The notes under the pieces were generated by a model. That model was not told the DNA's origin and ran no database searches. It saw nothing but the letters and a program-made list of their open reading frames with translations. Below are positions 1 through 64,000 of a DNA stretch of 64,000 bases, one piece after another. The DNA is from Cephalothrix simula. Its lineage: Eukaryota; Nemertea; Palaeonemertea; Archinemertea; Cephalotrichidae. The DNA is taken from assembly GCA_035591015.1 (NCBI GenBank), contig JAXIUW010251392.1, positions 1 to 64,000 on the forward strand. The letters run 5' to 3'. How positions within the stretch are numbered: position 1 is the stretch's first letter; each line of letters opens with the position of its first letter. A program made the position numbers and the translations under genes.

Positions 1-98
1 GGGGCAGAGCCCCTGACACTAAATATTTTGTTATATGGCCTTGCTTTCACGACCGAGCAAGGCAATTCTCTATTGCCTTGCTGGGTGAAGTTCTTGAC
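1..98. repeat. Dispersed hairpin repeat, truncated by window edge
   Basis: This stretch matches parts of the repeats near 35770-35860 and 41770-41845: the shared words are gggcagagcccct, cactaaatatttt and ggccttgctttc. It contains an 8-bp hairpin at 57-81 (GCAAGGCA, loop ATTCTCTAT, TGCCTTGC). The same 9-nt loop sits on different stems in the other copies. The upstream part of the copy lies outside the window. No open frame here looks like a real gene, so it is read as non-coding repeat DNA that reaches to just before ksgA. Confidence 0.75.
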
Positions 99-156
99 TA
101 GTAAATCTCCAGAATTAACTATGTTTGCTTTATTTGCGTGTGTGGTAGTCTTTGGG

Positions 157-933
157 ATGGGCAAGAGGTATGGTCAGCATTTTTTAGTTAATCAGGATAG
201 TCAGAAGAGGATTATCAATTATCTGCGCCCGCAGTTGGGAGAGTTTATAATAGAGGTTGGTCCGGGTCATGGTGAGTTAACTCGGCATTTGTTGCATTTT
301 GAGCCTAATTTAACGGTAGTTGAGATTGATAGTGCGTTGTGTGAGGAGCTAGAGCGGCGTTATGGTTCTGCCTTTAGAATAGTCAATGCCGACATACTAA
401 AATTGGGGCTTGATGCAGAGCTTTTTCCGCCAAGACCGGAGGGTTATGCGTTGTTATCTGATTTGCCTTACAATATATCGGCGCCTTTTTTGGTGATGCT
501 TGCTGGGTGTCGGCGGCGTATTTCTCGGGCGGTGTTGATGCTTCAGGAGGAGTTTGCGCTGAGGTTACTTCAAGACCAGCCGACTAGCAAACTTTATGGG
601 TCGTTGAGCATTGTGTTTTGGCATTGCTTTACGATGCGTAGCCTAATGGAATTACCGCCGAGTTATTTTATGCCGCCGCCCAGAGTATCATCACGTTTGG
701 TAGAGCTTTTGCCTAAACCGCCCTTTTTAGAGTTTGAGCAAGAGGTAGCTTTTTTCAAGCATGTAAAAGTGCTGTTTTCTCAACGGCGCAAGATGCTTGG
801 CCCCCGATTGATAGGGCAGGTTAAGGGTGAGCATTTAGAGTTATTTAAGAAGAGTTTTTATTATCGGCGGCCGGACCAGCTTACTCCATTAGAACACTTA
901 GAGTTATTCAAAATCGTTTATAATTTTGTTTGA
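157..933 (+). CDS. ksgA: KsgA/RsmA-type 16S rRNA adenine dimethyltransferase
   Basis: The product (258 aa) belongs to the SAM-dependent rRNA adenine N6-dimethyltransferase family, which dimethylates two adjacent adenines near the 3' end of 16S rRNA. Seen: the N-terminal GKRYGQHFLVN motif, the SAM loop VGPGHGELT, VVEID at the end of the second strand, and a C-terminal SQRRKML helix typical of KsgA. The catalytic motif reads DLPYNIS (Asp102) instead of the usual NLPYNIS. I start at the ATG at 157, where family similarity begins; the frame is open back to 28, but that part is repeat DNA. No clear ribosome binding site is visible. It could be a divergent Erm-like methylase, but KsgA fits better in length and C-terminus. 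Confidence 0.85.
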   Translation: MGKRYGQHFLVNQDSQKRIINYLRPQLGEFIIEVGPGHGELTRHLLHFEPNLTVVEIDSALCEELERRYGSAFRIVNADILKLGLDAELFPPRPEGYALLSDLPYNISAPFLVMLAGCRRRISRAVLMLQEEFALRLLQDQPTSKLYGSLSIVFWHCFTMRSLMELPPSYFMPPPRVSSRLVELLPKPPFLEFEQEVAFFKHVKVLFSQRRKMLGPRLIGQVKGEHLELFKKSFYYRRPDQLTPLEHLELFKIVYNFV

Positions 934-1059
934 AGTAGTTCTTAGTTTTAGGTGCTGTCAGGGCTATTTGCTGTGCCTTAAAAACAAATTGATTGCGCTC
1001 TTGGTCATGGAAACTATAATGCTAGCTAGTTTATTGCGAATAAAACCAAGTTTTGCTTA

Positions 1060-2883
1060 ATGTATAAAGAAATATCTGATTATGGACTTATCGGAAACAT
1101 GCTGACCTCCGCATTGGTGGGTACTGATGGTTCCATAGATTGGTTTTGTGCGCCAAATTTTGACTCTCCAAGCATCTTTGGGGCGATACTTGACAGCAAA
1201 AAGGGAGGCTATTACCGCATCCATGCTGACCATACCCTGCGCACCAATCAGTTCTATTATCCAGATACTAACATCTTGATCACCCGCTTTATAACTTCAG
1301 ATGGAATTGGTGAGGTAATCGACTTTATGCCGATTAATGAAGACGGAAGTCCGCTTAAAGATAATCCTACCACAATAATCAGATCAATCAAGTGCATTAC
1401 TGGCAATATTCGCTTTCTTATACAGTGCTTTCCGGCGTTTCAATATGCCACGGTTCCGCCCAAAATAGCTGTGGGAACTCATGAGGTGGTCTTGCATACT
1501 GACCAAGAGAGTATTTCTCTATGCACTAATCATATTAAGAACTTCAAAGTGAGTGATGAGGGTATTGAGGCATCAATTGAGCTTAGAAGCGGCGAGGCCG
1601 AACGCACGGTTATGCGCTACTATCCACAAGTTATTTCGCTTAACTCTAAAAAGCGACTGCAACCCCGAAAGTTATTTGCTACCACTAGACGCTTTTGGCA
1701 TGAATGGCTGCTAAAATGCACCTATAACGGACTGTGGAAAGAGCATGTTCACCGTTCAGCACTAGTCCTCAAATTACTCTGCTACTCTAAAACCGGCGCT
1801 ATGGTTGCCGCACCAACCACTAGTCTGCCTGAGACTTTAGGCGGCACTCGTAACTGGGATTATCGTTATTCATGGGTTCGTGATGCATCATTTTCGTTGC
1901 ATGGGCTGATGCGCATTGGCTTTAAGGATGAAGCTAGAATATTTATTGAATGGCTTTTGAATGAAGTCATTATCCCCTCAAGAGATACTGGCTTACAGGT
2001 ACTCTACGACATACATGGCAATAGCCATCCTCCAGAAATTGAGCTTAGCCATCTGGCAGGCTATAAAAACTCTGGGCCGGTGCGCATTGGCAACGGTGCC
2101 TCAAAGCAATTACAGCTTGATATTTATGGCGAATTTGTTGATGCCGTCTATACCTATAACAAAAGCGGGCATCGCATTAGTTATCAGTGGTGGAATGAGA
2201 TTTCGCGCATGCTAGACTGGTTGCTTGATAATTGGCATAAGCCAGATATGAGCATTTGGGAAGTCCGCAACGAAGAGCAACACTTTGTATTTTCTAAGGT
2301 TATGTGCTGGGTGGCCTTTGACCGTGGCTTACGATTGGCTCAAGATCGTGGCTTTCCGGCCAATGTAAACAAGTGGCGTTCGGCTCGTGATTCGATTTAT
2401 AGAGAAGTCATGGAAAAAGGCTGGAATGAAGAACTTGGTGCCTTTGTGCAGTCTTACGGCAGTCAGTTTTTAGATGCCAGCCATCTAACCTTGGCTCTCT
2501 GTAACTTTTTAGCACCTAAAGATCCTCGTAATCTTTCTACAATTAACAGCATCATGGCTAATCTTAGTGCTGACTCGCTGGTCTATCGATACCTATCTGC
2601 CGATGGTATCAACGAAGAAGAAGGCACTTTTGTTATGTGTTCTTTTTGGCTAGTAGAGGCTTTGGCAGCCGCCGATAGAGTTGGCGAAGCACGTTTGATT
2701 TTTGAAAAAATGCTTAGTTATTCGAATCACCTTAGACTATTTAGCGAAGAAATATCAATGCATGGCGAGTTACTGGGCAATTTTCCACAGGCATTTAGTC
2801 ATTTTGCGCTAATCAATTCAGCCTACGTGCTTAATGAAAAAATAAACGAAAATGGCCAAGTGCATCACGAAGATGAACTTTAG
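1060..2883 (+). CDS. Glycoside hydrolase family 15 (glucoamylase/trehalase-like)
   Basis: The 607-aa protein matches bacterial GH15 enzymes of about 600 aa, which hydrolyse alpha-glucosidic bonds (trehalose, maltosides or dextrin ends). The N-terminal beta-sandwich opens with YGLIGNMLTSALVGTDGSIDW, shown here in part, the family's usual beginning. The (alpha/alpha)6 catalytic half includes NWDYRYSWVRDASF near residues 268-281 and EEEGTFVMCSFWL near residue 520, where the catalytic acid pair is expected. No signal peptide is seen, so it is probably cytoplasmic. It starts at ATG 1060, 126 bp after ksgA, and is followed by murJ after about 50 bp. Substrate cannot be told from the sequence. Confidence 0.88.
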   Translation: MYKEISDYGLIGNMLTSALVGTDGSIDWFCAPNFDSPSIFGAILDSKKGGYYRIHADHTLRTNQFYYPDTNILITRFITSDGIGEVIDFMPINEDGSPLKDNPTTIIRSIKCITGNIRFLIQCFPAFQYATVPPKIAVGTHEVVLHTDQESISLCTNHIKNFKVSDEGIEASIELRSGEAERTVMRYYPQVISLNSKKRLQPRKLFATTRRFWHEWLLKCTYNGLWKEHVHRSALVLKLLCYSKTGAMVAAPTTSLPETLGGTRNWDYRYSWVRDASFSLHGLMRIGFKDEARIFIEWLLNEVIIPSRDTGLQVLYDIHGNSHPPEIELSHLAGYKNSGPVRIGNGASKQLQLDIYGEFVDAVYTYNKSGHRISYQWWNEISRMLDWLLDNWHKPDMSIWEVRNEEQHFVFSKVMCWVAFDRGLRLAQDRGFPANVNKWRSARDSIYREVMEKGWNEELGAFVQSYGSQFLDASHLTLALCNFLAPKDPRNLSTINSIMANLSADSLVYRYLSADGINEEEGTFVMCSFWLVEALAAADRVGEARLIFEKMLSYSNHLRLFSEEISMHGELLGNFPQAFSHFALINSAYVLNEKINENGQVHHEDEL

Positions 2884-2934
2884 TTAAAATACCCTTTGAA
2901 TAAATATACTTATTCAAACTAAACTCGCACCTAC

Positions 2935-4539
2935 TTGAACACCAATAACGAACAAAAGCTCTACCGTAATATGGCCGTGTTTGGCTCTATCACGATGCTA
3001 TCGCGTGTGTTGGGGCTAATTCGTGACTTACTGCTAGCGCATATTGTAGGGGCATCTGCCGCTAGTGATGCTTGGGTTCAGGCCTTTCGCATTCCAAATG
3101 CCCTGCGCCGCTTTACTGCCGATGGTTCAGTGTTGGTGGCCTTGGTGCCCATATATGTTAAGGCTCGTGAGGATGATGGAGAACGTGCAGCTAGTCGAAT
3201 TGCAGCCAGCACTTTATTGTTTGCCTTTATGGTCTCATCAGCCATTGCCGCCGCTGGTATGATTTGGAATGTTGAGTTAACCAAGCTGATTTCGCCCGGG
3301 TTCATAGGCACTGAAGCCTTTGATCTTACCGCATATCTGCTGCGCTGGACTTTTCCATTTTTGGTGTCAGCCAGCTTGGTCGCTTGGAGCATGGCGGTTT
3401 TGAATTCTAATGGATACTTTGCCGCACCCGCCGCCGCTCCTGTAATATTAAATATTTGTATTATTAGTTTTTTATTGTTTTCATCTGCACTTGAGCAGCC
3501 GGTGTTGGCCATGCTTTATGGTGTTTTAGCCGGTTCTGTGTTTCAGCTGTTATTGCAGCTTTCATCATTAAAAAAAGCCAGAATACTGCCCTCATTAGGG
3601 CAGTGCCTTGGCGATATGCTCAGTTTTTGGAAAGACCCTCATCTAAAATCTTTTCTAAAGTTGATTCTGCCCACCTTGCTGAATACATTTATTTACTTAG
3701 CCAATATCAGCCTAATCGGCATCTTGGCGAGCTTTTTACCACAGGGGCAAATTTTTTCATTATTCAACGCTACCCGCATTATTGAGCTGTGTCTGGGCGT
3801 GTTCACTATTGCCTTTGCTAATTCTGGATTGCCTCAACTTAGTCGCTTGGCCTCTAAAGCTGATCACGCTGAAATGCGTTCCAATTTAGCCTATCTTATT
3901 GCGGCCACTAGCTTTATTATTCTGCCGGCTACGGCGGGCTTGCTGGCCTTGGCCTTTCCAATTTCAGCCATGCTCTACTTTCATGGTCAATACAGCTTAG
4001 AGGCTACTCAAAACACGGCTTGGGCTATTGTTTGCTTGGCTCCGGGTCTATTATTCATATCAATGGTGCGCTTGCTGACCCCGGCCTTATTTACGCTAAA
4101 CAAGCCTTACTTAGCAGTAATTGCCTCTACCTGCGGACTACTGACCACGCTAATTTGTGGCTGGCTGTGGTACGAAGAGTATCAAATTGCTGGCTTAGCC
4201 TTAGCAACGGTTAGCGGAGCTTTAATTAATGCCGGACTATTGATTATAGCGGTTGGTTGGTGTTATAAAGGCATGAACTGGCTACCAGTTAAGAATATTG
4301 CTACCTATGCACTATATGCCGCTATTATGGGTGGATTAGTCGCATTGGTGTCGTTTTTGGGCGACTGGAATAGCGGACCGCTGTTGATCATAAACTGGAT
4401 TATATTTTGCGTAACGCTGCTTAGTGGAGTAGTCTTTTATCTATATCTAGGGCATTTGACTAATAATCCGCATGCCCAACATTGGCTAAGGCTACTGCGC
4501 TCAATCTCACGCCGACTGTTTTATTTTGTGAAGATATGA
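2935..4539 (+). CDS. murJ: Lipid II flippase MurJ
   Basis: The 534-aa polytopic membrane protein belongs to the MOP/MviN family and moves lipid II across the inner membrane for peptidoglycan synthesis. Seen: the N-terminal block SITMLSRVLGLIRDLLLAHI, then SDAWVQAFRIPNALRRFTADG, the most conserved MurJ segment, and about 14 hydrophobic segments to the C-terminus. The start chosen is TTG at 2935, which gives the usual short cytoplasmic head; an ATG at 2971 would begin at the first membrane helix. It lies 51 bp after the GH15 gene on the same strand and is followed by tRNA-Arg. Confidence 0.93.
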   Translation: MNTNNEQKLYRNMAVFGSITMLSRVLGLIRDLLLAHIVGASAASDAWVQAFRIPNALRRFTADGSVLVALVPIYVKAREDDGERAASRIAASTLLFAFMVSSAIAAAGMIWNVELTKLISPGFIGTEAFDLTAYLLRWTFPFLVSASLVAWSMAVLNSNGYFAAPAAAPVILNICIISFLLFSSALEQPVLAMLYGVLAGSVFQLLLQLSSLKKARILPSLGQCLGDMLSFWKDPHLKSFLKLILPTLLNTFIYLANISLIGILASFLPQGQIFSLFNATRIIELCLGVFTIAFANSGLPQLSRLASKADHAEMRSNLAYLIAATSFIILPATAGLLALAFPISAMLYFHGQYSLEATQNTAWAIVCLAPGLLFISMVRLLTPALFTLNKPYLAVIASTCGLLTTLICGWLWYEEYQIAGLALATVSGALINAGLLIIAVGWCYKGMNWLPVKNIATYALYAAIMGGLVALVSFLGDWNSGPLLIINWIIFCVTLLSGVVFYLYLGHLTNNPHAQHWLRLLRSISRRLFYFVKI

Positions 4540-4565
4540 TAGGCTTCGGCCGTCTATATGTTTTC

Positions 4566-4638
4566 GCTCTCGTAGTTAAACTGGATATAACGATGGATTG
4601 CGATTCCGTTATTGTGGGTTCAAGTCCTGCCGAGAGCG
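4566..4638 (+). tRNA. tRNA-Arg, anticodon GCG
   Basis: A complete 73-nt cloverleaf: acceptor stem GCTCTCG/CGAGAGC, T8, a 4-bp D stem GTTA/TAAC with GG and A20 in the loop, anticodon stem ATGGA/TCCGT around loop TTGCGAT, a 4-nt variable loop, and a T arm with loop TTCAAGT. The anticodon is GCG, decoding CGC/CGT (Arg); A20 and G73 agree with arginine identity. CCA is not encoded. Most bacteria read this box with anticodon ACG, so GCG is unusual. It lies between murJ and msrA, 36 bp before the msrA ATG. Confidence 0.9.
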
Positions 4639-4674
4639 CTTCTGCTTACTTAGTTCGCTAATACATTGATATTT

Positions 4675-5133
4675 ATGAGTAACTTGGCATATTTTGCTGC
4701 GGGCTGTTTTTGGGGCGTTGAAGAAAAATTCCGACAAACACAGGGCGTTTTAGAAACCGCAGTTGGCTATAGTGGAGGCCATGCCACTAATCCTACTTAT
4801 CAATCTGTTTGCAGTGGCAATACAAGACATGCCGAAACGGTGTGCGTAACCTTTGATGCACAGCAGATCAGCTACACAGAACTGCTTGATATTTTTTGGA
4901 AACTCCATAATCCAACCACCAAAAACCGACAAGGTGCCGATGTGGGGTCGCAGTATCGTTCTGCAATCTTTTATGTAGATAAAGAACAACAACACCTTGC
5001 TCAAAGCAGCCATGACGAGCAGCAAGCCCACTGGCCTAATCCGATTGTTACTGAAATTGTTCCATTTGAGCACTTTTGGCTTGCTGAAGAATATCACCAG
5101 CAGTATATTGCCAAGCAACGTGGCAGAGTCTAA
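4675..5133 (+). CDS. msrA: Peptide-methionine (S)-S-oxide reductase
   Basis: The 152-aa product reduces methionine-S-sulfoxide in proteins, using a cysteine nucleophile regenerated by thioredoxin. Seen: AAGCFWGVEEKF at residues 7-18 with the catalytic Cys in GCFWG, then GYSGGHATNPTYQSVCSGNTRHAE, quoted here in part as GYSGGH and GNTRHAE, and the GADVGSQYRSAIFY substrate loop. The length equals the short, cytoplasmic MsrA form with no MsrB fusion. I chose ATG 4675 over the TTG at 4666 because MSNLAYFAAGCFWG is the usual beginning. It may share the transcript of the tRNA-Arg just upstream and converges on the HAD gene. Confidence 0.95.
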   Translation: MSNLAYFAAGCFWGVEEKFRQTQGVLETAVGYSGGHATNPTYQSVCSGNTRHAETVCVTFDAQQISYTELLDIFWKLHNPTTKNRQGADVGSQYRSAIFYVDKEQQHLAQSSHDEQQAHWPNPIVTEIVPFEHFWLAEEYHQQYIAKQRGRV

Positions 5134-5180
5134 GGCCGACCAACCCAGTAGGTATTATACATAGTAATTGCACGTAGTTA

Positions 5181-6035
5181 TTACACAAAGCGGGGCAATA
5201 TGTAGTTCGGCATGTAGTTTGGGCTAAGTTGTTTGGTCATTTGCACTATATCAGCCTTAGATTGCTCTGCTGAAAAATGCTCACGATGAATACCACCCGT
5301 AATAAACAATGAATGAATGCCGCGTTCGCAGGCTCCCCGAATGTCAAAGTGCAGGCCATCGCCTACCATGACTACTTTTTTATCTAAAGCAAAGTTATTG
5401 CGTGCGGCTGCAAACTCAAAGATGCTAGCATAGGGCTTACCTACATAAATAACCTCTCCGCCAAGCTCCAAATACTTTTGAGCGATAATACCCGGCATTT
5501 TGCTGTTATTAACTACATCTGGCGAATGCGTATCTGGATTAGCGCAGAACATCGTTAATCCTCGCTGGCAGGCCACAGTTAAGCTCTGCATAATTTGTTG
5601 CTGATTGGTAGAGTTGGCTGAACCACCTATAAACAAAAAGTCGGCTTTATGGGCATCATCTACAAGGGCTATCTGTAGTTTATCAAGCAGTTGCGTATCA
5701 TCATTTTCGCAGTAGGCAAGGCAGTATTTATTCAACCAATTTGACCACTTAGTCTTAAATAAATTATAAATTGTCTCGCCTGAGGTGATAATGTCTGTAA
5801 ACAGCTCTGCATCAAAGCCTACTCTAGTTATTTTTTGGCGGGCATAGTTACTATCACGAGCAGAATTAGACAATAATATAGCCAACTTGCCCTTATTCTT
5901 GAGCATAGTGATGGTTTCTATCACACCGTGGTACGGCCGGTGGCCATCATGCAAAACACCGTACTGATCAATCAAAAATACGTCATGCTGCTCTAGTATG
6001 GCCTCAACCGTATCTATAACTATTGCTTCGCTCAC
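5181..6035 (-). CDS. HAD-superfamily class IIA hydrolase (TIGR01459-like)
   Basis: The 284-aa protein is a haloacid-dehalogenase-type phosphatase of the NagD-like IIA subclass. Seen: the first motif DQYGVLHDG near residue 24 (nucleophile Asp), ILLSNSARD near residue 55 (motif II Ser/Asn), and VMVGDGLHFDIRGA near residue 222 (motif IV acidic pair), with a C2-type cap between them. The substrate is unknown; related proteins act on sugar phosphates or nucleotides. The start is GTG at 6035. A degenerate short tandem repeat fills the space between it and hldE upstream on the same strand. Confidence 0.88.
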   Translation of the reverse strand: MSEAIVIDTVEAILEQHDVFLIDQYGVLHDGHRPYHGVIETITMLKNKGKLAILLSNSARDSNYARQKITRVGFDAELFTDIITSGETIYNLFKTKWSNWLNKYCLAYCENDDTQLLDKLQIALVDDAHKADFLFIGGSANSTNQQQIMQSLTVACQRGLTMFCANPDTHSPDVVNNSKMPGIIAQKYLELGGEVIYVGKPYASIFEFAAARNNFALDKKVVMVGDGLHFDIRGACERGIHSLFITGGIHREHFSAEQSKADIVQMTKQLSPNYMPNYILPRFV

Positions 6036-6057
6036 TTGACTATTTGCCTCTGCGAAT

Positions 6058-6182
6058 ATTTATATTAAAGCGTTTATACTTAGGCATTTAGATTTTTTAT
6101 ATTTAGATGCTTATCTTCAGATGTTTACACTTAAATATTCGTACTTAGATGCTTGTACTTCAGTATTTGTACTTCGGCATAA
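6058..6182 (-). repeat. Degenerate 14-15-bp tandem repeat upstream of the HAD gene
   Basis: On the minus strand about nine units follow one another with the approximate consensus AAGTACAAACATCT(G), each 14-15 bp long and differing from its neighbours at a few positions. The array fills the gap between the hldE stop and the HAD start, ending about 20 bp before the GTG. It has no coding frame of its own. Confidence 0.7.
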
Positions 6183-6196
6183 TTACCCTAAGAAAA

Positions 6197-7624
6197 TTAC
6201 TGCCGCTCTTTGACCCGCTCAATAACACTGGTAGTTGATTTATCTTTTACCAGCGGAATTAGCTCAATTTTTCCGCCCCACTGCTCAATCACGCCATAGC
6301 CATCAACCTGCTCAACCGTGTAATCATTGCCCTTGGCCACAATGGCGGGTTTGAATGTTTTGATGAGGTTCAGCGGAGTACTCTCTTCAAAAATAATCAC
6401 ATAGTCTACGCAATCTATGGCCGATAGAATGCGTGCCCGTTCATTTTCATCTAAAATTGGGCGTTTTTGACCTTTTAATTGGCGCACCGAGCTATTAGAA
6501 TTAAGCCCGACCACCAAAAAATCGCCCTTGCTGCGTGCAGCCTCAAGGCAGGCAATATGCCCAGAGTGCAATATATCAAAGCAGCCGTTGGTAAACACAA
6601 CCGACTTGCCTTGCGTTCGGAGACTCTCTGCAATAGATGACATCTGCGCCAATGATTTAATTTTGGCTGTGCTAGAAATTGCGGTGGCAATCTCTTGCGG
6701 ACTAACTGTAGTCGTGCCGACCTTCGCCACACTAACTCCAGCCGCCACATTGGCAATCCGCACGCTCTTCAAGAAAGAATGCCCCATGGCTACCATAGCC
6801 GTTAAGGTACTAATAAAAGTATCTCCGGCACCGGTTACATCATAAACCTCACGTGCGCCGGCATTGAAAAAAGCATATTCTTCTTTGCCCTGCGCTAGCA
6901 CTCCTTTAGCCCCACGAGTGATGCAGATTGTGTCTAATGCCAAACTCTTTTGCAAAGATTGGGCAGTAGCCAATGCTTCATCATTACTATCAACACGCAC
7001 GCCCATTTCTGCGCTAACTTCATTTTCATTAGGCGTAGCAGAAAAGAAGCCTTGAAATCGCTTAAAGTTATTACGTGGGTCAACAAAAACTTTTAATCCT
7101 TTCCGATGAGCTATGTTGCGCACCATGTCAATCATGGGTTGGCTAAGAACACCATTACCATAGTCTGATAGAATCAATGCATGATAGGCATCGGCCTGCG
7201 CTAATAGATGCTGCTCAGCCTGCTTAACTAGTGCTAAGGATATTTCTGCCTTAACCTCATGGTCAAAGCGATATAACTGCTGATTTTTGACTAATACTCT
7301 AGTTTTTTCGGTGGTGTTGCGGTTTTCGTCAACAAAAATAGCTTGGTCATTGATGCCTAATCTTTTCAGCTCGGCCAAAAGCCAATCGCCGCACTCATCT
7401 TTGCCAATTATACCGCATAGAGTAACCTGCGCTCCCAAGGCAACTAGATTATTTGCGACATTACCAGCACCACCTAAAGCCCTAGTTTCAGCATTAATGG
7501 TAACCACCGGAACCGGTGCCTCTGATGATATTCGTTTGGCTTCTCCCCACTTGTAAGAGTCTACAACCAAATCACCAATAACTAGAATCTTAATAGCTTT
7601 GATAGAGTCAAATAAATTATCCAT
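6197..7624 (-). CDS. hldE: Bifunctional heptose-7-phosphate kinase / heptose-1-phosphate adenylyltransferase
   Basis: The product makes ADP-heptose for the LPS inner core. The N-terminal PfkB/ribokinase domain (about residues 1-310) shows VIGDLVVDSYKWGEAKRISSE in part, GGAGNVANNL and the kinase anion hole DVTGAGDTFIS. The C-terminal nucleotidyltransferase domain (about 335-475) shows FTNGCFDILHSGH (HxGH type) and later KSTTSVIERV. The length of 475 aa is normal for the fused enzyme. ATG 7624 (MDNLFDSI) is preferred over the frame's upstream codons at 7633. The gene is followed by the HAD gene on the same strand and preceded by a tandem repeat. Its presence argues for heptose-containing LPS. 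Confidence 0.95.
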   Translation of the reverse strand: MDNLFDSIKAIKILVIGDLVVDSYKWGEAKRISSEAPVPVVTINAETRALGGAGNVANNLVALGAQVTLCGIIGKDECGDWLLAELKRLGINDQAIFVDENRNTTEKTRVLVKNQQLYRFDHEVKAEISLALVKQAEQHLLAQADAYHALILSDYGNGVLSQPMIDMVRNIAHRKGLKVFVDPRNNFKRFQGFFSATPNENEVSAEMGVRVDSNDEALATAQSLQKSLALDTICITRGAKGVLAQGKEEYAFFNAGAREVYDVTGAGDTFISTLTAMVAMGHSFLKSVRIANVAAGVSVAKVGTTTVSPQEIATAISSTAKIKSLAQMSSIAESLRTQGKSVVFTNGCFDILHSGHIACLEAARSKGDFLVVGLNSNSSVRQLKGQKRPILDENERARILSAIDCVDYVIIFEESTPLNLIKTFKPAIVAKGNDYTVEQVDGYGVIEQWGGKIELIPLVKDKSTTSVIERVKERQ

Positions 7625-8256
7625 AATCAACACTTAACTGATTACAATCAGGCGGGCTAAGCCCCCTATCATACACTTAATAAAACTATACTTGCTTAGA
7701 ATTTTTTACTTAGAAAGTTATCGCCCCTGGAATAATCCTAAATAACCCTAAAATAGTCCTAAACATAGTTATAAATATAGTTATTTCCCTAAAATAGACC
7801 TGCAATAATCCTGAAATAGCCATGAATTAGCAATAAATTACAATGCCTGCCATAGCACCTAAAGTGATCTTAGTGACCTTGCAGAAGGCCAGTATCTAAA
7901 GCCGTATTGAGCAAAAGTTTGCCCTGCCAGAAAGGTTCGGCCAACCTGCCTACAATCTGTTATACTAGCAAATTGGGTGTTACTTGCACAGATATAGCTA
8001 GCAAAATGCTTTAATTTTGAACTTATACTGCGCAAATTTAATCAAAAATTTACGAATGGCTGTTGCGCAAGCTGTTTGTAGGCATTGGGCTAGATACCTT
8101 TAAGAAGTTATAATATAAAGATTTAATAAAGAGTATTTTAGGCTATGCTCGTTGAATATCTTGATTGATAATATCTTGTAATGGCTTGTAGCAACAGCAG
8201 AAATAAACCAAAATTAACACGAACTTGTATAATTATCAGATAATGGAGAAATAATT
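7625..8256. other. Divergent intergenic region hldE / DegP-type protease
   Basis: About 630 bp without a gene between two divergent genes. It holds the tandem repeat at 7729-7845. Near the right end a TATAAT lies at 8228-8233 and a GGAG at 8244-8247, nine bases before the ATG at 8257, which decides that start. No convincing -35 box was found at the right distance from this TATAAT. I see no RNA gene or pseudogene in the rest. Confidence 0.5.
7729..7845 (-). repeat. Degenerate 10-12-bp tandem repeat upstream of hldE
   Basis: Read on the minus strand, about eight to ten imperfect units resembling GGATTATTTTA follow each other roughly 105-220 bp before the hldE start. On the plus strand this appears as repeated words such as aataatccta, aataacccta, aatagtccta and aatagacctg. 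It is AT-rich and non-coding. Confidence 0.6.
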
Positions 8257-9720
8257 ATGATTAAGCCTGAAGCCGTGGTAAAGCTAATCGGAACCGCACT
8301 GGTGGCCATTGTAATATGTCTAGTGGCTTCGCCAGCAGTTGCGCAGGATGAAATTACTGATGCAGAGATAAATGCTTTGGTCAGAGCATCTAAGATACGT
8401 TCTAAAATTGCTCGCCAATCGGCGGTTGCCGTGGTTCATATCAACGTTGATAAAAAAGTTACTCAACGGCAAGATGCACAAATCCCTGAGTTTTTTAGAG
8501 ATGAATTCTTCGATCGCTTCTTTCAACCCCGCCTACCCCAAGAATACAACGAACGTGGCATGGGTACGGGGTTTATCGTTGACTCTAATGGCTACATTCT
8601 AACCAATAATCATGTTATCAGCGATGCCGAACTGATTACCGTTAAGCTACCTGATAATCGTGAGTTTGAAGGCAAAGTGGTCGGCGCAGATACCGCCACC
8701 GATATTGCCGTTATCAAGATTGATGGCCAAGGCTTACCCACGGTTAAACTGGGTGACTCCGATAGCGCATTTGTAGGCGAATCAGTGATTGCCATCGGTA
8801 ATCCCTTTGGACTAGAGCAAACCATTACCGCCGGTATAATCAGTGCCAAAGGACGCTCTTCGGTTGGAGTAGCCGACTACGAAGACTTTATCCAGACCGA
8901 TGCCTCAATTAACCCCGGCAACAGCGGCGGTCCATTAATTGGCCTTGATGGCAAGGTTGTTGGCATCAATACCGCTATTTATACTCGCAATGGCTCTAAT
9001 CATGGAATTGGCTTTGCCATCCCCATCAATATGGCCAAGGTAATTATGGACTCCCTCATCAATGAAGGACGAGTTGTACGTGGCTATTTGGGCGTAGTTA
9101 TTCAAACCCTAACCAAAGAGCTATCCGAAGCTATGGGTGTAAGCTCTAGCGAGGGCGTGCTAATTGCTCAAGTCGGAGCAAATACCCCCGCCAGTAAGGC
9201 CGGCCTGAAAGAAGGCGACATCATAACCTCTTTTAATAACAAGAAGGTTGTTAATACTAATGAGTTACGCAATTCTGTGGCTAGCGTTAAGCCCGGCGTA
9301 ACCGTTACTGCTGAAATTATTAGAGATAACAAACCACGCAGCGTTTCAATTTTAATACTAGAACAGCCCGAAGATATGCAAAAAGCTATTACCGGTCAAT
9401 CTAGTACACCAGAAGCACAACAGCCCGATGCCACAGAGAATGACCTAGGCTTAATACTTAAAAACCTCACCCCAGAGGTTCGGCAGCAGTTTGGTGACCC
9501 TAACCTTAAGGGTGTTTTGGTGCTTAGAGTAGTTCAAAATAGTGTCGCTGATAGAGCGCAGCTACAAGCGAACTCAGTTATATTAAGCGTTAATAATAAG
9601 CCGGTTAGCTCTATAGAAGACTTCAATGGCGTCTATACTACAATAAAGTCAGGCGATGCAGTGCTATTATTGGTTAAATCCAATGACTTTACTCGTTTCG
9701 TTGCCTTGCGCAAACCATAA
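8257..9720 (+). CDS. Periplasmic serine endoprotease, DegP/DegQ (Do) family
   Basis: The 487-aa protein degrades or refolds damaged envelope proteins. It has a signal peptide (about residues 1-29, ending SPAVAQ), a trypsin-like domain with His119 (TNNHVIS), Asp149 (ATDIAVIKI) and Ser223 (GNSGGPL), and two PDZ domains (roughly residues 275-365 and 390-485), the second ending close to the C-terminus. This matches the two-PDZ Do proteases. A GGAG nine bases before the ATG supports the start. It is a single-gene unit closed by a strong terminator. DegP and DegQ cannot be separated without comparison. Confidence 0.93.
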
Positions 9721-9723
9721 AAT

Positions 9724-9756
9724 AAAGCCCACCTACCGTGATGGCAGGTGGGCTTT
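9724..9756 (+). terminator. Rho-independent terminator after the Do protease
   Basis: An 11-bp perfect stem, AAAGCCCACCT/AGGTGGGCTTT, with an 11-nt loop lies four bases after the stop codon and is followed by a T/C-rich tract. The A-run on the left arm means it could also work for the minus strand (lspA). Confidence 0.85.
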
Positions 9757-9773
9757 ACCTTTTCCCCCTCTCA

Positions 9774-9807
9774 AGAAGGGTCTCTCTCCTCTCTCTGAGA
9801 CCCTTCT
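9774..9807. terminator. Second hairpin between Do protease and lspA
   Basis: An 11-bp perfect stem, AGAAGGGTCTC/GAGACCCTTCT, around a 12-nt C/T-rich loop lies between the two convergent genes. It has no good U-tract on either side, so its use as a terminator is less sure than that of the hairpin beside it. Confidence 0.5.
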
Positions 9808-9828
9808 CCCTATTCTAAAAAGCTAGTC

Positions 9829-10338
9829 TTAGGTTAGTGTTGCTTGGCGGCGATTACGCTCGGTAGCCACTACCCCAATTATATAAGCAACTAATCCTAA
9901 TGATATGAATATATCGGCTAAGTTATTCACAAAAAAGCCAACATCGTAGAATCTGAAGCGTAAGAAATCTGTTACATAGCCAAAATATACTCTATCGATA
10001 AGATTACCCATGGCCCCCCCCATAATGCACAATATAGCAATGTTGCATGACATGCTTTCACTACCACAGTTAGCGCACCAATAGCGATATAGGAAAAATA
10101 GCGCAATCACCGAAATACCAATAATCAATCCGGCTCGCCAACCATCGGGTAGAGATGAAAGCGCACCAAAACTAATGCCATGGTTTTGAAAGTGAGTTAA
10201 ATCTATAAAATTAGGTATTAGCTCTGTAAAGTCATACATGGCCACGTATTTCCTTACCCATATCTTGGTGATTTGATCGATCAGAACCACCGTCCCCACT
10301 ACACTTAGCATAAGATATATTTTCTTACTTGCTGCCAT
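9829..10338 (-). CDS. lspA: Lipoprotein signal peptidase (signal peptidase II)
   Basis: The 169-aa inner-membrane aspartyl protease removes signal peptides from prolipoproteins. Four hydrophobic segments are visible. Both catalytic motifs are present: GNLIDRVYFGYVTDF near residue 111 and NNLADIFISLG near residue 138, each with its Asp. The N-terminal VLIDQITKIWV is the usual first conserved block. It starts at ATG 10338 and converges on the Do protease gene. Its substrates in this window include the lipobox proteins at 35871-37259 and 38486-41683. Confidence 0.95.
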   Translation of the reverse strand: MAASKKIYLMLSVVGTVVLIDQITKIWVRKYVAMYDFTELIPNFIDLTHFQNHGISFGALSSLPDGWRAGLIIGISVIALFFLYRYWCANCGSESMSCNIAILCIMGGAMGNLIDRVYFGYVTDFLRFRFYDVGFFVNNLADIFISLGLVAYIIGVVATERNRRQATLT

Positions 10339-10478
10339 ATTTTGTCCTTCCTCTTTTATACAAAAGCAAACTCTTAGCCAATGGCTTGCCTCGCTCTCAC
10401 TGCGAAACCGAGCTGCTCAATTTTTGTTTGTTGGTAGTATATGGTGAAATGCTTTTTTAACTAAAAAGGTTCCCATAG

Positions 10479-11663
10479 CTACAATAAACTTTGCTCAAGA
10501 TAGGCTTTACCCTTGTTATACAAGTCTTTAAGTGCTTTAGAATCATTGCCGTTACGCTCTTTTTCTAAGATTTGATAGGCTAGTTCTATTCTATCTAGCC
10601 ACGGTTTTACTTCATTCAATACCGCTGCTTCTAGTCTGCTTTTAAGCCCTGTGATTAGCTCACCGAGGTTTTGCGCCTCAAAGCTAGTTTTTGGAAACTC
10701 TTCTAAACAGCAACGCCGTGTGATGACCTCAAGACTAGCCAGCAAGTTCTGTAAGATTTTATCATGGGGGCTAAAGTGCTGTCGTGCCGCTAACCAAGCA
10801 TCTTCTAAATTATAGCGACTTGGATTAGACGCATACATAAAATTAGTCGCCAAGGGCAATATGCCCATCAGGGGTTGCAGCAATGGATTAGCCAAGTAAG
10901 TTGTGGCCACCTGCGTTAAATCAGCACTGCGACCACTAAGCGGCGATAGATGCAGATTATTAATCATGGCCGCATCATTAACAGGATAATTATCCCAAAT
11001 AATCACCTCACGCTCGGCACAATTGCTCCAGCGTTGCACATCTCTAGCATTTAATTGCGGGGCGCAAACTCTGGTGCCTGAGTAAACCCAAGCTACTGTC
11101 TTGGGCAAAGCCTGATTGAGCTTGGCAATATAATCATCTTCAAAAGGACCATAAATCCTGTGCAGAATCTGGTCATCAGAATAGAGACTCGGCACCACCA
11201 CCCAATGCGCTTCATCTTGAATGTTGGTCGGGCTAGCCTCAACTATGGCACTAACCATGTCGCCTTGCCCTTGAGCCAAATTTTGACCGGTGAGGTCATC
11301 AAACTGAATTACAAAGCCACGCACTCCAATTTTGAAGAGCTTGGCGCATTTATCGGCCAGTTTTTTAGCATGGGTAAGATTGCCCAGTACAACGGGCTGC
11401 TCTAACCTAATACCGCACCATAGCTGCAAGCCGTGTTCTGCACACAGATTAAAAAGCTGCCTAAAATAGGCCTCATCGGCTACAGTTAGCTCTGTTAAAA
11501 CATTTTGTGATAGTCGTTGGTCGGTCTTAGGGCAGTACAAATAAAGCCCCAAATTAAATTGGCTAAGACGCTTTAATACCGTAGAGCGAGTATTATGACT
11601 CCATAGGCTGTCATAAAAGCCTTCTACCAAACCCCATGCCTTGAAACTATCCCGCATCATCAC
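10479..11663 (-). CDS. GH84-like beta-N-acetylglucosaminidase (NAGidase domain)
   Basis: The 394-aa protein resembles the catalytic domain of O-GlcNAcase/hyaluronidase-type enzymes, which cleave terminal beta-GlcNAc by substrate-assisted catalysis. Seen: the opening GLVEGFYDSLWS (family form VEGFYG.PWS), QFDDLTG near residue 142 where GH84 carries its catalytic Asp-Asp pair, WVYSGTRV near residue 195, and IIWDNYPVNDA near residue 225. There is no signal peptide or carbohydrate-binding module, so a cytoplasmic role such as recycling of cell-wall or LPS sugars is possible. The start overlaps the stop of the upstream SDR gene by four bases, implying translational coupling. The first three codons are all ATG, so the exact start is uncertain. 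Confidence 0.8.
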   Translation of the reverse strand: MMMRDSFKAWGLVEGFYDSLWSHNTRSTVLKRLSQFNLGLYLYCPKTDQRLSQNVLTELTVADEAYFRQLFNLCAEHGLQLWCGIRLEQPVVLGNLTHAKKLADKCAKLFKIGVRGFVIQFDDLTGQNLAQGQGDMVSAIVEASPTNIQDEAHWVVVPSLYSDDQILHRIYGPFEDDYIAKLNQALPKTVAWVYSGTRVCAPQLNARDVQRWSNCAEREVIIWDNYPVNDAAMINNLHLSPLSGRSADLTQVATTYLANPLLQPLMGILPLATNFMYASNPSRYNLEDAWLAARQHFSPHDKILQNLLASLEVITRRCCLEEFPKTSFEAQNLGELITGLKSRLEAAVLNEVKPWLDRIELAYQILEKERNGNDSKALKDLYNKGKAYLEQSLL

Positions 11664-12958
11664 ACCACGTCAGCAATACTATTCCAACGATCTTCAACTT
11701 TGCGTATAAACAACTTAGACAGCAGCAGACCCCACGTATATTGAGCCAGCCACCTCCAAGCAAAACTCGCATACAGCTTATCTTCTACAAGCGTACCCTG
11801 TTCTAATGGCTGAAGATGTTGAACATAAAGAAAATTAAACCGATTGCCAGAGAAGGCAATCACCTTTTTATCGGCACTAATCGTAGAGCTTATGCCTAGC
11901 TCTATCCCCCAAATAGAGATTCTGAATCTTTGCAAATAATTGCCAGAAGAGCTGTCTTGTTGCTGGCCAGCAGCCCAATATGAAGCATCAGTTATCTTTT
12001 CAACCAGCTTTTCTAGTGGCAAAGAATGCCAGCGTTGCTTGGCGTAGATTAGGCTTGGCTGAGCTACATCAGCTAATGCCTTATCAATATCATCAAAATT
12101 AAACTCAAATTTCTGCTGCAGTAAACGCTGTGGCAGCACCTTTTGGCTGCCCAAAATTTCATTGGCCATTGACCCCAAGCCTAGTTGCAAGGCCTGCTTA
12201 GGCACCGGAAATAATACCGGCCGTGACAAAACCTCACCAAGGCAACGGCTAAACTGACTATTGCGCACCGGTGCGGGCGCAACTGCATTATAAATACCCT
12301 CATAGCTATCATCATTGATAGCGGTCTTGATAATCCTCACCAGATCATCAATATGCACCCAGCTCATCCATTGCCGTCCTGAGCCCAAACGACCGCCAAG
12401 CCCGGCCTTAAATGGTGGCAGAAACTTCTCAAGCAAGCCTCCATCAGCAGCTAAGACCAAGCCAACTCTGATAATCACCAAACGAGCCGAAGCTGGTTTT
12501 AGTTCTTGGGCAAGACTTTCAATATCGGCGCAGAGGTCAGAGAGAAATCCATCACCCTTGCTAGAGTCTTCGTTAAGCTCTTCATCGGCGCGATCGCCGT
12601 AGTATCCAATTGCCGAGATAACCACAATGCTCTTAACTTCGCCCGCATTCAACAGCAAGTTTCGCAAGCCATCTAAGCGTGAAGATCTAATCAATTCACG
12701 CTGTTCTTTTGACCAGCGTTTAGCAGCGATGCTCTCTCCAGCCAGATGGACTAAACTATCTATTTCGGCAAAGTCTTTTTTGGCAATAGGCTGTTCTTTA
12801 GCACGAATAAACTCGGCTGGAAAAACTATCTTTTGAGCCGCTTGCTGAGGGTTACGAGTGATGATCTTCAGTTTTTTGCCATCTAGGGCAAGTATCCTAC
12901 ACAAAGAACGCCCCACCAGACCCGTCCCTCCGGTAACTACAGTTGTTCCAAAAGTCAT
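11660..12958 (-). CDS. TIGR01777-family SDR epimerase with C-terminal extension
   Basis: The 432-aa product begins with an NAD(P)-binding extended-SDR fold: VVTGGTGLVGRSLCRIL, VHLAGESIAAKRW and SAIGYYG with the Ser and Tyr of this family, then GLGGRLGSGRQWMSWVHIDD. A DUF1731-like tail follows (MANEILGSQKVLPQRL). Relatives usually end near 300 aa. Here about 130 further residues follow (from roughly 300), looking like a small beta-rich ligand-binding fold of SRPBCC type. I choose ATG 12958 (MTFGTTVV); the frame is open upstream to 13009. Substrate unknown. It overlaps the GH84-like gene by four bases and is likely co-translated with it. Confidence 0.8.
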   Translation of the reverse strand: MTFGTTVVTGGTGLVGRSLCRILALDGKKLKIITRNPQQAAQKIVFPAEFIRAKEQPIAKKDFAEIDSLVHLAGESIAAKRWSKEQRELIRSSRLDGLRNLLLNAGEVKSIVVISAIGYYGDRADEELNEDSSKGDGFLSDLCADIESLAQELKPASARLVIIRVGLVLAADGGLLEKFLPPFKAGLGGRLGSGRQWMSWVHIDDLVRIIKTAINDDSYEGIYNAVAPAPVRNSQFSRCLGEVLSRPVLFPVPKQALQLGLGSMANEILGSQKVLPQRLLQQKFEFNFDDIDKALADVAQPSLIYAKQRWHSLPLEKLVEKITDASYWAAGQQQDSSSGNYLQRFRISIWGIELGISSTISADKKVIAFSGNRFNFLYVQHLQPLEQGTLVEDKLYASFAWRWLAQYTWGLLLSKLFIRKVEDRWNSIADVV

Positions 12959-13177
12959 AAGTTGGCTCTCAACAGATACTCGCACTCTACCACAATAACC
13001 TATCAGCAATTGTTTAATCTAGCACGCTACATAACGTAGCACAACCAGCACACTACCAAAAAGCCTTGACCTTAAATATGATAGAGCCTTTATCTTTCAA
13101 AGAACCAAATGATTTTTACGAACCTACCCCCTCACCTAATAAACAACTTTAGATGCACCTCTCTTTAATCAACAATT

Positions 13178-14098
13178 TTAGAATCCGTACTGAATAGTTA
13201 CCGCTCCATTATAACCCGAGGCTGTCTGGTGCATAACGTATGAACCCGAGCCTATAAATCTTAGTCCTTCAAAGTTGATGTAGCCCAGTTTGCCTGTAAT
13301 CTTTTTTACATCTAGTGCTTCAGGTTCAAAATCTGCCATTGTATGCGTGTATTCCATACCAAGAGCCAAACCAAATATAATCATCTCTAGCTGCATACCG
13401 TAGTGATGAGTTTTTCCTATATCTAAGCCAGATAACTTAACTGCGTCAAGGTATGTGTAATAGGTCTCTAATCTATAGTAGAAATCTGATATACGGCTCG
13501 CAACAGCTAATCCAGCATTGTAATGATTACGCTTATCTTTAATTTCGCCGACCTTGAACATGTCCATATCAAAAGCAAAACCCAAGTAAAGAACTTCAAA
13601 TAATCTAATTGAAGTGCCTCCAGAAAAAGTGTTCACCAAAAGTTTTTCACCAGATTTACTAAGCATTGAATAGCGACGATATCCACCGCCCATAGACCAA
13701 TAATCAGGCACAAATGCTATGGCTAAGCCAGCATTGGCTGTGTAACCCATTGACGCTGTTTCAGTTGAACTTTTACCACGCATTATCCATGCTCCGCCAA
13801 CATCGGCACCCACATAGCGACTAGAAAAGCTCATATTGAGTGAACCCAGATGAGATACTTTTGATGGACTGCGCAAGTAGTTATAGCCAACACCAACATA
13901 TGATGGCCTCCAAAGCACATTAGCCACGTTAAGTGATGTACCAGTAATTGGTGACTGCAAAAGTTGTTCGGAAACATCCGTGAAATGCTCAAGGCCCATT
14001 ACTGAAGGCATGGCCACCTGTGCAGTGGCTGTTCCCTTAAACATGAACAGCATCAGTCCTGCCCATAATACTATGTAGATTAACTTTTTTGTTTGCAT
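13178..14098 (-). CDS. Outer-membrane beta-barrel-like protein, paralogue 1
   Basis: I do not recognise the family. The 306-aa product has a signal peptide ending near residue 26 (GTATA/QVAMPSVMG), then alternating aromatic and glycine-rich strands and a final IQYGF, the C-terminal Phe typical of proteins inserted by the BAM complex. It is a paralogue of the protein at 14809-15753: the mature N-terminus Q(V/I)A(M/L)PS(V/I)M, the SRYVGADV/SQYIGVDA stretch, the YWS(M/V)GGGY motif and the C-terminus correspond. It is monocistronic as far as spacing shows. Function could be a small porin or structural barrel. Confidence 0.7.
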   Translation of the reverse strand: MQTKKLIYIVLWAGLMLFMFKGTATAQVAMPSVMGLEHFTDVSEQLLQSPITGTSLNVANVLWRPSYVGVGYNYLRSPSKVSHLGSLNMSFSSRYVGADVGGAWIMRGKSSTETASMGYTANAGLAIAFVPDYWSMGGGYRRYSMLSKSGEKLLVNTFSGGTSIRLFEVLYLGFAFDMDMFKVGEIKDKRNHYNAGLAVASRISDFYYRLETYYTYLDAVKLSGLDIGKTHHYGMQLEMIIFGLALGMEYTHTMADFEPEALDVKKITGKLGYINFEGLRFIGSGSYVMHQTASGYNGAVTIQYGF

Positions 14099-14730
14099 AG
14101 CTTATCCCCCATTTATTCCTACCTCTATTGCCCCCAATGCCAACTATTTAGCCAATGTAAGAAGCTAATGAGTACAGAGTTTATAAAATGTAATATGTAA
14201 TAGTTAATACGTAATAACTACGGTAAGTGCCACTGAAGTGGGCTATATTTTTTAGCTACTAAATTAATTACTTAATAGGAGGCCAGCTGCGCTAGATCTA
14301 CAATTCGTATTTATGCTTTAATATCAGTGATTAACTGATGGAGTAGACTGCCTGAGTAACTGGTCTAGTGCGCTCGGCTAGCTCTTTCAAAACCCACTAC
14401 GATTGCTTGCTGTTCTATATATAGATGGAATTGATAACCGCCACTCATAAGATGGAACGCTGTTGATTACAGTTCTGCATGCAGCTGTAATTGATGGGTC
14501 AACTTAAAAGCTGATTCTGTGTTGAGCGAATAATTTTGCGATTATATTCTGCAATTAAGGTTAAAGATTGGCTCAAGATAGATAATGCTTAATGGCTAGA
14601 ACTGTATGAACTGCGCAAACTGCCCACATACATAACTGTGATTAATAACCTAATGAGTGCAGTAACAACTGGGCTATGGTGTATACCTTCCTTAGTGATA
14701 TTTTGCGTGACCAACCATATCGGTAAGCAC
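14099..14730. other. Intergenic region between the two barrel paralogues
   Basis: About 630 bp before the terminator of paralogue 2. An AT-rich stretch near 14180-14222 repeats words like gtaatatgtaatagttaatacgt in a loose 11-12-bp rhythm upstream of paralogue 1. The remainder shows no gene, tRNA or recognisable remnant. Confidence 0.5.
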
Positions 14731-14762
14731 AAAAAAAGCCCACGGGCAAGAAACCCGTGGGC
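14731..14762 (-). terminator. Rho-independent terminator of barrel paralogue 2
   Basis: On the minus strand a 9-bp GC-rich stem, GCCCACGGG/CCCGTGGGC, with a 7-nt loop is followed directly by a run of seven T. It lies about 45 bp after the stop codon at 14809. Confidence 0.92.
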
Positions 14763-14808
14763 CAAAACAGAGCTTAGTTAAGCTAACTTATAAGTTAACT
14801 TATTTATG

Positions 14809-15753
14809 CTAGAAGCCGTATTGCAACGAAAGGCTACCCTCATAAGAGTCTTTTAAGCCAGCCGTACCAATTTGTTTTTTATCGTACATAACATAAGAGC
14901 CACCAGCAACAAGCCTTAATCCGGCAAAGGCTACATAGCCTAGTTTAGCTGATACCTTCATCACATTAAAGCCATCATTAAAAACTAAATGCTTGGGGTT
15001 CATGTTGTACTGAAAGTCTGCACCAAAAGCAAAGCCAGAGGCAACCATCTCAAACTGCGCTCCCATAATGTGTCCTCCAGACAGTTGTTGTCCGCCGATA
15101 ATCGGGATTGAGGCTGGAGCCAAAACCTTGGGTAAGAAAGTATAACGGCCTTCAAGTCTGTAAGAAAAGCTTGAGCTTCCTCCAGCAATGGCAACACCAC
15201 CAGAATAACGATGACGCTTTATAGAAAAAGTTTCAATATCATCATAGTCATACACAAAGCCCAAGTATAGAATGTCAACTACTCTAATCGTAGTACCGCC
15301 AGAGTATGTTGGTCCAAACATACCCTTTGAATAGCCACCACCAACAGACCAATAACCGGGAACCAAAATAAAGCCTAGAGATCCTTTATAGTTCAAATAC
15401 GATTCAATTGCGCCCTTCAACCACGTTACTGATGCATCAACGCCGATGTACTGAGACGCCAAGGTAAGTCCACCGTTAACTGCATGATCACTAGCATTAC
15501 CATTATTATGAAATACGTAATCAGCACTTGCCTTAGACGTTGACCATACTAAGTTACCCGGGTTACTGGTTGAGCTAATAGACGGCGATAGCAGCGACCC
15601 ATTGTAGCCAAAGTTTTCCGTGTTGGACATAATTGACGGCAAAGCAATTTGCGCCATGGCCTGTCCCTGCCAAGCCCCTATAAAGAGGGCTGCACATAAA
15701 ATGAGCTTTACTAATTTGTTTTTAATATATTTATTTATATACATATTATTCAC
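14809..15753 (-). CDS. Outer-membrane beta-barrel-like protein, paralogue 2
   Basis: The 314-aa product has a lysine-rich N-region, a hydrophobic core and a cleavage site near AMA/QIALPSIM (about residue 34). The mature part shows alternating strands such as GGLTLASQYIGVDASVTW, YWSVGGGYSKG and YSGGVAIAGG, ending in LQYGF. It is the sister of the protein at 13178-14098 in the same orientation, so the pair looks like a tandem duplication separated by 710 bp. It has its own strong terminator. No family name can be given; a porin-like or other barrel function is only inferred. Confidence 0.7.
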   Translation of the reverse strand: MNNMYINKYIKNKLVKLILCAALFIGAWQGQAMAQIALPSIMSNTENFGYNGSLLSPSISSTSNPGNLVWSTSKASADYVFHNNGNASDHAVNGGLTLASQYIGVDASVTWLKGAIESYLNYKGSLGFILVPGYWSVGGGYSKGMFGPTYSGGTTIRVVDILYLGFVYDYDDIETFSIKRHRYSGGVAIAGGSSSFSYRLEGRYTFLPKVLAPASIPIIGGQQLSGGHIMGAQFEMVASGFAFGADFQYNMNPKHLVFNDGFNVMKVSAKLGYVAFAGLRLVAGGSYVMYDKKQIGTAGLKDSYEGSLSLQYGF

Positions 15754-16379
15754 CTATTGAATGTAGTTCCATCTGTATTTAAATTCTTCCTTGCATGGCC
15801 TACTTTCTTAAGCCCGCACTGACCCTTACTCAGCAACAAGAGTGCCACAGCCTAGCAATTAACTGTAACTGGTCACTTTCGCAATGCTTATTTATGAAAA
15901 TGACTTTCACAACAGACTACTAGCTAAAGTAATCCAGTTGATCATATTTGTCTGTTAATCCTGATTTATGCCCATACCTGCATCTAGTACCCAATCAATC
16001 TCTGCACTGGTGTGTAATAATTTATACACCATATTCAGAAAATCATCAGGTCGTTTGAAGAGCGAACACAAAAAAGCATCTATCAGCATCAGTCACCACT
16101 AATAATCCCCAGAAGAGGCTTATCAGCAACTAATCCAAACAAGACTTTAATCCTCTTGCATACACTTTATCGGCTAGAATCGTAATTTATTAAATAATAA
16201 TTCAATAAAAAATTTAATGAAAATTAATTTCGCAGCCTTTAGTCAAAACCTAGCGGTTAAACTGCGCTAATTATAGATAGTCAAATAGTTGTAGTGCATC
16301 ACCATAAATCAAAGATTAAGGCTTACTAGACGAGTACCGAAGAGCATAAGAAGCATATTTTCCAATCTATTAATTAGGC
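15754..16379. other. Intergenic region barrel paralogue 2 / birA
   Basis: About 625 bp upstream of barrel paralogue 2 and downstream of birA. It should hold the promoter of paralogue 2. I see AT-rich stretches near 16180-16230 but no confident gene, RNA or repeat. Confidence 0.4.
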
Positions 16380-17102
16380 CTAATCTAGCCAATCTACGGT
16401 TCCAGCCAGAAGTTCATGCTCCGATTGATCATCATGCCTAACCATTAATCCGCCTTGCTGACTAAGGCCTATTACTTGGCCAAGTTTTCGCTCTTGACCA
16501 TCAAAATAGGCAATTTGCCTATACTGATAATCGGCTACTTGCTTCCATTTAGTGAGTATTTGGAGAGTTTCTACAGAATGCATCAGGCTGTACAGCCTGT
16601 TCAGCTGCACCAAAATCTCTTCTAGCAAAAGATTTTTAGCTACTCTATAGCCCGTGATGGCCTCAATAGATGTCATTCTGCCAGCCAAGCTATCCGGAAA
16701 AGCTAACCCCCAACAATTAATGCCTATTCCAATTACCACGCCGCCCAAGCCATCGCTCTCACATAAGATGCCGCACAGTTTACGGCGTTTATAAACAACA
16801 TCATTAGGCCATTTCAAACTAACATCTACCGCACACAGATTGCCGATGGCTTGCTGAATACAATAACCGACCCCCAAGGATAAAAATGTGCTATTAGACC
16901 TCGCCAGTTGCCAGACAACCGAAAACTCCAATGCCCCCTCATGAGAATACCAGCTTCGCCCCAATCGCCCTCTCGCTGCGGTTTGCTGATGGGCTAAAAG
17001 CAACAGCCCGTTGGCTTTCATATACTGCCGATTATTTAGGCAAACAGAATTAGTAGAATTTGCTTGCGGTAGTTGGACAATAGTCCATCTAAGAGATTGC
17101 AT
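16380..17102 (-). CDS. birA: Biotin-[acetyl-CoA-carboxylase] ligase
   Basis: The 240-aa enzyme attaches biotin to carboxylase carrier domains. Seen: NSTNSVCL near residue 15, the biotinyl-AMP loop ARGRLGRSWYS near residue 43, and SLKWPNDVVYKRRKLCGIL near residue 98, with the conserved KWPND. There is no N-terminal helix-turn-helix, so this is the class I form without repressor function. It starts 12 bp after the gspK stop and appears to be the last gene of the secretion operon, which is a matter of position rather than function. Confidence 0.92.
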   Translation of the reverse strand: MQSLRWTIVQLPQANSTNSVCLNNRQYMKANGLLLLAHQQTAARGRLGRSWYSHEGALEFSVVWQLARSNSTFLSLGVGYCIQQAIGNLCAVDVSLKWPNDVVYKRRKLCGILCESDGLGGVVIGIGINCWGLAFPDSLAGRMTSIEAITGYRVAKNLLLEEILVQLNRLYSLMHSVETLQILTKWKQVADYQYRQIAYFDGQERKLGQVIGLSQQGGLMVRHDDQSEHELLAGTVDWLD

Positions 17103-17114
17103 GAGTGAATTAAA

Positions 17115-18248
17115 TTAGTAGACTAGAAAACTTAGCACATCAACTTTTACGCCCGCCCCAGACTGATCACGCTGAATAAACACGGTACTCTCTATAAATG
17201 AAGTGCTTTCAAGATACTTAGCCTCAATGCGAATATAATAATATTGCGACTGCACTATAAACAATTTTTCTATTTGATTACGTTCAGCACGTTCAGTAAG
17301 CACTCCACTAAGCCGCTCTGCAATCTCATTAACGTTGGCAAAATAAGAGCGTGGCAAGTCTTTAGGCATGATAATAGCGAGAATCTCATCAGCCTTATCA
17401 GCAATTTTATTAATACCTTCCTGATCAGCCGTTTCTGCACCAGACAGTAGCTCAAGATTATCAACCTTGCGATCGGTTAAGAAGTTTTTAATTTCTGCAG
17501 CCGAGGCCACATTAATATTTATTTTCTCCGGATAAAATAAATCTGCGCTAGACGCCGGTAGTTCTGAAAAGTTATTTCGCCAAAATCCCCACGGAATCTC
17601 GCTATTTTGTACGGCAGGCACTACTCTTAGTTCACTTAATAACTCTAGTGGCGCATTTTTGTATTCATAATCAATGTCATAGTCACCATTCCGCGGATAT
17701 TCATCACCAAAACTGTTCGCATAGCCAGCGTATGGTGTTTGATTACCATCAACTAAATCAGTTATTTGAGCATATGAATCGGCGATAACCATTTCACTAG
17801 GATTATCATCGCCAAGTGGTCTTTGCTCATTAGGTAACAGGGTAGCCTTGGCCAGAGTATTTTTGAATATATTCCAACGGATATATTCAGTGGCTGAGTT
17901 AGGCTGTATCTTATTCAATGAATTAACGTAGAACATCTGTTCCATCGGCTTAACGCTTACCGATAGAGTGCCACCATTCCAAGGCAACACAGCACTGCCA
18001 AGCTGCTCTTTGATTCTACCTAAAGCGAGGTAAAATAATTTCTCGTTGCGTGATAATCCGTATATAACAGTCCTAAACCCCTGATTGGCTAATCTTTCAC
18101 TATGGTTGTGCTGCTCAAAAGCAGCCAATGCCTGCATGTTCAGCCTAGTCTCAAAGAAGTATTCGCCAATAAATATGGTCAGCACCATAACCATACTTAT
18201 AGCTAATAATAGGGCTATTCCCCTGCGGCGAGAGCGAGGCCTAGGCAT
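17115..18248 (-). CDS. gspK: Type II secretion minor pseudopilin GspK
   Basis: The 377-aa product has a basic leader MPRPRSRRRG followed by the hydrophobic prepilin helix IALLLAISMVMVLTIFIGEY, given in part, and then a large periplasmic domain containing a helix-hairpin-helix-like segment (INVASAAEIKNFL near residue 243), as in GspK. As in other GspK proteins the residue at position 5 after the processing site is not the usual Glu of the major pilin. GspK is thought to cap the pseudopilus tip with GspI and GspJ. It follows gspJ by two bases and precedes birA. Confidence 0.9.
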   Translation of the reverse strand: MPRPRSRRRGIALLLAISMVMVLTIFIGEYFFETRLNMQALAAFEQHNHSERLANQGFRTVIYGLSRNEKLFYLALGRIKEQLGSAVLPWNGGTLSVSVKPMEQMFYVNSLNKIQPNSATEYIRWNIFKNTLAKATLLPNEQRPLGDDNPSEMVIADSYAQITDLVDGNQTPYAGYANSFGDEYPRNGDYDIDYEYKNAPLELLSELRVVPAVQNSEIPWGFWRNNFSELPASSADLFYPEKININVASAAEIKNFLTDRKVDNLELLSGAETADQEGINKIADKADEILAIIMPKDLPRSYFANVNEIAERLSGVLTERAERNQIEKLFIVQSQYYYIRIEAKYLESTSFIESTVFIQRDQSGAGVKVDVLSFLVY

Positions 18249-18250
18249 AA

Positions 18251-18955
18251 TTACAACTGAATATCTATGTAAGAATTAAGATTAACCTCAAGCACGCTTT
18301 CTGAGCTTGATTCATCCGTAGTGCCAGCTCCAATGGTTATTCTAATCGCACGAGGCATTTTTTCTTCGGATGAAGACTGCCAAGTATCTTTCCAACGCTC
18401 AAGGTCATCACCAAAATCTGCTTCTAAATATTCTAGCTTAAACTCGGTTACATTTTCTAGCAGAGTAACTTCATCACCACCAAAATTGATATTATTATCA
18501 ATGTAATAGTCTTCTCTGCGCTTCAACACTCGCTTGCCTTGTTCGCGGCGATCTTGCTCTACCCGATATTCTATCTCGTGCAAATAGGGATTACTGGCCA
18601 GGGGTAAATTAAGACTTTGCGACTTAGAATGAGTATGAAGATTAATACGACTAAATAGCTTGCCCACCGAACTATTTAATGACCCAAACATGCCCGTAGA
18701 TAAACCTTTTGCTGCCAAACTATCTAAATATACTGCGCCACGCAAATCTGTAACTACTATCTTGGCGGCCATCCTGACCTGCAATGCTTGATCTTCAGCA
18801 GTGGTTAGGCTCTTGGTTCCCTCAGAAACCTGAAAAAAAGTAGTGTATAAAACCGTAAGCATTCCTGAAAGTATCACCAAGGCAATGATGACCTCAATCA
18901 AGGTAAAACCCTGACTATAACGCTGACTTCGTAATGATTTACCGAAATTACTCAC
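18251..18955 (-). CDS. gspJ: Type II secretion minor pseudopilin GspJ
   Basis: A 234-aa type IV pilin-like protein with the class III cleavage site QGFTLIEVIIALVILSG at residues 16-32 (Gly before Phe, Glu at +5). The C-terminal part has the long beta-rich domain typical of GspJ, with WKDTWQSSSEEKMPRAIRITI near the end, quoted in part. Together with GspI and GspK it forms the pseudopilus tip. It overlaps gspI by four bases, showing translational coupling. Confidence 0.9.
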   Translation of the reverse strand: MSNFGKSLRSQRYSQGFTLIEVIIALVILSGMLTVLYTTFFQVSEGTKSLTTAEDQALQVRMAAKIVVTDLRGAVYLDSLAAKGLSTGMFGSLNSSVGKLFSRINLHTHSKSQSLNLPLASNPYLHEIEYRVEQDRREQGKRVLKRREDYYIDNNINFGGDEVTLLENVTEFKLEYLEADFGDDLERWKDTWQSSSEEKMPRAIRITIGAGTTDESSSESVLEVNLNSYIDIQL

Positions 18956-19362
18956 AAAGTTAAGCCAATGTAAGTTGATGCCTCATAGCTACGCTCTATT
19001 CCATCTTCTTCCCAAAAAACGGTGTAAACCATCTGCATAACCGTAACACCCGGAATTGGTGATGAGCTTTGTATGCGACGTTCCCAGCGATAGCCCTCTA
19101 GCTGATGACCATTATCAAATACGCCATTCTCTACTCCGATTGTGGGTTTTTTGGCTTTTCTTTCATGATGCAGTAATTCGGCCTGAACATGATTCATCAC
19201 TGTCCACGAAGACTTATTGCGTGTAGTAATAAGAATGTTGGTTCCATAAGAAGATATTAAAGCCACCATGCTCAATGACAATATAACCAACGCCACCAGC
19301 ACTTCAATCATGGTGAAGCCGTAAATTGCTCGCAACGAATTTTTTACAGAATAGGCAGCCAT
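18952..19362 (-). CDS. gspI: Type II secretion minor pseudopilin GspI
   Basis: A 136-aa prepilin-like protein. The processing site is YGFTMIEVLVALVILSLSMV in part, at residues 14-30, with Glu at +5. The size and the single short globular domain with the VFWEEDG strand agree with GspI. It begins right after gspH and overlaps the start of gspJ by four bases. Confidence 0.9.
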   Translation of the reverse strand: MAAYSVKNSLRAIYGFTMIEVLVALVILSLSMVALISSYGTNILITTRNKSSWTVMNHVQAELLHHERKAKKPTIGVENGVFDNGHQLEGYRWERRIQSSSPIPGVTVMQMVYTVFWEEDGIERSYEASTYIGLTL

Positions 19363-19869
19363 TCAAAACTTGTAGTCTTTATATTGCCTTTCATCAAGCA
19401 GCTTGGCACGGCCAGTTAAACCATTGCTGACAATGTACCAGCTGTTATCTCCAATTTTTAATTCAATCATAAACTGGCTGATTAATCCAAGTGGATTGAT
19501 ATTTAGGTATATAGGCCGAATACGTAGTCGGCCATAGAGCTTGCCATCAATTCTGATTGATCTAAGCTCCCAGTCATCAGGCAAAGTGCGCAGAGCAAAC
19601 TGTGTTTCTTCAAGGGCTTCGTACTCATCGGGTTGGATTTCTTTTTCAAACCAATACGATTTGTCGTCAATAGAAAAAACCATACGATAGCTATGCTGCT
19701 CTAAAATTGCCTTCTGCCGTAGCTGGCGTAATGTGCTGACTATATTATTTGTTTCTTTGTCTAAATCATCTTCTAAAAAAGAAAACAGTGCCGGTGCGCT
19801 AATCATCACTGACAAACTGAGGATGACTATTACCACAATCACCTCAATCAGAGTAAAGCCAGATCGCAC
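19363..19869 (-). CDS. gspH: Type II secretion minor pseudopilin GspH
   Basis: A prepilin-like protein with RSGFTLIEVIVVIVILSLSV near its N-terminus. I choose the GTG at 19869, which gives a four-residue leader before the processed Phe and starts 28 bp after the gspG stop. An in-frame ATG at 19926 and the frame limit at 19944 would add a 23-29-residue leader overlapping gspG. The globular part (about 140 aa, with WELRSIRIDGKLYGRLRIRP in part) fits GspH, the pseudopilin joining the tip to the major pilin shaft. Confidence 0.85.
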   Translation of the reverse strand: MRSGFTLIEVIVVIVILSLSVMISAPALFSFLEDDLDKETNNIVSTLRQLRQKAILEQHSYRMVFSIDDKSYWFEKEIQPDEYEALEETQFALRTLPDDWELRSIRIDGKLYGRLRIRPIYLNINPLGLISQFMIELKIGDNSWYIVSNGLTGRAKLLDERQYKDYKF

Positions 19870-19897
19870 AATAATGTGCCGCTCAGATTTTGGCTGC

Positions 19898-20353
19898 CTA
19901 TAAGTCAACACTGTTAATATCTGCATCCAAGTCAGTGCCGCCACTTACGCTATCAGCACCATAGGATATTATCTCTATATTTCTACCATCTGATACAAAC
20001 ACAAACTCATTATTCCAACCATCCACAGGCAGTGTCCGACTATTAATATAAGGCCCCTGCCAACTGTTTGGAATGCGCCCCAATGACGGCTTTTTGACTA
20101 GAGCTTCAAGCCCCTGTTCAGTGGTTGGATATGACCCATTATGCAGACGATATAAATCAAGTGCCGCCTGTAAAGACTGAATCTGAATGCGAGTTGAATC
20201 AGCCTTAGCCTTTTCAGCTTCACCTAGTAGCTGAGTTCCAACTATTCCAGCTATCAAAGCCAAAATAATCAAAACCACCAATATCTCAATAAAGGTGAAG
20301 CCCTGAAACTTCTTAGTCTTAACTTTTCTGTGCAACATATTAGTCATACTCAT
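19898..20353 (-). CDS. gspG: Type II secretion major pseudopilin GspG
   Basis: The 151-aa major pseudopilin builds the periplasmic piston. The processing site is QGFTFIEILVVLIILALIAG in part, with Glu at +5 and Phe instead of Leu at +3. The diagnostic GspG region follows: NGSYPTTEQGLEALVKKP, and the C-terminal GGTDLDADI resembles the calcium-binding loop of the family. It lies directly after gspF with a one-base gap. Confidence 0.95.
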   Translation of the reverse strand: MSMTNMLHRKVKTKKFQGFTFIEILVVLIILALIAGIVGTQLLGEAEKAKADSTRIQIQSLQAALDLYRLHNGSYPTTEQGLEALVKKPSLGRIPNSWQGPYINSRTLPVDGWNNEFVFVSDGRNIEIISYGADSVSGGTDLDADINSVDL

Positions 20354-20354
20354 A

Positions 20355-21557
20355 TTATCTAACCAATTGATTTAATTGAAGCATGGGTAGCAGAATGGAG
20401 ACAACTATAAATCCAACTGCACCACCCATAATAACGATTAGCACCGGCTCTAATAATGATGCCGCACCGTCGGTAAGTGTGGTTACTTCACGCTCATAAC
20501 GCAAAGAAACCTGTTCAAACATAGTGTCTAGGCTGGCCGTTTCTTCGCCAATGGCCACCATCTGACACATATCTTCAGGAAATATTTTTTCATTATGCAT
20601 GGCCTGCGCAAGGTTCATTCCCTGATTAGTCATGTTAAAAATCACTCTATCTAAGGCCGTGATATAGACAGAGTTTTCAAGAACTTTCTGTGCAGTAGCC
20701 AACGCATTCTTCAAATCTATACCGCTTTTAAGCAGTGTGCCCATGGTTTGGCTAAAGCGTTGATTGATAACCTTAATCCGTAAAGACTTCCATAGCGGAA
20801 GTTTAAGCTCAAACTTATCCCAAATAATCTTACCACGTTGGCTGTTCAAAAATTGAATCAGTGCTAACACAAAAACTACTAAAAGTGTCGCTCCTAACCA
20901 CCAGTATCTTATTATAAGGTCGCTAACTACAATTAAAATACGAGTCATCAACGGTAACTGCGCCCCAAAGTTTTCAAACAAAGTGGTTATCTTCGGCACA
21001 ACGTAGGTCATCATAAACATAGTTACCGCAAAGCTAAAGATAACCATAAATACCGGATACACCATCACCGACATAATTTTCGCCTTGAGCTTGCCGGCAT
21101 TATCATAGTATGAAGCTAAGCGTTCCATCACCACATCTAAGGTACCGCTATTCTCTCCAGTTCTAACCAAGCTGGTCAATAATGGCGGAAAGCCCTCTTC
21201 TTCAAGAGTTTCAGCTAAGTTTGCGCCTTCAATAAGTTTGCTGCGTACCGCCAACAGTCGCCCGCTCATAGCAGGGTCTTTGGTTTGCTTAATCATCATA
21301 TCAAAGGCCGTGTCATAAGGAATAGATGCCTGAAGCAGCATAGAGAATTGCTTGCTAAATACGGCCAATTTTTGCACTGTAAGACGCTTACTAAAATTAC
21401 TAGTCAGCTTATGACGTTTCCGCACCTCTTTAATTTGGGTTGGAAAAAGCTTCATCCCCTTAAGAGCATTACGGGCATCACGCTCTGAGCCAGCCTGTAA
21501 TGTTCCCTTCTTGGTCTTGCCGTCGGCATTGTAAGCCCGATAAGAAAATATAGCCAC
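20355..21557 (-). CDS. gspF: Type II secretion inner-membrane platform protein GspF
   Basis: The 400-aa protein carries two repeated T2SSF domains (about residues 65-190 and 265-390) and three membrane segments. Seen: the N-terminal YRAYNADGKTKKGTLQA, FSKQFSMLLQASIPYDTAF, LVRTGENSGTLDVVMERLA and the matching second-domain VAIGEETASLDTMFEQVSLR in part. It transmits ATPase work to the pseudopilus. It lies 13 bp after mltG, so the lyase gene separates it from gspN. Confidence 0.95.
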   Translation of the reverse strand: MAIFSYRAYNADGKTKKGTLQAGSERDARNALKGMKLFPTQIKEVRKRHKLTSNFSKRLTVQKLAVFSKQFSMLLQASIPYDTAFDMMIKQTKDPAMSGRLLAVRSKLIEGANLAETLEEEGFPPLLTSLVRTGENSGTLDVVMERLASYYDNAGKLKAKIMSVMVYPVFMVIFSFAVTMFMMTYVVPKITTLFENFGAQLPLMTRILIVVSDLIIRYWWLGATLLVVFVLALIQFLNSQRGKIIWDKFELKLPLWKSLRIKVINQRFSQTMGTLLKSGIDLKNALATAQKVLENSVYITALDRVIFNMTNQGMNLAQAMHNEKIFPEDMCQMVAIGEETASLDTMFEQVSLRYEREVTTLTDGAASLLEPVLIVIMGGAVGFIVVSILLPMLQLNQLVR

Positions 21558-21570
21558 AAGCTAGGAATAA

Positions 21571-22725
21571 TTAGTTGTTTATATTGCGCTGATACCTATC
21601 TACCGCCTGCTCATGCGTTCTTAGGTCTTCAGAAAAAATATGACTACCATCGCCCTTAGAAACAAAGAACAAATGTGGAATGTTTTTTGGATTAAGAGCC
21701 GCATCAACGCTTTCTACTCCCGGATTAGATATTGGTGTAGGTGGCAGCCCGATCATTGTATAGGTGTTATAGGGAGTTTTGGTACGAAGATCTTTGCGAG
21801 TTATGTTGCCATTAAAGTTTTTAATGCCATAAATAACTGTAGGGTCGCTATCCATACGCATGCCCAGCCGTAAACGATTATGAAATACTCCGGATATATG
21901 GCTTCTTTCAGAAGGCAGGCCAGTTTCTTTCTCTATCATTGAAGCCAAAATAAGTACCTCGTAAGGGCTAAGTTCTAGCCCAGCAGGTCGTTTAAGCAGC
22001 CTGGGCTTAACCCGCTCTAGGTACATGTTAACCATCATTCTAATTAGACTTTCTGCACTGTAGTTTGGGTCAATAAAATAAGTATCCGGAAATAAAAAGC
22101 CCTCTAGGCTGTTCAAATCTTGCCCATCAAGCAAATTCAGTGATTGAATGAAATCTTTATCGGTAGCTAAGCGAACAAACTCTTCTGCGTCACCTACCCC
22201 CAGCTGATTGATTTTTTCAGCTATATCACGAATTGAGTAGCCCTCGGGAATAGTCAGCACAAATATTTTTTTTTCGCCTCCCACCAAGCGATTAAGAACC
22301 ATGTTTGGGCTCTCTGAACCATAAAAAGAGTACTCGCCATACTTAAAAGACAATATATCACCCCTAGCATACGCCAATAACTTAAAGTATGCCGGATTTT
22401 TAAGAGTTTCAGACAGTTGCTGAATAACTCTAGTCCCTCCCGTACCCGGTTTTATGACCAGCGTATAACCTTGCTCAGACTTAAAAGCAGTGCTATTCAA
22501 TCCGTAGATGGAAAGGCTCAAAACAAAAACTATGGCCACCAAAAATGCTGCCGTGGCCATAATCAACCCCCATGATTGAATTAAAGCCCGCCCCGTATAT
22601 CTAGGCAGTTGCATAACCCATGCTGTCCAAGTTATTTCATCGCCTTTCCAGCTTGCCAAGGCCATTTTGGCCAAACTGAGCTGCTTTGAAATACGTTGGA
22701 TGTATTTTTGCCAGAGAGTTTGCAT
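21571..22725 (-). CDS. mltG: Endolytic murein transglycosylase MltG
   Basis: The 384-aa YceG-type protein cuts nascent glycan strands at the inner membrane. A cytoplasmic head of about 55 residues precedes one membrane segment (AAFLVAIVFVLSLSIYGL, about 58-75), followed by a LysM-like part and the YceG domain: ILASMIEKETGLPSERSHIS with the catalytic Glu, then HNRLRLGMRMDSDPTVIYGI in part and YNTYTMIGLPPTPISNPG. It sits inside the secretion operon, 4 bp after gspN and 13 bp before gspF. It may open the wall for the machinery, but that is inference from position. Confidence 0.93.
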   Translation of the reverse strand: MQTLWQKYIQRISKQLSLAKMALASWKGDEITWTAWVMQLPRYTGRALIQSWGLIMATAAFLVAIVFVLSLSIYGLNSTAFKSEQGYTLVIKPGTGGTRVIQQLSETLKNPAYFKLLAYARGDILSFKYGEYSFYGSESPNMVLNRLVGGEKKIFVLTIPEGYSIRDIAEKINQLGVGDAEEFVRLATDKDFIQSLNLLDGQDLNSLEGFLFPDTYFIDPNYSAESLIRMMVNMYLERVKPRLLKRPAGLELSPYEVLILASMIEKETGLPSERSHISGVFHNRLRLGMRMDSDPTVIYGIKNFNGNITRKDLRTKTPYNTYTMIGLPPTPISNPGVESVDAALNPKNIPHLFFVSKGDGSHIFSEDLRTHEQAVDRYQRNINN

Positions 22726-22729
22726 AACT

Positions 22730-23578
22730 CTATAAGTTAGTCCATTGAGGTTGAATGAGGTTGCCTTCTAGCACGCCACTAAGTCGACCATCACGGGCAA
22801 AACCATTGACTATAACTGCTAAATTACCCAGATTACTAATCCACTGCTGTTCTATATTCGCACGAATATCAAGCCTAATTTGGCTCAACAGTATATTCCG
22901 CCAATCCGGATTAAGAGTTCCATTGGCCTGCCCCGCTAAGGTTCCATTCAGGCGTACAGTATTAAGATTAATTGCATTCTCATCGCCACTAATATCAAAC
23001 TCTATCAGCGGAAAATCCATCTGCGGCAAGCTAATGCCCATAACCTGACCATTATCTATACTAAACTGATCAATACTGCCCTGTGCTGTAAAAGGATTAG
23101 CTCGCTGTAACTGCATCAGCTGCTGAAGGCCATCAGTCTGCATTTCAGCCGAAAAATCAAGCCGACCAGAGACCGTAGTTGCTTCTGGCCAAAGCTGAGC
23201 CGGTAAATCAGCTAACTCAAAATCATCGGCTTCAATAAGCACATTACCCGCTCCCCAAGGCGCAGACAGAGATACCGGTGAGCTATCACCCAGTGCTGTG
23301 CTTACAGTCAAGCCCTGCCACAGCTGCCCAATAGAGATTGCCGTATCTTTAAGTTCTAATTGTTTCCCATCGGGCAGAGTAGCCACCACCTGCTTTACAA
23401 CCACCGCCGTTGGCCTAATCAACACCGGCGAGAGTTTTAATTTGATTGATGATTGCTGCCCAGCCATAAACTCTATGTAGTCAGCTACAGAGCGACCGGG
23501 AAAAGTTATACTCAAGCTGATCACGAACACACTAACCATGCTTAAACACAACAATATTATTGTAGTATATTTCTTCAT
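22730..23578 (-). CDS. gspN: Type II secretion protein GspN
   Basis: A 282-aa protein with one N-terminal membrane segment (about 6-26) and a beta-rich periplasmic domain, matching GspN in length and in its place after gspM. Visible blocks are FPGRSVADYIEF near residue 27, SAPWGAGNVLIEADDFEL in the middle and RLNGTLAGQANGTLNPDW near residue 205. It overlaps gspM by four bases. GspN function is poorly known and it is absent from many systems. Confidence 0.82.
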   Translation of the reverse strand: MKKYTTIILLCLSMVSVFVISLSITFPGRSVADYIEFMAGQQSSIKLKLSPVLIRPTAVVVKQVVATLPDGKQLELKDTAISIGQLWQGLTVSTALGDSSPVSLSAPWGAGNVLIEADDFELADLPAQLWPEATTVSGRLDFSAEMQTDGLQQLMQLQRANPFTAQGSIDQFSIDNGQVMGISLPQMDFPLIEFDISGDENAINLNTVRLNGTLAGQANGTLNPDWRNILLSQIRLDIRANIEQQWISNLGNLAVIVNGFARDGRLSGVLEGNLIQPQWTNL

Positions 23579-24060
23579 CTTTTACGCACTAGAACGTCAA
23601 AACTAAGTTGCAGTTCATCTTCAGAATTAAACGCCCTTGATATCTCAAGTTGGGTGAAAATTATTCGTGGACGATTATTTTCTACGTCATAAATAAAGTT
23701 TAAGGCTTGATCTAAGTTCATACTCTCAATAGTGGCTCTAACTACTTCAAAGCCTTCTGTTTGCTCAGTTTCTGGTAGAGTATTCATTCGCAAGCCATCA
23801 GAAAAATTAAACTCGGAAGCCTTATTTTCAAGATAGCCAGATAATGAGCCCGTAAACACGCCTAATTGCTCTTGAATAATTGATTGCCTAGTCTCAACCA
23901 AAGTCACTAAGGTGCTTAGATTACTTTTAGCATTTTGAAGTTGCTGACTAAACTGAGACTCATAGCTATTAATCGTAGACCAGCCGCTATAAATCAAGGC
24001 AATGCCCAACAATAAAATAATGCCTAAAACAAGGTGTTTGCGTTTTAACTCGATGTTCAT
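23575..24060 (-). CDS. gspM: Type II secretion protein GspM
   Basis: A 161-aa bitopic protein with a basic N-terminus (MNIELKRKHL), a membrane segment (VLGIILLLGIALIYSGW), a coiled region and a small ferredoxin-like periplasmic domain. Size, topology and the position between gspL and gspN identify it as GspM, partner of GspL in the inner-membrane platform. It overlaps both neighbours by four bases. Confidence 0.85.
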   Translation of the reverse strand: MNIELKRKHLVLGIILLLGIALIYSGWSTINSYESQFSQQLQNAKSNLSTLVTLVETRQSIIQEQLGVFTGSLSGYLENKASEFNFSDGLRMNTLPETEQTEGFEVVRATIESMNLDQALNFIYDVENNRPRIIFTQLEISRAFNSEDELQLSFDVLVRKR

Positions 24061-25562
24061 ACATCACTTGATTTTTCTGCAATAACAATACGATAGTTTA
24101 TATTATCGCCACTGCGCTGCTGGGTTAGGTTGACTTTGTACTCACTAAAGTAATCTAGGGATTCTAGCTTAGTTTTTAGTGTCTCTAAAAAGTCGTAGCT
24201 GTTGGTAAGCCCCGCTAGAGTTATTATTTGCGAATTTATATCAATACTATCAATTGATAATTCGTCAGAATTCCAAACCGATGACAACTCTTTAAGAGCA
24301 TTTAAGATACGGTAATGATAACTATTATATTCAATACTTTTCGCTGTATCACCATCTTGTAGCTCAAAAATACTCTGCCTAATCTGCTCTATAGCCTGTT
24401 CGGCTGAAACTGCATCGGGCGCAACTCTATTCAATAACTGTGTTAATTGATTATTGGCTACCAGCAGTTCTGCTTGAAGTCGCTTTAACTTGAATACATA
24501 ATCAACTGACCATAGTCCAGCCAACATCACTAATAACGATGCTGTCACCGCTAATGACTTTTGATAACGCCGCAACCCTTGCAGCGAAATAAGGCCAACG
24601 GTTTTGATAAAACTCATCTGGCTGCCCACAAACACATTTTTGTTCATGGTGCTAACTTCTTCAAGCAATGTTAAAGACGAAGTTCGCTTGCTCTCGGCAA
24701 CCTCTAAGCACTCATCGGTAGCATTCCATCTAACATACTGACTAAACCAACCTTTAAGACTAATCCTAACCCCTTCGTTAAGACCTCCCAATTTCATAAA
24801 TTGCTGTAACTCACGAGAAATAATGGCAATTTTATCTTGAACAGATTTATCTACTATTTGTTCTAGCCCAGCTGCTGAGTTACTTTCTTCCAACTCATCG
24901 CCGTAAAAAGAATAGTAATCTTCGGAGGGTTGTTCGGCACTTTTTGATGCTTCAGCCGTTGAAATTAATTCCTGCGGCGGCTGAAACCAATAAGAAAAGC
25001 TCCGCAAGCGCATAACATGGCCGGCCTCAATTAGAGCAAAATAAACCTCATCAACTCCTAAATAGACCACTACCTGCTGCTCAAATGATTGATTATAATG
25101 CGCTTCTTTCAGTAACTGCACCGATGGCGTCGCACGAACACAAGTCAATCCACGCAAGGCAAGCTGTTCTACAACAGAATTAAGCCAGTCTTTGCGCAAG
25201 ATATACGCTAAAACATCTGACTTATTTTTCTTGCCCAAAACCTCGTAGGTATACTGATATTCGTCTACATCGTCAACCAGTTCGTCAGACAACGAGTACT
25301 GTAAGGCCGTAATTATTTTCTTGCGGTTAGAAAAAGGAAAGCTCAGTCTGCGTACTGATAGCAGGCTAGTCGGACAAGCCAAAGTCAAGCGTCCACGCGC
25401 CAGCTTTAGCTCATCCAACCATTGACCTAAGTCTTGGGGCGTCAGCCTCCTAAAGTCGCTATGACAAAATGAATGTCTAGTATTTTCCTCAACATTTACA
25501 ATGTCAAAGAATCTGTTCCCACAATACAGAATATAGCTACAATCACTCATATCAAGCCCCAA
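24057..25562 (-). CDS. gspL: Type II secretion protein GspL
   Basis: The 501-aa protein has a cytoplasmic actin-like (PilM/GspL) domain, a membrane segment near residues 335-352 (SLAVTASLLVMLAGLWSVDY in part) and a periplasmic ferredoxin-like domain of about 140 aa. GspL docks the GspE ATPase to the platform. The cytoplasmic domain contains an acidic insert near residues 205-235. gspL is the first secretion gene in the direction of transcription and starts 61 bp after the CfpA-like gene. gspC, gspD and gspE are not in this window. Confidence 0.88.
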   Translation of the reverse strand: MGLDMSDCSYILYCGNRFFDIVNVEENTRHSFCHSDFRRLTPQDLGQWLDELKLARGRLTLACPTSLLSVRRLSFPFSNRKKIITALQYSLSDELVDDVDEYQYTYEVLGKKNKSDVLAYILRKDWLNSVVEQLALRGLTCVRATPSVQLLKEAHYNQSFEQQVVVYLGVDEVYFALIEAGHVMRLRSFSYWFQPPQELISTAEASKSAEQPSEDYYSFYGDELEESNSAAGLEQIVDKSVQDKIAIISRELQQFMKLGGLNEGVRISLKGWFSQYVRWNATDECLEVAESKRTSSLTLLEEVSTMNKNVFVGSQMSFIKTVGLISLQGLRRYQKSLAVTASLLVMLAGLWSVDYVFKLKRLQAELLVANNQLTQLLNRVAPDAVSAEQAIEQIRQSIFELQDGDTAKSIEYNSYHYRILNALKELSSVWNSDELSIDSIDINSQIITLAGLTNSYDFLETLKTKLESLDYFSEYKVNLTQQRSGDNINYRIVIAEKSSDV

Positions 25563-25623
25563 GTCTTAAAACTAGAAGCCCGTGCTAATTCATTAAGGGC
25601 CTTCCGTACGCCTGCATATGAGT

Positions 25624-27495
25624 TTATACGCTTTCTGCGTCAACAAGGCTCACCATCTCTGTTTTTGACTCAAACTGACCCTCAATATCCCCACGCTGCG
25701 TAGAACGTCGCCTAGAGAATGAAGCAAAGGCTGTATCTGAAAAACCTTTAGAGATAGAGTAAAGAAACTCATTGAGAACATTAGCCATCTTCATCATGGT
25801 TGTGCTTTTGCGCTTGACACTAGTTATATCAACATCAAGCAACACTCCCGGCTGGAGATGGAACGGATTAATCAACGAATTAAAGCGCACAAACTCGGCT
25901 TCAACAAAATCTATCCGCTCGCTAATTCTATCACGAACATCAGGATAAGTGTTTTCATAAATCGTTTCAACCTTCTTTCTCATCAAAGGAAAGCGTGCTT
26001 TTAAGTCGGCAATTTCGTTTTCCATCGTCGGATGAGATTCAGTAGCTCCTCTAGCTTCTGGAGCAACAAAAGTAACCTCATTCCATTGCCTTTCTTCTAC
26101 GGGTTCTTCCTCAACCTCATTCTTAGAAGAGAAGAATGAAAAACCGCTATCTTGCTTATTTAATAACTGATTGCTCAACACATCCCAGTCTAAAATATCT
26201 TCGCCAGAAACCTTTTCTTGGTAAATTTTGTCTAAAAGGCTCCACAGTTCATCAACAACACGCTTAAACTCAACTAATTGTTGTTGATAGGCTATGCGCA
26301 ACGATCTTACTTTACCCGGACCACAATACTGAAGCTCTAACTTAAAGCGTTCATCAGGTAACCTATTAACCTCTGTATCTTCATATTCACGAATAATTAA
26401 ATGCCTAGCCGCCTTATAGTTTTCAACATGCTGATAGCCCATGCGTGACCAGTCTAATACCGAAGTAATAATGTTAACCGCTGAATTATAGCCACGGTTA
26501 CGAATGTTTTCGTCTTCAATCAGCTGATATATGTTTTCTCTAATACTCAGCGGATCAAACTCTTCCGAAGAAATCTCAGCCTTTAAGCCTTCAATAGCAT
26601 CTAGCAGGCGCTTAGATATGTACGAATAGCGCACAGATTTTTCAGAATCATCATCAGATGTATGTTCATCAAGCGCTTTTATCTTCTCAAAGATTTTCTC
26701 TTCTGGCAGTAATTCTTCTTTGCCTTCGTCTATTAACTCATCATTAATCCGATCAACTTCTTTGCTTATTGCATCTTCTAAGCGTTTAGACATTAACTCT
26801 TTAATCAAAAAAGTCATGGCTTCATGATACGGAAATATCGGTGATATAAGCTCGCTATCAAGAATATTCAATGACAGCTTAACATCCATCACCGCATCGG
26901 GTTTCTTGATATTGTCACGGAAAGAGCACTTGACTACGGCATAGGCATTTTCTCCACGAACAAAAGCTCCAACATCGGTTTTACGACGCAACAGGCTGTT
27001 CGTATGCGTTTCCATATCAGTCACTTCACGCTGCACATGCCCATGCAAGTGACCAAATATATTAACGATTGACTTTTCAACTTCGCCCATATTGAAATTA
27101 TCTGAGCCACCCACTCTATCTAGCAAGTAAGAGATTGGACGAGGAGTATAGCTGTTCAGGCCACGAACTTCCTCAACGTCAATAAGGTCACGAATTTTCT
27201 TGCCCATCTCGTCTTCAACCGTGCTTAGATAGCGGTTGCTCATGTTCTGCATGCCTTGGTTAAAGTAGTCATGCAACTTAGACTTTATGTTGGGCATTAC
27301 ATCAAGACGAAACCCCGCTTCTGGCGGCAACTTGGCATGAATATGATTGAGGATTTTATCGACCTCCTCATCAACAATCACGCGTGCTTCGGCATATTCA
27401 TCACGCGAATGACGATTTATACTGTTCCGCGAGCCTACAGCACTAGGAACTTCAGGGTGAATAATATTTGGCCCATGGGTTATTTCGGTACTCAT
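25624..27495 (-). CDS. CfpA-like cytoplasmic filament protein, paralogue 1
   Basis: A 623-aa soluble, highly charged protein without signal peptide or membrane segment. I believe it is related to CfpA, the cytoplasmic filament protein of treponemes. This rests on remembered resemblance in size and on CfpA lying near a pyruvate phosphate dikinase gene, which is also the case here. Motifs shared with the paralogue at 31307-33154: VGSRNS(I/L)NR near the N-terminus, DEE(V/I)DKI(L/I)NHIH, QNMSNRY, NILDSELISPI near residue 210 and INP(F/Y)H(L/V)QPG near residue 543. The tail contains FASFSRRRSTQRG. A GGAG lies eight bases before ATG 27495, supporting the start. Function here is inferred: a structural filament or scaffold. 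Confidence 0.6.
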   Translation of the reverse strand: MSTEITHGPNIIHPEVPSAVGSRNSINRHSRDEYAEARVIVDEEVDKILNHIHAKLPPEAGFRLDVMPNIKSKLHDYFNQGMQNMSNRYLSTVEDEMGKKIRDLIDVEEVRGLNSYTPRPISYLLDRVGGSDNFNMGEVEKSIVNIFGHLHGHVQREVTDMETHTNSLLRRKTDVGAFVRGENAYAVVKCSFRDNIKKPDAVMDVKLSLNILDSELISPIFPYHEAMTFLIKELMSKRLEDAISKEVDRINDELIDEGKEELLPEEKIFEKIKALDEHTSDDDSEKSVRYSYISKRLLDAIEGLKAEISSEEFDPLSIRENIYQLIEDENIRNRGYNSAVNIITSVLDWSRMGYQHVENYKAARHLIIREYEDTEVNRLPDERFKLELQYCGPGKVRSLRIAYQQQLVEFKRVVDELWSLLDKIYQEKVSGEDILDWDVLSNQLLNKQDSGFSFFSSKNEVEEEPVEERQWNEVTFVAPEARGATESHPTMENEIADLKARFPLMRKKVETIYENTYPDVRDRISERIDFVEAEFVRFNSLINPFHLQPGVLLDVDITSVKRKSTTMMKMANVLNEFLYSISKGFSDTAFASFSRRRSTQRGDIEGQFESKTEMVSLVDAESV

Positions 27496-27576
27496 ATGTA
27501 CGGTCTCCTTTAGTATTAGATGTCTCTACTGAATGACCAACTAATTTGCCTAGCCATAAGGGCTAGATTATTAAAA

Positions 27577-30165
27577 TCACTTCTTGGCATACTTCTGGAT
27601 AGATGCCAGCCTCACTACAGGTGCATCTAGTACACCTGCCACAACATAATCTACATTTAATTTGCTGACCAATTCTGCATTAGCAGGGTCAACGGCCGCC
27701 TTACCGCAAACGCCAATTTCAATATCGGGCCTGATGCACTGCGCATATAAAATTGCTTCACCAACCATCGCACTCATTGACTGCGTTATACCGCCCAACG
27801 GATTTTCTCTTAGTATGTCAAACTGCGTATAAGACGGCAAAAACATATTTGCATCTTCACTTGATATACCGTAGGCGGATTGCGTCAATTTATCAAGCTC
27901 TATCAGTATAAACTGAGTTTGTTTGGCGAAATGACCGGCATGCATAGCTGCTACGGGCAATTCTATAGATGCTCCAATACGAAAATTAATTGACTTATCT
28001 TGGTGTTCTTTAGATATTTCAGAATGAATAGCGTGTATTCCGGCTATATATTCGCCCTCTATGTTCCGCCCATAGGCAATAAAGCGTACTTCGGCATCGC
28101 TCATCACGTTCGGAATTAAAATTCCTAAATCAACTGCCTGCCCTTTTTGCTCTCTTTGTCGATAAGCCGCCTTAAACAGACTACGCACCAGCATTTCTAA
28201 GATATCGTGCTGCGTCACAAACAGTCTGGCTCCACGAACACCCAATACAGGGTTAACATTTTTCAGCAAATTGCATCGTGCCACTATACTTGCCGGAGTT
28301 ATAGAAGAATCCTCCGCCACTAAACTTTCAAAAAGAACCTGTTGCTCCGTGGCATCATGCGGCAAATGCTCCATCAATGACGCACTTAATAACTCAACAT
28401 CAACACGGCGTTCACCGGCCACTAAGAAAACTTGTAATAGTTTCTCTGCTAGTAGATCTTCTACCTTGCGGAAGTATTCCCTGCGTAAATCAGCTGACGG
28501 AATAGCAATTGCTCGGCAAAAAGTCTCATAAATATCGTCATCTAATATCAAATCATCCATAGATAACTTGCCGACCCCAGTCGCTCCATTCAGCAAAGAT
28601 TGTTCAACAAACTTTACAGAACTAGCCGCAGAATATAGATTGAAAGAGGCCTTCTCATCACTCAGCAAGCGCATGAAATCTTCTACACCGTTCAGCGATA
28701 CCGAAGGAAAGATCAGATTAGCTTCGCCAATCCATATTGATGGGTCAGAGTAAGTTGGCACATCAATGGAAATAGTCTCAAACTCTCTGATCTTTTGGCC
28801 GTCAATCTCCATGTAATCAGAGTAAAACTTAATATTTTGATTAACCAAGCAAGGCTTTCTTAAACTGCGTGAAACCACCGGCGCATGCGAGGCATAACCC
28901 CCTACCGAGGCAATACAGCCCACGCCTAGCTCTAAGGCAACCACATCTTCTGCATCGGTATGTGGCATGGCTAAAATCAGCATCGGATGGCGATTACTCA
29001 GCAACAGCTCTTGATGCTTAAGCAATAATGCGTTGGTGCTTAAAGCTACCATGCCCACCGCTGCTCCCGGAGAACCGGCTATTCCGCCACTTACCCTGAC
29101 TTTATCCTCAAGGCTTTTTTGCTCAATCATCGGCTGCAAAAGGTCATTGAGCTGAGCCGGGGGGATAGCCTTAATCATATCAGCTTTATTCAAAACGCCT
29201 TCGCTATGCAGGTCTATTAGCGTTTTTAGTTCTGCCTGAGTAGACTTTGCATCAACACCGCCCTGTTCAATCACCCATATTCGGCCATTTTCAACAACAA
29301 ACTTAACTTCTCTAATGTCTTTGAAATGTCTTTCTAGCAGATCAGCCATTGCCGATAACTCACTAAGATACTGGCTATCAAGTTGTTCAATGGGCATTCC
29401 GGTGTCTTCAGTAATGTCAAACACATTATGCCCAAAGTAACCGCCGACCTTTTTAGAGCCATCAATCGGATCGCGTGATGTTAAACGTCCACTATAAGAG
29501 CTATCACCCGAATTACCGTAGACCATCATCTGTACTAGCAAAGAGCCTTCAATATCTTCATTAATCGGGTCATCGTTGTACTGATTATTAAGTCCCTTGA
29601 GGATAATTATCAGTTGCTCGCAAATATCTTGAGGAAAATCAGGCACAACTTCTGCGCGTAGAGCCTCGCAAATCTCTTTGTAGCTAGAGCCTTTAAGTCG
29701 GTTTTCAACCTCTTCAATCTTTTTGGCATCAACTCCTAAAAAGCGTTTGCCCACACTGTTAATAAAGTATCGGTACTCATGGTAGGCAAAATCTTCACCA
29801 CAAAACTGAGCAAACTCGGCTACGGTAACATCATTAATACCCACCGTATGCACCGAACGGATAGTCCCAATTTGAATTGATGGTGAGACTATAACCTTCA
29901 AAAACATCGGCAATCCACCGCCACCACCGCGGAATGGTTTGCCAGTTAAGGAAGACATGCGCTCTAGTTCGCGCTCTAAGTCTTTAATTTCAAGGTCTTG
30001 AGTTTTATTTTCTAAAACATTACCAGAGTCTATTGCAAAGCCGGGCACAATAGGAATATTGAGCTTTGACAAAAGCAGTATATTCAAAGACCGCATGCCA
30101 AACAGCTCTTTGGCTCTATCTAGCTCAAGTTCAGGAAAGTCGGGACTGGGAATTGGTTGCAACAT
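27577..30165 (-). CDS. Degenerate pyruvate-phosphate-dikinase-like protein
   Basis: The 862-aa protein has the domain order of PPDK/PEP-utilising enzymes. An ATP-grasp-like part (about 1-340) contains LLVQMMVYGNSGDSSYSGRL in part. The swivel domain has GGYASHAPVVSRSLRKPCLV in part, with the phosphorylatable His427. A TIM-barrel-like part contains NPVLGVRGARL near residue 638 and Cys820 (IGVCGKAAVDP). Key sites are altered: the SVRSGA-type nucleotide motif reads KVIVSPS, LCRTEHMF reads KLSMDDLI, IPRAAL reads LPVAAM, GTNDLTQ reads ELDKLTQ and CGEHGGDP reads CGKAAVDP. It is therefore probably not an active dikinase. It may be a phosphocarrier or structural pseudoenzyme. It lies between the CfpA-like and HPr-like genes. 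Confidence 0.75.
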   Translation of the reverse strand: MLQPIPSPDFPELELDRAKELFGMRSLNILLLSKLNIPIVPGFAIDSGNVLENKTQDLEIKDLERELERMSSLTGKPFRGGGGGLPMFLKVIVSPSIQIGTIRSVHTVGINDVTVAEFAQFCGEDFAYHEYRYFINSVGKRFLGVDAKKIEEVENRLKGSSYKEICEALRAEVVPDFPQDICEQLIIILKGLNNQYNDDPINEDIEGSLLVQMMVYGNSGDSSYSGRLTSRDPIDGSKKVGGYFGHNVFDITEDTGMPIEQLDSQYLSELSAMADLLERHFKDIREVKFVVENGRIWVIEQGGVDAKSTQAELKTLIDLHSEGVLNKADMIKAIPPAQLNDLLQPMIEQKSLEDKVRVSGGIAGSPGAAVGMVALSTNALLLKHQELLLSNRHPMLILAMPHTDAEDVVALELGVGCIASVGGYASHAPVVSRSLRKPCLVNQNIKFYSDYMEIDGQKIREFETISIDVPTYSDPSIWIGEANLIFPSVSLNGVEDFMRLLSDEKASFNLYSAASSVKFVEQSLLNGATGVGKLSMDDLILDDDIYETFCRAIAIPSADLRREYFRKVEDLLAEKLLQVFLVAGERRVDVELLSASLMEHLPHDATEQQVLFESLVAEDSSITPASIVARCNLLKNVNPVLGVRGARLFVTQHDILEMLVRSLFKAAYRQREQKGQAVDLGILIPNVMSDAEVRFIAYGRNIEGEYIAGIHAIHSEISKEHQDKSINFRIGASIELPVAAMHAGHFAKQTQFILIELDKLTQSAYGISSEDANMFLPSYTQFDILRENPLGGITQSMSAMVGEAILYAQCIRPDIEIGVCGKAAVDPANAELVSKLNVDYVVAGVLDAPVVRLASIQKYAKK

Positions 30166-30188
30166 ACCATTAATCAGAAAAAAATAAG

Positions 30189-31259
30189 CTAGAACAAAGA
30201 AAGTATCTTGTTGATATCTTTCTTAAGATACTTCTCAAACCTTATGCTAGCACCCTCGTACAAATAACGTTGTAGCTTAGATACTCCCTTTATATCTTCC
30301 CCGGCCACAGAAATCAGAATAACATCACCATTCTTGACCTTGCCCCACTTAAACAGCGCATTTATATTATTTATTTTTTGCCCATCATGAAAAACATGTA
30401 CCTCTAAGTCGGCGTGCGCCGACAGGTAGCTTTCTATGATATTCTTCCACGCCTCAACATTGCCATTATGAAAAAGCTCGTTGGTCACCTGGATACTATA
30501 TTTAGGAGTTATGCGATAATTAGATGAGCGTCGCTTGGGCTCTGGCCGGGGCTTAGCTGCCTCAACAGCTTCTAAGGCCGGCTTAGAAATGGGAGAAACC
30601 GATTCACTAATAACAGGCCGGGCAGGCTTCGCTTCGCCTAATGCATCAAGTATGGATTTGCCCCGAGCAACTGGCCCACGGGCAACGGGGCTAGGACTAG
30701 CAGCACTTGATGGTTGCTCAGCAACAGGCTCCGGAGCAACCTCTAGCGCACCGTAAAACTGATTACTTTCAATAACTGCATCAGACTGAAACATTTCTGC
30801 TATCCGCTCAAGAGCATCTTTTTCCAATCCGCTATCGGCATCGCTCTTAGCCTTAGCATAGACAACCATCATTTCTGCAAGCTGAAACTCAATGTTAGAA
30901 GGCAAAGTGCCTTCGTTCGGGCCAAACACAACCACTCCCAGCTGCGGGTGATGATAGATAAAGACCAGTTCAAACTTATTCCAATTTGCAACCTCGGCCA
31001 GTATACCATGCCAGTTCTTTACATCGGCACCAATATTCAAGGCGATGCTTCTATAGCCCAGCCGTTCTACAACAACGGCATTAATAATTGGGATAACCTG
31101 AGGCTTGGATATGGCCTTATTATCTTGCATTTTGAACAGAATCTCGGCCACTTTTTCGCCCTCACCAATTCTACGAACTATCTCACTAACCACCCTAAAA
31201 TGAGACAAAGACCGATTGAAAGCATCCTTTGTGCTGAAAGCCCAATAAATTCCCGTCAT
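30189..31259 (-). CDS. Unknown protein with C-terminal degenerate HPr-like domain
   Basis: A 356-aa protein. The N-terminal 160 residues form an unrecognised alpha/beta domain (FELVFIYHHPQLGVVVFGPN). A Pro/Ala/Ser-rich linker (about 172-248, with repeated PVARG) follows. Residues about 254-336 have the length and strand-helix pattern of the phosphocarrier HPr: VTNELFHNGNVEAW in place of the HPr active-site segment N..GLHARPA, HDGQKINNINALFKWG in place of DG..VNAKS...L, and KNGDVILISVAGED in place of the G..v.v...GeD strand. A His is kept at about position 264, but the following Arg-Pro is not. The gene starts 47 bp after the CfpA-like paralogue 2 and ends 23 bp before the PPDK-like gene. Confidence 0.55.
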   Translation of the reverse strand: MTGIYWAFSTKDAFNRSLSHFRVVSEIVRRIGEGEKVAEILFKMQDNKAISKPQVIPIINAVVVERLGYRSIALNIGADVKNWHGILAEVANWNKFELVFIYHHPQLGVVVFGPNEGTLPSNIEFQLAEMMVVYAKAKSDADSGLEKDALERIAEMFQSDAVIESNQFYGALEVAPEPVAEQPSSAASPSPVARGPVARGKSILDALGEAKPARPVISESVSPISKPALEAVEAAKPRPEPKRRSSNYRITPKYSIQVTNELFHNGNVEAWKNIIESYLSAHADLEVHVFHDGQKINNINALFKWGKVKNGDVILISVAGEDIKGVSKLQRYLYEGASIRFEKYLKKDINKILSLF

Positions 31260-31306
31260 CTAGCAACTCGCTGGCAATTCTTTACATTTCACCCAAGAAC
31301 ACCCTA

Positions 31307-33154
31307 CTACTCAGCACTCTGAGCAAATGACATTAAGTCTGAAACCACATGAGAATGCCTCTGTGGCTTATCAACTTCATCACTTTTATAAGCCCTAGAA
31401 GCCAAAGATAGAAACTCATCTAACACATTATTCATGCCATTTATTGTCACCCGCAAGCGCTTAATACTGGTTATTTTAACGCTCATAACCAGCCCTGGTT
31501 GAACATGGTACGGATTTATTTCATCAACAAATCTAATTACTTCGGCCTCTAAGAAATTCAAGCGTCCCTCCAAAAGCATTCTCTCATCAGGAAAAGATTT
31601 CAAATACGCTCTTTCAATTTTTTTTCTAAGAAGAGCCAGCCTGCGCCTAAACTCAATAAAGGTACTTTCATAGCTTTGATTCATCTCTTCTAAAGAGTTC
31701 AGCTCTCGCTGCACAAAGACAATCTCGTTCCAGGCTCTTTCTTCCTCTTCTATCTCATCTTCTGCGGCACCGCGACCAAAGAAACCGCCCGCAGCCACAG
31801 GCTTCTTAGAGGTTACAACTTCTTCAAAGATATCATCCCAGTCTTTGTCGCCACGACTTTCTTTTTGCTCAATATAAATCTTGTCAAGCAAATTCCATAA
31901 TCGCGTTATTTCGTGCCTGAATTCACTAAGTTGAGCACTGTAAGCAACTTTGGCAGCCGCAATGTCTTCACTTGTGTAATAGCTCAACCCTAGCTCAAAA
32001 CACTCATCCGGAAGCTGAGTTTTATCCATCTGCTCATACTCACGAATAGTTAATTTCCTGTGTCCTTTAAGGTTTTCAATGTGCTGAAAGCTCATTTTGC
32101 TACGATCAAGAATGCCCGTCAAAGAATTAACCGCCGTATTCCAGCCCATGGTGCGCATGCCTTCATCTTCAAGCATCTTAAACAATGAGTCACGTGTACC
32201 TAAAAGATCTTTATCAACGTCATCGCTCAATTCTCCAGTCAATCCCTCAAAAGCATCTAAAAAGCGCTTTGGCAAAACTTTATAACGGACTGCATTTTCG
32301 CTAGTGTCGTCATCGGTGTAATTTTCAATGGCCTTAACTTTCTCAAACAACTGCTCGGCCGGCGAAAGCTCCGGACGGTCATCGGCACGAAGCTGGGCAT
32401 TTATTTCATCAATCTCGCTGTTTATCCAGCGGAAAACCTGATCAGAAACAACATTCTTCACCAAGTGTTCATAAATCAAGCGCTGGCTGATGATCGGCGA
32501 TATAAGCTCGGACTCAAGAATATTTATCGCCAAGTTTACATCACTAACTTTGTCAGGCAGTCGGTGGTTGTCACGAATGGAGCATCTGACCACCGAGTAG
32601 GCATTAGAGCCTCGGATAAAGCCTCCAATATCATCACGTTGCAAAAGCCGCGCATTAGTCTTCAGCTCAAAGTCTGCGGTTTCTCGGTGCACATGACCTT
32701 GCAAGTGACCAGAGATATTCACCACAGATTTTTCAACTTCTTCGGTATTAAATAGGCCGGCACCGCCAATCTGATTAAGCAGGCTCGCTATTTCACGCGG
32801 AGTATAGCGGTTGAGCGAATTTTGCTCTTCTTTGTCAACAAGGTCGCGTATCTTCTTCGCCAATTCATCTTCAGCAGTAACCATGTAGCGGTTAGACATA
32901 TTCTGCAAAGATTGATTGAAATAGCTGTGCAGATGGGACTTTATATTACCCATCACTTTTAAGTCTTGGGCGGCCTCAGGTGGCAACTTAGAATGAATAT
33001 GATTGATTATCTTATCTATTTCTTCATCTATGATAACCTCGCCTTCGGCATATTCATCTCTGCTGTCCCTATTAAGGCTATTCCGTGAACCAACGGCACT
33101 AGCCTCTTCTGGGTGAATAAAGTTAGGTCCTTTACGAATTTCGTCTCTCGCCAT
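31307..33154 (-). CDS. CfpA-like cytoplasmic filament protein, paralogue 2
   Basis: A 615-aa soluble, acidic protein, paralogous to the one at 25624-27495 over its full length. Shared blocks include NRDSRDEYAE, IDEEIDKIINHIHSKLPPEA in part, QNMSNRYMVTAEDELAKKIR, IVNI.GHL.GHV, NILESELISPI, YEQMDKTQLPDE and INPYHVQPGLVMSVKITSIK in part. The C-terminus differs: it lacks the SFSRRRST motif of paralogue 1. Assignment to CfpA is by resemblance from memory. It is the first gene of the long minus-strand run that ends at birA, preceded by a 900-bp AT-rich region that should hold the promoter. Confidence 0.6.
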   Translation of the reverse strand: MARDEIRKGPNFIHPEEASAVGSRNSLNRDSRDEYAEGEVIIDEEIDKIINHIHSKLPPEAAQDLKVMGNIKSHLHSYFNQSLQNMSNRYMVTAEDELAKKIRDLVDKEEQNSLNRYTPREIASLLNQIGGAGLFNTEEVEKSVVNISGHLQGHVHRETADFELKTNARLLQRDDIGGFIRGSNAYSVVRCSIRDNHRLPDKVSDVNLAINILESELISPIISQRLIYEHLVKNVVSDQVFRWINSEIDEINAQLRADDRPELSPAEQLFEKVKAIENYTDDDTSENAVRYKVLPKRFLDAFEGLTGELSDDVDKDLLGTRDSLFKMLEDEGMRTMGWNTAVNSLTGILDRSKMSFQHIENLKGHRKLTIREYEQMDKTQLPDECFELGLSYYTSEDIAAAKVAYSAQLSEFRHEITRLWNLLDKIYIEQKESRGDKDWDDIFEEVVTSKKPVAAGGFFGRGAAEDEIEEEERAWNEIVFVQRELNSLEEMNQSYESTFIEFRRRLALLRKKIERAYLKSFPDERMLLEGRLNFLEAEVIRFVDEINPYHVQPGLVMSVKITSIKRLRVTINGMNNVLDEFLSLASRAYKSDEVDKPQRHSHVVSDLMSFAQSAE

Positions 33155-34057
33155 AAGATGTTACCTTGGATAATATACGTGCTGAATAAGCACTCTGTTA
33201 ACGTGTACTCAAGTTATTTGTACGCCCTACTGTTTGCCTCTGACCATACTGAGGTTGATGCTCCTCAATCTCTTAGATGAAAACGTTTTTATGTTGCTTA
33301 ATGCACTAAAGCAACACACCACGCCACTAACACACATAGGTTATAGCATAATGCTCACCTATGGCAAGTCATAATAACAAATCTATTTTTACTGCAATCG
33401 TGTCAGTTTGATAAATTAGCCTTAAAAATAATGTGATATAGTCAAGATAGTGGACTTATTCAAAGAATATGAGCTTAGTAGCATTATGCCAAAAAATATA
33501 CTATCAAAACTATCAAAAGCTGTATTGCTCAAAAACAAGTTATCATCTAGGTCATTTAATGCCTAGTTAATATAGCTGTTTGACTACGTAATTACAATAG
33601 ATAAATACTTACATAACCACATGCCTAAATAATTAATACATCAATTAAATACGAAAACTAACCACAACCTTGGAATTCCTAAAAAACTCTATAGAAACGC
33701 ACGTTAAAAAATAGACTGCTTGCAGAGCAGGTTTGGCGAATGCGCTACAAAAAAATAGCTGCAAAAAAGATATAAAAAGACATAGGAAAAAACATAGGAA
33801 ATTTAAAATATTCTAAAAATATACATACATCCCTGTTAGTGTTTTGCACAATATTTACTTAAGGTATTACCAAACCACGCAAAAATAACTATAATTGATT
33901 AGTCTGTGCAACAATTAGTTTAGTACACTAAATTAATTTGTTCGCTCCTAGCCATAAAATCTAACTGGGCATCTGCAAAAGCCAAAAAGATAGTGTTGGC
34001 AAGACTTTTCAGAGAGCAAGACATGCTACTTGACTATGGGAAAATAATGAGAAAATA
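33155..34057. other. AT-rich divergent intergenic region
   Basis: About 900 bp between the start of the minus-strand CfpA-like operon and the plus-strand amidase. It is strongly AT-rich, with homopolymer A runs around 33690-33800, and must contain both divergent promoters. I found no gene, tRNA, strong hairpin or recognisable gene remnant. The duplicated word gaaaataatga at 34037-34058 lies at the amidase start. Confidence 0.5.
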
Positions 34058-35383
34058 ATGAAAAAATTAAGCATTTGGCAAACTGGAGCCATGCTCCGTA
34101 ACAAGAAACTCACCGAGCGTGAGCTCGCAAGCTACTGCAAAGACCACATTAATCAATACGAAGATCGGCAGGCTTGGGTTGAGTGCCAATCTGTTGAGCA
34201 ACGATTAGTTGAGCTTGAAAATATGTCTGCTCGTCAACACTGGCAAGGCCCTCTGCATGGAATACCCATCGGTGTAAAAGATATTATTGATGTAGCCGGC
34301 TATCCTACCCGTTGCGGAATGCTCAAAGATGCTCCAACGACTATCAAAACTACCGATGCCCACTGTGTAGACGTATTACGCAAACTTGGTGCCGTCATTT
34401 TGGGCAAAACCACCACCACTGAATATGCTTGGAAGCACCCCTCACCCTGTCGCAATGCCTACGATAGCTCTCTTAGCCCGGGCATATCTAGTTCTGGCTC
34501 AGCAGTAGCTGTGGCCTTGGGCATGTGCTGGGCAGCCTTGGGAACTCAAATCGGCGGTTCTATTATTCGTCCTGCTGTTTATAATGGGGTGGTCGGCTTT
34601 AAGCCATCATACGGCAGGCTAAACATGAATGGTATCAATGCGCTGTGCTGGTCTTTTGACCATCTAGGTTGGATTACCCGTAACACCGAAGATGCTTGGT
34701 TTATGTGGCATGCCTTAGCTCCGTCAGCAGAGCTAGATTGGCAGCCAACCATGGGTAAGTTGCCTCATCTAACCGTACCTATAAAGCCAACTAAGGTTTG
34801 GCGAATGCGGGGAATGTTTCAAGAAAAAGCTCATCCGGCAGCCCTAAACAATTTAGATGAAGTCTCTACAAAGCTGACACAGCAAGGCGTAACCATAGTT
34901 GAACACCCGCTGCCAAAGATTTTTGAAGCGGCACTAGATGCTCACTACACCATCATTGCCACTGAAGCCGCCCTAGAACACAGCCAATACTTTCGTAGCC
35001 ATCGGGCTGCGTTTTCAGCGGAATTTGCTAAATTGATTGAAGATGGCCTCAAAGTTAAAGCCGTAGATTATATCTTAGCCACTCATCTTCGTGAAGAAGT
35101 GCGCTATGAGTTAAGCGAGATTTTAGACACAGTTGATCTAGCCATACTGCCTGCCAGCGATGATGTTCCTCCACCACTAAACAATCCGGGCTCGGCAGCC
35201 TTCAATAGCTTGTTCAGCTTCTGCGGCAATCCAGTAATTGGAATACCTACCAGCCACACTGCCAATGGACTGCCTTTGGGCGTTCAACTAGTAGGTAAAC
35301 GCAATGCTGATGAAGACCTACTTCGCCAAGCCATGTGGTTTGAAGATATTGCTGGAGACAGCATCACCTCTCGCCTCGCCTAA
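34058..35383 (+). CDS. Amidase-signature family hydrolase
   Basis: The 441-aa protein belongs to the amidase-signature family (relatives: GatA, various amidases), with a Ser-cisSer-Lys triad. Seen: GVKDIIDV near residue 72 (catalytic Lys), ISSSGSAVAVALG near residue 147 where the family has GGSSGGS (cis-Ser region, two Gly lost), and GTQIGGSIIRPA near residue 167 (nucleophile Ser). The C-terminal NPVIGIPTSHTANGLPLGVQLVG, in part, is the usual tail. Length is normal. No gatB or gatC lies nearby, so a catabolic amidase is more likely than the tRNA amidotransferase. Substrate unknown. Confidence 0.88.
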   Translation: MKKLSIWQTGAMLRNKKLTERELASYCKDHINQYEDRQAWVECQSVEQRLVELENMSARQHWQGPLHGIPIGVKDIIDVAGYPTRCGMLKDAPTTIKTTDAHCVDVLRKLGAVILGKTTTTEYAWKHPSPCRNAYDSSLSPGISSSGSAVAVALGMCWAALGTQIGGSIIRPAVYNGVVGFKPSYGRLNMNGINALCWSFDHLGWITRNTEDAWFMWHALAPSAELDWQPTMGKLPHLTVPIKPTKVWRMRGMFQEKAHPAALNNLDEVSTKLTQQGVTIVEHPLPKIFEAALDAHYTIIATEAALEHSQYFRSHRAAFSAEFAKLIEDGLKVKAVDYILATHLREEVRYELSEILDTVDLAILPASDDVPPPLNNPGSAAFNSLFSFCGNPVIGIPTSHTANGLPLGVQLVGKRNADEDLLRQAMWFEDIAGDSITSRLA

Positions 35384-35660
35384 CCTGAAAAATCGCAAAG
35401 TAGTTATTGCATTTCCTTGCCTCTTTTAAGCGTAGACGTAGCGAATACAAACTCTAAAATAGCTCTTGTGGTCAGTCATCAGCCTGTGGTCGCAGGGGCT
35501 AAAGTTTTTAGTTGGCTATAGGCGCAAAGTAGTTCTTTTATTTCCTAAAACCTCTTTCGTTCTAGATGCAGGCAATATGACAATGCTTGACTAAGATAAG
35601 TTATATAACGCCAAGCCCTTTTGGCCGAAGGCGTGAGCTTTCGGCCAAGTCAGTGGGAGC
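35384..35660. other. Intergenic region with GTGA-loop hairpin
   Basis: Downstream of the amidase. It contains an imperfect direct repeat of cgcaaagtagtt (35394 and 35523) and a 12-bp near-perfect hairpin at 35621-35648 (TTGGCCGAAGGC, loop GTGA, GCTTTCGGCCAA). The hairpin could end amidase transcription, though no U-tract follows. A similar GTGA-loop hairpin lies at 42003-42024. Confidence 0.6.
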
Positions 35661-35774
35661 AGGGCTATAGAGAATAGCCCTGCACGGTTATAAAACCTTG
35701 CCTATGTGTGGCTGTATTTGCTTTGCTTTGGATAGCAAAGCCCTCTGCCGGGGTTGTTAGTGGGCAGAGCCCCT
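35661..35774 (+). repeat. 114-bp inverted repeat, left copy
   Basis: These 114 bases are the exact reverse complement of 41833-41946. The copy starts with a hairpin (35659-35683: GCAGGGCT, loop ATAGAGAAT, AGCCCTGC). Similarity continues with changes to about 35820, and a second hairpin follows at 35819-35843 (GCAAGATG, loop ATTCTCTAT, CATCTTGC). Together with the right copy it brackets three genes. Confidence 0.95.
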
Positions 35775-35818
35775 GACGTCAGCCACTTTGGTGCATCGCT
35801 TTGTTTTCTTACATGGGT

Positions 35819-35843
35819 GCAAGATGATTCTCTATCATCTTGC
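35819..35843. repeat. Hairpin with conserved ATTCTCTAT loop
   Basis: An 8-bp perfect stem GCAAGATG/CATCTTGC encloses the 9-nt loop ATTCTCTAT. The same loop occurs on other stems at 57-81 (GCAAGGCA) and, reading the other strand, at 35659-35683 and 41924-41946 (GCAGGGCT type). It ends 28 bases before the stop of the minus-strand FG-GAP gene and may serve as its terminator. Confidence 0.8.
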
Positions 35844-35870
35844 CGGGCTGACCCATTCACGTTAAGTATT

Positions 35871-37259
35871 TTAGGGAGTCGTTTTATTGATAAAGATTCT
35901 AATTTGGTCAGAGAGTGGTAGTAATACCGCTAGGTCTTGATCGTTATCTCCGTCTAGATCTAGGGCTTTTGTGTTGCCGATTACTTCGCTAAAGCCAATC
36001 ACAGTGCTTGAGAAGGTTTCGGCTGGCGGAGTATTCTTTTTATAAATCCGCACTAAACGTGGAGTGTATTCGCTGAAAATAAGGTCATCAGTGCTGCCAC
36101 TATCAACATTAGCCAGCACGGGTGAGAAGCCTGTTTTTATGCTTAGATTTATAAACTCGTGAGTTTTGTTGCCGGTAATCCGTAGGATTGATGCCTCAGT
36201 TGATGCTTGAGAATAGAGCAATAGCTCATCATTTGAACCGGTATATTTCCCCTTACTCATTTCAGTAGCTAGCTTGTTGCCCGAGGGCAGTGTGATTGTG
36301 GTTGCAGACAGAGTAAAGTTTGTACCAGTGCCACGCTCAAGAATGCTTAATGTTCCACTAGATTGGTTGAGCACCACTAAATCTTTGCTAGAGTTGGCGG
36401 TAACGTAGCCCAATGACTGGATAGCTGATGGGTTACTCCCTACGGTGAAGGTGCTCTTATGGTCATCAAACTTACCCTTTGTGCCTGAGTTGCCCGCTAC
36501 AATGTAAACTTTATTATTGAGCCTGTCGGTAAAGGCTGCATCAAGATTGCCATCGCTATTCATATCTTCAAAGTATGCGCCGGCAATGGCCACTTCCGTT
36601 GAGTCTGTGGTGCCGGTGATTTCTTGGGGGGTGGTCAATACCGTTGTGAACGTACCTGAACCGCCATTGACTAAGGCTACTAGAGCCGTATCTTTGTTAC
36701 TGTTTAATGGCAGTATTATGTCGTCAACTGCCTGCGTCGTATTTAGTTTCTGCACCCAAATATCGCCAATAGGATGGGTTGCTGTATATATGGTGCTTGA
36801 CGTGAAGTCGCCCAAGCCATCACTAAGAAAGACCATTACCGTATAACCTTTATTGGTGAGCAAGACCAAGTCATCAAAGCCATCATTATTAAGTTTAGCC
36901 TTTACTAACTTACTAGGAAAAACTCCCGCATCAAGGGTTTGCTTAACCGTCAGTAAGTCATCACCACCGCCGGCATAAATAGTCAGTTCTCCGGGCGTAG
37001 TGCCAGCATGATTTCTATCAACATTGGCCTTCCATCTAGTAACTACAGCTAGGTCATCCTTGGTGTCTCCAGTGAATTTTCCAGCCTCAATTAGGGTGGG
37101 TTGAGTACCTAGAGAAATGCTCTTACCAAGTGCAAAGTCTGTATTAGTGGTGCTGGCAGCCTTGAAAGAATAATCCTTGGAAGCATCAACCATGCACCCA
37201 CCAATCAACAAGGCTATTAGCGCAATTAAAGAGCGACACCTAACGTGAAAATTGTTCAT
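35871..37259 (-). CDS. FG-GAP/VCBS repeat lipoprotein
   Basis: The 462-aa product has a lipoprotein signal peptide with lipobox LIGGC (Cys near residue 22) and a predicted seven-bladed beta-propeller made of FG-GAP-type repeats. Calcium-type loops are visible as KLNNDGFDDLVLLT, DMNSDGNLDAAFTD and DLDGDNDQDLAVLLP. Such proteins are exposed at the envelope and bind ligands or calcium. I prefer ATG 37259 (MNNFHVRC) to the codon at 37280. It lies 43 bp after the DnaC-like gene and inside the inverted-repeat-bounded segment. Confidence 0.85.
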   Translation of the reverse strand: MNNFHVRCRSLIALIALLIGGCMVDASKDYSFKAASTTNTDFALGKSISLGTQPTLIEAGKFTGDTKDDLAVVTRWKANVDRNHAGTTPGELTIYAGGGDDLLTVKQTLDAGVFPSKLVKAKLNNDGFDDLVLLTNKGYTVMVFLSDGLGDFTSSTIYTATHPIGDIWVQKLNTTQAVDDIILPLNSNKDTALVALVNGGSGTFTTVLTTPQEITGTTDSTEVAIAGAYFEDMNSDGNLDAAFTDRLNNKVYIVAGNSGTKGKFDDHKSTFTVGSNPSAIQSLGYVTANSSKDLVVLNQSSGTLSILERGTGTNFTLSATTITLPSGNKLATEMSKGKYTGSNDELLLYSQASTEASILRITGNKTHEFINLSIKTGFSPVLANVDSGSTDDLIFSEYTPRLVRIYKKNTPPAETFSSTVIGFSEVIGNTKALDLDGDNDQDLAVLLPLSDQIRIFINKTTP

Positions 37260-37302
37260 GATAAAAAGATTAATACACACATCTGGCTGGCATTAAGTCA
37301 GT

Positions 37303-38145
37303 CTAGTAGGCCACTTGACGGCGATCACGACCTTTAACTTCTTCAAGATAGCACATCTCTTGCAGTCGCGAAAAAATGCGCCTGCCTAAACGCTCGGATA
37401 GTGTTTGTCGCATCTCTGTGTCAACCACCGTCTCCTTGCCGAAATGACTCTCGCTAAGAGTACTCTCGCGCGAACAGGTATAGTTGGTGGTAAACATGGT
37501 CGTCTTGCTTTGATTATAGCGTTGCGAAATTAGGGCGTCTAAAATGTAATGCTCCCATTCAGTATGACGTCCCTTGCCCAACTCATCAATAATCAAAACC
37601 TCAGTGCTCACTAAGGGCTCTATTAATGCGCTTTCAGGCTGATTTTGAGCATAGCCCTTTTTTAGGTCACTCAATAGCTGAAAGAAATCTCTAAATACAA
37701 CCTCTACGCCCTTAGTAAAAATCAATTCATGCGCAAAGGCGCACAGTATAAAGGTTTTTCCCACACCGGGCTGCCCCATCAGCAACATGCCTTTGTTGCC
37801 CGGCTTATAGTCATCTACCTGCATCTGCAACATTGAGACTAACGTTTTGTTATCAGAATCGGTTTTGCTCAAACGGGCATCCCAAAACTTGGCCGGAATA
37901 CCAGCCTGATTATACTTCGCCACCCGCTCATGAATAATACGACAGCCACACTCTACCACCGCCAACGCATCGCCCGTGGAGCGCCTAAAGCCCGTATCAT
38001 TACAGACACTACAACTCTGCTGACAATGACAAACCTCAGCTAATGAATAAGCACCTAACGGGCGACACGCATGCCACTCATCACGGCATGATGCGCAAGA
38101 ATATGCATAGTTTTGTTTACGTGAACTGCTGGCTTGATTAATCAT
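37303..38145 (-). CDS. DnaC/IstB-like AAA+ ATPase with Cys-rich N-terminus
   Basis: The 280-aa protein has a helicase-loader-type AAA+ core: Walker A LLMGQPGVGKTF near residue 110, Walker B EVLIIDELGKGRH near residue 170, and TMFTTNYTC as sensor 1. The first 70 residues carry many cysteines (SCRDEWHAC, CHCQQSCSVCNDTG, ECGC), suggesting one or two zinc sites; the middle part resembles DnaJ-type CxxCxG motifs. No transposase lies beside it, so a replication role (DnaC/DnaI-like loader) is more likely than IstB. I use ATG 38145, because a 13-bp tandem repeat runs right up to it. No ribosome binding site is visible. Confidence 0.8.
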   Translation of the reverse strand: MINQASSSRKQNYAYSCASCRDEWHACRPLGAYSLAEVCHCQQSCSVCNDTGFRRSTGDALAVVECGCRIIHERVAKYNQAGIPAKFWDARLSKTDSDNKTLVSMLQMQVDDYKPGNKGMLLMGQPGVGKTFILCAFAHELIFTKGVEVVFRDFFQLLSDLKKGYAQNQPESALIEPLVSTEVLIIDELGKGRHTEWEHYILDALISQRYNQSKTTMFTTNYTCSRESTLSESHFGKETVVDTEMRQTLSERLGRRIFSRLQEMCYLEEVKGRDRRQVAY

Positions 38146-38213
38146 CTGTATCAATTATTTGCATCAATTATTCTGCTGATTATTTGTACTAATTATTTGC
38201 ATCAATCATCTTC
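38146..38213 (-). repeat. 13-bp tandem repeat abutting the DnaC-like start codon
   Basis: Read on the minus strand, about five units close to AATTGATGCAAAT follow each other directly and run into the ATG at 38145. The array occupies the place where a ribosome binding site would be expected. Confidence 0.75.
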
Positions 38214-38485
38214 AAGACCATGCTATAACATCTGTTTATGCTACCACAATTGTGGCCTAAAGTAGCCCTAAAGCAATTCTGGGTTGCCGCCGGCAACATT
38301 GGCTTGTAATAATATCAAGCTACAGTCTGTTCTGCGGTTACAGGCTAAAACCGACCTTGCTAGGCAATCGAAGTTCAGAGGTATTTATTGCAACAAAAGT
38401 AGCTTTTTTTTGTAGAAATGTCTAAATATGTGTGCTAACATTTACTAGTTTGCGTTGTAGATTTATTTTAACGGAGAATATAATA
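38214..38485. other. Divergent intergenic region DnaC-like / surface lipoprotein
   Basis: Together with the tandem repeat this makes about 340 bp without a gene. The right end holds a GGAG at 38473-38476, about ten bases before ATG 38486, fixing the start of the large lipoprotein. I see no RNA gene here. Confidence 0.5.
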
Positions 38486-41400
38486 ATGGGGAAAATAAAA
38501 ATGAGATCTTTAGCTGTAATTATTTTGTCGTTCATGCTGGCGGCGTGTGGTGCCGCAAGTGGTGGCAGCGAAAACGCAGGTAGCAGCCCAAAAGATATTG
38601 GTAAACTAAGTTACCCTGCTAATACAACAGTAGTTAAAGGTGAAACAGCTACTATTAAGCCCGATATAACAAAGCTAGTCCAAGGCACTGGCAAATTAAC
38701 TTATGATATTACCAGTGGGGCTGTAGATGGCATTACCATTAATGAAAATACTGGCGTAATCACTGTTGATAAAGATAAAAATGTAGCAGCGAAAGATTAT
38801 ACTCTTGGAATTAGGGTTCGTTCAAATGATGGTGGCGAGGCGGCAACTAACGTAACAATAGAGGTTAAAGCCAAAGCAGGCCTGTCTGGCACTTTAAGTT
38901 ACCCTGCTAATACAACAGTAGTTAAAGGTGAAACAGCTACTATTAAGCCCGATATAACAAAGCTAGTCCAAGGCACTGGCACCATAACTTATGCAGTTAC
39001 CAGTCCAAGTCAGCTACCTACTGGAATTAGCATTAACACAAGCACTGGCGCAATCGCTGTTGCTGCAGACGCAGCGGTGAAGACTCACAGTCTTACGATT
39101 ACGGTTAGCTCAACTCACGGTGGCAAGGCGACAACTAACGTAACAATAGAGGTTAAAGCCAAAGCAGGCCTGTCTGGCACTTTAAGTTACCCTGATACAA
39201 CGGTAGTTACAGGTAAAGAAGCTACTATTAAGCCTGATATAACAAAGCTAGTCCAAGGCACTGGCACCATAACTTATGCAGTTACCGGTGGAACTACATC
39301 TGGCATTACCATTGATGAAAACAATGGCGAAATTACTGTTGCTACAGGCGTAGCAGTGGGCGAATACGATCTTACGATTACGGTTAGCTCAACTCACGTT
39401 TCGGCAACAACATTGACAGCTACCGCAAAAATAACGGTTGTAATACCCCTGTCTGGCACTTTCAGTTACCCTGCTAATACAACAGTACTTAAGGGTGAAA
39501 AAGCTACTATTAAGCCCGATATAACAGGGCTAAATGCAGGCACTGGCAACATAAGATATAGTATTACCAGTGATCCATCTACATTAGACATTTTCCAAGG
39601 CACAAACACTGGCGAAATTTATGTTAGTCCACACATAACGGCGGGAGAATACAAGCTTACGATTACGGTTAGCTCAACTCACGGTGGCGAGGCGACAACT
39701 ACCGCAAAAATAACGGTTTCAAACAATGAAATAGGCCTGTCTAGCACTTTAAGTTACCCTGATACAACGGTAGTTACAGGTAAAGAAGCTACTATTAAGC
39801 CCGATATAACAAAGCTAGTCCAAGGCACTGGCACCATAACTTATGCAGTTACCAGTCCAAGTCNNNNNNNNNNNNNNNNNNNNNNNNNNNNNNNNNNNNN
39901 NNNNNNNNNNNNNNNNNNNNNNNNNNNNNNNNNNNNNNNNNNNNNNNNNNNNNNNNNNNNNNNCACTGGCGCAATCGCTGTTGCTGCAGACGCAGCGGTG
40001 AAGACTCACAGTCTTACGATTACGGTTAGCTCAACTCACGTTTCGGCAATAACATTGACAGCTACCGCAAAAATAACGGTTGCTACTCCCATATTTGTTG
40101 ATGCTGCTGCTAATGATAATGGAGATGGCAGTAGCTGGAGCAAAGCCTACAACAACCTTTCAACGGCAATTAAAGCGATAAATGATAACAAACATCCTGA
40201 CGCCATCAAAGAAATTTGGATTGCTAAAGGGATATACAAGCCATCTTTAGCCGGCGTTAATCCCGACGCCGGTATTGCTAGTGATAGGCATTTTATTCTG
40301 CCTAACAATCAAAAGGTTTACGGGGGCTTTGCCAGTGGTGCGACTGCATCAACAGATCGCGACCCAAAAAACAATGCGGTTATCCTTAGTGGCGATATCA
40401 ATGGGGATGACTCTAGAGATAGCAGTGGCAACATAATTAACAACACCGACAACACTCACCACGTTATAATCGTAAATGGATCTTTTACAGCTGAATTGCA
40501 TGGCGTAACTATCAGCGGCGGCAATGCTGTTGGAGCAAGTATTCATATGTATGGCGGCGGCATTTATGCCTCTGGCTCTAACGTCAATCTAACCCTGAGC
40601 AATGTAACCATTAGCGACAATACGGCCAACGATAGTGGCGGCGGCATTTATGCCTCTGGCTCTAACGTCAATCTAACCCTGAGCAATGTAACCATTAGCG
40701 GCAATACGGCGAAAAGAGTTAACTATAAAAGTGGTGGCGGTGGCATTTATGCCAATACTAACGCTAATCTAACCCTGAGCAATGTAACCATTAGCGACAA
40801 TACGGCCAACGATAGTGGCGGTGGCATTCATGCCGATGGTGGTGCTACCCTAACCCTGAGCAATGTAACCATTAGCGGCAATACGGCGAACAGTGATTCC
40901 TATAGAAGTGGTGGCGGTGGCATTTATGCCAATACTAACGCTCATCTAACCCTGAGCAATGTAAACATTAGCGGTAATACAGCGAAAATGAATGGCGGCG
41001 GCTATCTTGCCTATCAAGGGGCTACTACAACCATTAACAATGCAACTTTTAGTGGCAATATAGCGGAAAACGTTGGCGGTGGCTTTTCTACCAATAATGC
41101 TGGTAATACAACCATGATCAATGTAACCATTAGCGGCAATAAGGCGATTCAAGGTGGCGGCGGCATGTATCTCGGTGAAGGCTCTTTTAACCTTGTCAAT
41201 ACCATTGTTTGGAATACATATAGCAATATAAACGGTATATATATTGCTGCCTCTCCAAAAATTACCATAGCCAATAGCATTATTGAAGGTCGTGTAGTGG
41301 GCACTAACCTTGGTAACAATAAGACCGATGATCCTAAACTAGCAGTAACGGGAACGCCTTCTAAGCTAGACCTAAAGAATAACGGCGGCTTTGTGGACAC

Positions 41401-41683
41401 CATTGCCATTACTGCCGGTAGCCCTGCGATTGACGCTGGAATACCGGTTAGCCATTGTGAATATAACAGTGAGAGCACCTACTGTTACCTAAAAAGTGGC
41501 AAGTGGATAGTTGTCGGCACAGCCGATACAGCAGGAACGAAAACTGCTGACAGTCTAGAGCTTACCGCCAAAGATGCCCGTGGTTGGATAGTACCCGGCT
41601 ACAATCAAGATGGCACCGATAAGACTGGTGAGACGAAGAAGATAGCCATTGGTGCCTATAACCCCGAGGCTACAACCCCCTAA
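38486..41683 (+). CDS. Large repetitive surface lipoprotein: Ig/cadherin-like repeats plus beta-helix
   Basis: The signal peptide ends in a lipobox (SFMLAACGAA, Cys near residue 18). At least five tandem repeats of 93-96 aa follow (starts near 38609, 38897, 39185, 39464 and 39752), each with LSYP.TTVV.G..ATIKPDI and a LTITVSST end; they look like Ig/cadherin-type folds. From about 40085 the protein becomes a right-handed parallel beta-helix (opening VDAAANDNGDGSSWSKAYNN) with repeated NLTLSNVTISGNTA. A run of 100 N interrupts repeat 5, so true length is unknown. The frame opens at 38432, but GGAG and the signal peptide support 38486. A hairpin follows the stop. Probable adhesin or surface polysaccharide-binding protein. 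Confidence 0.85.
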   Translation: MGKIKMRSLAVIILSFMLAACGAASGGSENAGSSPKDIGKLSYPANTTVVKGETATIKPDITKLVQGTGKLTYDITSGAVDGITINENTGVITVDKDKNVAAKDYTLGIRVRSNDGGEAATNVTIEVKAKAGLSGTLSYPANTTVVKGETATIKPDITKLVQGTGTITYAVTSPSQLPTGISINTSTGAIAVAADAAVKTHSLTITVSSTHGGKATTNVTIEVKAKAGLSGTLSYPDTTVVTGKEATIKPDITKLVQGTGTITYAVTGGTTSGITIDENNGEITVATGVAVGEYDLTITVSSTHVSATTLTATAKITVVIPLSGTFSYPANTTVLKGEKATIKPDITGLNAGTGNIRYSITSDPSTLDIFQGTNTGEIYVSPHITAGEYKLTITVSSTHGGEATTTAKITVSNNEIGLSSTLSYPDTTVVTGKEATIKPDITKLVQGTGTITYAVTSPSXXXXXXXXXXXXXXXXXXXXXXXXXXXXXXXXXXTGAIAVAADAAVKTHSLTITVSSTHVSAITLTATAKITVATPIFVDAAANDNGDGSSWSKAYNNLSTAIKAINDNKHPDAIKEIWIAKGIYKPSLAGVNPDAGIASDRHFILPNNQKVYGGFASGATASTDRDPKNNAVILSGDINGDDSRDSSGNIINNTDNTHHVIIVNGSFTAELHGVTISGGNAVGASIHMYGGGIYASGSNVNLTLSNVTISDNTANDSGGGIYASGSNVNLTLSNVTISGNTAKRVNYKSGGGGIYANTNANLTLSNVTISDNTANDSGGGIHADGGATLTLSNVTISGNTANSDSYRSGGGGIYANTNAHLTLSNVNISGNTAKMNGGGYLAYQGATTTINNATFSGNIAENVGGGFSTNNAGNTTMINVTISGNKAIQGGGGMYLGEGSFNLVNTIVWNTYSNINGIYIAASPKITIANSIIEGRVVGTNLGNNKTDDPKLAVTGTPSKLDLKNNGGFVDTIAITAGSPAIDAGIPVSHCEYNSESTYCYLKSGKWIVVGTADTAGTKTADSLELTAKDARGWIVPGYNQDGTDKTGETKKIAIGAYNPEATTP
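39864..39963. other. Assembly gap (100 N) inside the repeat array
   Basis: Exactly 100 N, a conventional size for a gap of unknown length. Both flanks are nearly identical to repeat 2, where only 31 bases separate the same flanking words. The missing DNA is therefore probably 31 bp or 31 bp plus whole repeat units of about 288 bp. Confidence 0.9.
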
Positions 41684-41688
41684 GGTTG

Positions 41689-41720
41689 CTAGAGTGTCTC
41701 TATTCTGAGAGACACTCTAG
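41689..41720 (+). terminator. Hairpin after the surface lipoprotein gene
   Basis: A 12-bp perfect stem CTAGAGTGTCTC/GAGACACTCTAG with an 8-nt loop starts five bases after the stop codon. The U-tract is poor, so termination is likely but not proved. Confidence 0.65.
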
Positions 41721-41832
41721 GCTTGTTAACTTACTGCGCCTCATTGCCCTATGGTCATGGGGCGTTTGTCATTTGTTAGAAGCCTTGCACCCATGTAAGA
41801 AAGCAAGGCCATGCACCAAAATATTTAGTGTT

Positions 41833-41946
41833 AGGGGCTCTGCCCACTAACAACCCCGGCAGAGGGCTTTGCTATCCAAAGCAAAGCAAATACAGCCACA
41901 CATAGGCAAGGTTTTATAACCGTGCAGGGCTATTCTCTATAGCCCT
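41833..41946 (-). repeat. 114-bp inverted repeat, right copy
   Basis: Exact reverse complement of 35661-35774. Similarity to the left copy continues outward to about 41775 (cttgcacccatgtaagaaa). The hairpin at 41924-41946 keeps the ATTCTCTAT loop, but its outer two base pairs are lost. The part from 41775 to 41845 also matches the repeat at the window start. Confidence 0.95.
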
Positions 41947-42002
41947 TATTCAAAAGCGAGCTGCCTTTCGTGTGTTGTGATGCGGATTATTTAATTCGGG
42001 CG

Positions 42003-42134
42003 CATAAGCCCGTGAGGGCTTATGAAGCCCCAAAGAATACATCATGGGGTGCAGGGGCTAAAGCCCCTGCTGGGGGTTTGGGGGTGAAACCCCCAAATAA
42101 AAACCACATTCTGGGGTATGAAGGCGAAACCCCA
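42003..42134. repeat. Array of GC-rich hairpins
   Basis: Four or five stem-loops follow one another: 42003-42024 (CATAAGCCC, GTGA, GGGCTTATG), a weak one at 42026-42049, 42051-42070 (GCAGGGGC, TAAA, GCCCCTGC), 42077-42097 (TTTGGGGG, TGAAA, CCCCCAAA) and 42112-42134 (TGGGGT/ACCCCA). The block is much more G/C-rich than its surroundings. An open frame crosses it, but its composition is that of the hairpins, so it is not called a gene. Confidence 0.8.
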
Positions 42135-42211
42135 TATAATTATGGCAACACCTGCTGATAAACCGAAACAGCCTTGGCTTGTTTCTAAAAATAAGATAAG
42201 CTATCAATGCG

Positions 42212-42751
42212 TTGAACAAAGCGATCATACAGTACACTGAATACAGTCTGCACGTGAAACATAGAACCTCTGCCCACCATCGCTCTAAAAAAAGTTTTTC
42301 CAGAAGCAAGGCTACTGATGTGAATGAAGTTTTTCAGATTGAAGTTGAGTTGCACTTGCAGCACTTCATTAAGTCTAATCATGAAAGCCTTGATTTACCC
42401 CCTATGTCGGCCAATATGCGGCGCATTGCCCATCAAGTAGCTCCTATTTATAACTTAACCAGTGAATCAGTTGATGATGGAATGCAGCGCTTTGTGCGTG
42501 TACACCGGGGTGATAATCCATCTTTACCTGATAATGCCTTTAAAACCAAGCGCTGGGACTTTGGTCAGCAAACATTTAGTGTTAATCCCGGTAATGATGG
42601 CATTCAGCTAGATCTTAAATATGATGGTACTTTGCAAATTCACGGGCTTAATGAAGAGTCTTTGATTATCGATTCTCGCAAGATAACCTCAAACAAGGTT
42701 CAGATTAGAAACGGACAGATTATAGAACACGATGATGAAGGGTGGCACTAA
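42212..42751 (+). CDS. R3H-domain-like protein
   Basis: A protein of up to 179 aa. The central part (about residues 45-100) fits an R3H-type single-stranded nucleic-acid-binding domain: FIKSNHESLDLPPMSANMRR in part, IAHQVAPIYNLTSESV and RFVRVHRGD, with the Arg and His spaced as in R3H. The C-terminal 70 residues are unrecognised (FGQQTFSVNPGNDGIQLDLK in part). The start is uncertain: TTG at 42212 is the frame's first candidate and GTG at 42254 the next. The gene stands alone, after the hairpin array. Confidence 0.6.
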   Translation: MNKAIIQYTEYSLHVKHRTSAHHRSKKSFSRSKATDVNEVFQIEVELHLQHFIKSNHESLDLPPMSANMRRIAHQVAPIYNLTSESVDDGMQRFVRVHRGDNPSLPDNAFKTKRWDFGQQTFSVNPGNDGIQLDLKYDGTLQIHGLNEESLIIDSRKITSNKVQIRNGQIIEHDDEGWH

Positions 42752-43206
42752 CTTGGTCAATTAATCAACTAATCAGATTAAACAGAAGCGAGCGTTCTTG
42801 GCACAATGATTGCTGAATGATTGCTGTTAACTATGACATAGTTTGGGCTATCGCAATGGTTGTCATGATAGTTTAACCTCTGCGATAGATGTATATCTGT
42901 TATAAAAATTACTGGCGGGCTTTCACTGCATGAGCTATGAGTAAACATCTCTGTATACCGACCCTGCCGTATTTTTTGACAGTCTTGGCTCAAAAAAATA
43001 GAGCTTTATGAGTGGCATCGTCTATAAATACTATTCTATAAATATTATTAGTGTGTTGACGATTAGTAACTGGCTGTGCGTGATTGTTTCTGGGTGTTTA
43101 TGGGGGCAGATTAATTTAGCAAGATGTTTTCAAAAAAAGTATCTCTAAACCGTATTTCTAAAAGATAGTGTCTTAGCAGAATTAAAACTATTACTAATGG
43201 TGTTTC
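42752..43206. other. Intergenic region R3H-like / lytic transglycosylase
   Basis: About 455 bp. A 71-codon minus-strand frame exists (42778-42993), but it shows no domain, no ribosome binding site and no coding-like composition. Nothing else is recognised. Confidence 0.4.
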
Positions 43207-44181
43207 TTGGTGTATTTATCAGTCAATAGCAGGTTTTTGAGTTGCTTGATAAGGTCTAAAAGTCTGTTAAACATAATTATTATATTGTGTTTGCTGCTTA
43301 ATGCTGGGAGCCTTGGCGCATCGCCAAACAAGCCATCGGATAATGATCTTAAAACTTTGTATGAAGCCCTACAAAATTCAGGCATATCCACAGCGGATGT
43401 TGACAAAATAACCCATGACTCACGCTTTAAGGAGCATTTTGAAAAGCGCTACGAGCGACAACACAGAATTATTTCTCTAAACGGTATTAATCAAGAAAAA
43501 GCGAGTATATACAGCCAATTTACTGGCAAGTATGCAATTACTAAAGCTCGGCGTTTTATACAAAAAAATCGCCAACTGCTCGAAGACATTCAACGCCGCT
43601 ATGGTGTACCCTACGATGTTTTGACTGCAATTTTGTTAGTAGAAACGCAGTTTGGAACGGTAAGATTGCCCTTTAATGTGTTTGGTGTTTATTTTACGCT
43701 AGTCATTAATGGCAGCACGGCTAATATCAAAAAAAACTATGCACGTCTTAAGCGCCGTATTCCTGATTTAGACTTTGCCTACTTTGCCAATAGAATGAAA
43801 AAGAGAAGTCTTTGGGCGGCTAATGAGCTGGCTTCATTAATAAAGATGGGCAAAATGAATGATGTGGATATATTCAGCATATCTGGTTCTTATGCGGGCG
43901 CATTGGGTATTCCGCAGTTTATTCCATCAAGTTACCTAAATTGGGCTGTTGATGGTGATGGCGATGGCAAAGTTAACCTCAATAACCTTGAAGATGCCTT
44001 GGCTAGCACTGCTAATTACCTTCGTGAGCATGGTTGGCGCAATAAGGCATCTTTAGATGACAAAAGTCGCGCTATTTGGCAGTATAATAACTCACAGCAT
44101 TATGTTGATGCGATCTTTGGAATTCGCCTTAGATTGGGTTTGCCAGCAACTAAGAATGTTCAGCAAAGACCACAAACTTGA
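43207..44181 (+). CDS. Lytic murein transglycosylase, MltB/SLT_2 family
   Basis: A protein of up to 324 aa that cleaves peptidoglycan glycan strands to 1,6-anhydro-muropeptides. It has a signal peptide (hydrophobic core LLNIIIILCLLLNAG, then ASPNK) and no obvious lipobox. The catalytic domain shows AILLVETQFGT with Glu146, GSYAGALGIPQFIPSSY and the DGDGDGKVNL calcium-like loop, all typical of MltB. The start is uncertain: TTG 43207 or GTG 43210, or an internal TTG near residue 10. No peptidoglycan-binding tail is present. Confidence 0.88.
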   Translation: MVYLSVNSRFLSCLIRSKSLLNIIIILCLLLNAGSLGASPNKPSDNDLKTLYEALQNSGISTADVDKITHDSRFKEHFEKRYERQHRIISLNGINQEKASIYSQFTGKYAITKARRFIQKNRQLLEDIQRRYGVPYDVLTAILLVETQFGTVRLPFNVFGVYFTLVINGSTANIKKNYARLKRRIPDLDFAYFANRMKKRSLWAANELASLIKMGKMNDVDIFSISGSYAGALGIPQFIPSSYLNWAVDGDGDGKVNLNNLEDALASTANYLREHGWRNKASLDDKSRAIWQYNNSQHYVDAIFGIRLRLGLPATKNVQQRPQT

Positions 44182-44338
44182 TTGATTGTGCATAGTGTAT
44201 AGAATATGGCCATAGATGGTAACTTTTTGCCAACAATTTAATAAGCTAGGCTAATCTAAGTATAGCTCTTATCACTGCTGTTACTGTGTGATTTGAAGTC
44301 TTTAGCCTTGGCATTAATATGTTTTGTTGAAGTAAACA

Positions 44339-45187
44339 ATGAAAAAATCTGATCTCAAAGTTCTTATCGTAGACCACAATCCTAATTCACGTTCGCACAC
44401 TAAGTCGGTACTACGGCAAACTTCTATGGTGAGCATTACCAGCGAGATGGGTTCTAACAACCCTGAAGATATTGTTAGGAACGTTTCTGAGACCAAGCCC
44501 GATGTAATTATAATTGATCAAGACATGGCTGAACAAAATGTGTTTGGCATCGTGCGTGATCTCAAAATTGCTATTCCCGATACAAAGCTACACTTTGTGT
44601 TATCCTGCTATAAGTTAGATACAGAAACACGGCGAATAGGTAAGTCTGTGGGTATATTAGGTTATTTGGCAAAACCCTTTCATACCTTGCAGCTAGAGTC
44701 AGCCCTGCGTGATGCGATGGGCGATGTAGCGACTGATCTTAAAGAGATTCTACTTAGAGTACGCCGCATAAAGTTTTTTGCCGATTTTTCAGATAATGAG
44801 CTACTGAAATTGCTCAAAATATGTCATACCCGGCGTTTTAAGCGCGGAGAAGTTGTGTTTAATGAGGGTGATGTTGGCGATAGATTCTATATTATAGTTG
44901 TTGGTGAGGTAGATATCCTCAAAGTACGCCAAGAAACTATGGAGCTGCTAGTCACCAACAAGCCCGGCGAGTGCTTTGGCGAGATGTCAATAGTTGATGA
45001 AGAACCCCGCTCTGCTCAGGCTATGGCTAAAACTGATGTGGCCTTGCTAGAGATAAATGCAGAAATCATCAAAGATAAGCAAAGCATGGTCGCTCTAAAA
45101 ATATTCAGGCAACTAGCCTTGTTGGTAACTAATAAGTTACGCACCTACACCAGTGAGCTTGCGGCTCGTCAAGCCTCAGCAGAATAA
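44339..45187 (+). CDS. Receiver domain plus cyclic-nucleotide-binding domain protein
   Basis: A 282-aa signalling protein. The N-terminal receiver (1-125) has VLIVDHNP (acidic site), IIIDQDM (phosphoacceptor Asp) and the switch Lys in YLAKPF. The C-terminal part (about 135-265) is a cNMP-binding/CAP_ED beta-roll: FKRGEVVFNEGDVGDRFYII in part and the phosphate-binding cassette GECFGEMSIVDEEPRSAQA. No DNA-binding helix-turn-helix is seen, so output must be by protein contact. There is no histidine kinase in the window. It starts at ATG 44339 and precedes the CinA-like gene. Confidence 0.88.
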   Translation: MKKSDLKVLIVDHNPNSRSHTKSVLRQTSMVSITSEMGSNNPEDIVRNVSETKPDVIIIDQDMAEQNVFGIVRDLKIAIPDTKLHFVLSCYKLDTETRRIGKSVGILGYLAKPFHTLQLESALRDAMGDVATDLKEILLRVRRIKFFADFSDNELLKLLKICHTRRFKRGEVVFNEGDVGDRFYIIVVGEVDILKVRQETMELLVTNKPGECFGEMSIVDEEPRSAQAMAKTDVALLEINAEIIKDKQSMVALKIFRQLALLVTNKLRTYTSELAARQASAE

Positions 45188-45223
45188 TTTATGTTTCTTC
45201 TTTAGTCGTAAGCTCTATTGACT

Positions 45224-45964
45224 ATGCGCACCCCGCCTACAGCAGGCATAGTGGTTATCGGAAACGAGGTTCTCAGCGGCCGCGTAGAAGAAAATAACGC
45301 CAATTTTTTAACTAAAGAGCTGGCCAAAATAGGCGTTGAACTACTTGAAGTTAGCGTTATTCCTGATGATTTTGAGAGAATCGGCTCGGTGGTGCATAGT
45401 GCCTCAATGCGCTTTAGCTGGGTGTTCACCAGCGGCGGAATTGGTCCAACCCATGATGACATCACAATGAATGCCATTGCCAGTGCCTTTGGTGTTGATT
45501 TAGTGCTTGATCAAAACGTGAAGACCAGCCTAGAAAGCCATTACCAAGAGGCACTTACCGCAGATCATTTACGGATGGCACAGTTTCCAGAAGGCTCTAA
45601 GTTTGTTCCAGTGGCTGATCGTGGAGCTCCACAAGTCTTGTTCAAAAATATATTCATCATGCCCGGTATTCCGATATTGCTTCAAAAGCGATACAAAGCC
45701 GTTAAGCACCTGCTTGGCGGTGTTCCGTGGATTTCAAAAGTATTTTCTGTGTATTGTGATGAGCCACGCATCGCCCCCATCATGCGTGAACTTGATGCCG
45801 AACATAACAGCGTTCGCATCGGCTCTTATCCACAGTACGAAAGCCCGTTTTGGGTTAAGGTAATCATCGAATCACGCAATCTTGACGCACTAGAGGGCAT
45901 TGCTCAAAAATTTGCCACTCATGTAGCCGAGCTGGGCATAAAGTTTAATCAAAACAACAGCTAA
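45224..45964 (+). CDS. CinA N-terminal/MoaB-like (molybdopterin-binding fold) protein
   Basis: The 246-aa product has the MoCF-biosynthesis fold found in CinA: AGIVVIGNEVLSGRVEENNA in part at residues 6-25 and FTSGGIGPTHDDITMNAI near residue 70. It ends without the C-terminal nicotinamide-nucleotide amidohydrolase domain of full-length CinA, so it is the short form. ATG 45224 is preferred over TTG 45218. It may hydrolyse ADP-ribose-type compounds, as CinA does, but this is inference. Confidence 0.85.
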   Translation: MRTPPTAGIVVIGNEVLSGRVEENNANFLTKELAKIGVELLEVSVIPDDFERIGSVVHSASMRFSWVFTSGGIGPTHDDITMNAIASAFGVDLVLDQNVKTSLESHYQEALTADHLRMAQFPEGSKFVPVADRGAPQVLFKNIFIMPGIPILLQKRYKAVKHLLGGVPWISKVFSVYCDEPRIAPIMRELDAEHNSVRIGSYPQYESPFWVKVIIESRNLDALEGIAQKFATHVAELGIKFNQNNS

Positions 45965-46034
45965 CAATAGTTAATACCATCTAACTATAATTGATGATTG
46001 CAGTTGCCAAGAATAACTAATGTAAGCTATTGGT

Positions 46035-46392
46035 TTCATGCGCTAAATAATCAGGAGAGTTCGGTAGTGCCTGTGAGGTACGGATAAATGGAAAATCTAC
46101 GCCTAACCACCCAATGAACGTGCTGGGCTATGTTCCTTAGGGTCGCTTTGTTTTTCTGCGGATGACCATTAGCGAAAATATTGCCGTAGCAGGGGTATTC
46201 AATAATCAAGATGCCCAAAAAATGCTTGGAGAAATACCTGAATATTATCCTATCCTCAAACCCAAACTAAGAGCTTTGGACTACAGCTCATCTTGAAGGC
46301 AACAGCAAATTCTAGCCAAAGGCATGGCTTAGTACACCATAAATTATCTTGCTGATGAAGCTCGCCGATGACGTTCAGCCATCATTAGTTGG
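46035..46392 (+). pseudogene. Decayed ABC-transporter ATPase, LivF-like
   Basis: No intact gene, but a plus-strand frame reads GKST (46090-46101, Walker A remnant) and VLGYVP-stop-GRFVFLRMTISENIAVAG (46120 on), then EIPEYYPILKPKLRALD and, after another stop (46294), RQQQILAKGMA-stop-YTINYLADEA. This follows the order of a branched-chain amino-acid transporter ATPase (YVPEGR, L.R.MT..EN, LSGGEQQ.LAIGRAL). Stops lie at 46138, 46294, 46330 and further on. The part between Walker A and the Q-loop is deleted, and the signature LSGGE is lost. It sits between the CinA-like gene and atpD, with no other liv gene near. The left limit is approximate. Confidence 0.75.
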
Positions 46393-46404
46393 TCTCACGC
46401 CAAG

Positions 46405-47820
<1,416 letters not shown>

Positions 47821-47835
47821 CTATTGGGGTTATGG

Positions 47836-48663
47836 TCACAGACTTTGCGCCCCGTTTATTATTTCAATCAGCTCGCTAGTTATCATGGCTTGGCGAAGCC
47901 GATTGTAGTTCAGCGTAAGCCTATCAATCATATCGCTAGCGTTTTTGGTTGCCCCCTCCATAGCCACCATGCGTGCGCCGTGTTCTCCGGCCTCGGTTTG
48001 CAAGTGCGCCGACAAAACTAAATTGTCAACATATTCAGCCAGCAAAGAGTGTAAAACGCTTACTTCATCAGGTTCAAAGATTATCTCACGTTCGTCACGA
48101 ATACCCTCTGGAGCGACTACCGGTATAACCTGACGCAAAACTGGTGTTTGCACCAGCGGGTTTTCAAAGTGGTTATAAGCTAAAAGCACACGCTTCACAG
48201 ACTTTTGCAAGAATCGACCGAGCAAGTCTTGCATAGTTTCCGAAAGCTGTTGACGGCGTTCATTTTCTTGGAGATGCGTATGTTTACTGGCAATGTTAAA
48301 AGGCCGATGCCTAAAAAAATCATTGCCTGTACGACCAAAAATGATCAATTCGGTATCACCGCCAAGCTCATCAAGTAGCATTTTGCAAAGATTAGCATTA
48401 AATCCACCACAAAGCCCCTTATCAGAAGTTAAAAGCATAACTACATCATGACCCTGATTATGCTCTTTGAACAAGGGATTAGATGAATTATCGGCCAGCC
48501 GTGACACCATCTCTAGCAACTGCTCCGAATAGGGTTCGGCCTGCTTTGACGCATTTTGAGCACGGCTGAGCTTTGCCGCTGAAATCATTTTCATCGCACT
48601 AGTTATCTGTTGCGTGCTCTTAACGCTCTCAATTCTGCGTTTTATGTCTCTAAGAGTACTCAC
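47836..48663 (-). CDS. atpG: F1F0 ATP synthase subunit gamma
   Basis: The 275-aa central rotor shaft. The N-terminal DIKRRIESVKSTQQITSAMK, in part, and the C-terminal GATKNASDMIDRLTLNYNRL, in part, are the two helices that form the coiled coil inside the alpha-beta hexamer; SDKGLCGGFNANL near residue 85 is also typical. It lies between atpA (directly adjacent) and atpD (33 bp). Confidence 0.97.
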   Translation of the reverse strand: MSTLRDIKRRIESVKSTQQITSAMKMISAAKLSRAQNASKQAEPYSEQLLEMVSRLADNSSNPLFKEHNQGHDVVMLLTSDKGLCGGFNANLCKMLLDELGGDTELIIFGRTGNDFFRHRPFNIASKHTHLQENERRQQLSETMQDLLGRFLQKSVKRVLLAYNHFENPLVQTPVLRQVIPVVAPEGIRDEREIIFEPDEVSVLHSLLAEYVDNLVLSAHLQTEAGEHGARMVAMEGATKNASDMIDRLTLNYNRLRQAMITSELIEIINGAQSL

Positions 48664-50175
48664 TTATGCCGCCTGACGATTTTTTTTAAATTCACTAACA
48701 GCCAAAGAAATCTTTTCGCTATTGGCATCGGATAACTCTTTGCTGTTGGATATTTCACTGTAAACATCACCGTGGTTTGACTTAACAAACTGCAGAAAAT
48801 CATTCATAAATGCAGAAATTTCAGCAACTTCTAAATCATCCACTCCACCGCTATTAGCTACAAATATCGCAATAACCTGATCAGCCACAGGTAGTGGCGC
48901 ATACTGTGGTTGCTTTAATATTTCAGTAAGGCGTTCACCACGAGCTAGTTGCAATTGAGTTGATTTATCAAGATCACTACCAAATTGGGCAAATGCTGCC
49001 TTTTCACGATACTGAGCTAGGTCTAGTCGCAAAGTTCCGGCAACCTTCCGCATCGCCTTAATCTGCGCTGAACCACCCACTCGTGATACCGACAAACCAA
49101 CGTTAATAGCTGGCCGAATGCCGGCGTTAAATAAGTCGGTACTCAAGAAAATCTGCCCATCAGTAATTGATATAACATTAGTCGGAATGTAGGCAGAAAT
49201 ATCACCGGCCTGCGTTTCAATAATCGGCAAAGCAGTTAAAGAGCCACCACCTTTGGCATCGCTTAGTTTGGCGGCGCGCTCCAGCAAGCGGCTATGCAAG
49301 TAGAATACGTCACCGGGATAAGCCTCACGCCCCGGCGGTCGGCGCAACAACAAGGATAATTCACGATAAGCCACGGCATGCTTGCTAAGGTCATCATAAA
49401 TACACAGTACATCCTTGCCCTGAGCCATAAAATACTCACCAATGGTAACCCCGGCCATCGGAGCTATAAACAACATTGGTGATGGCATTGATGCGCTGGC
49501 ACTGACCACAATGCTGTAATCCATTGCACCGGCTTCTTCTAGCTTACGCACCACACCGGCCACCGTAGAATTCTTTTGGCCAATGGCTACATAGATGCAG
49601 ATAACGCCACTACCTTTTTGATTAATTATGGTGTCAATGGCAATGGCTGTTTTACCGGTTTGGCGGTCGCCAATAATTAGCTCACGCTGGCCACGACCGA
49701 TGGGAATCATACTATCAACGGCCTTAATGCCCGTTTGCAACGGTTGTTTGACTGGCTGACGCTCAATAATACCCGGAGCAATAACTTCAATGTTACGATA
49801 TTCTTTAGTATCAATGGGCCCTTTGCCGTCTATCTCTTCACCGATTGAGTTCACTACTCGCCCCAATAATGCCTCGCCCACCGGTATAGAGGCTATACGA
49901 CCCGTGCGCTTAACTTCATCACCTTCACGCAGGTGTTTGTCGCTACCCAGCAACACCACCCCAACGTTATCAACTTCAAGATTAAGTGCCATGCCCAGCA
50001 ATCCATCTGAGAACTCTAGCAATTCCATAGAGGCTACGTTATCTAAGCCACTAACTCTAGCTATACCATCGCCCACCGTAAGAATGGTGCCGACCTCACT
50101 TGAACTAACACCAGTTTCAAATTCTGATATTTGTTTTTTGATTATTGAACTGATTTCCTCAGTACGCAGTTTCAT
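48664..50175 (-). CDS. atpA: F1F0 ATP synthase subunit alpha
   Basis: The 503-aa non-catalytic nucleotide-binding subunit of F1. Seen: Walker [16 protein letters not shown] near residue 170, the alpha-specific Gln (RGQRELIIG before it), [16 protein letters not shown] near residue 262, and the signature [14 protein letters not shown]. It lies directly upstream of atpG and one base after atpH. Confidence 0.98.
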
Positions 50176-50176
50176 G

Positions 50177-50713
50177 TTAATGTCCTCTTACAACATGTCT
50201 ATATAGGTTACTTACTTGACTGCTAAGACTAGCATCGTACACCATTGAACCGATTCTAATTATCAGCCCTCCAATAATTTCAGGCTTCTCATTAAAAGTC
50301 ATCTGAACATTGCATCCGCTGGCTTCAGATAGTTTCTCACGCAGACCTTGCTCTAATTTTTGATCAAGCCTACGTGCCACATCCACAGAAACCTTCAGAT
50401 TACCCAAGTATTTATCGGCTAATTCGCCATAGCTTTCTTCAATAAGCCCCAGAAGCTCTATTCGGGACTTATGCAGTAAATAGCGAGCAAAGGTTTTAAG
50501 TAATTCAGGCACAGTGAGCTTCGTCAGCAAATCATCAAGCGTTGCTCGTTTTAGCTTGGGGTTTATCTTAGAACTAGAAAATAACGCCAATACATTGGCA
50601 TCACTAAGAGTTTCTGACAGACTGCCTAGCCCTTCACGTACAGCTTCAACCTGCTTGGCTTCTACGGCCAGCTCAAATAAAGCCTTAGAATATCGATCAG
50701 CGATGAGGCGCAT
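50177..50713 (-). CDS. atpH: F1F0 ATP synthase subunit delta
   Basis: The 178-aa stator subunit joining F1 to the b subunits. Seen: [12 protein letters not shown] at residues 7-18, and the C-terminal [20 protein letters not shown], in part, which is the family signature. Its start overlaps the end of atpF by 17 bases, suggesting translational coupling. Confidence 0.95.
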
Positions 50714-51329
50714 AACTCTCCATGTCTAGTTTGCCCACAAGGCGATTAATAATTTGGCCATCCATCTTGGTGTCAACCTTAGTTTTAATTTGTTCTACAG
50801 CTCTTTGTATGGCCTGCGCTAAAAGCTCGGCTTTGAATTTATCTATGGCCTGAAGCTCATCACGTTCTTTTTGGGTTCGGGCTTGTTTTTCAAGGCGTGC
50901 TATTTCGGTTTTTAAGTTCTCTTCAAGCATACTTTCGTAATTGCTCATCTCGGCTAGTAGATCATTCCGCAGTTGCTCATGCTTGTTAGACAGCTCAATT
51001 AAATTATCTTTTTGTTCATGAACAGCAGCTTTGCTTTTTTCAGCCAGCTCCACCACCTTGTCATAAGCACTTTTTTCTTCATTGGCAAGACGCCTAAAAA
51101 AGTTACCAAGGGGTTTTCTGGTAAGCCACAGAATAATTGCTGAAAATATTACAACGTTAACAGCATGATAGACCACACCCATCACGCCACCAGCCGCTGC
51201 GTATGCCGTAGATGGCAACAATAACGCAACCAAGAGCATGCTCGCTGCTAGCAACACTTGAGGCAATCTTTTAGCTGATTTTTGCCCTAGGTGGTGAAAG
51301 GCTTTATAAGTGAAAACTTTATTCAACAT
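50697..51329 (-). CDS. atpF: F1F0 ATP synthase subunit b, with N-terminal extension
   Basis: The 210-aa stator subunit. An unusual N-terminus (about residues 1-45) looks like a signal peptide (LLAASMLLVALLLPSTAYA), followed by the true membrane helix (AVNVVIFSAIILWLTRKPL), then the long charged helix. Such an extension on the second b-type subunit is familiar to me from deltaproteobacteria-type operons. It overlaps the upstream b' gene by one base and atpH by 17 bases. Confidence 0.9.
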   Translation of the reverse strand: MLNKVFTYKAFHHLGQKSAKRLPQVLLAASMLLVALLLPSTAYAAAGGVMGVVYHAVNVVIFSAIILWLTRKPLGNFFRRLANEEKSAYDKVVELAEKSKAAVHEQKDNLIELSNKHEQLRNDLLAEMSNYESMLEENLKTEIARLEKQARTQKERDELQAIDKFKAELLAQAIQRAVEQIKTKVDTKMDGQIINRLVGKLDMESYAPHR

Positions 51330-51808
51330 TATTTACCATCTCCATCTAGTATGCGCCGAACAATAGCATCGCCTAACTCTACAACCTGTTCTGAGATGTT
51401 TTGTTGCATAGCCTCTACTCGCTCTGCTAGTTCTTCACGATTTTGCTCTATAGATTGATTAAGTCTGTTCTTAGTGTCTTGCTCTATTTGCTTGATTTTG
51501 CGTTCTATTTCTTGGCGACGTTCGGCTCTGAGCTGCTCTAATTCCGTCAGCATGGCTGACCAACGCTGGCGATATTCTGAGTTAAGTTCTTCTAGTTCAC
51601 GTTGATGAGCTTCGGTTTCTTTACTAAGTTGCTGCAATTGACTATCAGTACGGCTTTTTGCCCACAAAAACGGCCTAAACAAAAATCTGTTCATGAAAAA
51701 TAATACAATCATGAACAAAACAAAAATGAATATAGGCGTATTCGCTTCAAGATGAAGCAAGCCAAAATCAAATAATGGAATAAGATATTCCGAGCTAGAG
51801 TAGTCCAT
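51329..51808 (-). CDS. F1F0 ATP synthase subunit b'
   Basis: A 159-aa b-like stator subunit: membrane helix IFIFVLFMIVLFFMNRFLFR, in part (about 25-45), followed by a continuous charged coiled coil rich in Glu, Gln and Arg. Two different b-type genes in a row imply a heterodimeric stalk. It is the first gene of the cluster. Genes for subunits a and c do not occur nearby and must lie elsewhere. Confidence 0.9.
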   Translation of the reverse strand: MDYSSSEYLIPLFDFGLLHLEANTPIFIFVLFMIVLFFMNRFLFRPFLWAKSRTDSQLQQLSKETEAHQRELEELNSEYRQRWSAMLTELEQLRAERRQEIERKIKQIEQDTKNRLNQSIEQNREELAERVEAMQQNISEQVVELGDAIVRRILDGDGK

Positions 51809-52472
51809 TCAGTCTACCTGTGTCACAAATAGTCAAAGTTATAATCTAGCAATCACTATCACGAGCGACGCTACAATGTCAAACGACTTACAAAATGTCC
51901 GTAGCCTAAGAGCCACATTTATGCTAGGGTAGTCGCATTAAAATGATCAAATCAGGTCTAGCTTATCACAATATTTTAGTGACGGGGTATATTCCTGATT
52001 AATTAGTCAGATTGCTGGCCTAGATTATGCGCCTAGAATACCAATTTAGAAGCATATGGCTTAGGGTGTAAATCACAAGTATAGAGCCCTAAACAATTTG
52101 AATAAAAGCTGTTTATAATGCTCTGTGTTCGTCATAGACTGTTATCGGCCACCTTACAAGGCTAGAGACGGAATAAACGTATCATACTTTAGAACAGGCT
52201 TTCAGCCGTGCAAATAACTTTGTCTGCTGGCTAACTAGTGGTAAGTTCGGGTATATTATAGTTTAGCTATATTATGCTGGTCTGTGCACTAGCTGACACT
52301 GGACATGGAATACCGCATTATTTAGATTCCTATTCAGCGATAGACTATGATGTAGCCTGGAGTTGAAGTTTAAGTCTAGATTGTTCTTTAACAATAACTT
52401 ATGTTCATTTTAGATAGTTACGAATTAATGGTGATTAGCAGGTTTATTAAATTGAAATTATGGAGCTAACCC
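51809..52472. other. Divergent intergenic region ATP synthase / gltB
   Basis: About 660 bp between the minus-strand ATP synthase genes and plus-strand gltB. It must hold both promoters. AT-rich words such as tatattatag near 52254 could be -10 elements, but no full promoter is convincing. A TGGAG at 52460-52464 precedes the GTG of gltB at a usable distance. No gene or remnant is recognised. Confidence 0.45.
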
Positions 52473-55400
52473 GTGTTGAATAGATTGCCCGCAAAGCATG
52501 GTTTGTATGACCCGCTATTTGAGAAAGATAGCTGCGGAACAGGCTTTATAGTCAATGTTAAAGGCATCGCCTCTAATGACATAGTGCAGCAAGGCTTGCG
52601 TATTATCAACAACTTAGCTCATCGTGGTGGCACAGGCTATGACCCTGAGCTTGGCGATGGCTCGGGCATGCTGCTTAATATTCCGCATGAGTTTTTTGTA
52701 GCCGAGTTCGCCAAGCAGTCAATCACCTTGCCCGAGGCGGGTGAATACGCCATCGGCATGTTCTTTTTGCCCACAGAACGAGCCATGGCCGATAACTGCC
52801 AAGACTGGGTTAAGTCAATTGCTCAAAGCTACGACTGCAAAGTTTTAGGTTGGCGTGATGTTCCGCTGCATACAGAAGGGGTTAGCCAAGCGGCTTTGGT
52901 TTGCTTGCCTGATATTAAGCAAGTAGTCATTGCTGCCGGCGCAGACTTTGATCGCAGTGAGTTGAGCCTTGCCGAACGCATGTATCTGTGCGGGCGTCTC
53001 ATTGAGAAAAAGGCTATAGAACGTGGCTTAGGGGGCAGCTTTGGTCTGTGTAGTCTATCCACTAAGACTTTAGTCTACAAGGGTATGCTGACCGCCAAGC
53101 AGTTTGCTTATTTTTACCCAGACCTCCACGCCAAAAACTTCAAATCGCCACTATCAATGGTGCATATGCGCTATAGCACCAATACTTTTCCGAGCTGGAA
53201 TATGGCGCAACCCTTTCATATGATTGCTCATAATGGTGAGATAAACGCCGTTAATGGCAATATTAACTGGATGCGTGCTCGGCAAAGTGGTTTAAGCAAT
53301 CCACGCTGGGGCAATGCTGATATATTTCCGTTGCTTTATCCGCAAGATAGCGATTCATCTAATTTTGACCGAGCGTTGGAATTTTTGGTGAATACCGGGC
53401 GCAGCATTGATTTAGGCATGATTATGATGATTCCCGAACATTGGGAAGATGACACGCATATTCCAAAGCCATGGATCAATTTTTATGAATATCAAGCCAC
53501 CCTGATGGAACCTTGGGATGGGCCGGCCTGCGTGGTCTTTAGTGATGGGCGCATTATTGGCGGAACCTTAGACCGTAACGGACTGCGCCCAGCCCGAATT
53601 GTCGCCACCAGTGATGATACGGTTATACTGGCGTCTGAGGTGGGAGTGATTGATGTTGAACCCGATAAAGTGCTCTTCAAAAAGCGACTTGCCCCGGGCG
53701 AGATGTTTTTAGTTGATATAGAACAGCAAAAAATATTAGAAAATGATGCCATAAAATCTGCTTATGCAGACCGGCATCCCTATGCTGATTGGGCTAAGCA
53801 ACGTGTGATTAATCTTTCGCAGCTGGCTGCGCCCGGCAAGGTGCGGCAACCGATTCATGAAACTCTGCGCCAAAGGCAGCACGCCTTCGGCTACACCAAA
53901 GAAGACCTCAAATACGTGCTTAATGTTATGGCGCAAAGCGGTGCTGAGCCAATAGGTTCAATGGGTGTTGATACGCCCTTAGCCGTTTTATCAGAGCGTT
54001 CACGACTGCTTTATGACTATTTTAAGCAACGTTTTGCGCAGGTTACCAATCCGGCCATCGATTCGATTCGTGAGCAGTCTATTATGTCATTGAACAACTT
54101 TATTGCGCCCGGATATTCGCTAATCAACAGAAAACTTATTCAAAAAGATGTCTTGCGCATACCCAACCCCGTTCTGGCGCATTACGAGCTAGAAACTCTG
54201 CGCCATCTTGACCACCCATCATTGCGCAGTGCGATGTTGCCGACTTTATTTGTGGCTGAGCAAGGTGGGCATGGCCTTGAGATGGCTTTGCATAACCTTA
54301 ATATTCAGGCTGAGGCCTTGGTTAAAGATGGTACAGCAATTCTTATTCTTAGCGACCGTGGGCATGACTACGAATATGCACCAATACCCAGTTTAATTGC
54401 CATAGCTTCAGTACACAGCCATTTAGTGCGCAAGGGCTTACGCATGGGGGTTGGCTTGGTTATTGAAAGTGGCGATGCTCGTGAGGTGCATCATCTTGCG
54501 CTATTGCTCGGCTATGGAGCTACGGCAGTTAATCCATATTTGGCACTAGAGACAATTTTAGGAGTCGGAGAAGGTTTTAGACTGTCTAGCGAGCAAGATG
54601 CTCCACCCAGCGTAACCAACTATATCAAGGCTGCCAATAAGGGTTTGCTGAAAATTATGGCGAAGATGGGCATCTCAACCCTCCACAGTTATAACGGAGC
54701 GCAGATCTTTGAATGTGTTGGATTAAGCGATGAAGTTATCAATAATTATTTCGCTGGTACGGTTTCTAGGCTCTCTGGTATTGGATTAGATGAGCTAGCC
54801 GAAGAAGTGCTAATGCGTCATCGCAAAGCCTATCCGCATGATGGCTCTGTGCCAGAATTGCTTGACAATGGAGGCATGTATCAGTTTAGACGTGATGGCG
54901 AAAACCATTTGATTGGCGTAGATACGGTGCGCGATCTACAATCGGCGGTGCGTGAAAATAGCCCAGAAACCTACGCTAAATGGTCAAAGCGCATGAACGA
55001 GTTCAACATCAAGAATGGTGCTTTGCGGGGCTTGCTAGATTTCCATCGTCAACCTATTCCGATTGCTGAGGTTGAACCCATAGAAAACATTATGCCACGC
55101 TTTACAACGGGAGCAATGTCATTGGGTTCAATCAGCCGTGAAGCGCATGAAACCTTGGCCATTGCCATGAACATTATAGGTGGTCGCAGTAATACTGGCG
55201 AAGGCGGCGAAGACCCTCAACGCTTCACCCCTGATGCCAATGGTGCTAATCGTTGCAGTGCTATAAAGCAGGTGGCCTCGGGGCGGTTCGGCGTGATTAG
55301 TCATTACTTAGTTAATGCCCAAGAGCTGCAAATAAAAATTGCTCAAGGAGCGAAGCCCGGAGAAGGTGGACAGCTACCGGGGCTTAAAGTTGATGAATAT

Positions 55401-56975
55401 ATCGGTTCAATTCGGCATACAGTGCCCGGCGTGGGACTTATCTCGCCGCCACCGCATCATGATATTTACTCTATTGAAGACTTAAAGCAGCTTATCTTTG
55501 ACCTCAAAAACTCTAATGACCGAGCCAAAGTATCCGTTAAGCTAACCTCTGTTTCAGGCGTGGGTACAATCGCTGCTGGGGTAGCCAAGGGCAAGGCTGA
55601 TTCTGTGCTAATTAGCGGCTATGATGGTGGTACAGGGGCTTCACCGCTAAGCTCTATTCAGCATGCCGGACTGCCTTGGGAGCTTGGTTTGGCAGAGACT
55701 CAACAGACGCTAGTTAAAAACCGCTTGAGAGAATTCATCAAAATCCAGACCGATGGCAAACTGATGACCGGTCGTGATGTGGTGATTGCTGCCTTACTAG
55801 GTGCTGATGAGTTTGGCTTTGCTACCGCTCCGTTGATTTCTATGGGCTGCGTGATGATGCGAGTTTGTCATCTTAATACTTGCCCGGTGGGCATTGCCAC
55901 CCAGCGCAAGGTTTTACGAGAAAAATTCAAAGGTGCGCCAGAGCATGTAGTCAACTACTTTGCCTACGTGGCTCAAGAAGTGCGGCAGCTTATGGCCGAG
56001 CTTGGCTTTAAGAAACTAGATGATATGATTGGGCGCACTGATCGCCTTAAAATCAATAAAACCGAGCACTGGAAGGCTAAGAAAATTCAGCTTGACAAAC
56101 TCATTATGCCACCTGAAGAAGGCTCTAAACTGCACTGCACCAGCGCTCAAGATGACGTGCTTGACGGTGCCTTAGACTATGACCTAATTAAACTCTGCCA
56201 AGATAGCCTAACGGCGGGCAAAGCATCTAGCTTTGAAGCCAAGGTCAACAATACTAATCGCACCGTGGGTACAATTTTAGGCAGTGAGGTTAGCCGTCGT
56301 TATGGAGCAGTGGGGCTGCCGGTTCATACTATCAAAGGCCACTTACACGGCACCGCCGGGCAAAGTTTTGCGGCCTTCCTTCCGCAGGGCATAAGTCTGC
56401 ACCTAGAGGGCGATGCCAATGATTACTTTGGTAAAGGTCTTTGTGGAGGAATTATCAGCGTTAGGCCACCAGCAGGGGCAAGTTTTACGCCTGAGAAAAA
56501 CTCAATTATCGGCAATGTTTGTTTGTATGGAGCAACCTCGGGCAAGGCCTTTATTAATGGCATGGCTGGCGATAGATTTTGCATCCGCAACAGTGGCGCT
56601 CTTGCCGTTGTAGAAGGCATTGGCGACCATGGTTGTGAGTACATGACTGGCGGCGTAGCGGTTATACTGGGCAGCACTGGCCGAAACTTCGCAGCGGGCA
56701 TGTCTGGCGGAATTGCCTATGTTTTAGATACTGAAGGTCGTTTTGCTGAGTTCTGCAATCAAGACAGTATTGCCCTAGAAAAACTTGAAGCTGAAGATGA
56801 AGAAGCTCTAAAAAGTTTGCTTATAGAGCACATCCAGTACACACAAAGCCCACTAGCCAGTAAAATTATTGATGATTGGCCAAGCTGGGCTAGCCAATTC
56901 TGCAAGGTTATGCCCAATGAATATCGTGAGGCTTTAGCACGAATAAAAGCCAAAGAGGCTGCTAAGCTAGCCTGA
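52473..56975 (+). CDS. gltB: Glutamate synthase large subunit
   Basis: The 1500-aa subunit makes glutamate from glutamine and 2-oxoglutarate. A 20-residue propeptide is followed by Cys21 (DSCGTGFIV), the N-terminal nucleophile of the glutaminase domain. The central domain, the FMN-binding synthase domain (GGRSNTGEGGEDPQRF, KPGEGGQLPG, VSGYDGGTGASP-like text as LISGYDGGTGASPL) and the 3Fe-4S cysteines (CVMMRVCHLNTCPVGIATQ) follow, then the C-terminal beta-helix with repeated GG motifs. The start is GTG 52473. It forms a two-gene unit with gltD. Confidence 0.97.
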   Translation: MLNRLPAKHGLYDPLFEKDSCGTGFIVNVKGIASNDIVQQGLRIINNLAHRGGTGYDPELGDGSGMLLNIPHEFFVAEFAKQSITLPEAGEYAIGMFFLPTERAMADNCQDWVKSIAQSYDCKVLGWRDVPLHTEGVSQAALVCLPDIKQVVIAAGADFDRSELSLAERMYLCGRLIEKKAIERGLGGSFGLCSLSTKTLVYKGMLTAKQFAYFYPDLHAKNFKSPLSMVHMRYSTNTFPSWNMAQPFHMIAHNGEINAVNGNINWMRARQSGLSNPRWGNADIFPLLYPQDSDSSNFDRALEFLVNTGRSIDLGMIMMIPEHWEDDTHIPKPWINFYEYQATLMEPWDGPACVVFSDGRIIGGTLDRNGLRPARIVATSDDTVILASEVGVIDVEPDKVLFKKRLAPGEMFLVDIEQQKILENDAIKSAYADRHPYADWAKQRVINLSQLAAPGKVRQPIHETLRQRQHAFGYTKEDLKYVLNVMAQSGAEPIGSMGVDTPLAVLSERSRLLYDYFKQRFAQVTNPAIDSIREQSIMSLNNFIAPGYSLINRKLIQKDVLRIPNPVLAHYELETLRHLDHPSLRSAMLPTLFVAEQGGHGLEMALHNLNIQAEALVKDGTAILILSDRGHDYEYAPIPSLIAIASVHSHLVRKGLRMGVGLVIESGDAREVHHLALLLGYGATAVNPYLALETILGVGEGFRLSSEQDAPPSVTNYIKAANKGLLKIMAKMGISTLHSYNGAQIFECVGLSDEVINNYFAGTVSRLSGIGLDELAEEVLMRHRKAYPHDGSVPELLDNGGMYQFRRDGENHLIGVDTVRDLQSAVRENSPETYAKWSKRMNEFNIKNGALRGLLDFHRQPIPIAEVEPIENIMPRFTTGAMSLGSISREAHETLAIAMNIIGGRSNTGEGGEDPQRFTPDANGANRCSAIKQVASGRFGVISHYLVNAQELQIKIAQGAKPGEGGQLPGLKVDEYIGSIRHTVPGVGLISPPPHHDIYSIEDLKQLIFDLKNSNDRAKVSVKLTSVSGVGTIAAGVAKGKADSVLISGYDGGTGASPLSSIQHAGLPWELGLAETQQTLVKNRLREFIKIQTDGKLMTGRDVVIAALLGADEFGFATAPLISMGCVMMRVCHLNTCPVGIATQRKVLREKFKGAPEHVVNYFAYVAQEVRQLMAELGFKKLDDMIGRTDRLKINKTEHWKAKKIQLDKLIMPPEEGSKLHCTSAQDDVLDGALDYDLIKLCQDSLTAGKASSFEAKVNNTNRTVGTILGSEVSRRYGAVGLPVHTIKGHLHGTAGQSFAAFLPQGISLHLEGDANDYFGKGLCGGIISVRPPAGASFTPEKNSIIGNVCLYGATSGKAFINGMAGDRFCIRNSGALAVVEGIGDHGCEYMTGGVAVILGSTGRNFAAGMSGGIAYVLDTEGRFAEFCNQDSIALEKLEAEDEEALKSLLIEHIQYTQSPLASKIIDDWPSWASQFCKVMPNEYREALARIKAKEAAKLA

Positions 56976-57067
56976 CCGCCGCTAGCTTGCTTTGTTAATA
57001 ATCAATGATTGGGCAATGTTAAAGGTTGCCCGTAGTTTATTAAAAGATTTAACTTGGAATATAATTT

Positions 57068-58453
57068 ATGGGAAAAGTTACCGGTTTCCTAGAATATCAA
57101 CGTCAATTAGCCAGCAAAACCGCTATCAATGAGCGCATTAAGCATCATAAAGAGTTTGTTTTGCCGATGCCGCAAGATAAATTGGTTGATCAGGCAGCAC
57201 GCTGCATGGACTGTGCGGTGCCATCCTGCCATCAGGGTTGCCCCCTAGGCAATTTGATACCAGATTGGAATAATCTTGTTTATCAGCAAGACTGGCGACA
57301 GGCTTATGAAGAGCTGCATCGTACCAATAACTTTCCAGAAATTACCGGCAGAGTTTGCCCGGCTCCCTGCGAAGATATTTGCATTTTAGGCATTCCAGAT
57401 AAACCTGTAAGCATCAAGATGATTGAATTAGAAATCATCACTAAGGGCTTTAATGAAGGCTGGGTAAAGCCCATCAAACCGCAAATTCAGCGCAATAAAA
57501 CCGTTGCCATTGTTGGGTCTGGTCCAGCAGGAATGGCCGCTGCTCAGCAGCTGGTGCGCAATGGCTATAATGTTGATGTTTATGAAAAAAGCGACCGTCT
57601 CGGCGGATTATTAACCTATGGCCTACCAGACTTTAAGCTAGAACCAAAGGTGGTTGAGCAGCGCATTACCCAAATGCGTGAGGAGGGAGTTAGGTTTCAT
57701 ACCAACGTTGAGGTCGGCGCAGACCTTAGTATAGACGAACTAGAGGCACATTCAGATGCCTTATTATTAGCCGGAGGGGCGCAACAGGCACGAGCTTTAG
57801 CCCCTGAAGTTGATGGCCGTAACCTTGGTGGTATTCATTTGGCGATGGACTTTTTAACCCAGCAAAACCGAATTAATTTAGGTGATAGTATTCCGGCAGA
57901 GCAACGCATCAACGCTGAGGGCAAGCGTGTGGTGATATTGGGTGGCGGCGATACTGGTGCCGACTGCGTGGGTACAGCGCATCGGCAGGGAGCTAAGGCA
58001 GTGTTTTCTTTTGAGATAATGCCTCAACCAAAAGTGGTGCGTCAGTCAACATCGCATGAAGAAGGCGGCCAACGCCGCTGGGGAGTAATGACTAAGTCAT
58101 TCTTTGGCCATAATGGCATGGTGCAAGGTCTGCGAGGCATAAACCTAGAATGGACACCCCCACCGCAACCAACTCTGGCAGAGGTGACCGGCTCAGACTT
58201 TGAAATGCCCATAGATTTAGTGATTTTAGCCATGGGCTTTACGGGGCCTTTGCGCCAAGGCTTGCTTAGTAATTTGGGCGTAGAGCTTACCGAACGTGGC
58301 AATGTTAAGTACAATGCTAACTATCAAACCAGCGTGCCCGGAGTTTTTGTGGCCGGCGACATGGGTCGTGGAGCATCATTGGTGGTTTGGGCTATTTGGG
58401 AAGGCCGAGAGGCTGCAGAAAGCATTCATCGCTACATTCAAAGCAAGCCCTAG
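57068..58453 (+). CDS. gltD: Glutamate synthase small subunit
   Basis: The 461-aa subunit passes electrons from NAD(P)H to GltB. The N-terminal adrenodoxin-like domain holds two 4Fe-4S motifs (CMDCAVPSCHQGCPLGNLIP in part, and GRVCPAPCEDIC). The FAD fold is VAIVGSGPAGMAAAQQL near residue 147, the NAD(P)H fold VVILGGGDTGADCVG near residue 288, and the C-terminal FAD segment is VFVAGDMGRGASLVVWAI. It lies 92 bp after gltB. Confidence 0.96.
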   Translation: MGKVTGFLEYQRQLASKTAINERIKHHKEFVLPMPQDKLVDQAARCMDCAVPSCHQGCPLGNLIPDWNNLVYQQDWRQAYEELHRTNNFPEITGRVCPAPCEDICILGIPDKPVSIKMIELEIITKGFNEGWVKPIKPQIQRNKTVAIVGSGPAGMAAAQQLVRNGYNVDVYEKSDRLGGLLTYGLPDFKLEPKVVEQRITQMREEGVRFHTNVEVGADLSIDELEAHSDALLLAGGAQQARALAPEVDGRNLGGIHLAMDFLTQQNRINLGDSIPAEQRINAEGKRVVILGGGDTGADCVGTAHRQGAKAVFSFEIMPQPKVVRQSTSHEEGGQRRWGVMTKSFFGHNGMVQGLRGINLEWTPPPQPTLAEVTGSDFEMPIDLVILAMGFTGPLRQGLLSNLGVELTERGNVKYNANYQTSVPGVFVAGDMGRGASLVVWAIWEGREAAESIHRYIQSKP

Positions 58454-58501
58454 AGGTAGGCTTTGGTTATACCTTAAATTAGCCTTAGCTGACTGAATAG
58501 A

Positions 58502-58572
58502 TTTGCACAATTTGCCATACCATTTGCCATACTACTGTAATACTACTTGCTATACTATTTGCCGTGTCATTT
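58502..58572 (+). repeat. 11-12-bp tandem repeat overlapping the dnaE start
   Basis: About six imperfect units like (T/C)ATTTGCCATAC follow one another (atttgccatac, catttgccatac, tactgtaatac, tacttgctatac, tatttgccgtgtc), the last containing the GTG start at 58564. As at 38146-38213, the array takes the place of a ribosome binding site. Confidence 0.75.
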
Positions 58573-61500
58573 GTTCATCTTAATTTAAGAAGCCAATATT
58601 CATTTCTTAGGGGTGCTATTCGCATCAAGCAGCTTTCTCAAGCCTTGATTGACGCTGGCTATCAATCTTGCGCCATTACCGATAGCGGCAATATGCACGG
58701 TGCGCTTGATTTTTATCATGCTCTGCACAAGCAGAATCTTAAACCAATTATTGGCATAGAGCTGCATTGCGCCACAGCCAGCCAGCACAGCGCAGCCTGT
58801 ATTTTTTTATGCCGTGATTATGTTGGCTATCAAAATTTAATTCAGCTAGTTAGTCATGGCTACATGGACGGCATCACAACCGCCGGAGCCCAAGTCAACC
58901 TTGATCTTATTGAACGCTTTCATCAAGGCTTAACCTGCATTAGTAGCTATGACAGCGGATTAGTTACGCAAGCCATGCAATCTGGGCAACTCACTCCAGA
59001 TCTTCAACGCATCACTCAGATTTTTGAAGGCAATTTTTATGCTGAAATACGACAGCATTTTGCGCATCGTGCCGCTGAATATCCTCAATTACACACCACA
59101 GAAGCCCAACACAATGCACAGCTAACAGCATTTTGTCAGCAAGACTCTATTCAGTTGGTGGGTACTAATAACTGCCATTATTTAGCTGAAAACGAAGGCT
59201 ATTCGCAGTACATTCTGTGGTTGATGGGCAAAAAGCAACACGTTAGCGATAAAGAGTTTATTGACTACCAGCTCTATCTAAAAACGGCCACAGAGATGCA
59301 GGAGGCTTGGCAAAACTTACCGCAATCCGCACTGGAGAATACGGTAAAAATAGCCGACAGCTGCAATTTAGAAATTAAATCACGCTCAATGCTGCTGCCC
59401 GGCATTGACAATGAGAACATTAAAGAAGACTTCACCAAACAAGCTCAGCAAGGGCTAAATAAGCGCATAGAGCAGCTTACTCAGCAATACGCCGTACCCA
59501 AAACAGAGCTAGATGACTTTATTAAGCAGTATCAGCAACGTCTAGACAGAGAATTAGAGCTTATCGTAAAAATGAACTTCTCGGGCTACTTTCTGATTGT
59601 CGCCGACTTTATTGCCTGGTCAAAGCAAAATGGCATTAGGGTTGGTCCGGGTAGAGGCTCTGGTCCGGGCTCTTTAGTAGCCTATGCACTAGAGATAACC
59701 GATGTTGACCCTATTCAGCATAAGTTGTTTTTTGAGCGTTTTCTTAATTCAGAACGCATCAGTATGCCCGACTTTGATGTTGATTTTGATGTTGAAGGTC
59801 GTGCCAAAGTTATTGATTATGTGCGGCGCAAGTATGGAGCAGCTAAGGTTTGTCATATTTCATCCTTCGGTTCTTTAGGTGCTAAAGCCGTAGTTCGTGG
59901 TGTGGCCAGAGTGCTGGGCTTAGGCTATGCCAAGGGCGATGAGGTATCACGCCTTATTCCTAATGCGCCTGATATAACTCTTGACGATGCCATTAAAAAA
60001 GAAAAAGAATTAAAAGCCATTGTTGAAGGCAGCGATGACGACCCACGCAAAAAATTGATTAACCATGCTCGTGCGTTAGAGGGCTTAAATAGCAATCTTA
60101 CCACTCATGCAGCGGGCATTATCATTATGGATCAAGATGTCCATGCCGTAATTCCGGTGTGTCGTGCCGAAGCCGATGAACCGCTACAAACCATGTATGA
60201 TATGCACTGGGTTGAGCATCAAGGCGGAATCAAGTTTGACTTCTTAGGCTTGCAGAACCTAAGCACTATCAAAGAAACGTTACGAATAATCAATGCCAAC
60301 CAAACCATAGACCAAGATTTTATTGATGATGTAGCCTTAGATGATAAGGCAACCTACGCAATGCTCTCTAGGGGTGAAGGCCTTGGCGTGTTCCAAATGG
60401 AATCAGATGGCATTCGCCGGATGATGATGCGTCTGCGCCCCGAACGCTTTGAAGATATCGTGGCTACCATAGCCTTATATCGCCCCGGACCGCTAGACAA
60501 TAAAATGCATATTGACTATATCAATCGCAAGCATGGCATTGTAACTGAGTACGGATACATTCATCCCAAGCTAGAACCCGTGCTCAAAGACACCTACGGA
60601 GTACTTATTTTTCAAGAGCAAGTTTTAGAAGCAGTACAGATTCTAGCCAATTACAGCCTTGGCGAAGCTGACGTCATGCGCCGCGTTATTAGCAAAAAAA
60701 TAGAATCTGAAATGGCCCAGCAACGCAATAAATTTGTTGAGGGTTGCACCCATAACGACATCAATGGAGAAGAGGCCAATGGCATCTTTGATAAAATAGA
60801 GAAATTTGCTGGCTATGGCTTTAATCGCTCACATTCAGTAGCTTACGGAATTATCGCCTACCAAACGGCCTATCTAAAAGCTAATTATCCACGGCAATTT
60901 ATGGCGACATTGCTTACTCAAGCATCTAACAATACTACTAAAATAAGCACCATAAGTGCTGAATGCCGCAGAATGGGCATTGGCATTTTAGCCCCGCATA
61001 TTAATCATAGTCAGGCTAATTTTATTGTTGAGGATGATGGAATTCGTTTTGGAATGAATGCCGTTAGAAACCTTGGGCAGGCCGCCGCTGATTCTATTTA
61101 TGAGGCACGGCAACATACTGAACAAAAAAAGTTTAATACCTTAGAAGATTTTATTGAAAAAGCCGATTTCACTAAGCTCAATAAGCGGGGCATAGAGGCA
61201 CTTATTGATGCTGGTGCGTTAGATAATCTATCTTTTAATCGGGCGACCCTGCTGAAAAACCTAGATACTTTAACTTCGTTAGGTCAGCAGTGGCACAAAG
61301 AGCGTTCACGGTCTGAGGTATCTTTGTTTGCTGCACAGCAGTTGTCTTTAACAGAGAACATTAAGGAGTGCAGTGACTACAGCTATGCAGAAAAACTGCG
61401 CCGAGAAAAAGAAGCACTGGGCATTTATGTAAGCGGCCATCCGCTAGATGACTACCAGCAAGAGACTGAATATTTTGCTGTTTCAACGGTTACCGCAATT

Positions 61501-62070
61501 AACCAAACCATAGAAGTTGACCTGTGCATGGCTGGTATGGTTGGAGCTCTTAGTGTACGCCCGAGCCGCAACGGAAAAACAGCCTTCTTTCAGCTTGAAG
61601 ACAAGCAGGGCACCATTCCGGCCTTGGCCTACAATGACAACTACGAGAAGATTAGCAACAAGTTATCTTGTGGCGCACCAGTTTTGGTATGGGGGCGGCT
61701 TAAAAATAAAGATAATCAACGTGAAATATCCGTTAAAGATGTAATCAGTGGCGATGAATTGCGCTCTAATAAGGCCACTCGGATAAAGCTCATTCTTGCT
61801 GATGAGCTTTCCAAAGAGCAACTAACCATTTTGCGCTCTGAGCTGGCTCGTAGCAAGGGTGAAATAGATACCTTCGCCGTTGTCAACCTAGAAAATAGCC
61901 GTGTGCTGATTAATCTGGGTGTAGCCATCAATCCTAGGCTAGAGCTGTTTGAAGCCTTAAAAAAGAATATCGGCGGTCTCACTATAGTTATTGACTACCC
62001 TGACGACCTTAGCCCTCAAGATATTTTTAGCAGCGGTGCATCGGCTGAAAATATTCCCAATTATAGCTAA
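58564..62070 (+). CDS. dnaE: DNA polymerase III subunit alpha
   Basis: The 1168-aa replicative polymerase. The N-terminal PHP domain begins FVHLNLRSQYSFLRGA, where metal-binding PHP domains have HxH; both ligand positions are changed, so this PHP site is probably inactive. The polymerase core shows VGPGRGSGPGSLVAYAL near residue 362, catalytic PDFDVDF at residues 402-408 and KFDFLGLQNL near residue 559. Further on come GYGFNRSHSVAYG and the C-terminal OB fold. The start is GTG 58564; length is normal for DnaE1. No proofreading exonuclease is fused. Confidence 0.96.
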   Translation: MSFVHLNLRSQYSFLRGAIRIKQLSQALIDAGYQSCAITDSGNMHGALDFYHALHKQNLKPIIGIELHCATASQHSAACIFLCRDYVGYQNLIQLVSHGYMDGITTAGAQVNLDLIERFHQGLTCISSYDSGLVTQAMQSGQLTPDLQRITQIFEGNFYAEIRQHFAHRAAEYPQLHTTEAQHNAQLTAFCQQDSIQLVGTNNCHYLAENEGYSQYILWLMGKKQHVSDKEFIDYQLYLKTATEMQEAWQNLPQSALENTVKIADSCNLEIKSRSMLLPGIDNENIKEDFTKQAQQGLNKRIEQLTQQYAVPKTELDDFIKQYQQRLDRELELIVKMNFSGYFLIVADFIAWSKQNGIRVGPGRGSGPGSLVAYALEITDVDPIQHKLFFERFLNSERISMPDFDVDFDVEGRAKVIDYVRRKYGAAKVCHISSFGSLGAKAVVRGVARVLGLGYAKGDEVSRLIPNAPDITLDDAIKKEKELKAIVEGSDDDPRKKLINHARALEGLNSNLTTHAAGIIIMDQDVHAVIPVCRAEADEPLQTMYDMHWVEHQGGIKFDFLGLQNLSTIKETLRIINANQTIDQDFIDDVALDDKATYAMLSRGEGLGVFQMESDGIRRMMMRLRPERFEDIVATIALYRPGPLDNKMHIDYINRKHGIVTEYGYIHPKLEPVLKDTYGVLIFQEQVLEAVQILANYSLGEADVMRRVISKKIESEMAQQRNKFVEGCTHNDINGEEANGIFDKIEKFAGYGFNRSHSVAYGIIAYQTAYLKANYPRQFMATLLTQASNNTTKISTISAECRRMGIGILAPHINHSQANFIVEDDGIRFGMNAVRNLGQAAADSIYEARQHTEQKKFNTLEDFIEKADFTKLNKRGIEALIDAGALDNLSFNRATLLKNLDTLTSLGQQWHKERSRSEVSLFAAQQLSLTENIKECSDYSYAEKLRREKEALGIYVSGHPLDDYQQETEYFAVSTVTAINQTIEVDLCMAGMVGALSVRPSRNGKTAFFQLEDKQGTIPALAYNDNYEKISNKLSCGAPVLVWGRLKNKDNQREISVKDVISGDELRSNKATRIKLILADELSKEQLTILRSELARSKGEIDTFAVVNLENSRVLINLGVAINPRLELFEALKKNIGGLTIVIDYPDDLSPQDIFSSGASAENIPNYS

Positions 62071-62473
62071 TACACCTCAAAGCACTGCATAATCCCGTAT
62101 AAAGCTGCTAAAAAGGGTGCTGCCCACTTATCAACAAAGTACTTTTATTGGGGGTTTATTCTACTGGCATCGCTAAGCAAATAGATTAGACATAGCACTG
62201 TATTTTTTTGGTGTTCGTGCTACATCTCTTAAGCAGTTGTTGGTGAACAGCATTTGGCTAAAGCCTTTGCAAAAGACGCTAGCCTAGTGCTGAGGGATAT
62301 TTTGATGCTAATATTTTTTGTAGCGGGGATAATCTTCTTATTCATTAGAGGCTTTACGAGTATAGCCCTGCTTATATTGCGAAATCAGAAGCCATCACTT
62401 TCACTATAAGCGCAAATGGGTTATAATCAGAAGATACTCCCCTATAAATTATTACCAAACCATCATAAACCAT
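62071..62473. other. Intergenic region dnaE / zinc-ribbon gene
   Basis: About 400 bp. Besides the possible small membrane peptide at 62305-62409 it shows no recognisable gene or RNA. Confidence 0.4.
62305..62409 (+). CDS. Possible 34-residue membrane peptide
   Basis: ATG 62305 opens a 34-codon frame with one hydrophobic segment (MLIFFVAGIIFLFIRGFTSI) and a polar tail (LRNQKPSLSL). GAGGG at 62292-62296 lies eight bases before the ATG, a good spacing. The same frame is open back to 62233, so an upstream start giving about 58 residues is also possible. I recognise no family, and chance cannot be excluded at this length. Confidence 0.3.
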   Translation: MLIFFVAGIIFLFIRGFTSIALLILRNQKPSLSL

Positions 62474-62680
62474 ATGATCTGCCCGAATTGTAACCACAAG
62501 ACCAAAGTTGTGCGGACGCTAGGCTCTAAGGTGCTAACCCTGCGTATGCTAAAATGCACACACTGCTCTAGAACGTATAGCTCTGAAGAGCGCATCGCCA
62601 ACATAGATAATCTTCATCCGCATACAGTAACTTGCAATGAATGCGGAACAAGCCCTACCCAAATTAAAAACTACATTTAA
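62474..62680 (+). CDS. Small double zinc-ribbon protein
   Basis: A 68-aa protein with two Cys pairs at the start (CPNC and CTHC, residues 3-6 and 33-36) forming one zinc ribbon, and a further CNEC near residue 54. It resembles the zinc-binding head of NrdR- or Ogr-type regulators, but has no ATP-cone or other partner domain. The high share of basic residues (KTKVVRTLGSKVLTLRMLK in part) would suit nucleic-acid binding. Exact family not recognised. Confidence 0.6.
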   Translation: MICPNCNHKTKVVRTLGSKVLTLRMLKCTHCSRTYSSEERIANIDNLHPHTVTCNECGTSPTQIKNYI

Positions 62681-63017
62681 GACTCTGCGTATTCAGTGGT
62701 TTTTAGAAATATTCGTTACAACTAAAGACTTTGCTAATTGATTCTTCCGCTATCACTCTAAGGTTAAGAAGAACATAACACCACCGGCCTTATTCTTAAA
62801 TCTAACTGCAATAGATGCTCCTACTACGTTAGTAAAGTTAGATGTCTCTCTAAAAGTTAGTCTAGGTAAGCAAAATCAACCTGTGTAAGCTACTCTAAAA
62901 TAGTTACATGATACCAAACTTCAGCACACCGCATTAAACAGCTATCACTATTTAACGCCATCTCAGAGATTATTCTAAGCTACAACAATCTGATTTGAAA
63001 GTAAATTCGCACAGAAT
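62681..63017. other. Intergenic region before tRNA-Thr
   Basis: About 340 bp with no recognised gene, repeat or hairpin. Confidence 0.4.
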
Positions 63018-63042
63018 AGCCCACGAGCGGAATCGAACCGCT

Positions 63043-63083
<41 letters not shown>

Positions 63084-63090
63084 CGTGGGC
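63018..63090 (-). tRNA. tRNA-Thr, anticodon CGT
   Basis: A 73-nt cloverleaf on the minus strand: acceptor stem GCCCACG/CGTGGGC, D arm GCTCAGTTGGTAGAGC, anticodon stem ACGCA/TGCGT around loop TTCGTAA (anticodon CGT, codon ACG), variable loop AGGTC, T arm AGCGG/CCGCT with TTCGATT, discriminator T. CCA is not encoded. Confidence 0.97.
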
Positions 63091-63321
63091 ATAACTGAGA
63101 AGTCTAATCCCCTAAACCACCACGCAAGATACTCTTCTGCGCTAAACCAGCCAGAAGTCTGAAAATCTACTAGCTAGCCCGGCCGCACCACGTATAGAAT
63201 ACCGGCAGAGCAAGCCAAAATTGAACTATTGTTCTAAAGCCGTTTTAGCTTCAACCCAGTGCATGCTTCTCAGCAAGCAGGTTTCTTAGCTAGGTTAAAA
63301 CTGGCATATAGGTTAGCCTAC

Positions 63322-63987
63322 CTAGCGAACTTCAAGCAACTCTACCTCAAAGATAAGAGTTTGATTAGGTCCGATAGGCCCAGAACCGTTGCTACCATAA
63401 GCTAGTTCAGGCGGAATGAATAGCTCCCACTTTGAGCCCTCACTCATCAATTGCAAGGCTTCTGTCCAGCCGCTAATAACTCTATTAAGCGGAAACTCTG
63501 CCGGTGTGCCACGCTTATAAGAGCTGTCAAACTCTGTACCGTCAAGCAGTCTTCCCGCATAATGCGTTACCACATTATCTGTGCTCTTAGGCTTTTTGCC
63601 CGTTCCTTCTTTAATTATGCGATATTGCATGCCGCTTGGTAGCTGTTTTACGCCGTCTTTTTGAGCATTTTCAGCTAAAAACTTCTTGCCTGCTTCTAAA
63701 TTAACCATACTTACATTCTCTCTATTCTTTGATATTCGTGTTGAAATTGACTTATTTGCTGCATCAATCTGCGCTGGGTCTAAACGGAGATTACGCCCTT
63801 TTAGAACATCTTCAGCCCCTAGCAAAATCGATTCAACATCAAAGTCAATTTGGGTATCAGTAACGCTACGGGCAATATTAACTCCAATAGCGTAACTGTC
63901 GTTATCCTTGGGTTTTTCATCTTGAGCGCCCACTATCAGCGGCGCACATAATAGCATAAATACTATGCTAGTGGTTAGTTTATTCAT
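63322..63987 (-). CDS. FKBP-type peptidyl-prolyl isomerase (FkpA/Mip-like)
   Basis: A 221-aa exported isomerase that speeds proline isomerisation during folding of envelope proteins. A signal peptide (1-21, ending IVGAQ) is followed by an N-terminal helical dimerisation domain (SYAIGVNIARSV, SKNRENVSMVNLEAGKKFLA in part) and the C-terminal FKBP domain: VVTHYAGRLLDGTEFDSSY, GWTEALQLMSEGSKWELFIP in part, LAYG near residue 200 and a C-terminal LIFEVELLEV. Start at ATG 63987. It is a single gene. Confidence 0.93.
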   Translation of the reverse strand: MNKLTTSIVFMLLCAPLIVGAQDEKPKDNDSYAIGVNIARSVTDTQIDFDVESILLGAEDVLKGRNLRLDPAQIDAANKSISTRISKNRENVSMVNLEAGKKFLAENAQKDGVKQLPSGMQYRIIKEGTGKKPKSTDNVVTHYAGRLLDGTEFDSSYKRGTPAEFPLNRVISGWTEALQLMSEGSKWELFIPPELAYGSNGSGPIGPNQTLIFEVELLEVR

Positions 63988-64000
63988 AAGACACGCATTG

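Follow-up and report, generated by a model that had tools for sequence, protein, structure and literature searches.

A conserved gene block joins the filament protein CfpA to a predicted HPr-fold protein and a PPDK paralogue whose ATP-making half appears to be gone

CfpA is an abundant filament protein of spirochaetes, known in Treponema as a cytoplasmic filament at the inner membrane, and to our knowledge none of its partners has been established. Two described systems resemble the genes that lie beside cfpA in the locus analysed here. PTS Enzyme I with HPr (in the sugar PTS and PTS-Ntr) likewise sets a PEP barrel and swivel-histidine module beside an HPr-fold protein with a histidine at the active-site place. 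Here, in contrast, the presumed donor derives from PPDK (42.6 bits on the Enzyme I model TIGR01417, best stretch residues 632-773, against a cut-off of 341.7), the HPr-like protein is longer, lacks R17 and P18 and, with Pfam matches listed up to E 10, shows none to PF00381, and a filament gene is attached to the pair. PPDK itself (TIGR01828) has whole-length homology and the swivel histidine in common with the paralogue, whereas the paralogue falls below the family cut-off, has lost the nucleotide site in all proteins examined and forms a separate clade. The described locus nearest to ours is that of Treponema (TP0748-0746; TDE0842-0844), with the same three genes in the same order; compared with it, our locus adds a second cfpA at its 3' end and a gsp run downstream, and its paralogue has a broken PEP site. 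The original prediction had named a treponeme block of this kind, cfpA–hypothetical–ppdK, and it is indeed present in the T. pallidum Nichols-matching genome and as TDE0842-0844, which are repressed together and listed as co-regulated (PMC3914990 Table 5). In those parts of the open-access literature that were accessible, we found neither the three genes described as a functional unit nor doubt expressed about TP0746.

The window, by which we mean the whole 64,000-nucleotide stretch of DNA analysed, carries four minus-strand open reading frames that, read from 33154 to 25624, encode CfpA, an HPr-like protein, a PPDK-like protein and a second CfpA. Recomputing the gaps—47, 23 and 81 bp inside the block and 61 bp from the block to gspL—returned the values originally given, and the gene order is the same. 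We refer to the two CfpA proteins as CfpA-up (CfpA2 in the original prediction) and CfpA-down (CfpA1). The features are as follows, with the evidence for each in brackets:

31307-33154, minus strand: CfpA-up, 615 aa, first gene of the block (NF040882.1, tree)
30189-31259, minus strand: HPr-like protein, 356 aa (PF27497 on relatives, AlphaFold2, Foldseek, VIA-align, alignments)
30468-30470, minus strand: His264 codon of the HPr-like protein, at the HPr His15 place (codon read, alignment)
27577-30165, minus strand: PPDK-like protein, 862 aa, with ATP-grasp, swivel and PEP-barrel regions (profiles, alignments)
28885-28887, minus strand: His427 codon of the PPDK-like protein, at the swivel phosphohistidine place (codon read, alignment)
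25624-27495, minus strand: CfpA-down, 623 aa, last gene of the block (NF040882.1, tblastn, tree)
16380-25562, minus strand: neighbouring gsp-type run, adjacent to the block (open reading frames; Pfam for ten genes)

Both flanking proteins had been called CfpA-like from the sequence, and the NCBIfam model cfpA_ASD (NF040882.1, cut-off 500 bits) bears this out, with 768 bits for CfpA-down and 603 for CfpA-up; cfpA is doubled in the window, as had been proposed. In a tree CfpA-up was placed within a CfpA clade of 60 sequences, and spirochaete CfpA is closer to CfpA-down than to CfpA-up, both by tblastn identities and in the tree. The structural model of the CfpA monomer was poor (pLDDT 68; best Foldseek match at E 0.38).

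Gene order and homology mark CfpA–HPr-like–PPDK-like as a conserved block. The genes recur together in a neighbourhood survey, a kind of check that the original prediction had put forward: in the loci of the best 80 of 344 relatives (77 from spirochaetes and three, L008, L012 and L034, labelled only 'bacterium'), the three genes are contiguous in 66, CfpA lies upstream of the HPr-like gene in 75, and the PPDK-like gene lies downstream of it in 77. Among 198 Spirochaetota genomes, 83 encode both CfpA and the HPr-like protein, two CfpA only, one the HPr-like protein only and 112 neither. At another place in the genome, 18/20 and 12/15 of the spirochaetes searched also encode a PPDK above the family cut-off. 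As an indirect stand-in for SAR324-type neighbourhoods, the lengths of the longest contigs were compared among 70, 49 and 37 hits hand-picked from the 120 listed per gene: 28 lengths recur between CfpA and HPr-like hits and 16 among hits to all three genes. One length, 27394, is common to CfpA hits of both types (P0019 and P0117), P0185 and P0264. Viral contigs yielded 60 pattern matches, with no relative among them.

The HPr-like protein is predicted to have an HPr fold. Its AlphaFold2 model (mean pLDDT 85) begins with helices, followed by one domain spanning roughly residues 69-161, a low-confidence linker and, at roughly 250-342, a second domain, of HPr fold, that carries the motif NELFHNGNVEAWK; the best structure matches of the model are HPr (Foldseek, VIA-align), and the first domain may be HPr-fold as well, as one match row suggests. 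This likeness is invisible to Pfam and NCBIfam profiles, and PF27497 matches relatives of the protein. Since hhalign gave probabilities of only 12% and 10% for its domains against 14 spirochaete HPrs, and 0.3% for the two domains against each other, the assignment to HPr rests on the predicted fold. When the alignment of HPr-like proteins was used as a profile to search the PDB, no HPr was found. The same search returned a weak match to NusA (E 0.004). We take the HPr active site to be His15 followed by R17 and P18. The His15 place, set in register with His264 from the structure-alignment ranges, is a histidine in 87/87 aligned rows (5 of 19 HPr loci, missed by the motif filter, were left out), and places 17 and 18 are glycine and asparagine in all 87.

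Against TIGR01828 the PPDK-like protein matches over its whole length with 371 bits, below the cut-off of 843, as are the CfpA-linked spirochaete paralogues at roughly 600 to 730 bits; in a tree, the PPDK-like paralogues form a clade apart from true PPDKs (support 0.953). For the active sites we used residues that we take to be the swivel phosphohistidine of Clostridium symbiosum PPDK (His455), its ATP site (K22, R92, D321, E323, R337) and its PEP site (R561, R617, D620, E745, N768, D769, C831). All twelve ATP and PEP places are present in 24/24 true PPDKs (a twenty-fifth was dropped, its frame not being recovered). The paralogue appears, on these alignments, to have lost the ATP-making half: the five ATP places read R, I, E, K and G in the window, and none or one is kept in each of 195 paralogue rows, which are not necessarily distinct, as a protein may occur in more than one of the SPI, TRE and DB sets. 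In all 195 the K22, R92, E323 and R337 places hold a different residue or, in a small number of rows, a gap, and the D321 place is changed in 189 (K22 gaps, in 4/15 TRE rows and one SAR row, were scored as not kept), and the Q281 place is F or Y in 141/141 rows. The swivel place, H427 in the window, is histidine in 195/195. All seven PEP places are kept in 71/71 and 15/15 spirochaete paralogues (77 found in the first set, those of at most 800 aa or cut by a contig end being dropped) and in 53/54 database paralogues (2 of 56 hits, at most 780 aa, dropped). The window protein, which groups in the SAR324-type clade, retains two, E745 and C831, and 54/55 SAR324-type proteins retain five or fewer (4 of 58 hits, at most 800 aa, dropped). 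P0295, the earliest to diverge within the SAR324-type clade, has kept the PEP site and lost the ATP site, which argues that the ATP site went first and the PEP site later.

The original prediction had spoken of a dead PTS-like pair. For the window this holds as far as the ATP site and five of the seven PEP residues are concerned, but H427 and H264 are kept; beyond it, with the PEP site intact, the pair does not look dead in spirochaetes. We think the chances about evenly balanced that the block is a conserved filament-plus-phosphocarrier module with an Enzyme I/HPr-like relay rebuilt from PPDK. The transfer steps, docking place and signalling that we infer would run as follows. In spirochaetes, the swivel histidine of the paralogue would take phosphate from PEP and, because ATP should no longer bind the paralogue, hand it to the histidine of the HPr-like protein, for which the former nucleotide domain would be the docking place; the phosphorylated HPr-like protein might then report the PEP level to the filament or alter the filament, the whole working as PTS Enzyme I and HPr do. 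In the SAR324-type lineage the PEP site would have decayed later while both histidines stayed, so that the pair may use another phosphate donor or serve as a scaffold; by its sequences, the relay there may be degenerate or rewired.

A phosphorelay is not the sole way to read such a block. The PPDK-like and HPr-like proteins could instead be non-catalytic and help to build the CfpA ribbon or to anchor it. This reading is suggested by the eroded PEP places of the SAR324-type proteins and by T. denticola, whose envelope fraction has both TDE0844 (band 1) and CfpA (band 3) among its 16 major proteins (PMC3931704 Table 2), a finding that speaks for the relay module as well. We consider it unlikely overall, given seven PEP places in all 86 spirochaete proteins, the invariant swivel histidine and a PEP barrel that is the best conserved spirochaete domain (0.65 versus 0.59 and 0.41); in the SAR324-type clade the barrel is instead the least conserved domain (0.56), and there the reading gains strength. 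For the window lineage, the HPr-like protein might serve the genome's ordinary Enzyme I as its HPr, with the broken PPDK-like protein only holding it on the filament. The window genome does encode one Enzyme I (412 bits against a cut-off of 342) and has no PF00381 HPr at E 0.1, and His264 is kept although the paralogue's PEP site is lost; but this genome is in 580 contigs, so that a gene as small as that of HPr may have escaped assembly, a PF00381 HPr is also present in 15/15 spirochaete genomes searched, and the absence of R17 fits an ordinary HPr poorly, so that we hold this arrangement to be improbable. Scarcely credible, in our view, is the reading behind the T. pallidum annotation, in which the paralogue would still work as a PPDK through a reshaped nucleotide site: the altered ATP and Q281 places, and a true PPDK in most spirochaetes searched, weigh more than full-length homology, the intact spirochaete PEP half and the fact that the search of the T. 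pallidum Nichols-matching genome gave no strong PPDK hit besides the paralogue, and no pyruvate kinase. TP0746 is treated as the PPDK enzyme in T. pallidum in the accessible part of one study (PMC10013896); because it is this ATP-site-less paralogue, in a genome with those two properties, its published metabolic role looks doubtful, and the residue pattern suggests misannotation.

The original prediction also tied the block to type II secretion, in one operon with the adjoining gsp-type run: gspL, gspM-like, an unnamed gene at the N place, mltG/yceG, gspF, gspG, two pilin-like genes, gspJ, an unnamed gene at the K place and birA-like (a name carried over from that prediction). A Pfam scan of the ten other downstream proteins recognised F, G, J and YceG/MltG and, by a margin of 0.2 bits, L; the gspM-like protein matches the M model only below cut-off, two show the pilin methylation motif only, and nothing matched the proteins at 22730 and 17115. 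Gene spacing is compatible with such a tie: the run is on the same strand, 61 bp away, and no terminator-like site was found on the minus strand in any of the four gaps, including that between 25624 and gspL, where a strong promoter together with a terminator had been named as evidence against the link. Shuffled sequences fold as well as the 61 bp gap does (z -0.08), and promoter-like sites occur at chance level (22 observed, 19.4 expected, sd 4.4), one of them immediately ahead of the block (33201-33172) and two within the gspL start (25555-25528 and 25507-25479). On the other hand, the adjacency is seen in one genome, and the same survey (best 80 of 344 relatives) found relatives of the four block genes in 77, 73, 73 and 70 loci but of gsp-type frames in two, L031 and L037 (BLAST E 1e-4)—weak evidence, as gsp proteins diverge fast and flanks were incomplete (57 loci with 5 kb upstream, 52 with 6 kb downstream). 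With mltG/yceG in its midst, moreover, the run mixes functions. We regard a functional secretion link as highly improbable.

The block, present in many spirochaetes and in the window's bacterium, points to two candidate CfpA partners, the HPr-like protein and the PPDK-like paralogue, and the filament-plus-phosphocarrier reading attaches a chemical prediction to them. The SAR324-type proteins would form an evolutionary series in which the ATP site was lost first and the PEP site later, the histidines being kept. Accounts of T. pallidum energy metabolism use TP0746, an apparent ATP-site-less paralogue. More tentatively, and with somewhat less than an even chance of being right in full, the block of CfpA-bearing bacteria may represent a third PEP-driven histidine phosphorelay next to the sugar PTS and PTS-Ntr, descended from a PPDK without its ATP half, placed on a filament and coupling it to glycolytic state, and the syphilis bacterium may have no ATP-yielding PEP-to-pyruvate enzyme of known type.

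The four-gene block runs from 33154 to 25624 on the minus strand of the window and comprises, in order of transcription:

31307-33154, minus strand, CfpA-up, first gene (CfpA2 in the original prediction)
30189-31259, minus strand, HPr-like protein, second gene
27577-30165, minus strand, PPDK-like protein, third gene
25624-27495, minus strand, CfpA-down, fourth gene (CfpA1 in the original prediction)

Recomputing the gene order and the spacings returned the values first proposed: the four genes lie 47, 23, and 81 bp apart, and another 61 bp separates CfpA-down from gspL. The proposed CfpA identity of the two filament-like proteins also held in a profile check, both scoring above the cut-off of the NCBI CfpA model. 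Close relatives with a named source are mostly from the SAR324 cluster, Candidatus Lambdaproteobacteria, and 'Deltaproteobacteria'. In a PDB profile search with the HPr-like protein (30189-31259 of the window), positions 37-175 of the profile matched NusA (E 0.004); the predicted fold of this part matched HPr instead.

We surveyed the neighbourhoods of the best 80 of 344 HPr-like relatives, 77 of these loci being titled as spirochaetes. Within this set, CfpA lies directly upstream of the HPr-like gene in 75 loci. A PPDK-like gene follows downstream in 77; it is the adjacent gene in 70 of these and lies at a distance of 5.5-6.3 kb in the other 7. All three genes are contiguous in 66 loci. Two clear exceptions (L012 and L013) have more than 6 kb upstream of the HPr-like gene without CfpA; their genomes, and that of a third locus (L036), carry CfpA on a different contig. 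Across 198 Spirochaetota genomes, CfpA was found in 85, the HPr-like gene in 84, and both in 83 (Fisher p ~1.7e-52, relatedness ignored). For SAR324-type contigs, linkage of the three genes is indicated only indirectly, by equal contig sizes in bp. At one spirochaete locus, L038 (10921-16267), and likewise at L045 and L009, four extra genes separate the HPr-like from the PPDK-like gene:

within 10921-16267, insert gene 1, weak DUF6602 match
within 10921-16267, insert gene 2, VWA-domain protein
within 10921-16267, insert gene 3, protein of 670-800 aa (its L064 relative had no Pfam match)
within 10921-16267, insert gene 4, reads like a GAF-GGDEF cyclase

Families resembling the first three occur in 25 to 36 of the same best 80 loci, mostly upstream of CfpA.

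The original prediction had also joined the block to a type II secretion operon. The gsp run downstream is real, and read-through into it is possible, since no terminator-like site on that strand intervenes. We do not claim a functional tie, however. Among the best 80 spirochaete loci, only two contain matches to the window's gsp-type ORFs. Downstream of the birA-like gene are encoded two proteins that look related to each other (306 and 314 aa; 13178-14098 and 14809-15753, both minus). They have a hydrophobic start and a QYGF end and read like outer-membrane beta-barrels.

The genome holding the block (G000; 8.6 Mb, 580 contigs) encodes a third CfpA on contig C1, with no HPr-like or PPDK-like gene within its 1.5 kb flanks. 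In the CfpA tree, one clade (60 sequences) includes CfpA-up and another (63 sequences) includes CfpA-down and the third copy. Early duplication inside the window's lineage is likely but not proven, given that each clade has support of 1.0 and the node uniting them 0.459.

The window's PPDK-like protein is alignable with PPDK along its length, and such proteins form their own clade (141 sequences, support 0.953), apart from the 24 true PPDKs, which group among themselves. For each protein we scored twelve places, five in the ATP site and seven in the PEP site, with roles and numbering as in the PPDK literature. All twelve are present in 24/24 true PPDKs; the paralogues retain the swivel histidine in 195/195 rows and 0 or 1 of the ATP places, again in 195/195. 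The seven PEP places are intact in two sets of spirochaete paralogues (71/71 and 15/15), in 53/54 database paralogues, and in 1/55 SAR324-type paralogues, with two of seven retained in the window's protein. The sole intact SAR324-type protein, P0295, is the first branch of its clade, and the order of loss in the window's lineage, as read from these sequences, is thus ATP half first and PEP half later. Nearly all paralogues share substitutions at the former ATP site (K22 to R, Q281 to F or Y, E323 to K or R), which might be the pattern expected of a site with a new job; counting against this, conservation in the spirochaete paralogues is lowest in the ATP-grasp domain (0.41; 0.62 in the SAR324-type clade).

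In genome G177, presumably T. denticola ATCC 35405, the paralogue adjoins CfpA and a true PPDK lies elsewhere. Among 16 major T. denticola envelope-fraction proteins, PMC3931704 has TDE0844 as band 1 and CfpA as band 3. It attributes the presence of CfpA there to membrane anchoring, with no discussion of the dikinase in the available text; PMC3914990 describes joint repression of TDE0842, 0843, and 0844. For T. pallidum, PMC10013896 lists TP0746 SNVs at nt 810772 (A869T) and 811414 (P655S), and both coincide exactly with the expected codons and residues in genome G074, which is therefore in T. pallidum Nichols coordinates. TP0746, annotated as PPDK, is the CfpA-linked paralogue without an ATP site (L152, G074:C1:808500-818000; 2172-4877, minus), and the only PPDK-family match in G074 at E 1e-40. 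According to the same paper, pyruvate and ATP are most likely formed by TP0746; the sequence argues against the ATP-making half, the ATP places reading R, V, E, R, P with the PEP places intact. Pyruvate kinase had no match in G074 and was present in 9/9 other genomes searched. Beside cfpA in L152, a gene at 8215-8886 (plus) bears a VWA-like DIFLMIDKSRSM motif and is similar to the VWA gene that neighbours the block at other spirochaete loci; by its place, it may be TP0750.

The spirochaete paralogue retains the parts needed to pass phosphate from PEP to a histidine, and the putative acceptor encoded beside it has a predicted HPr fold and a histidine of its own. Read most simply, the two would form an Enzyme I/HPr-like relay in spirochaetes, and linkage, co-occurrence, co-regulation, and co-fractionation suggest that this relay would report to CfpA. 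The window's lineage has a paralogue whose PEP site is broken. G000 encodes pyruvate kinase and, genome-wide, no PPDK over the family cut-off; it has an Enzyme I (C20:26192-27892, an 825 aa frame), with no PF00381 HPr detected across its 580 contigs. Given the broken PEP site and an Enzyme I without a detected HPr, the HPr-like protein of this lineage may be fed by another donor, or the HPr-like/PPDK-like pair may be a scaffold.
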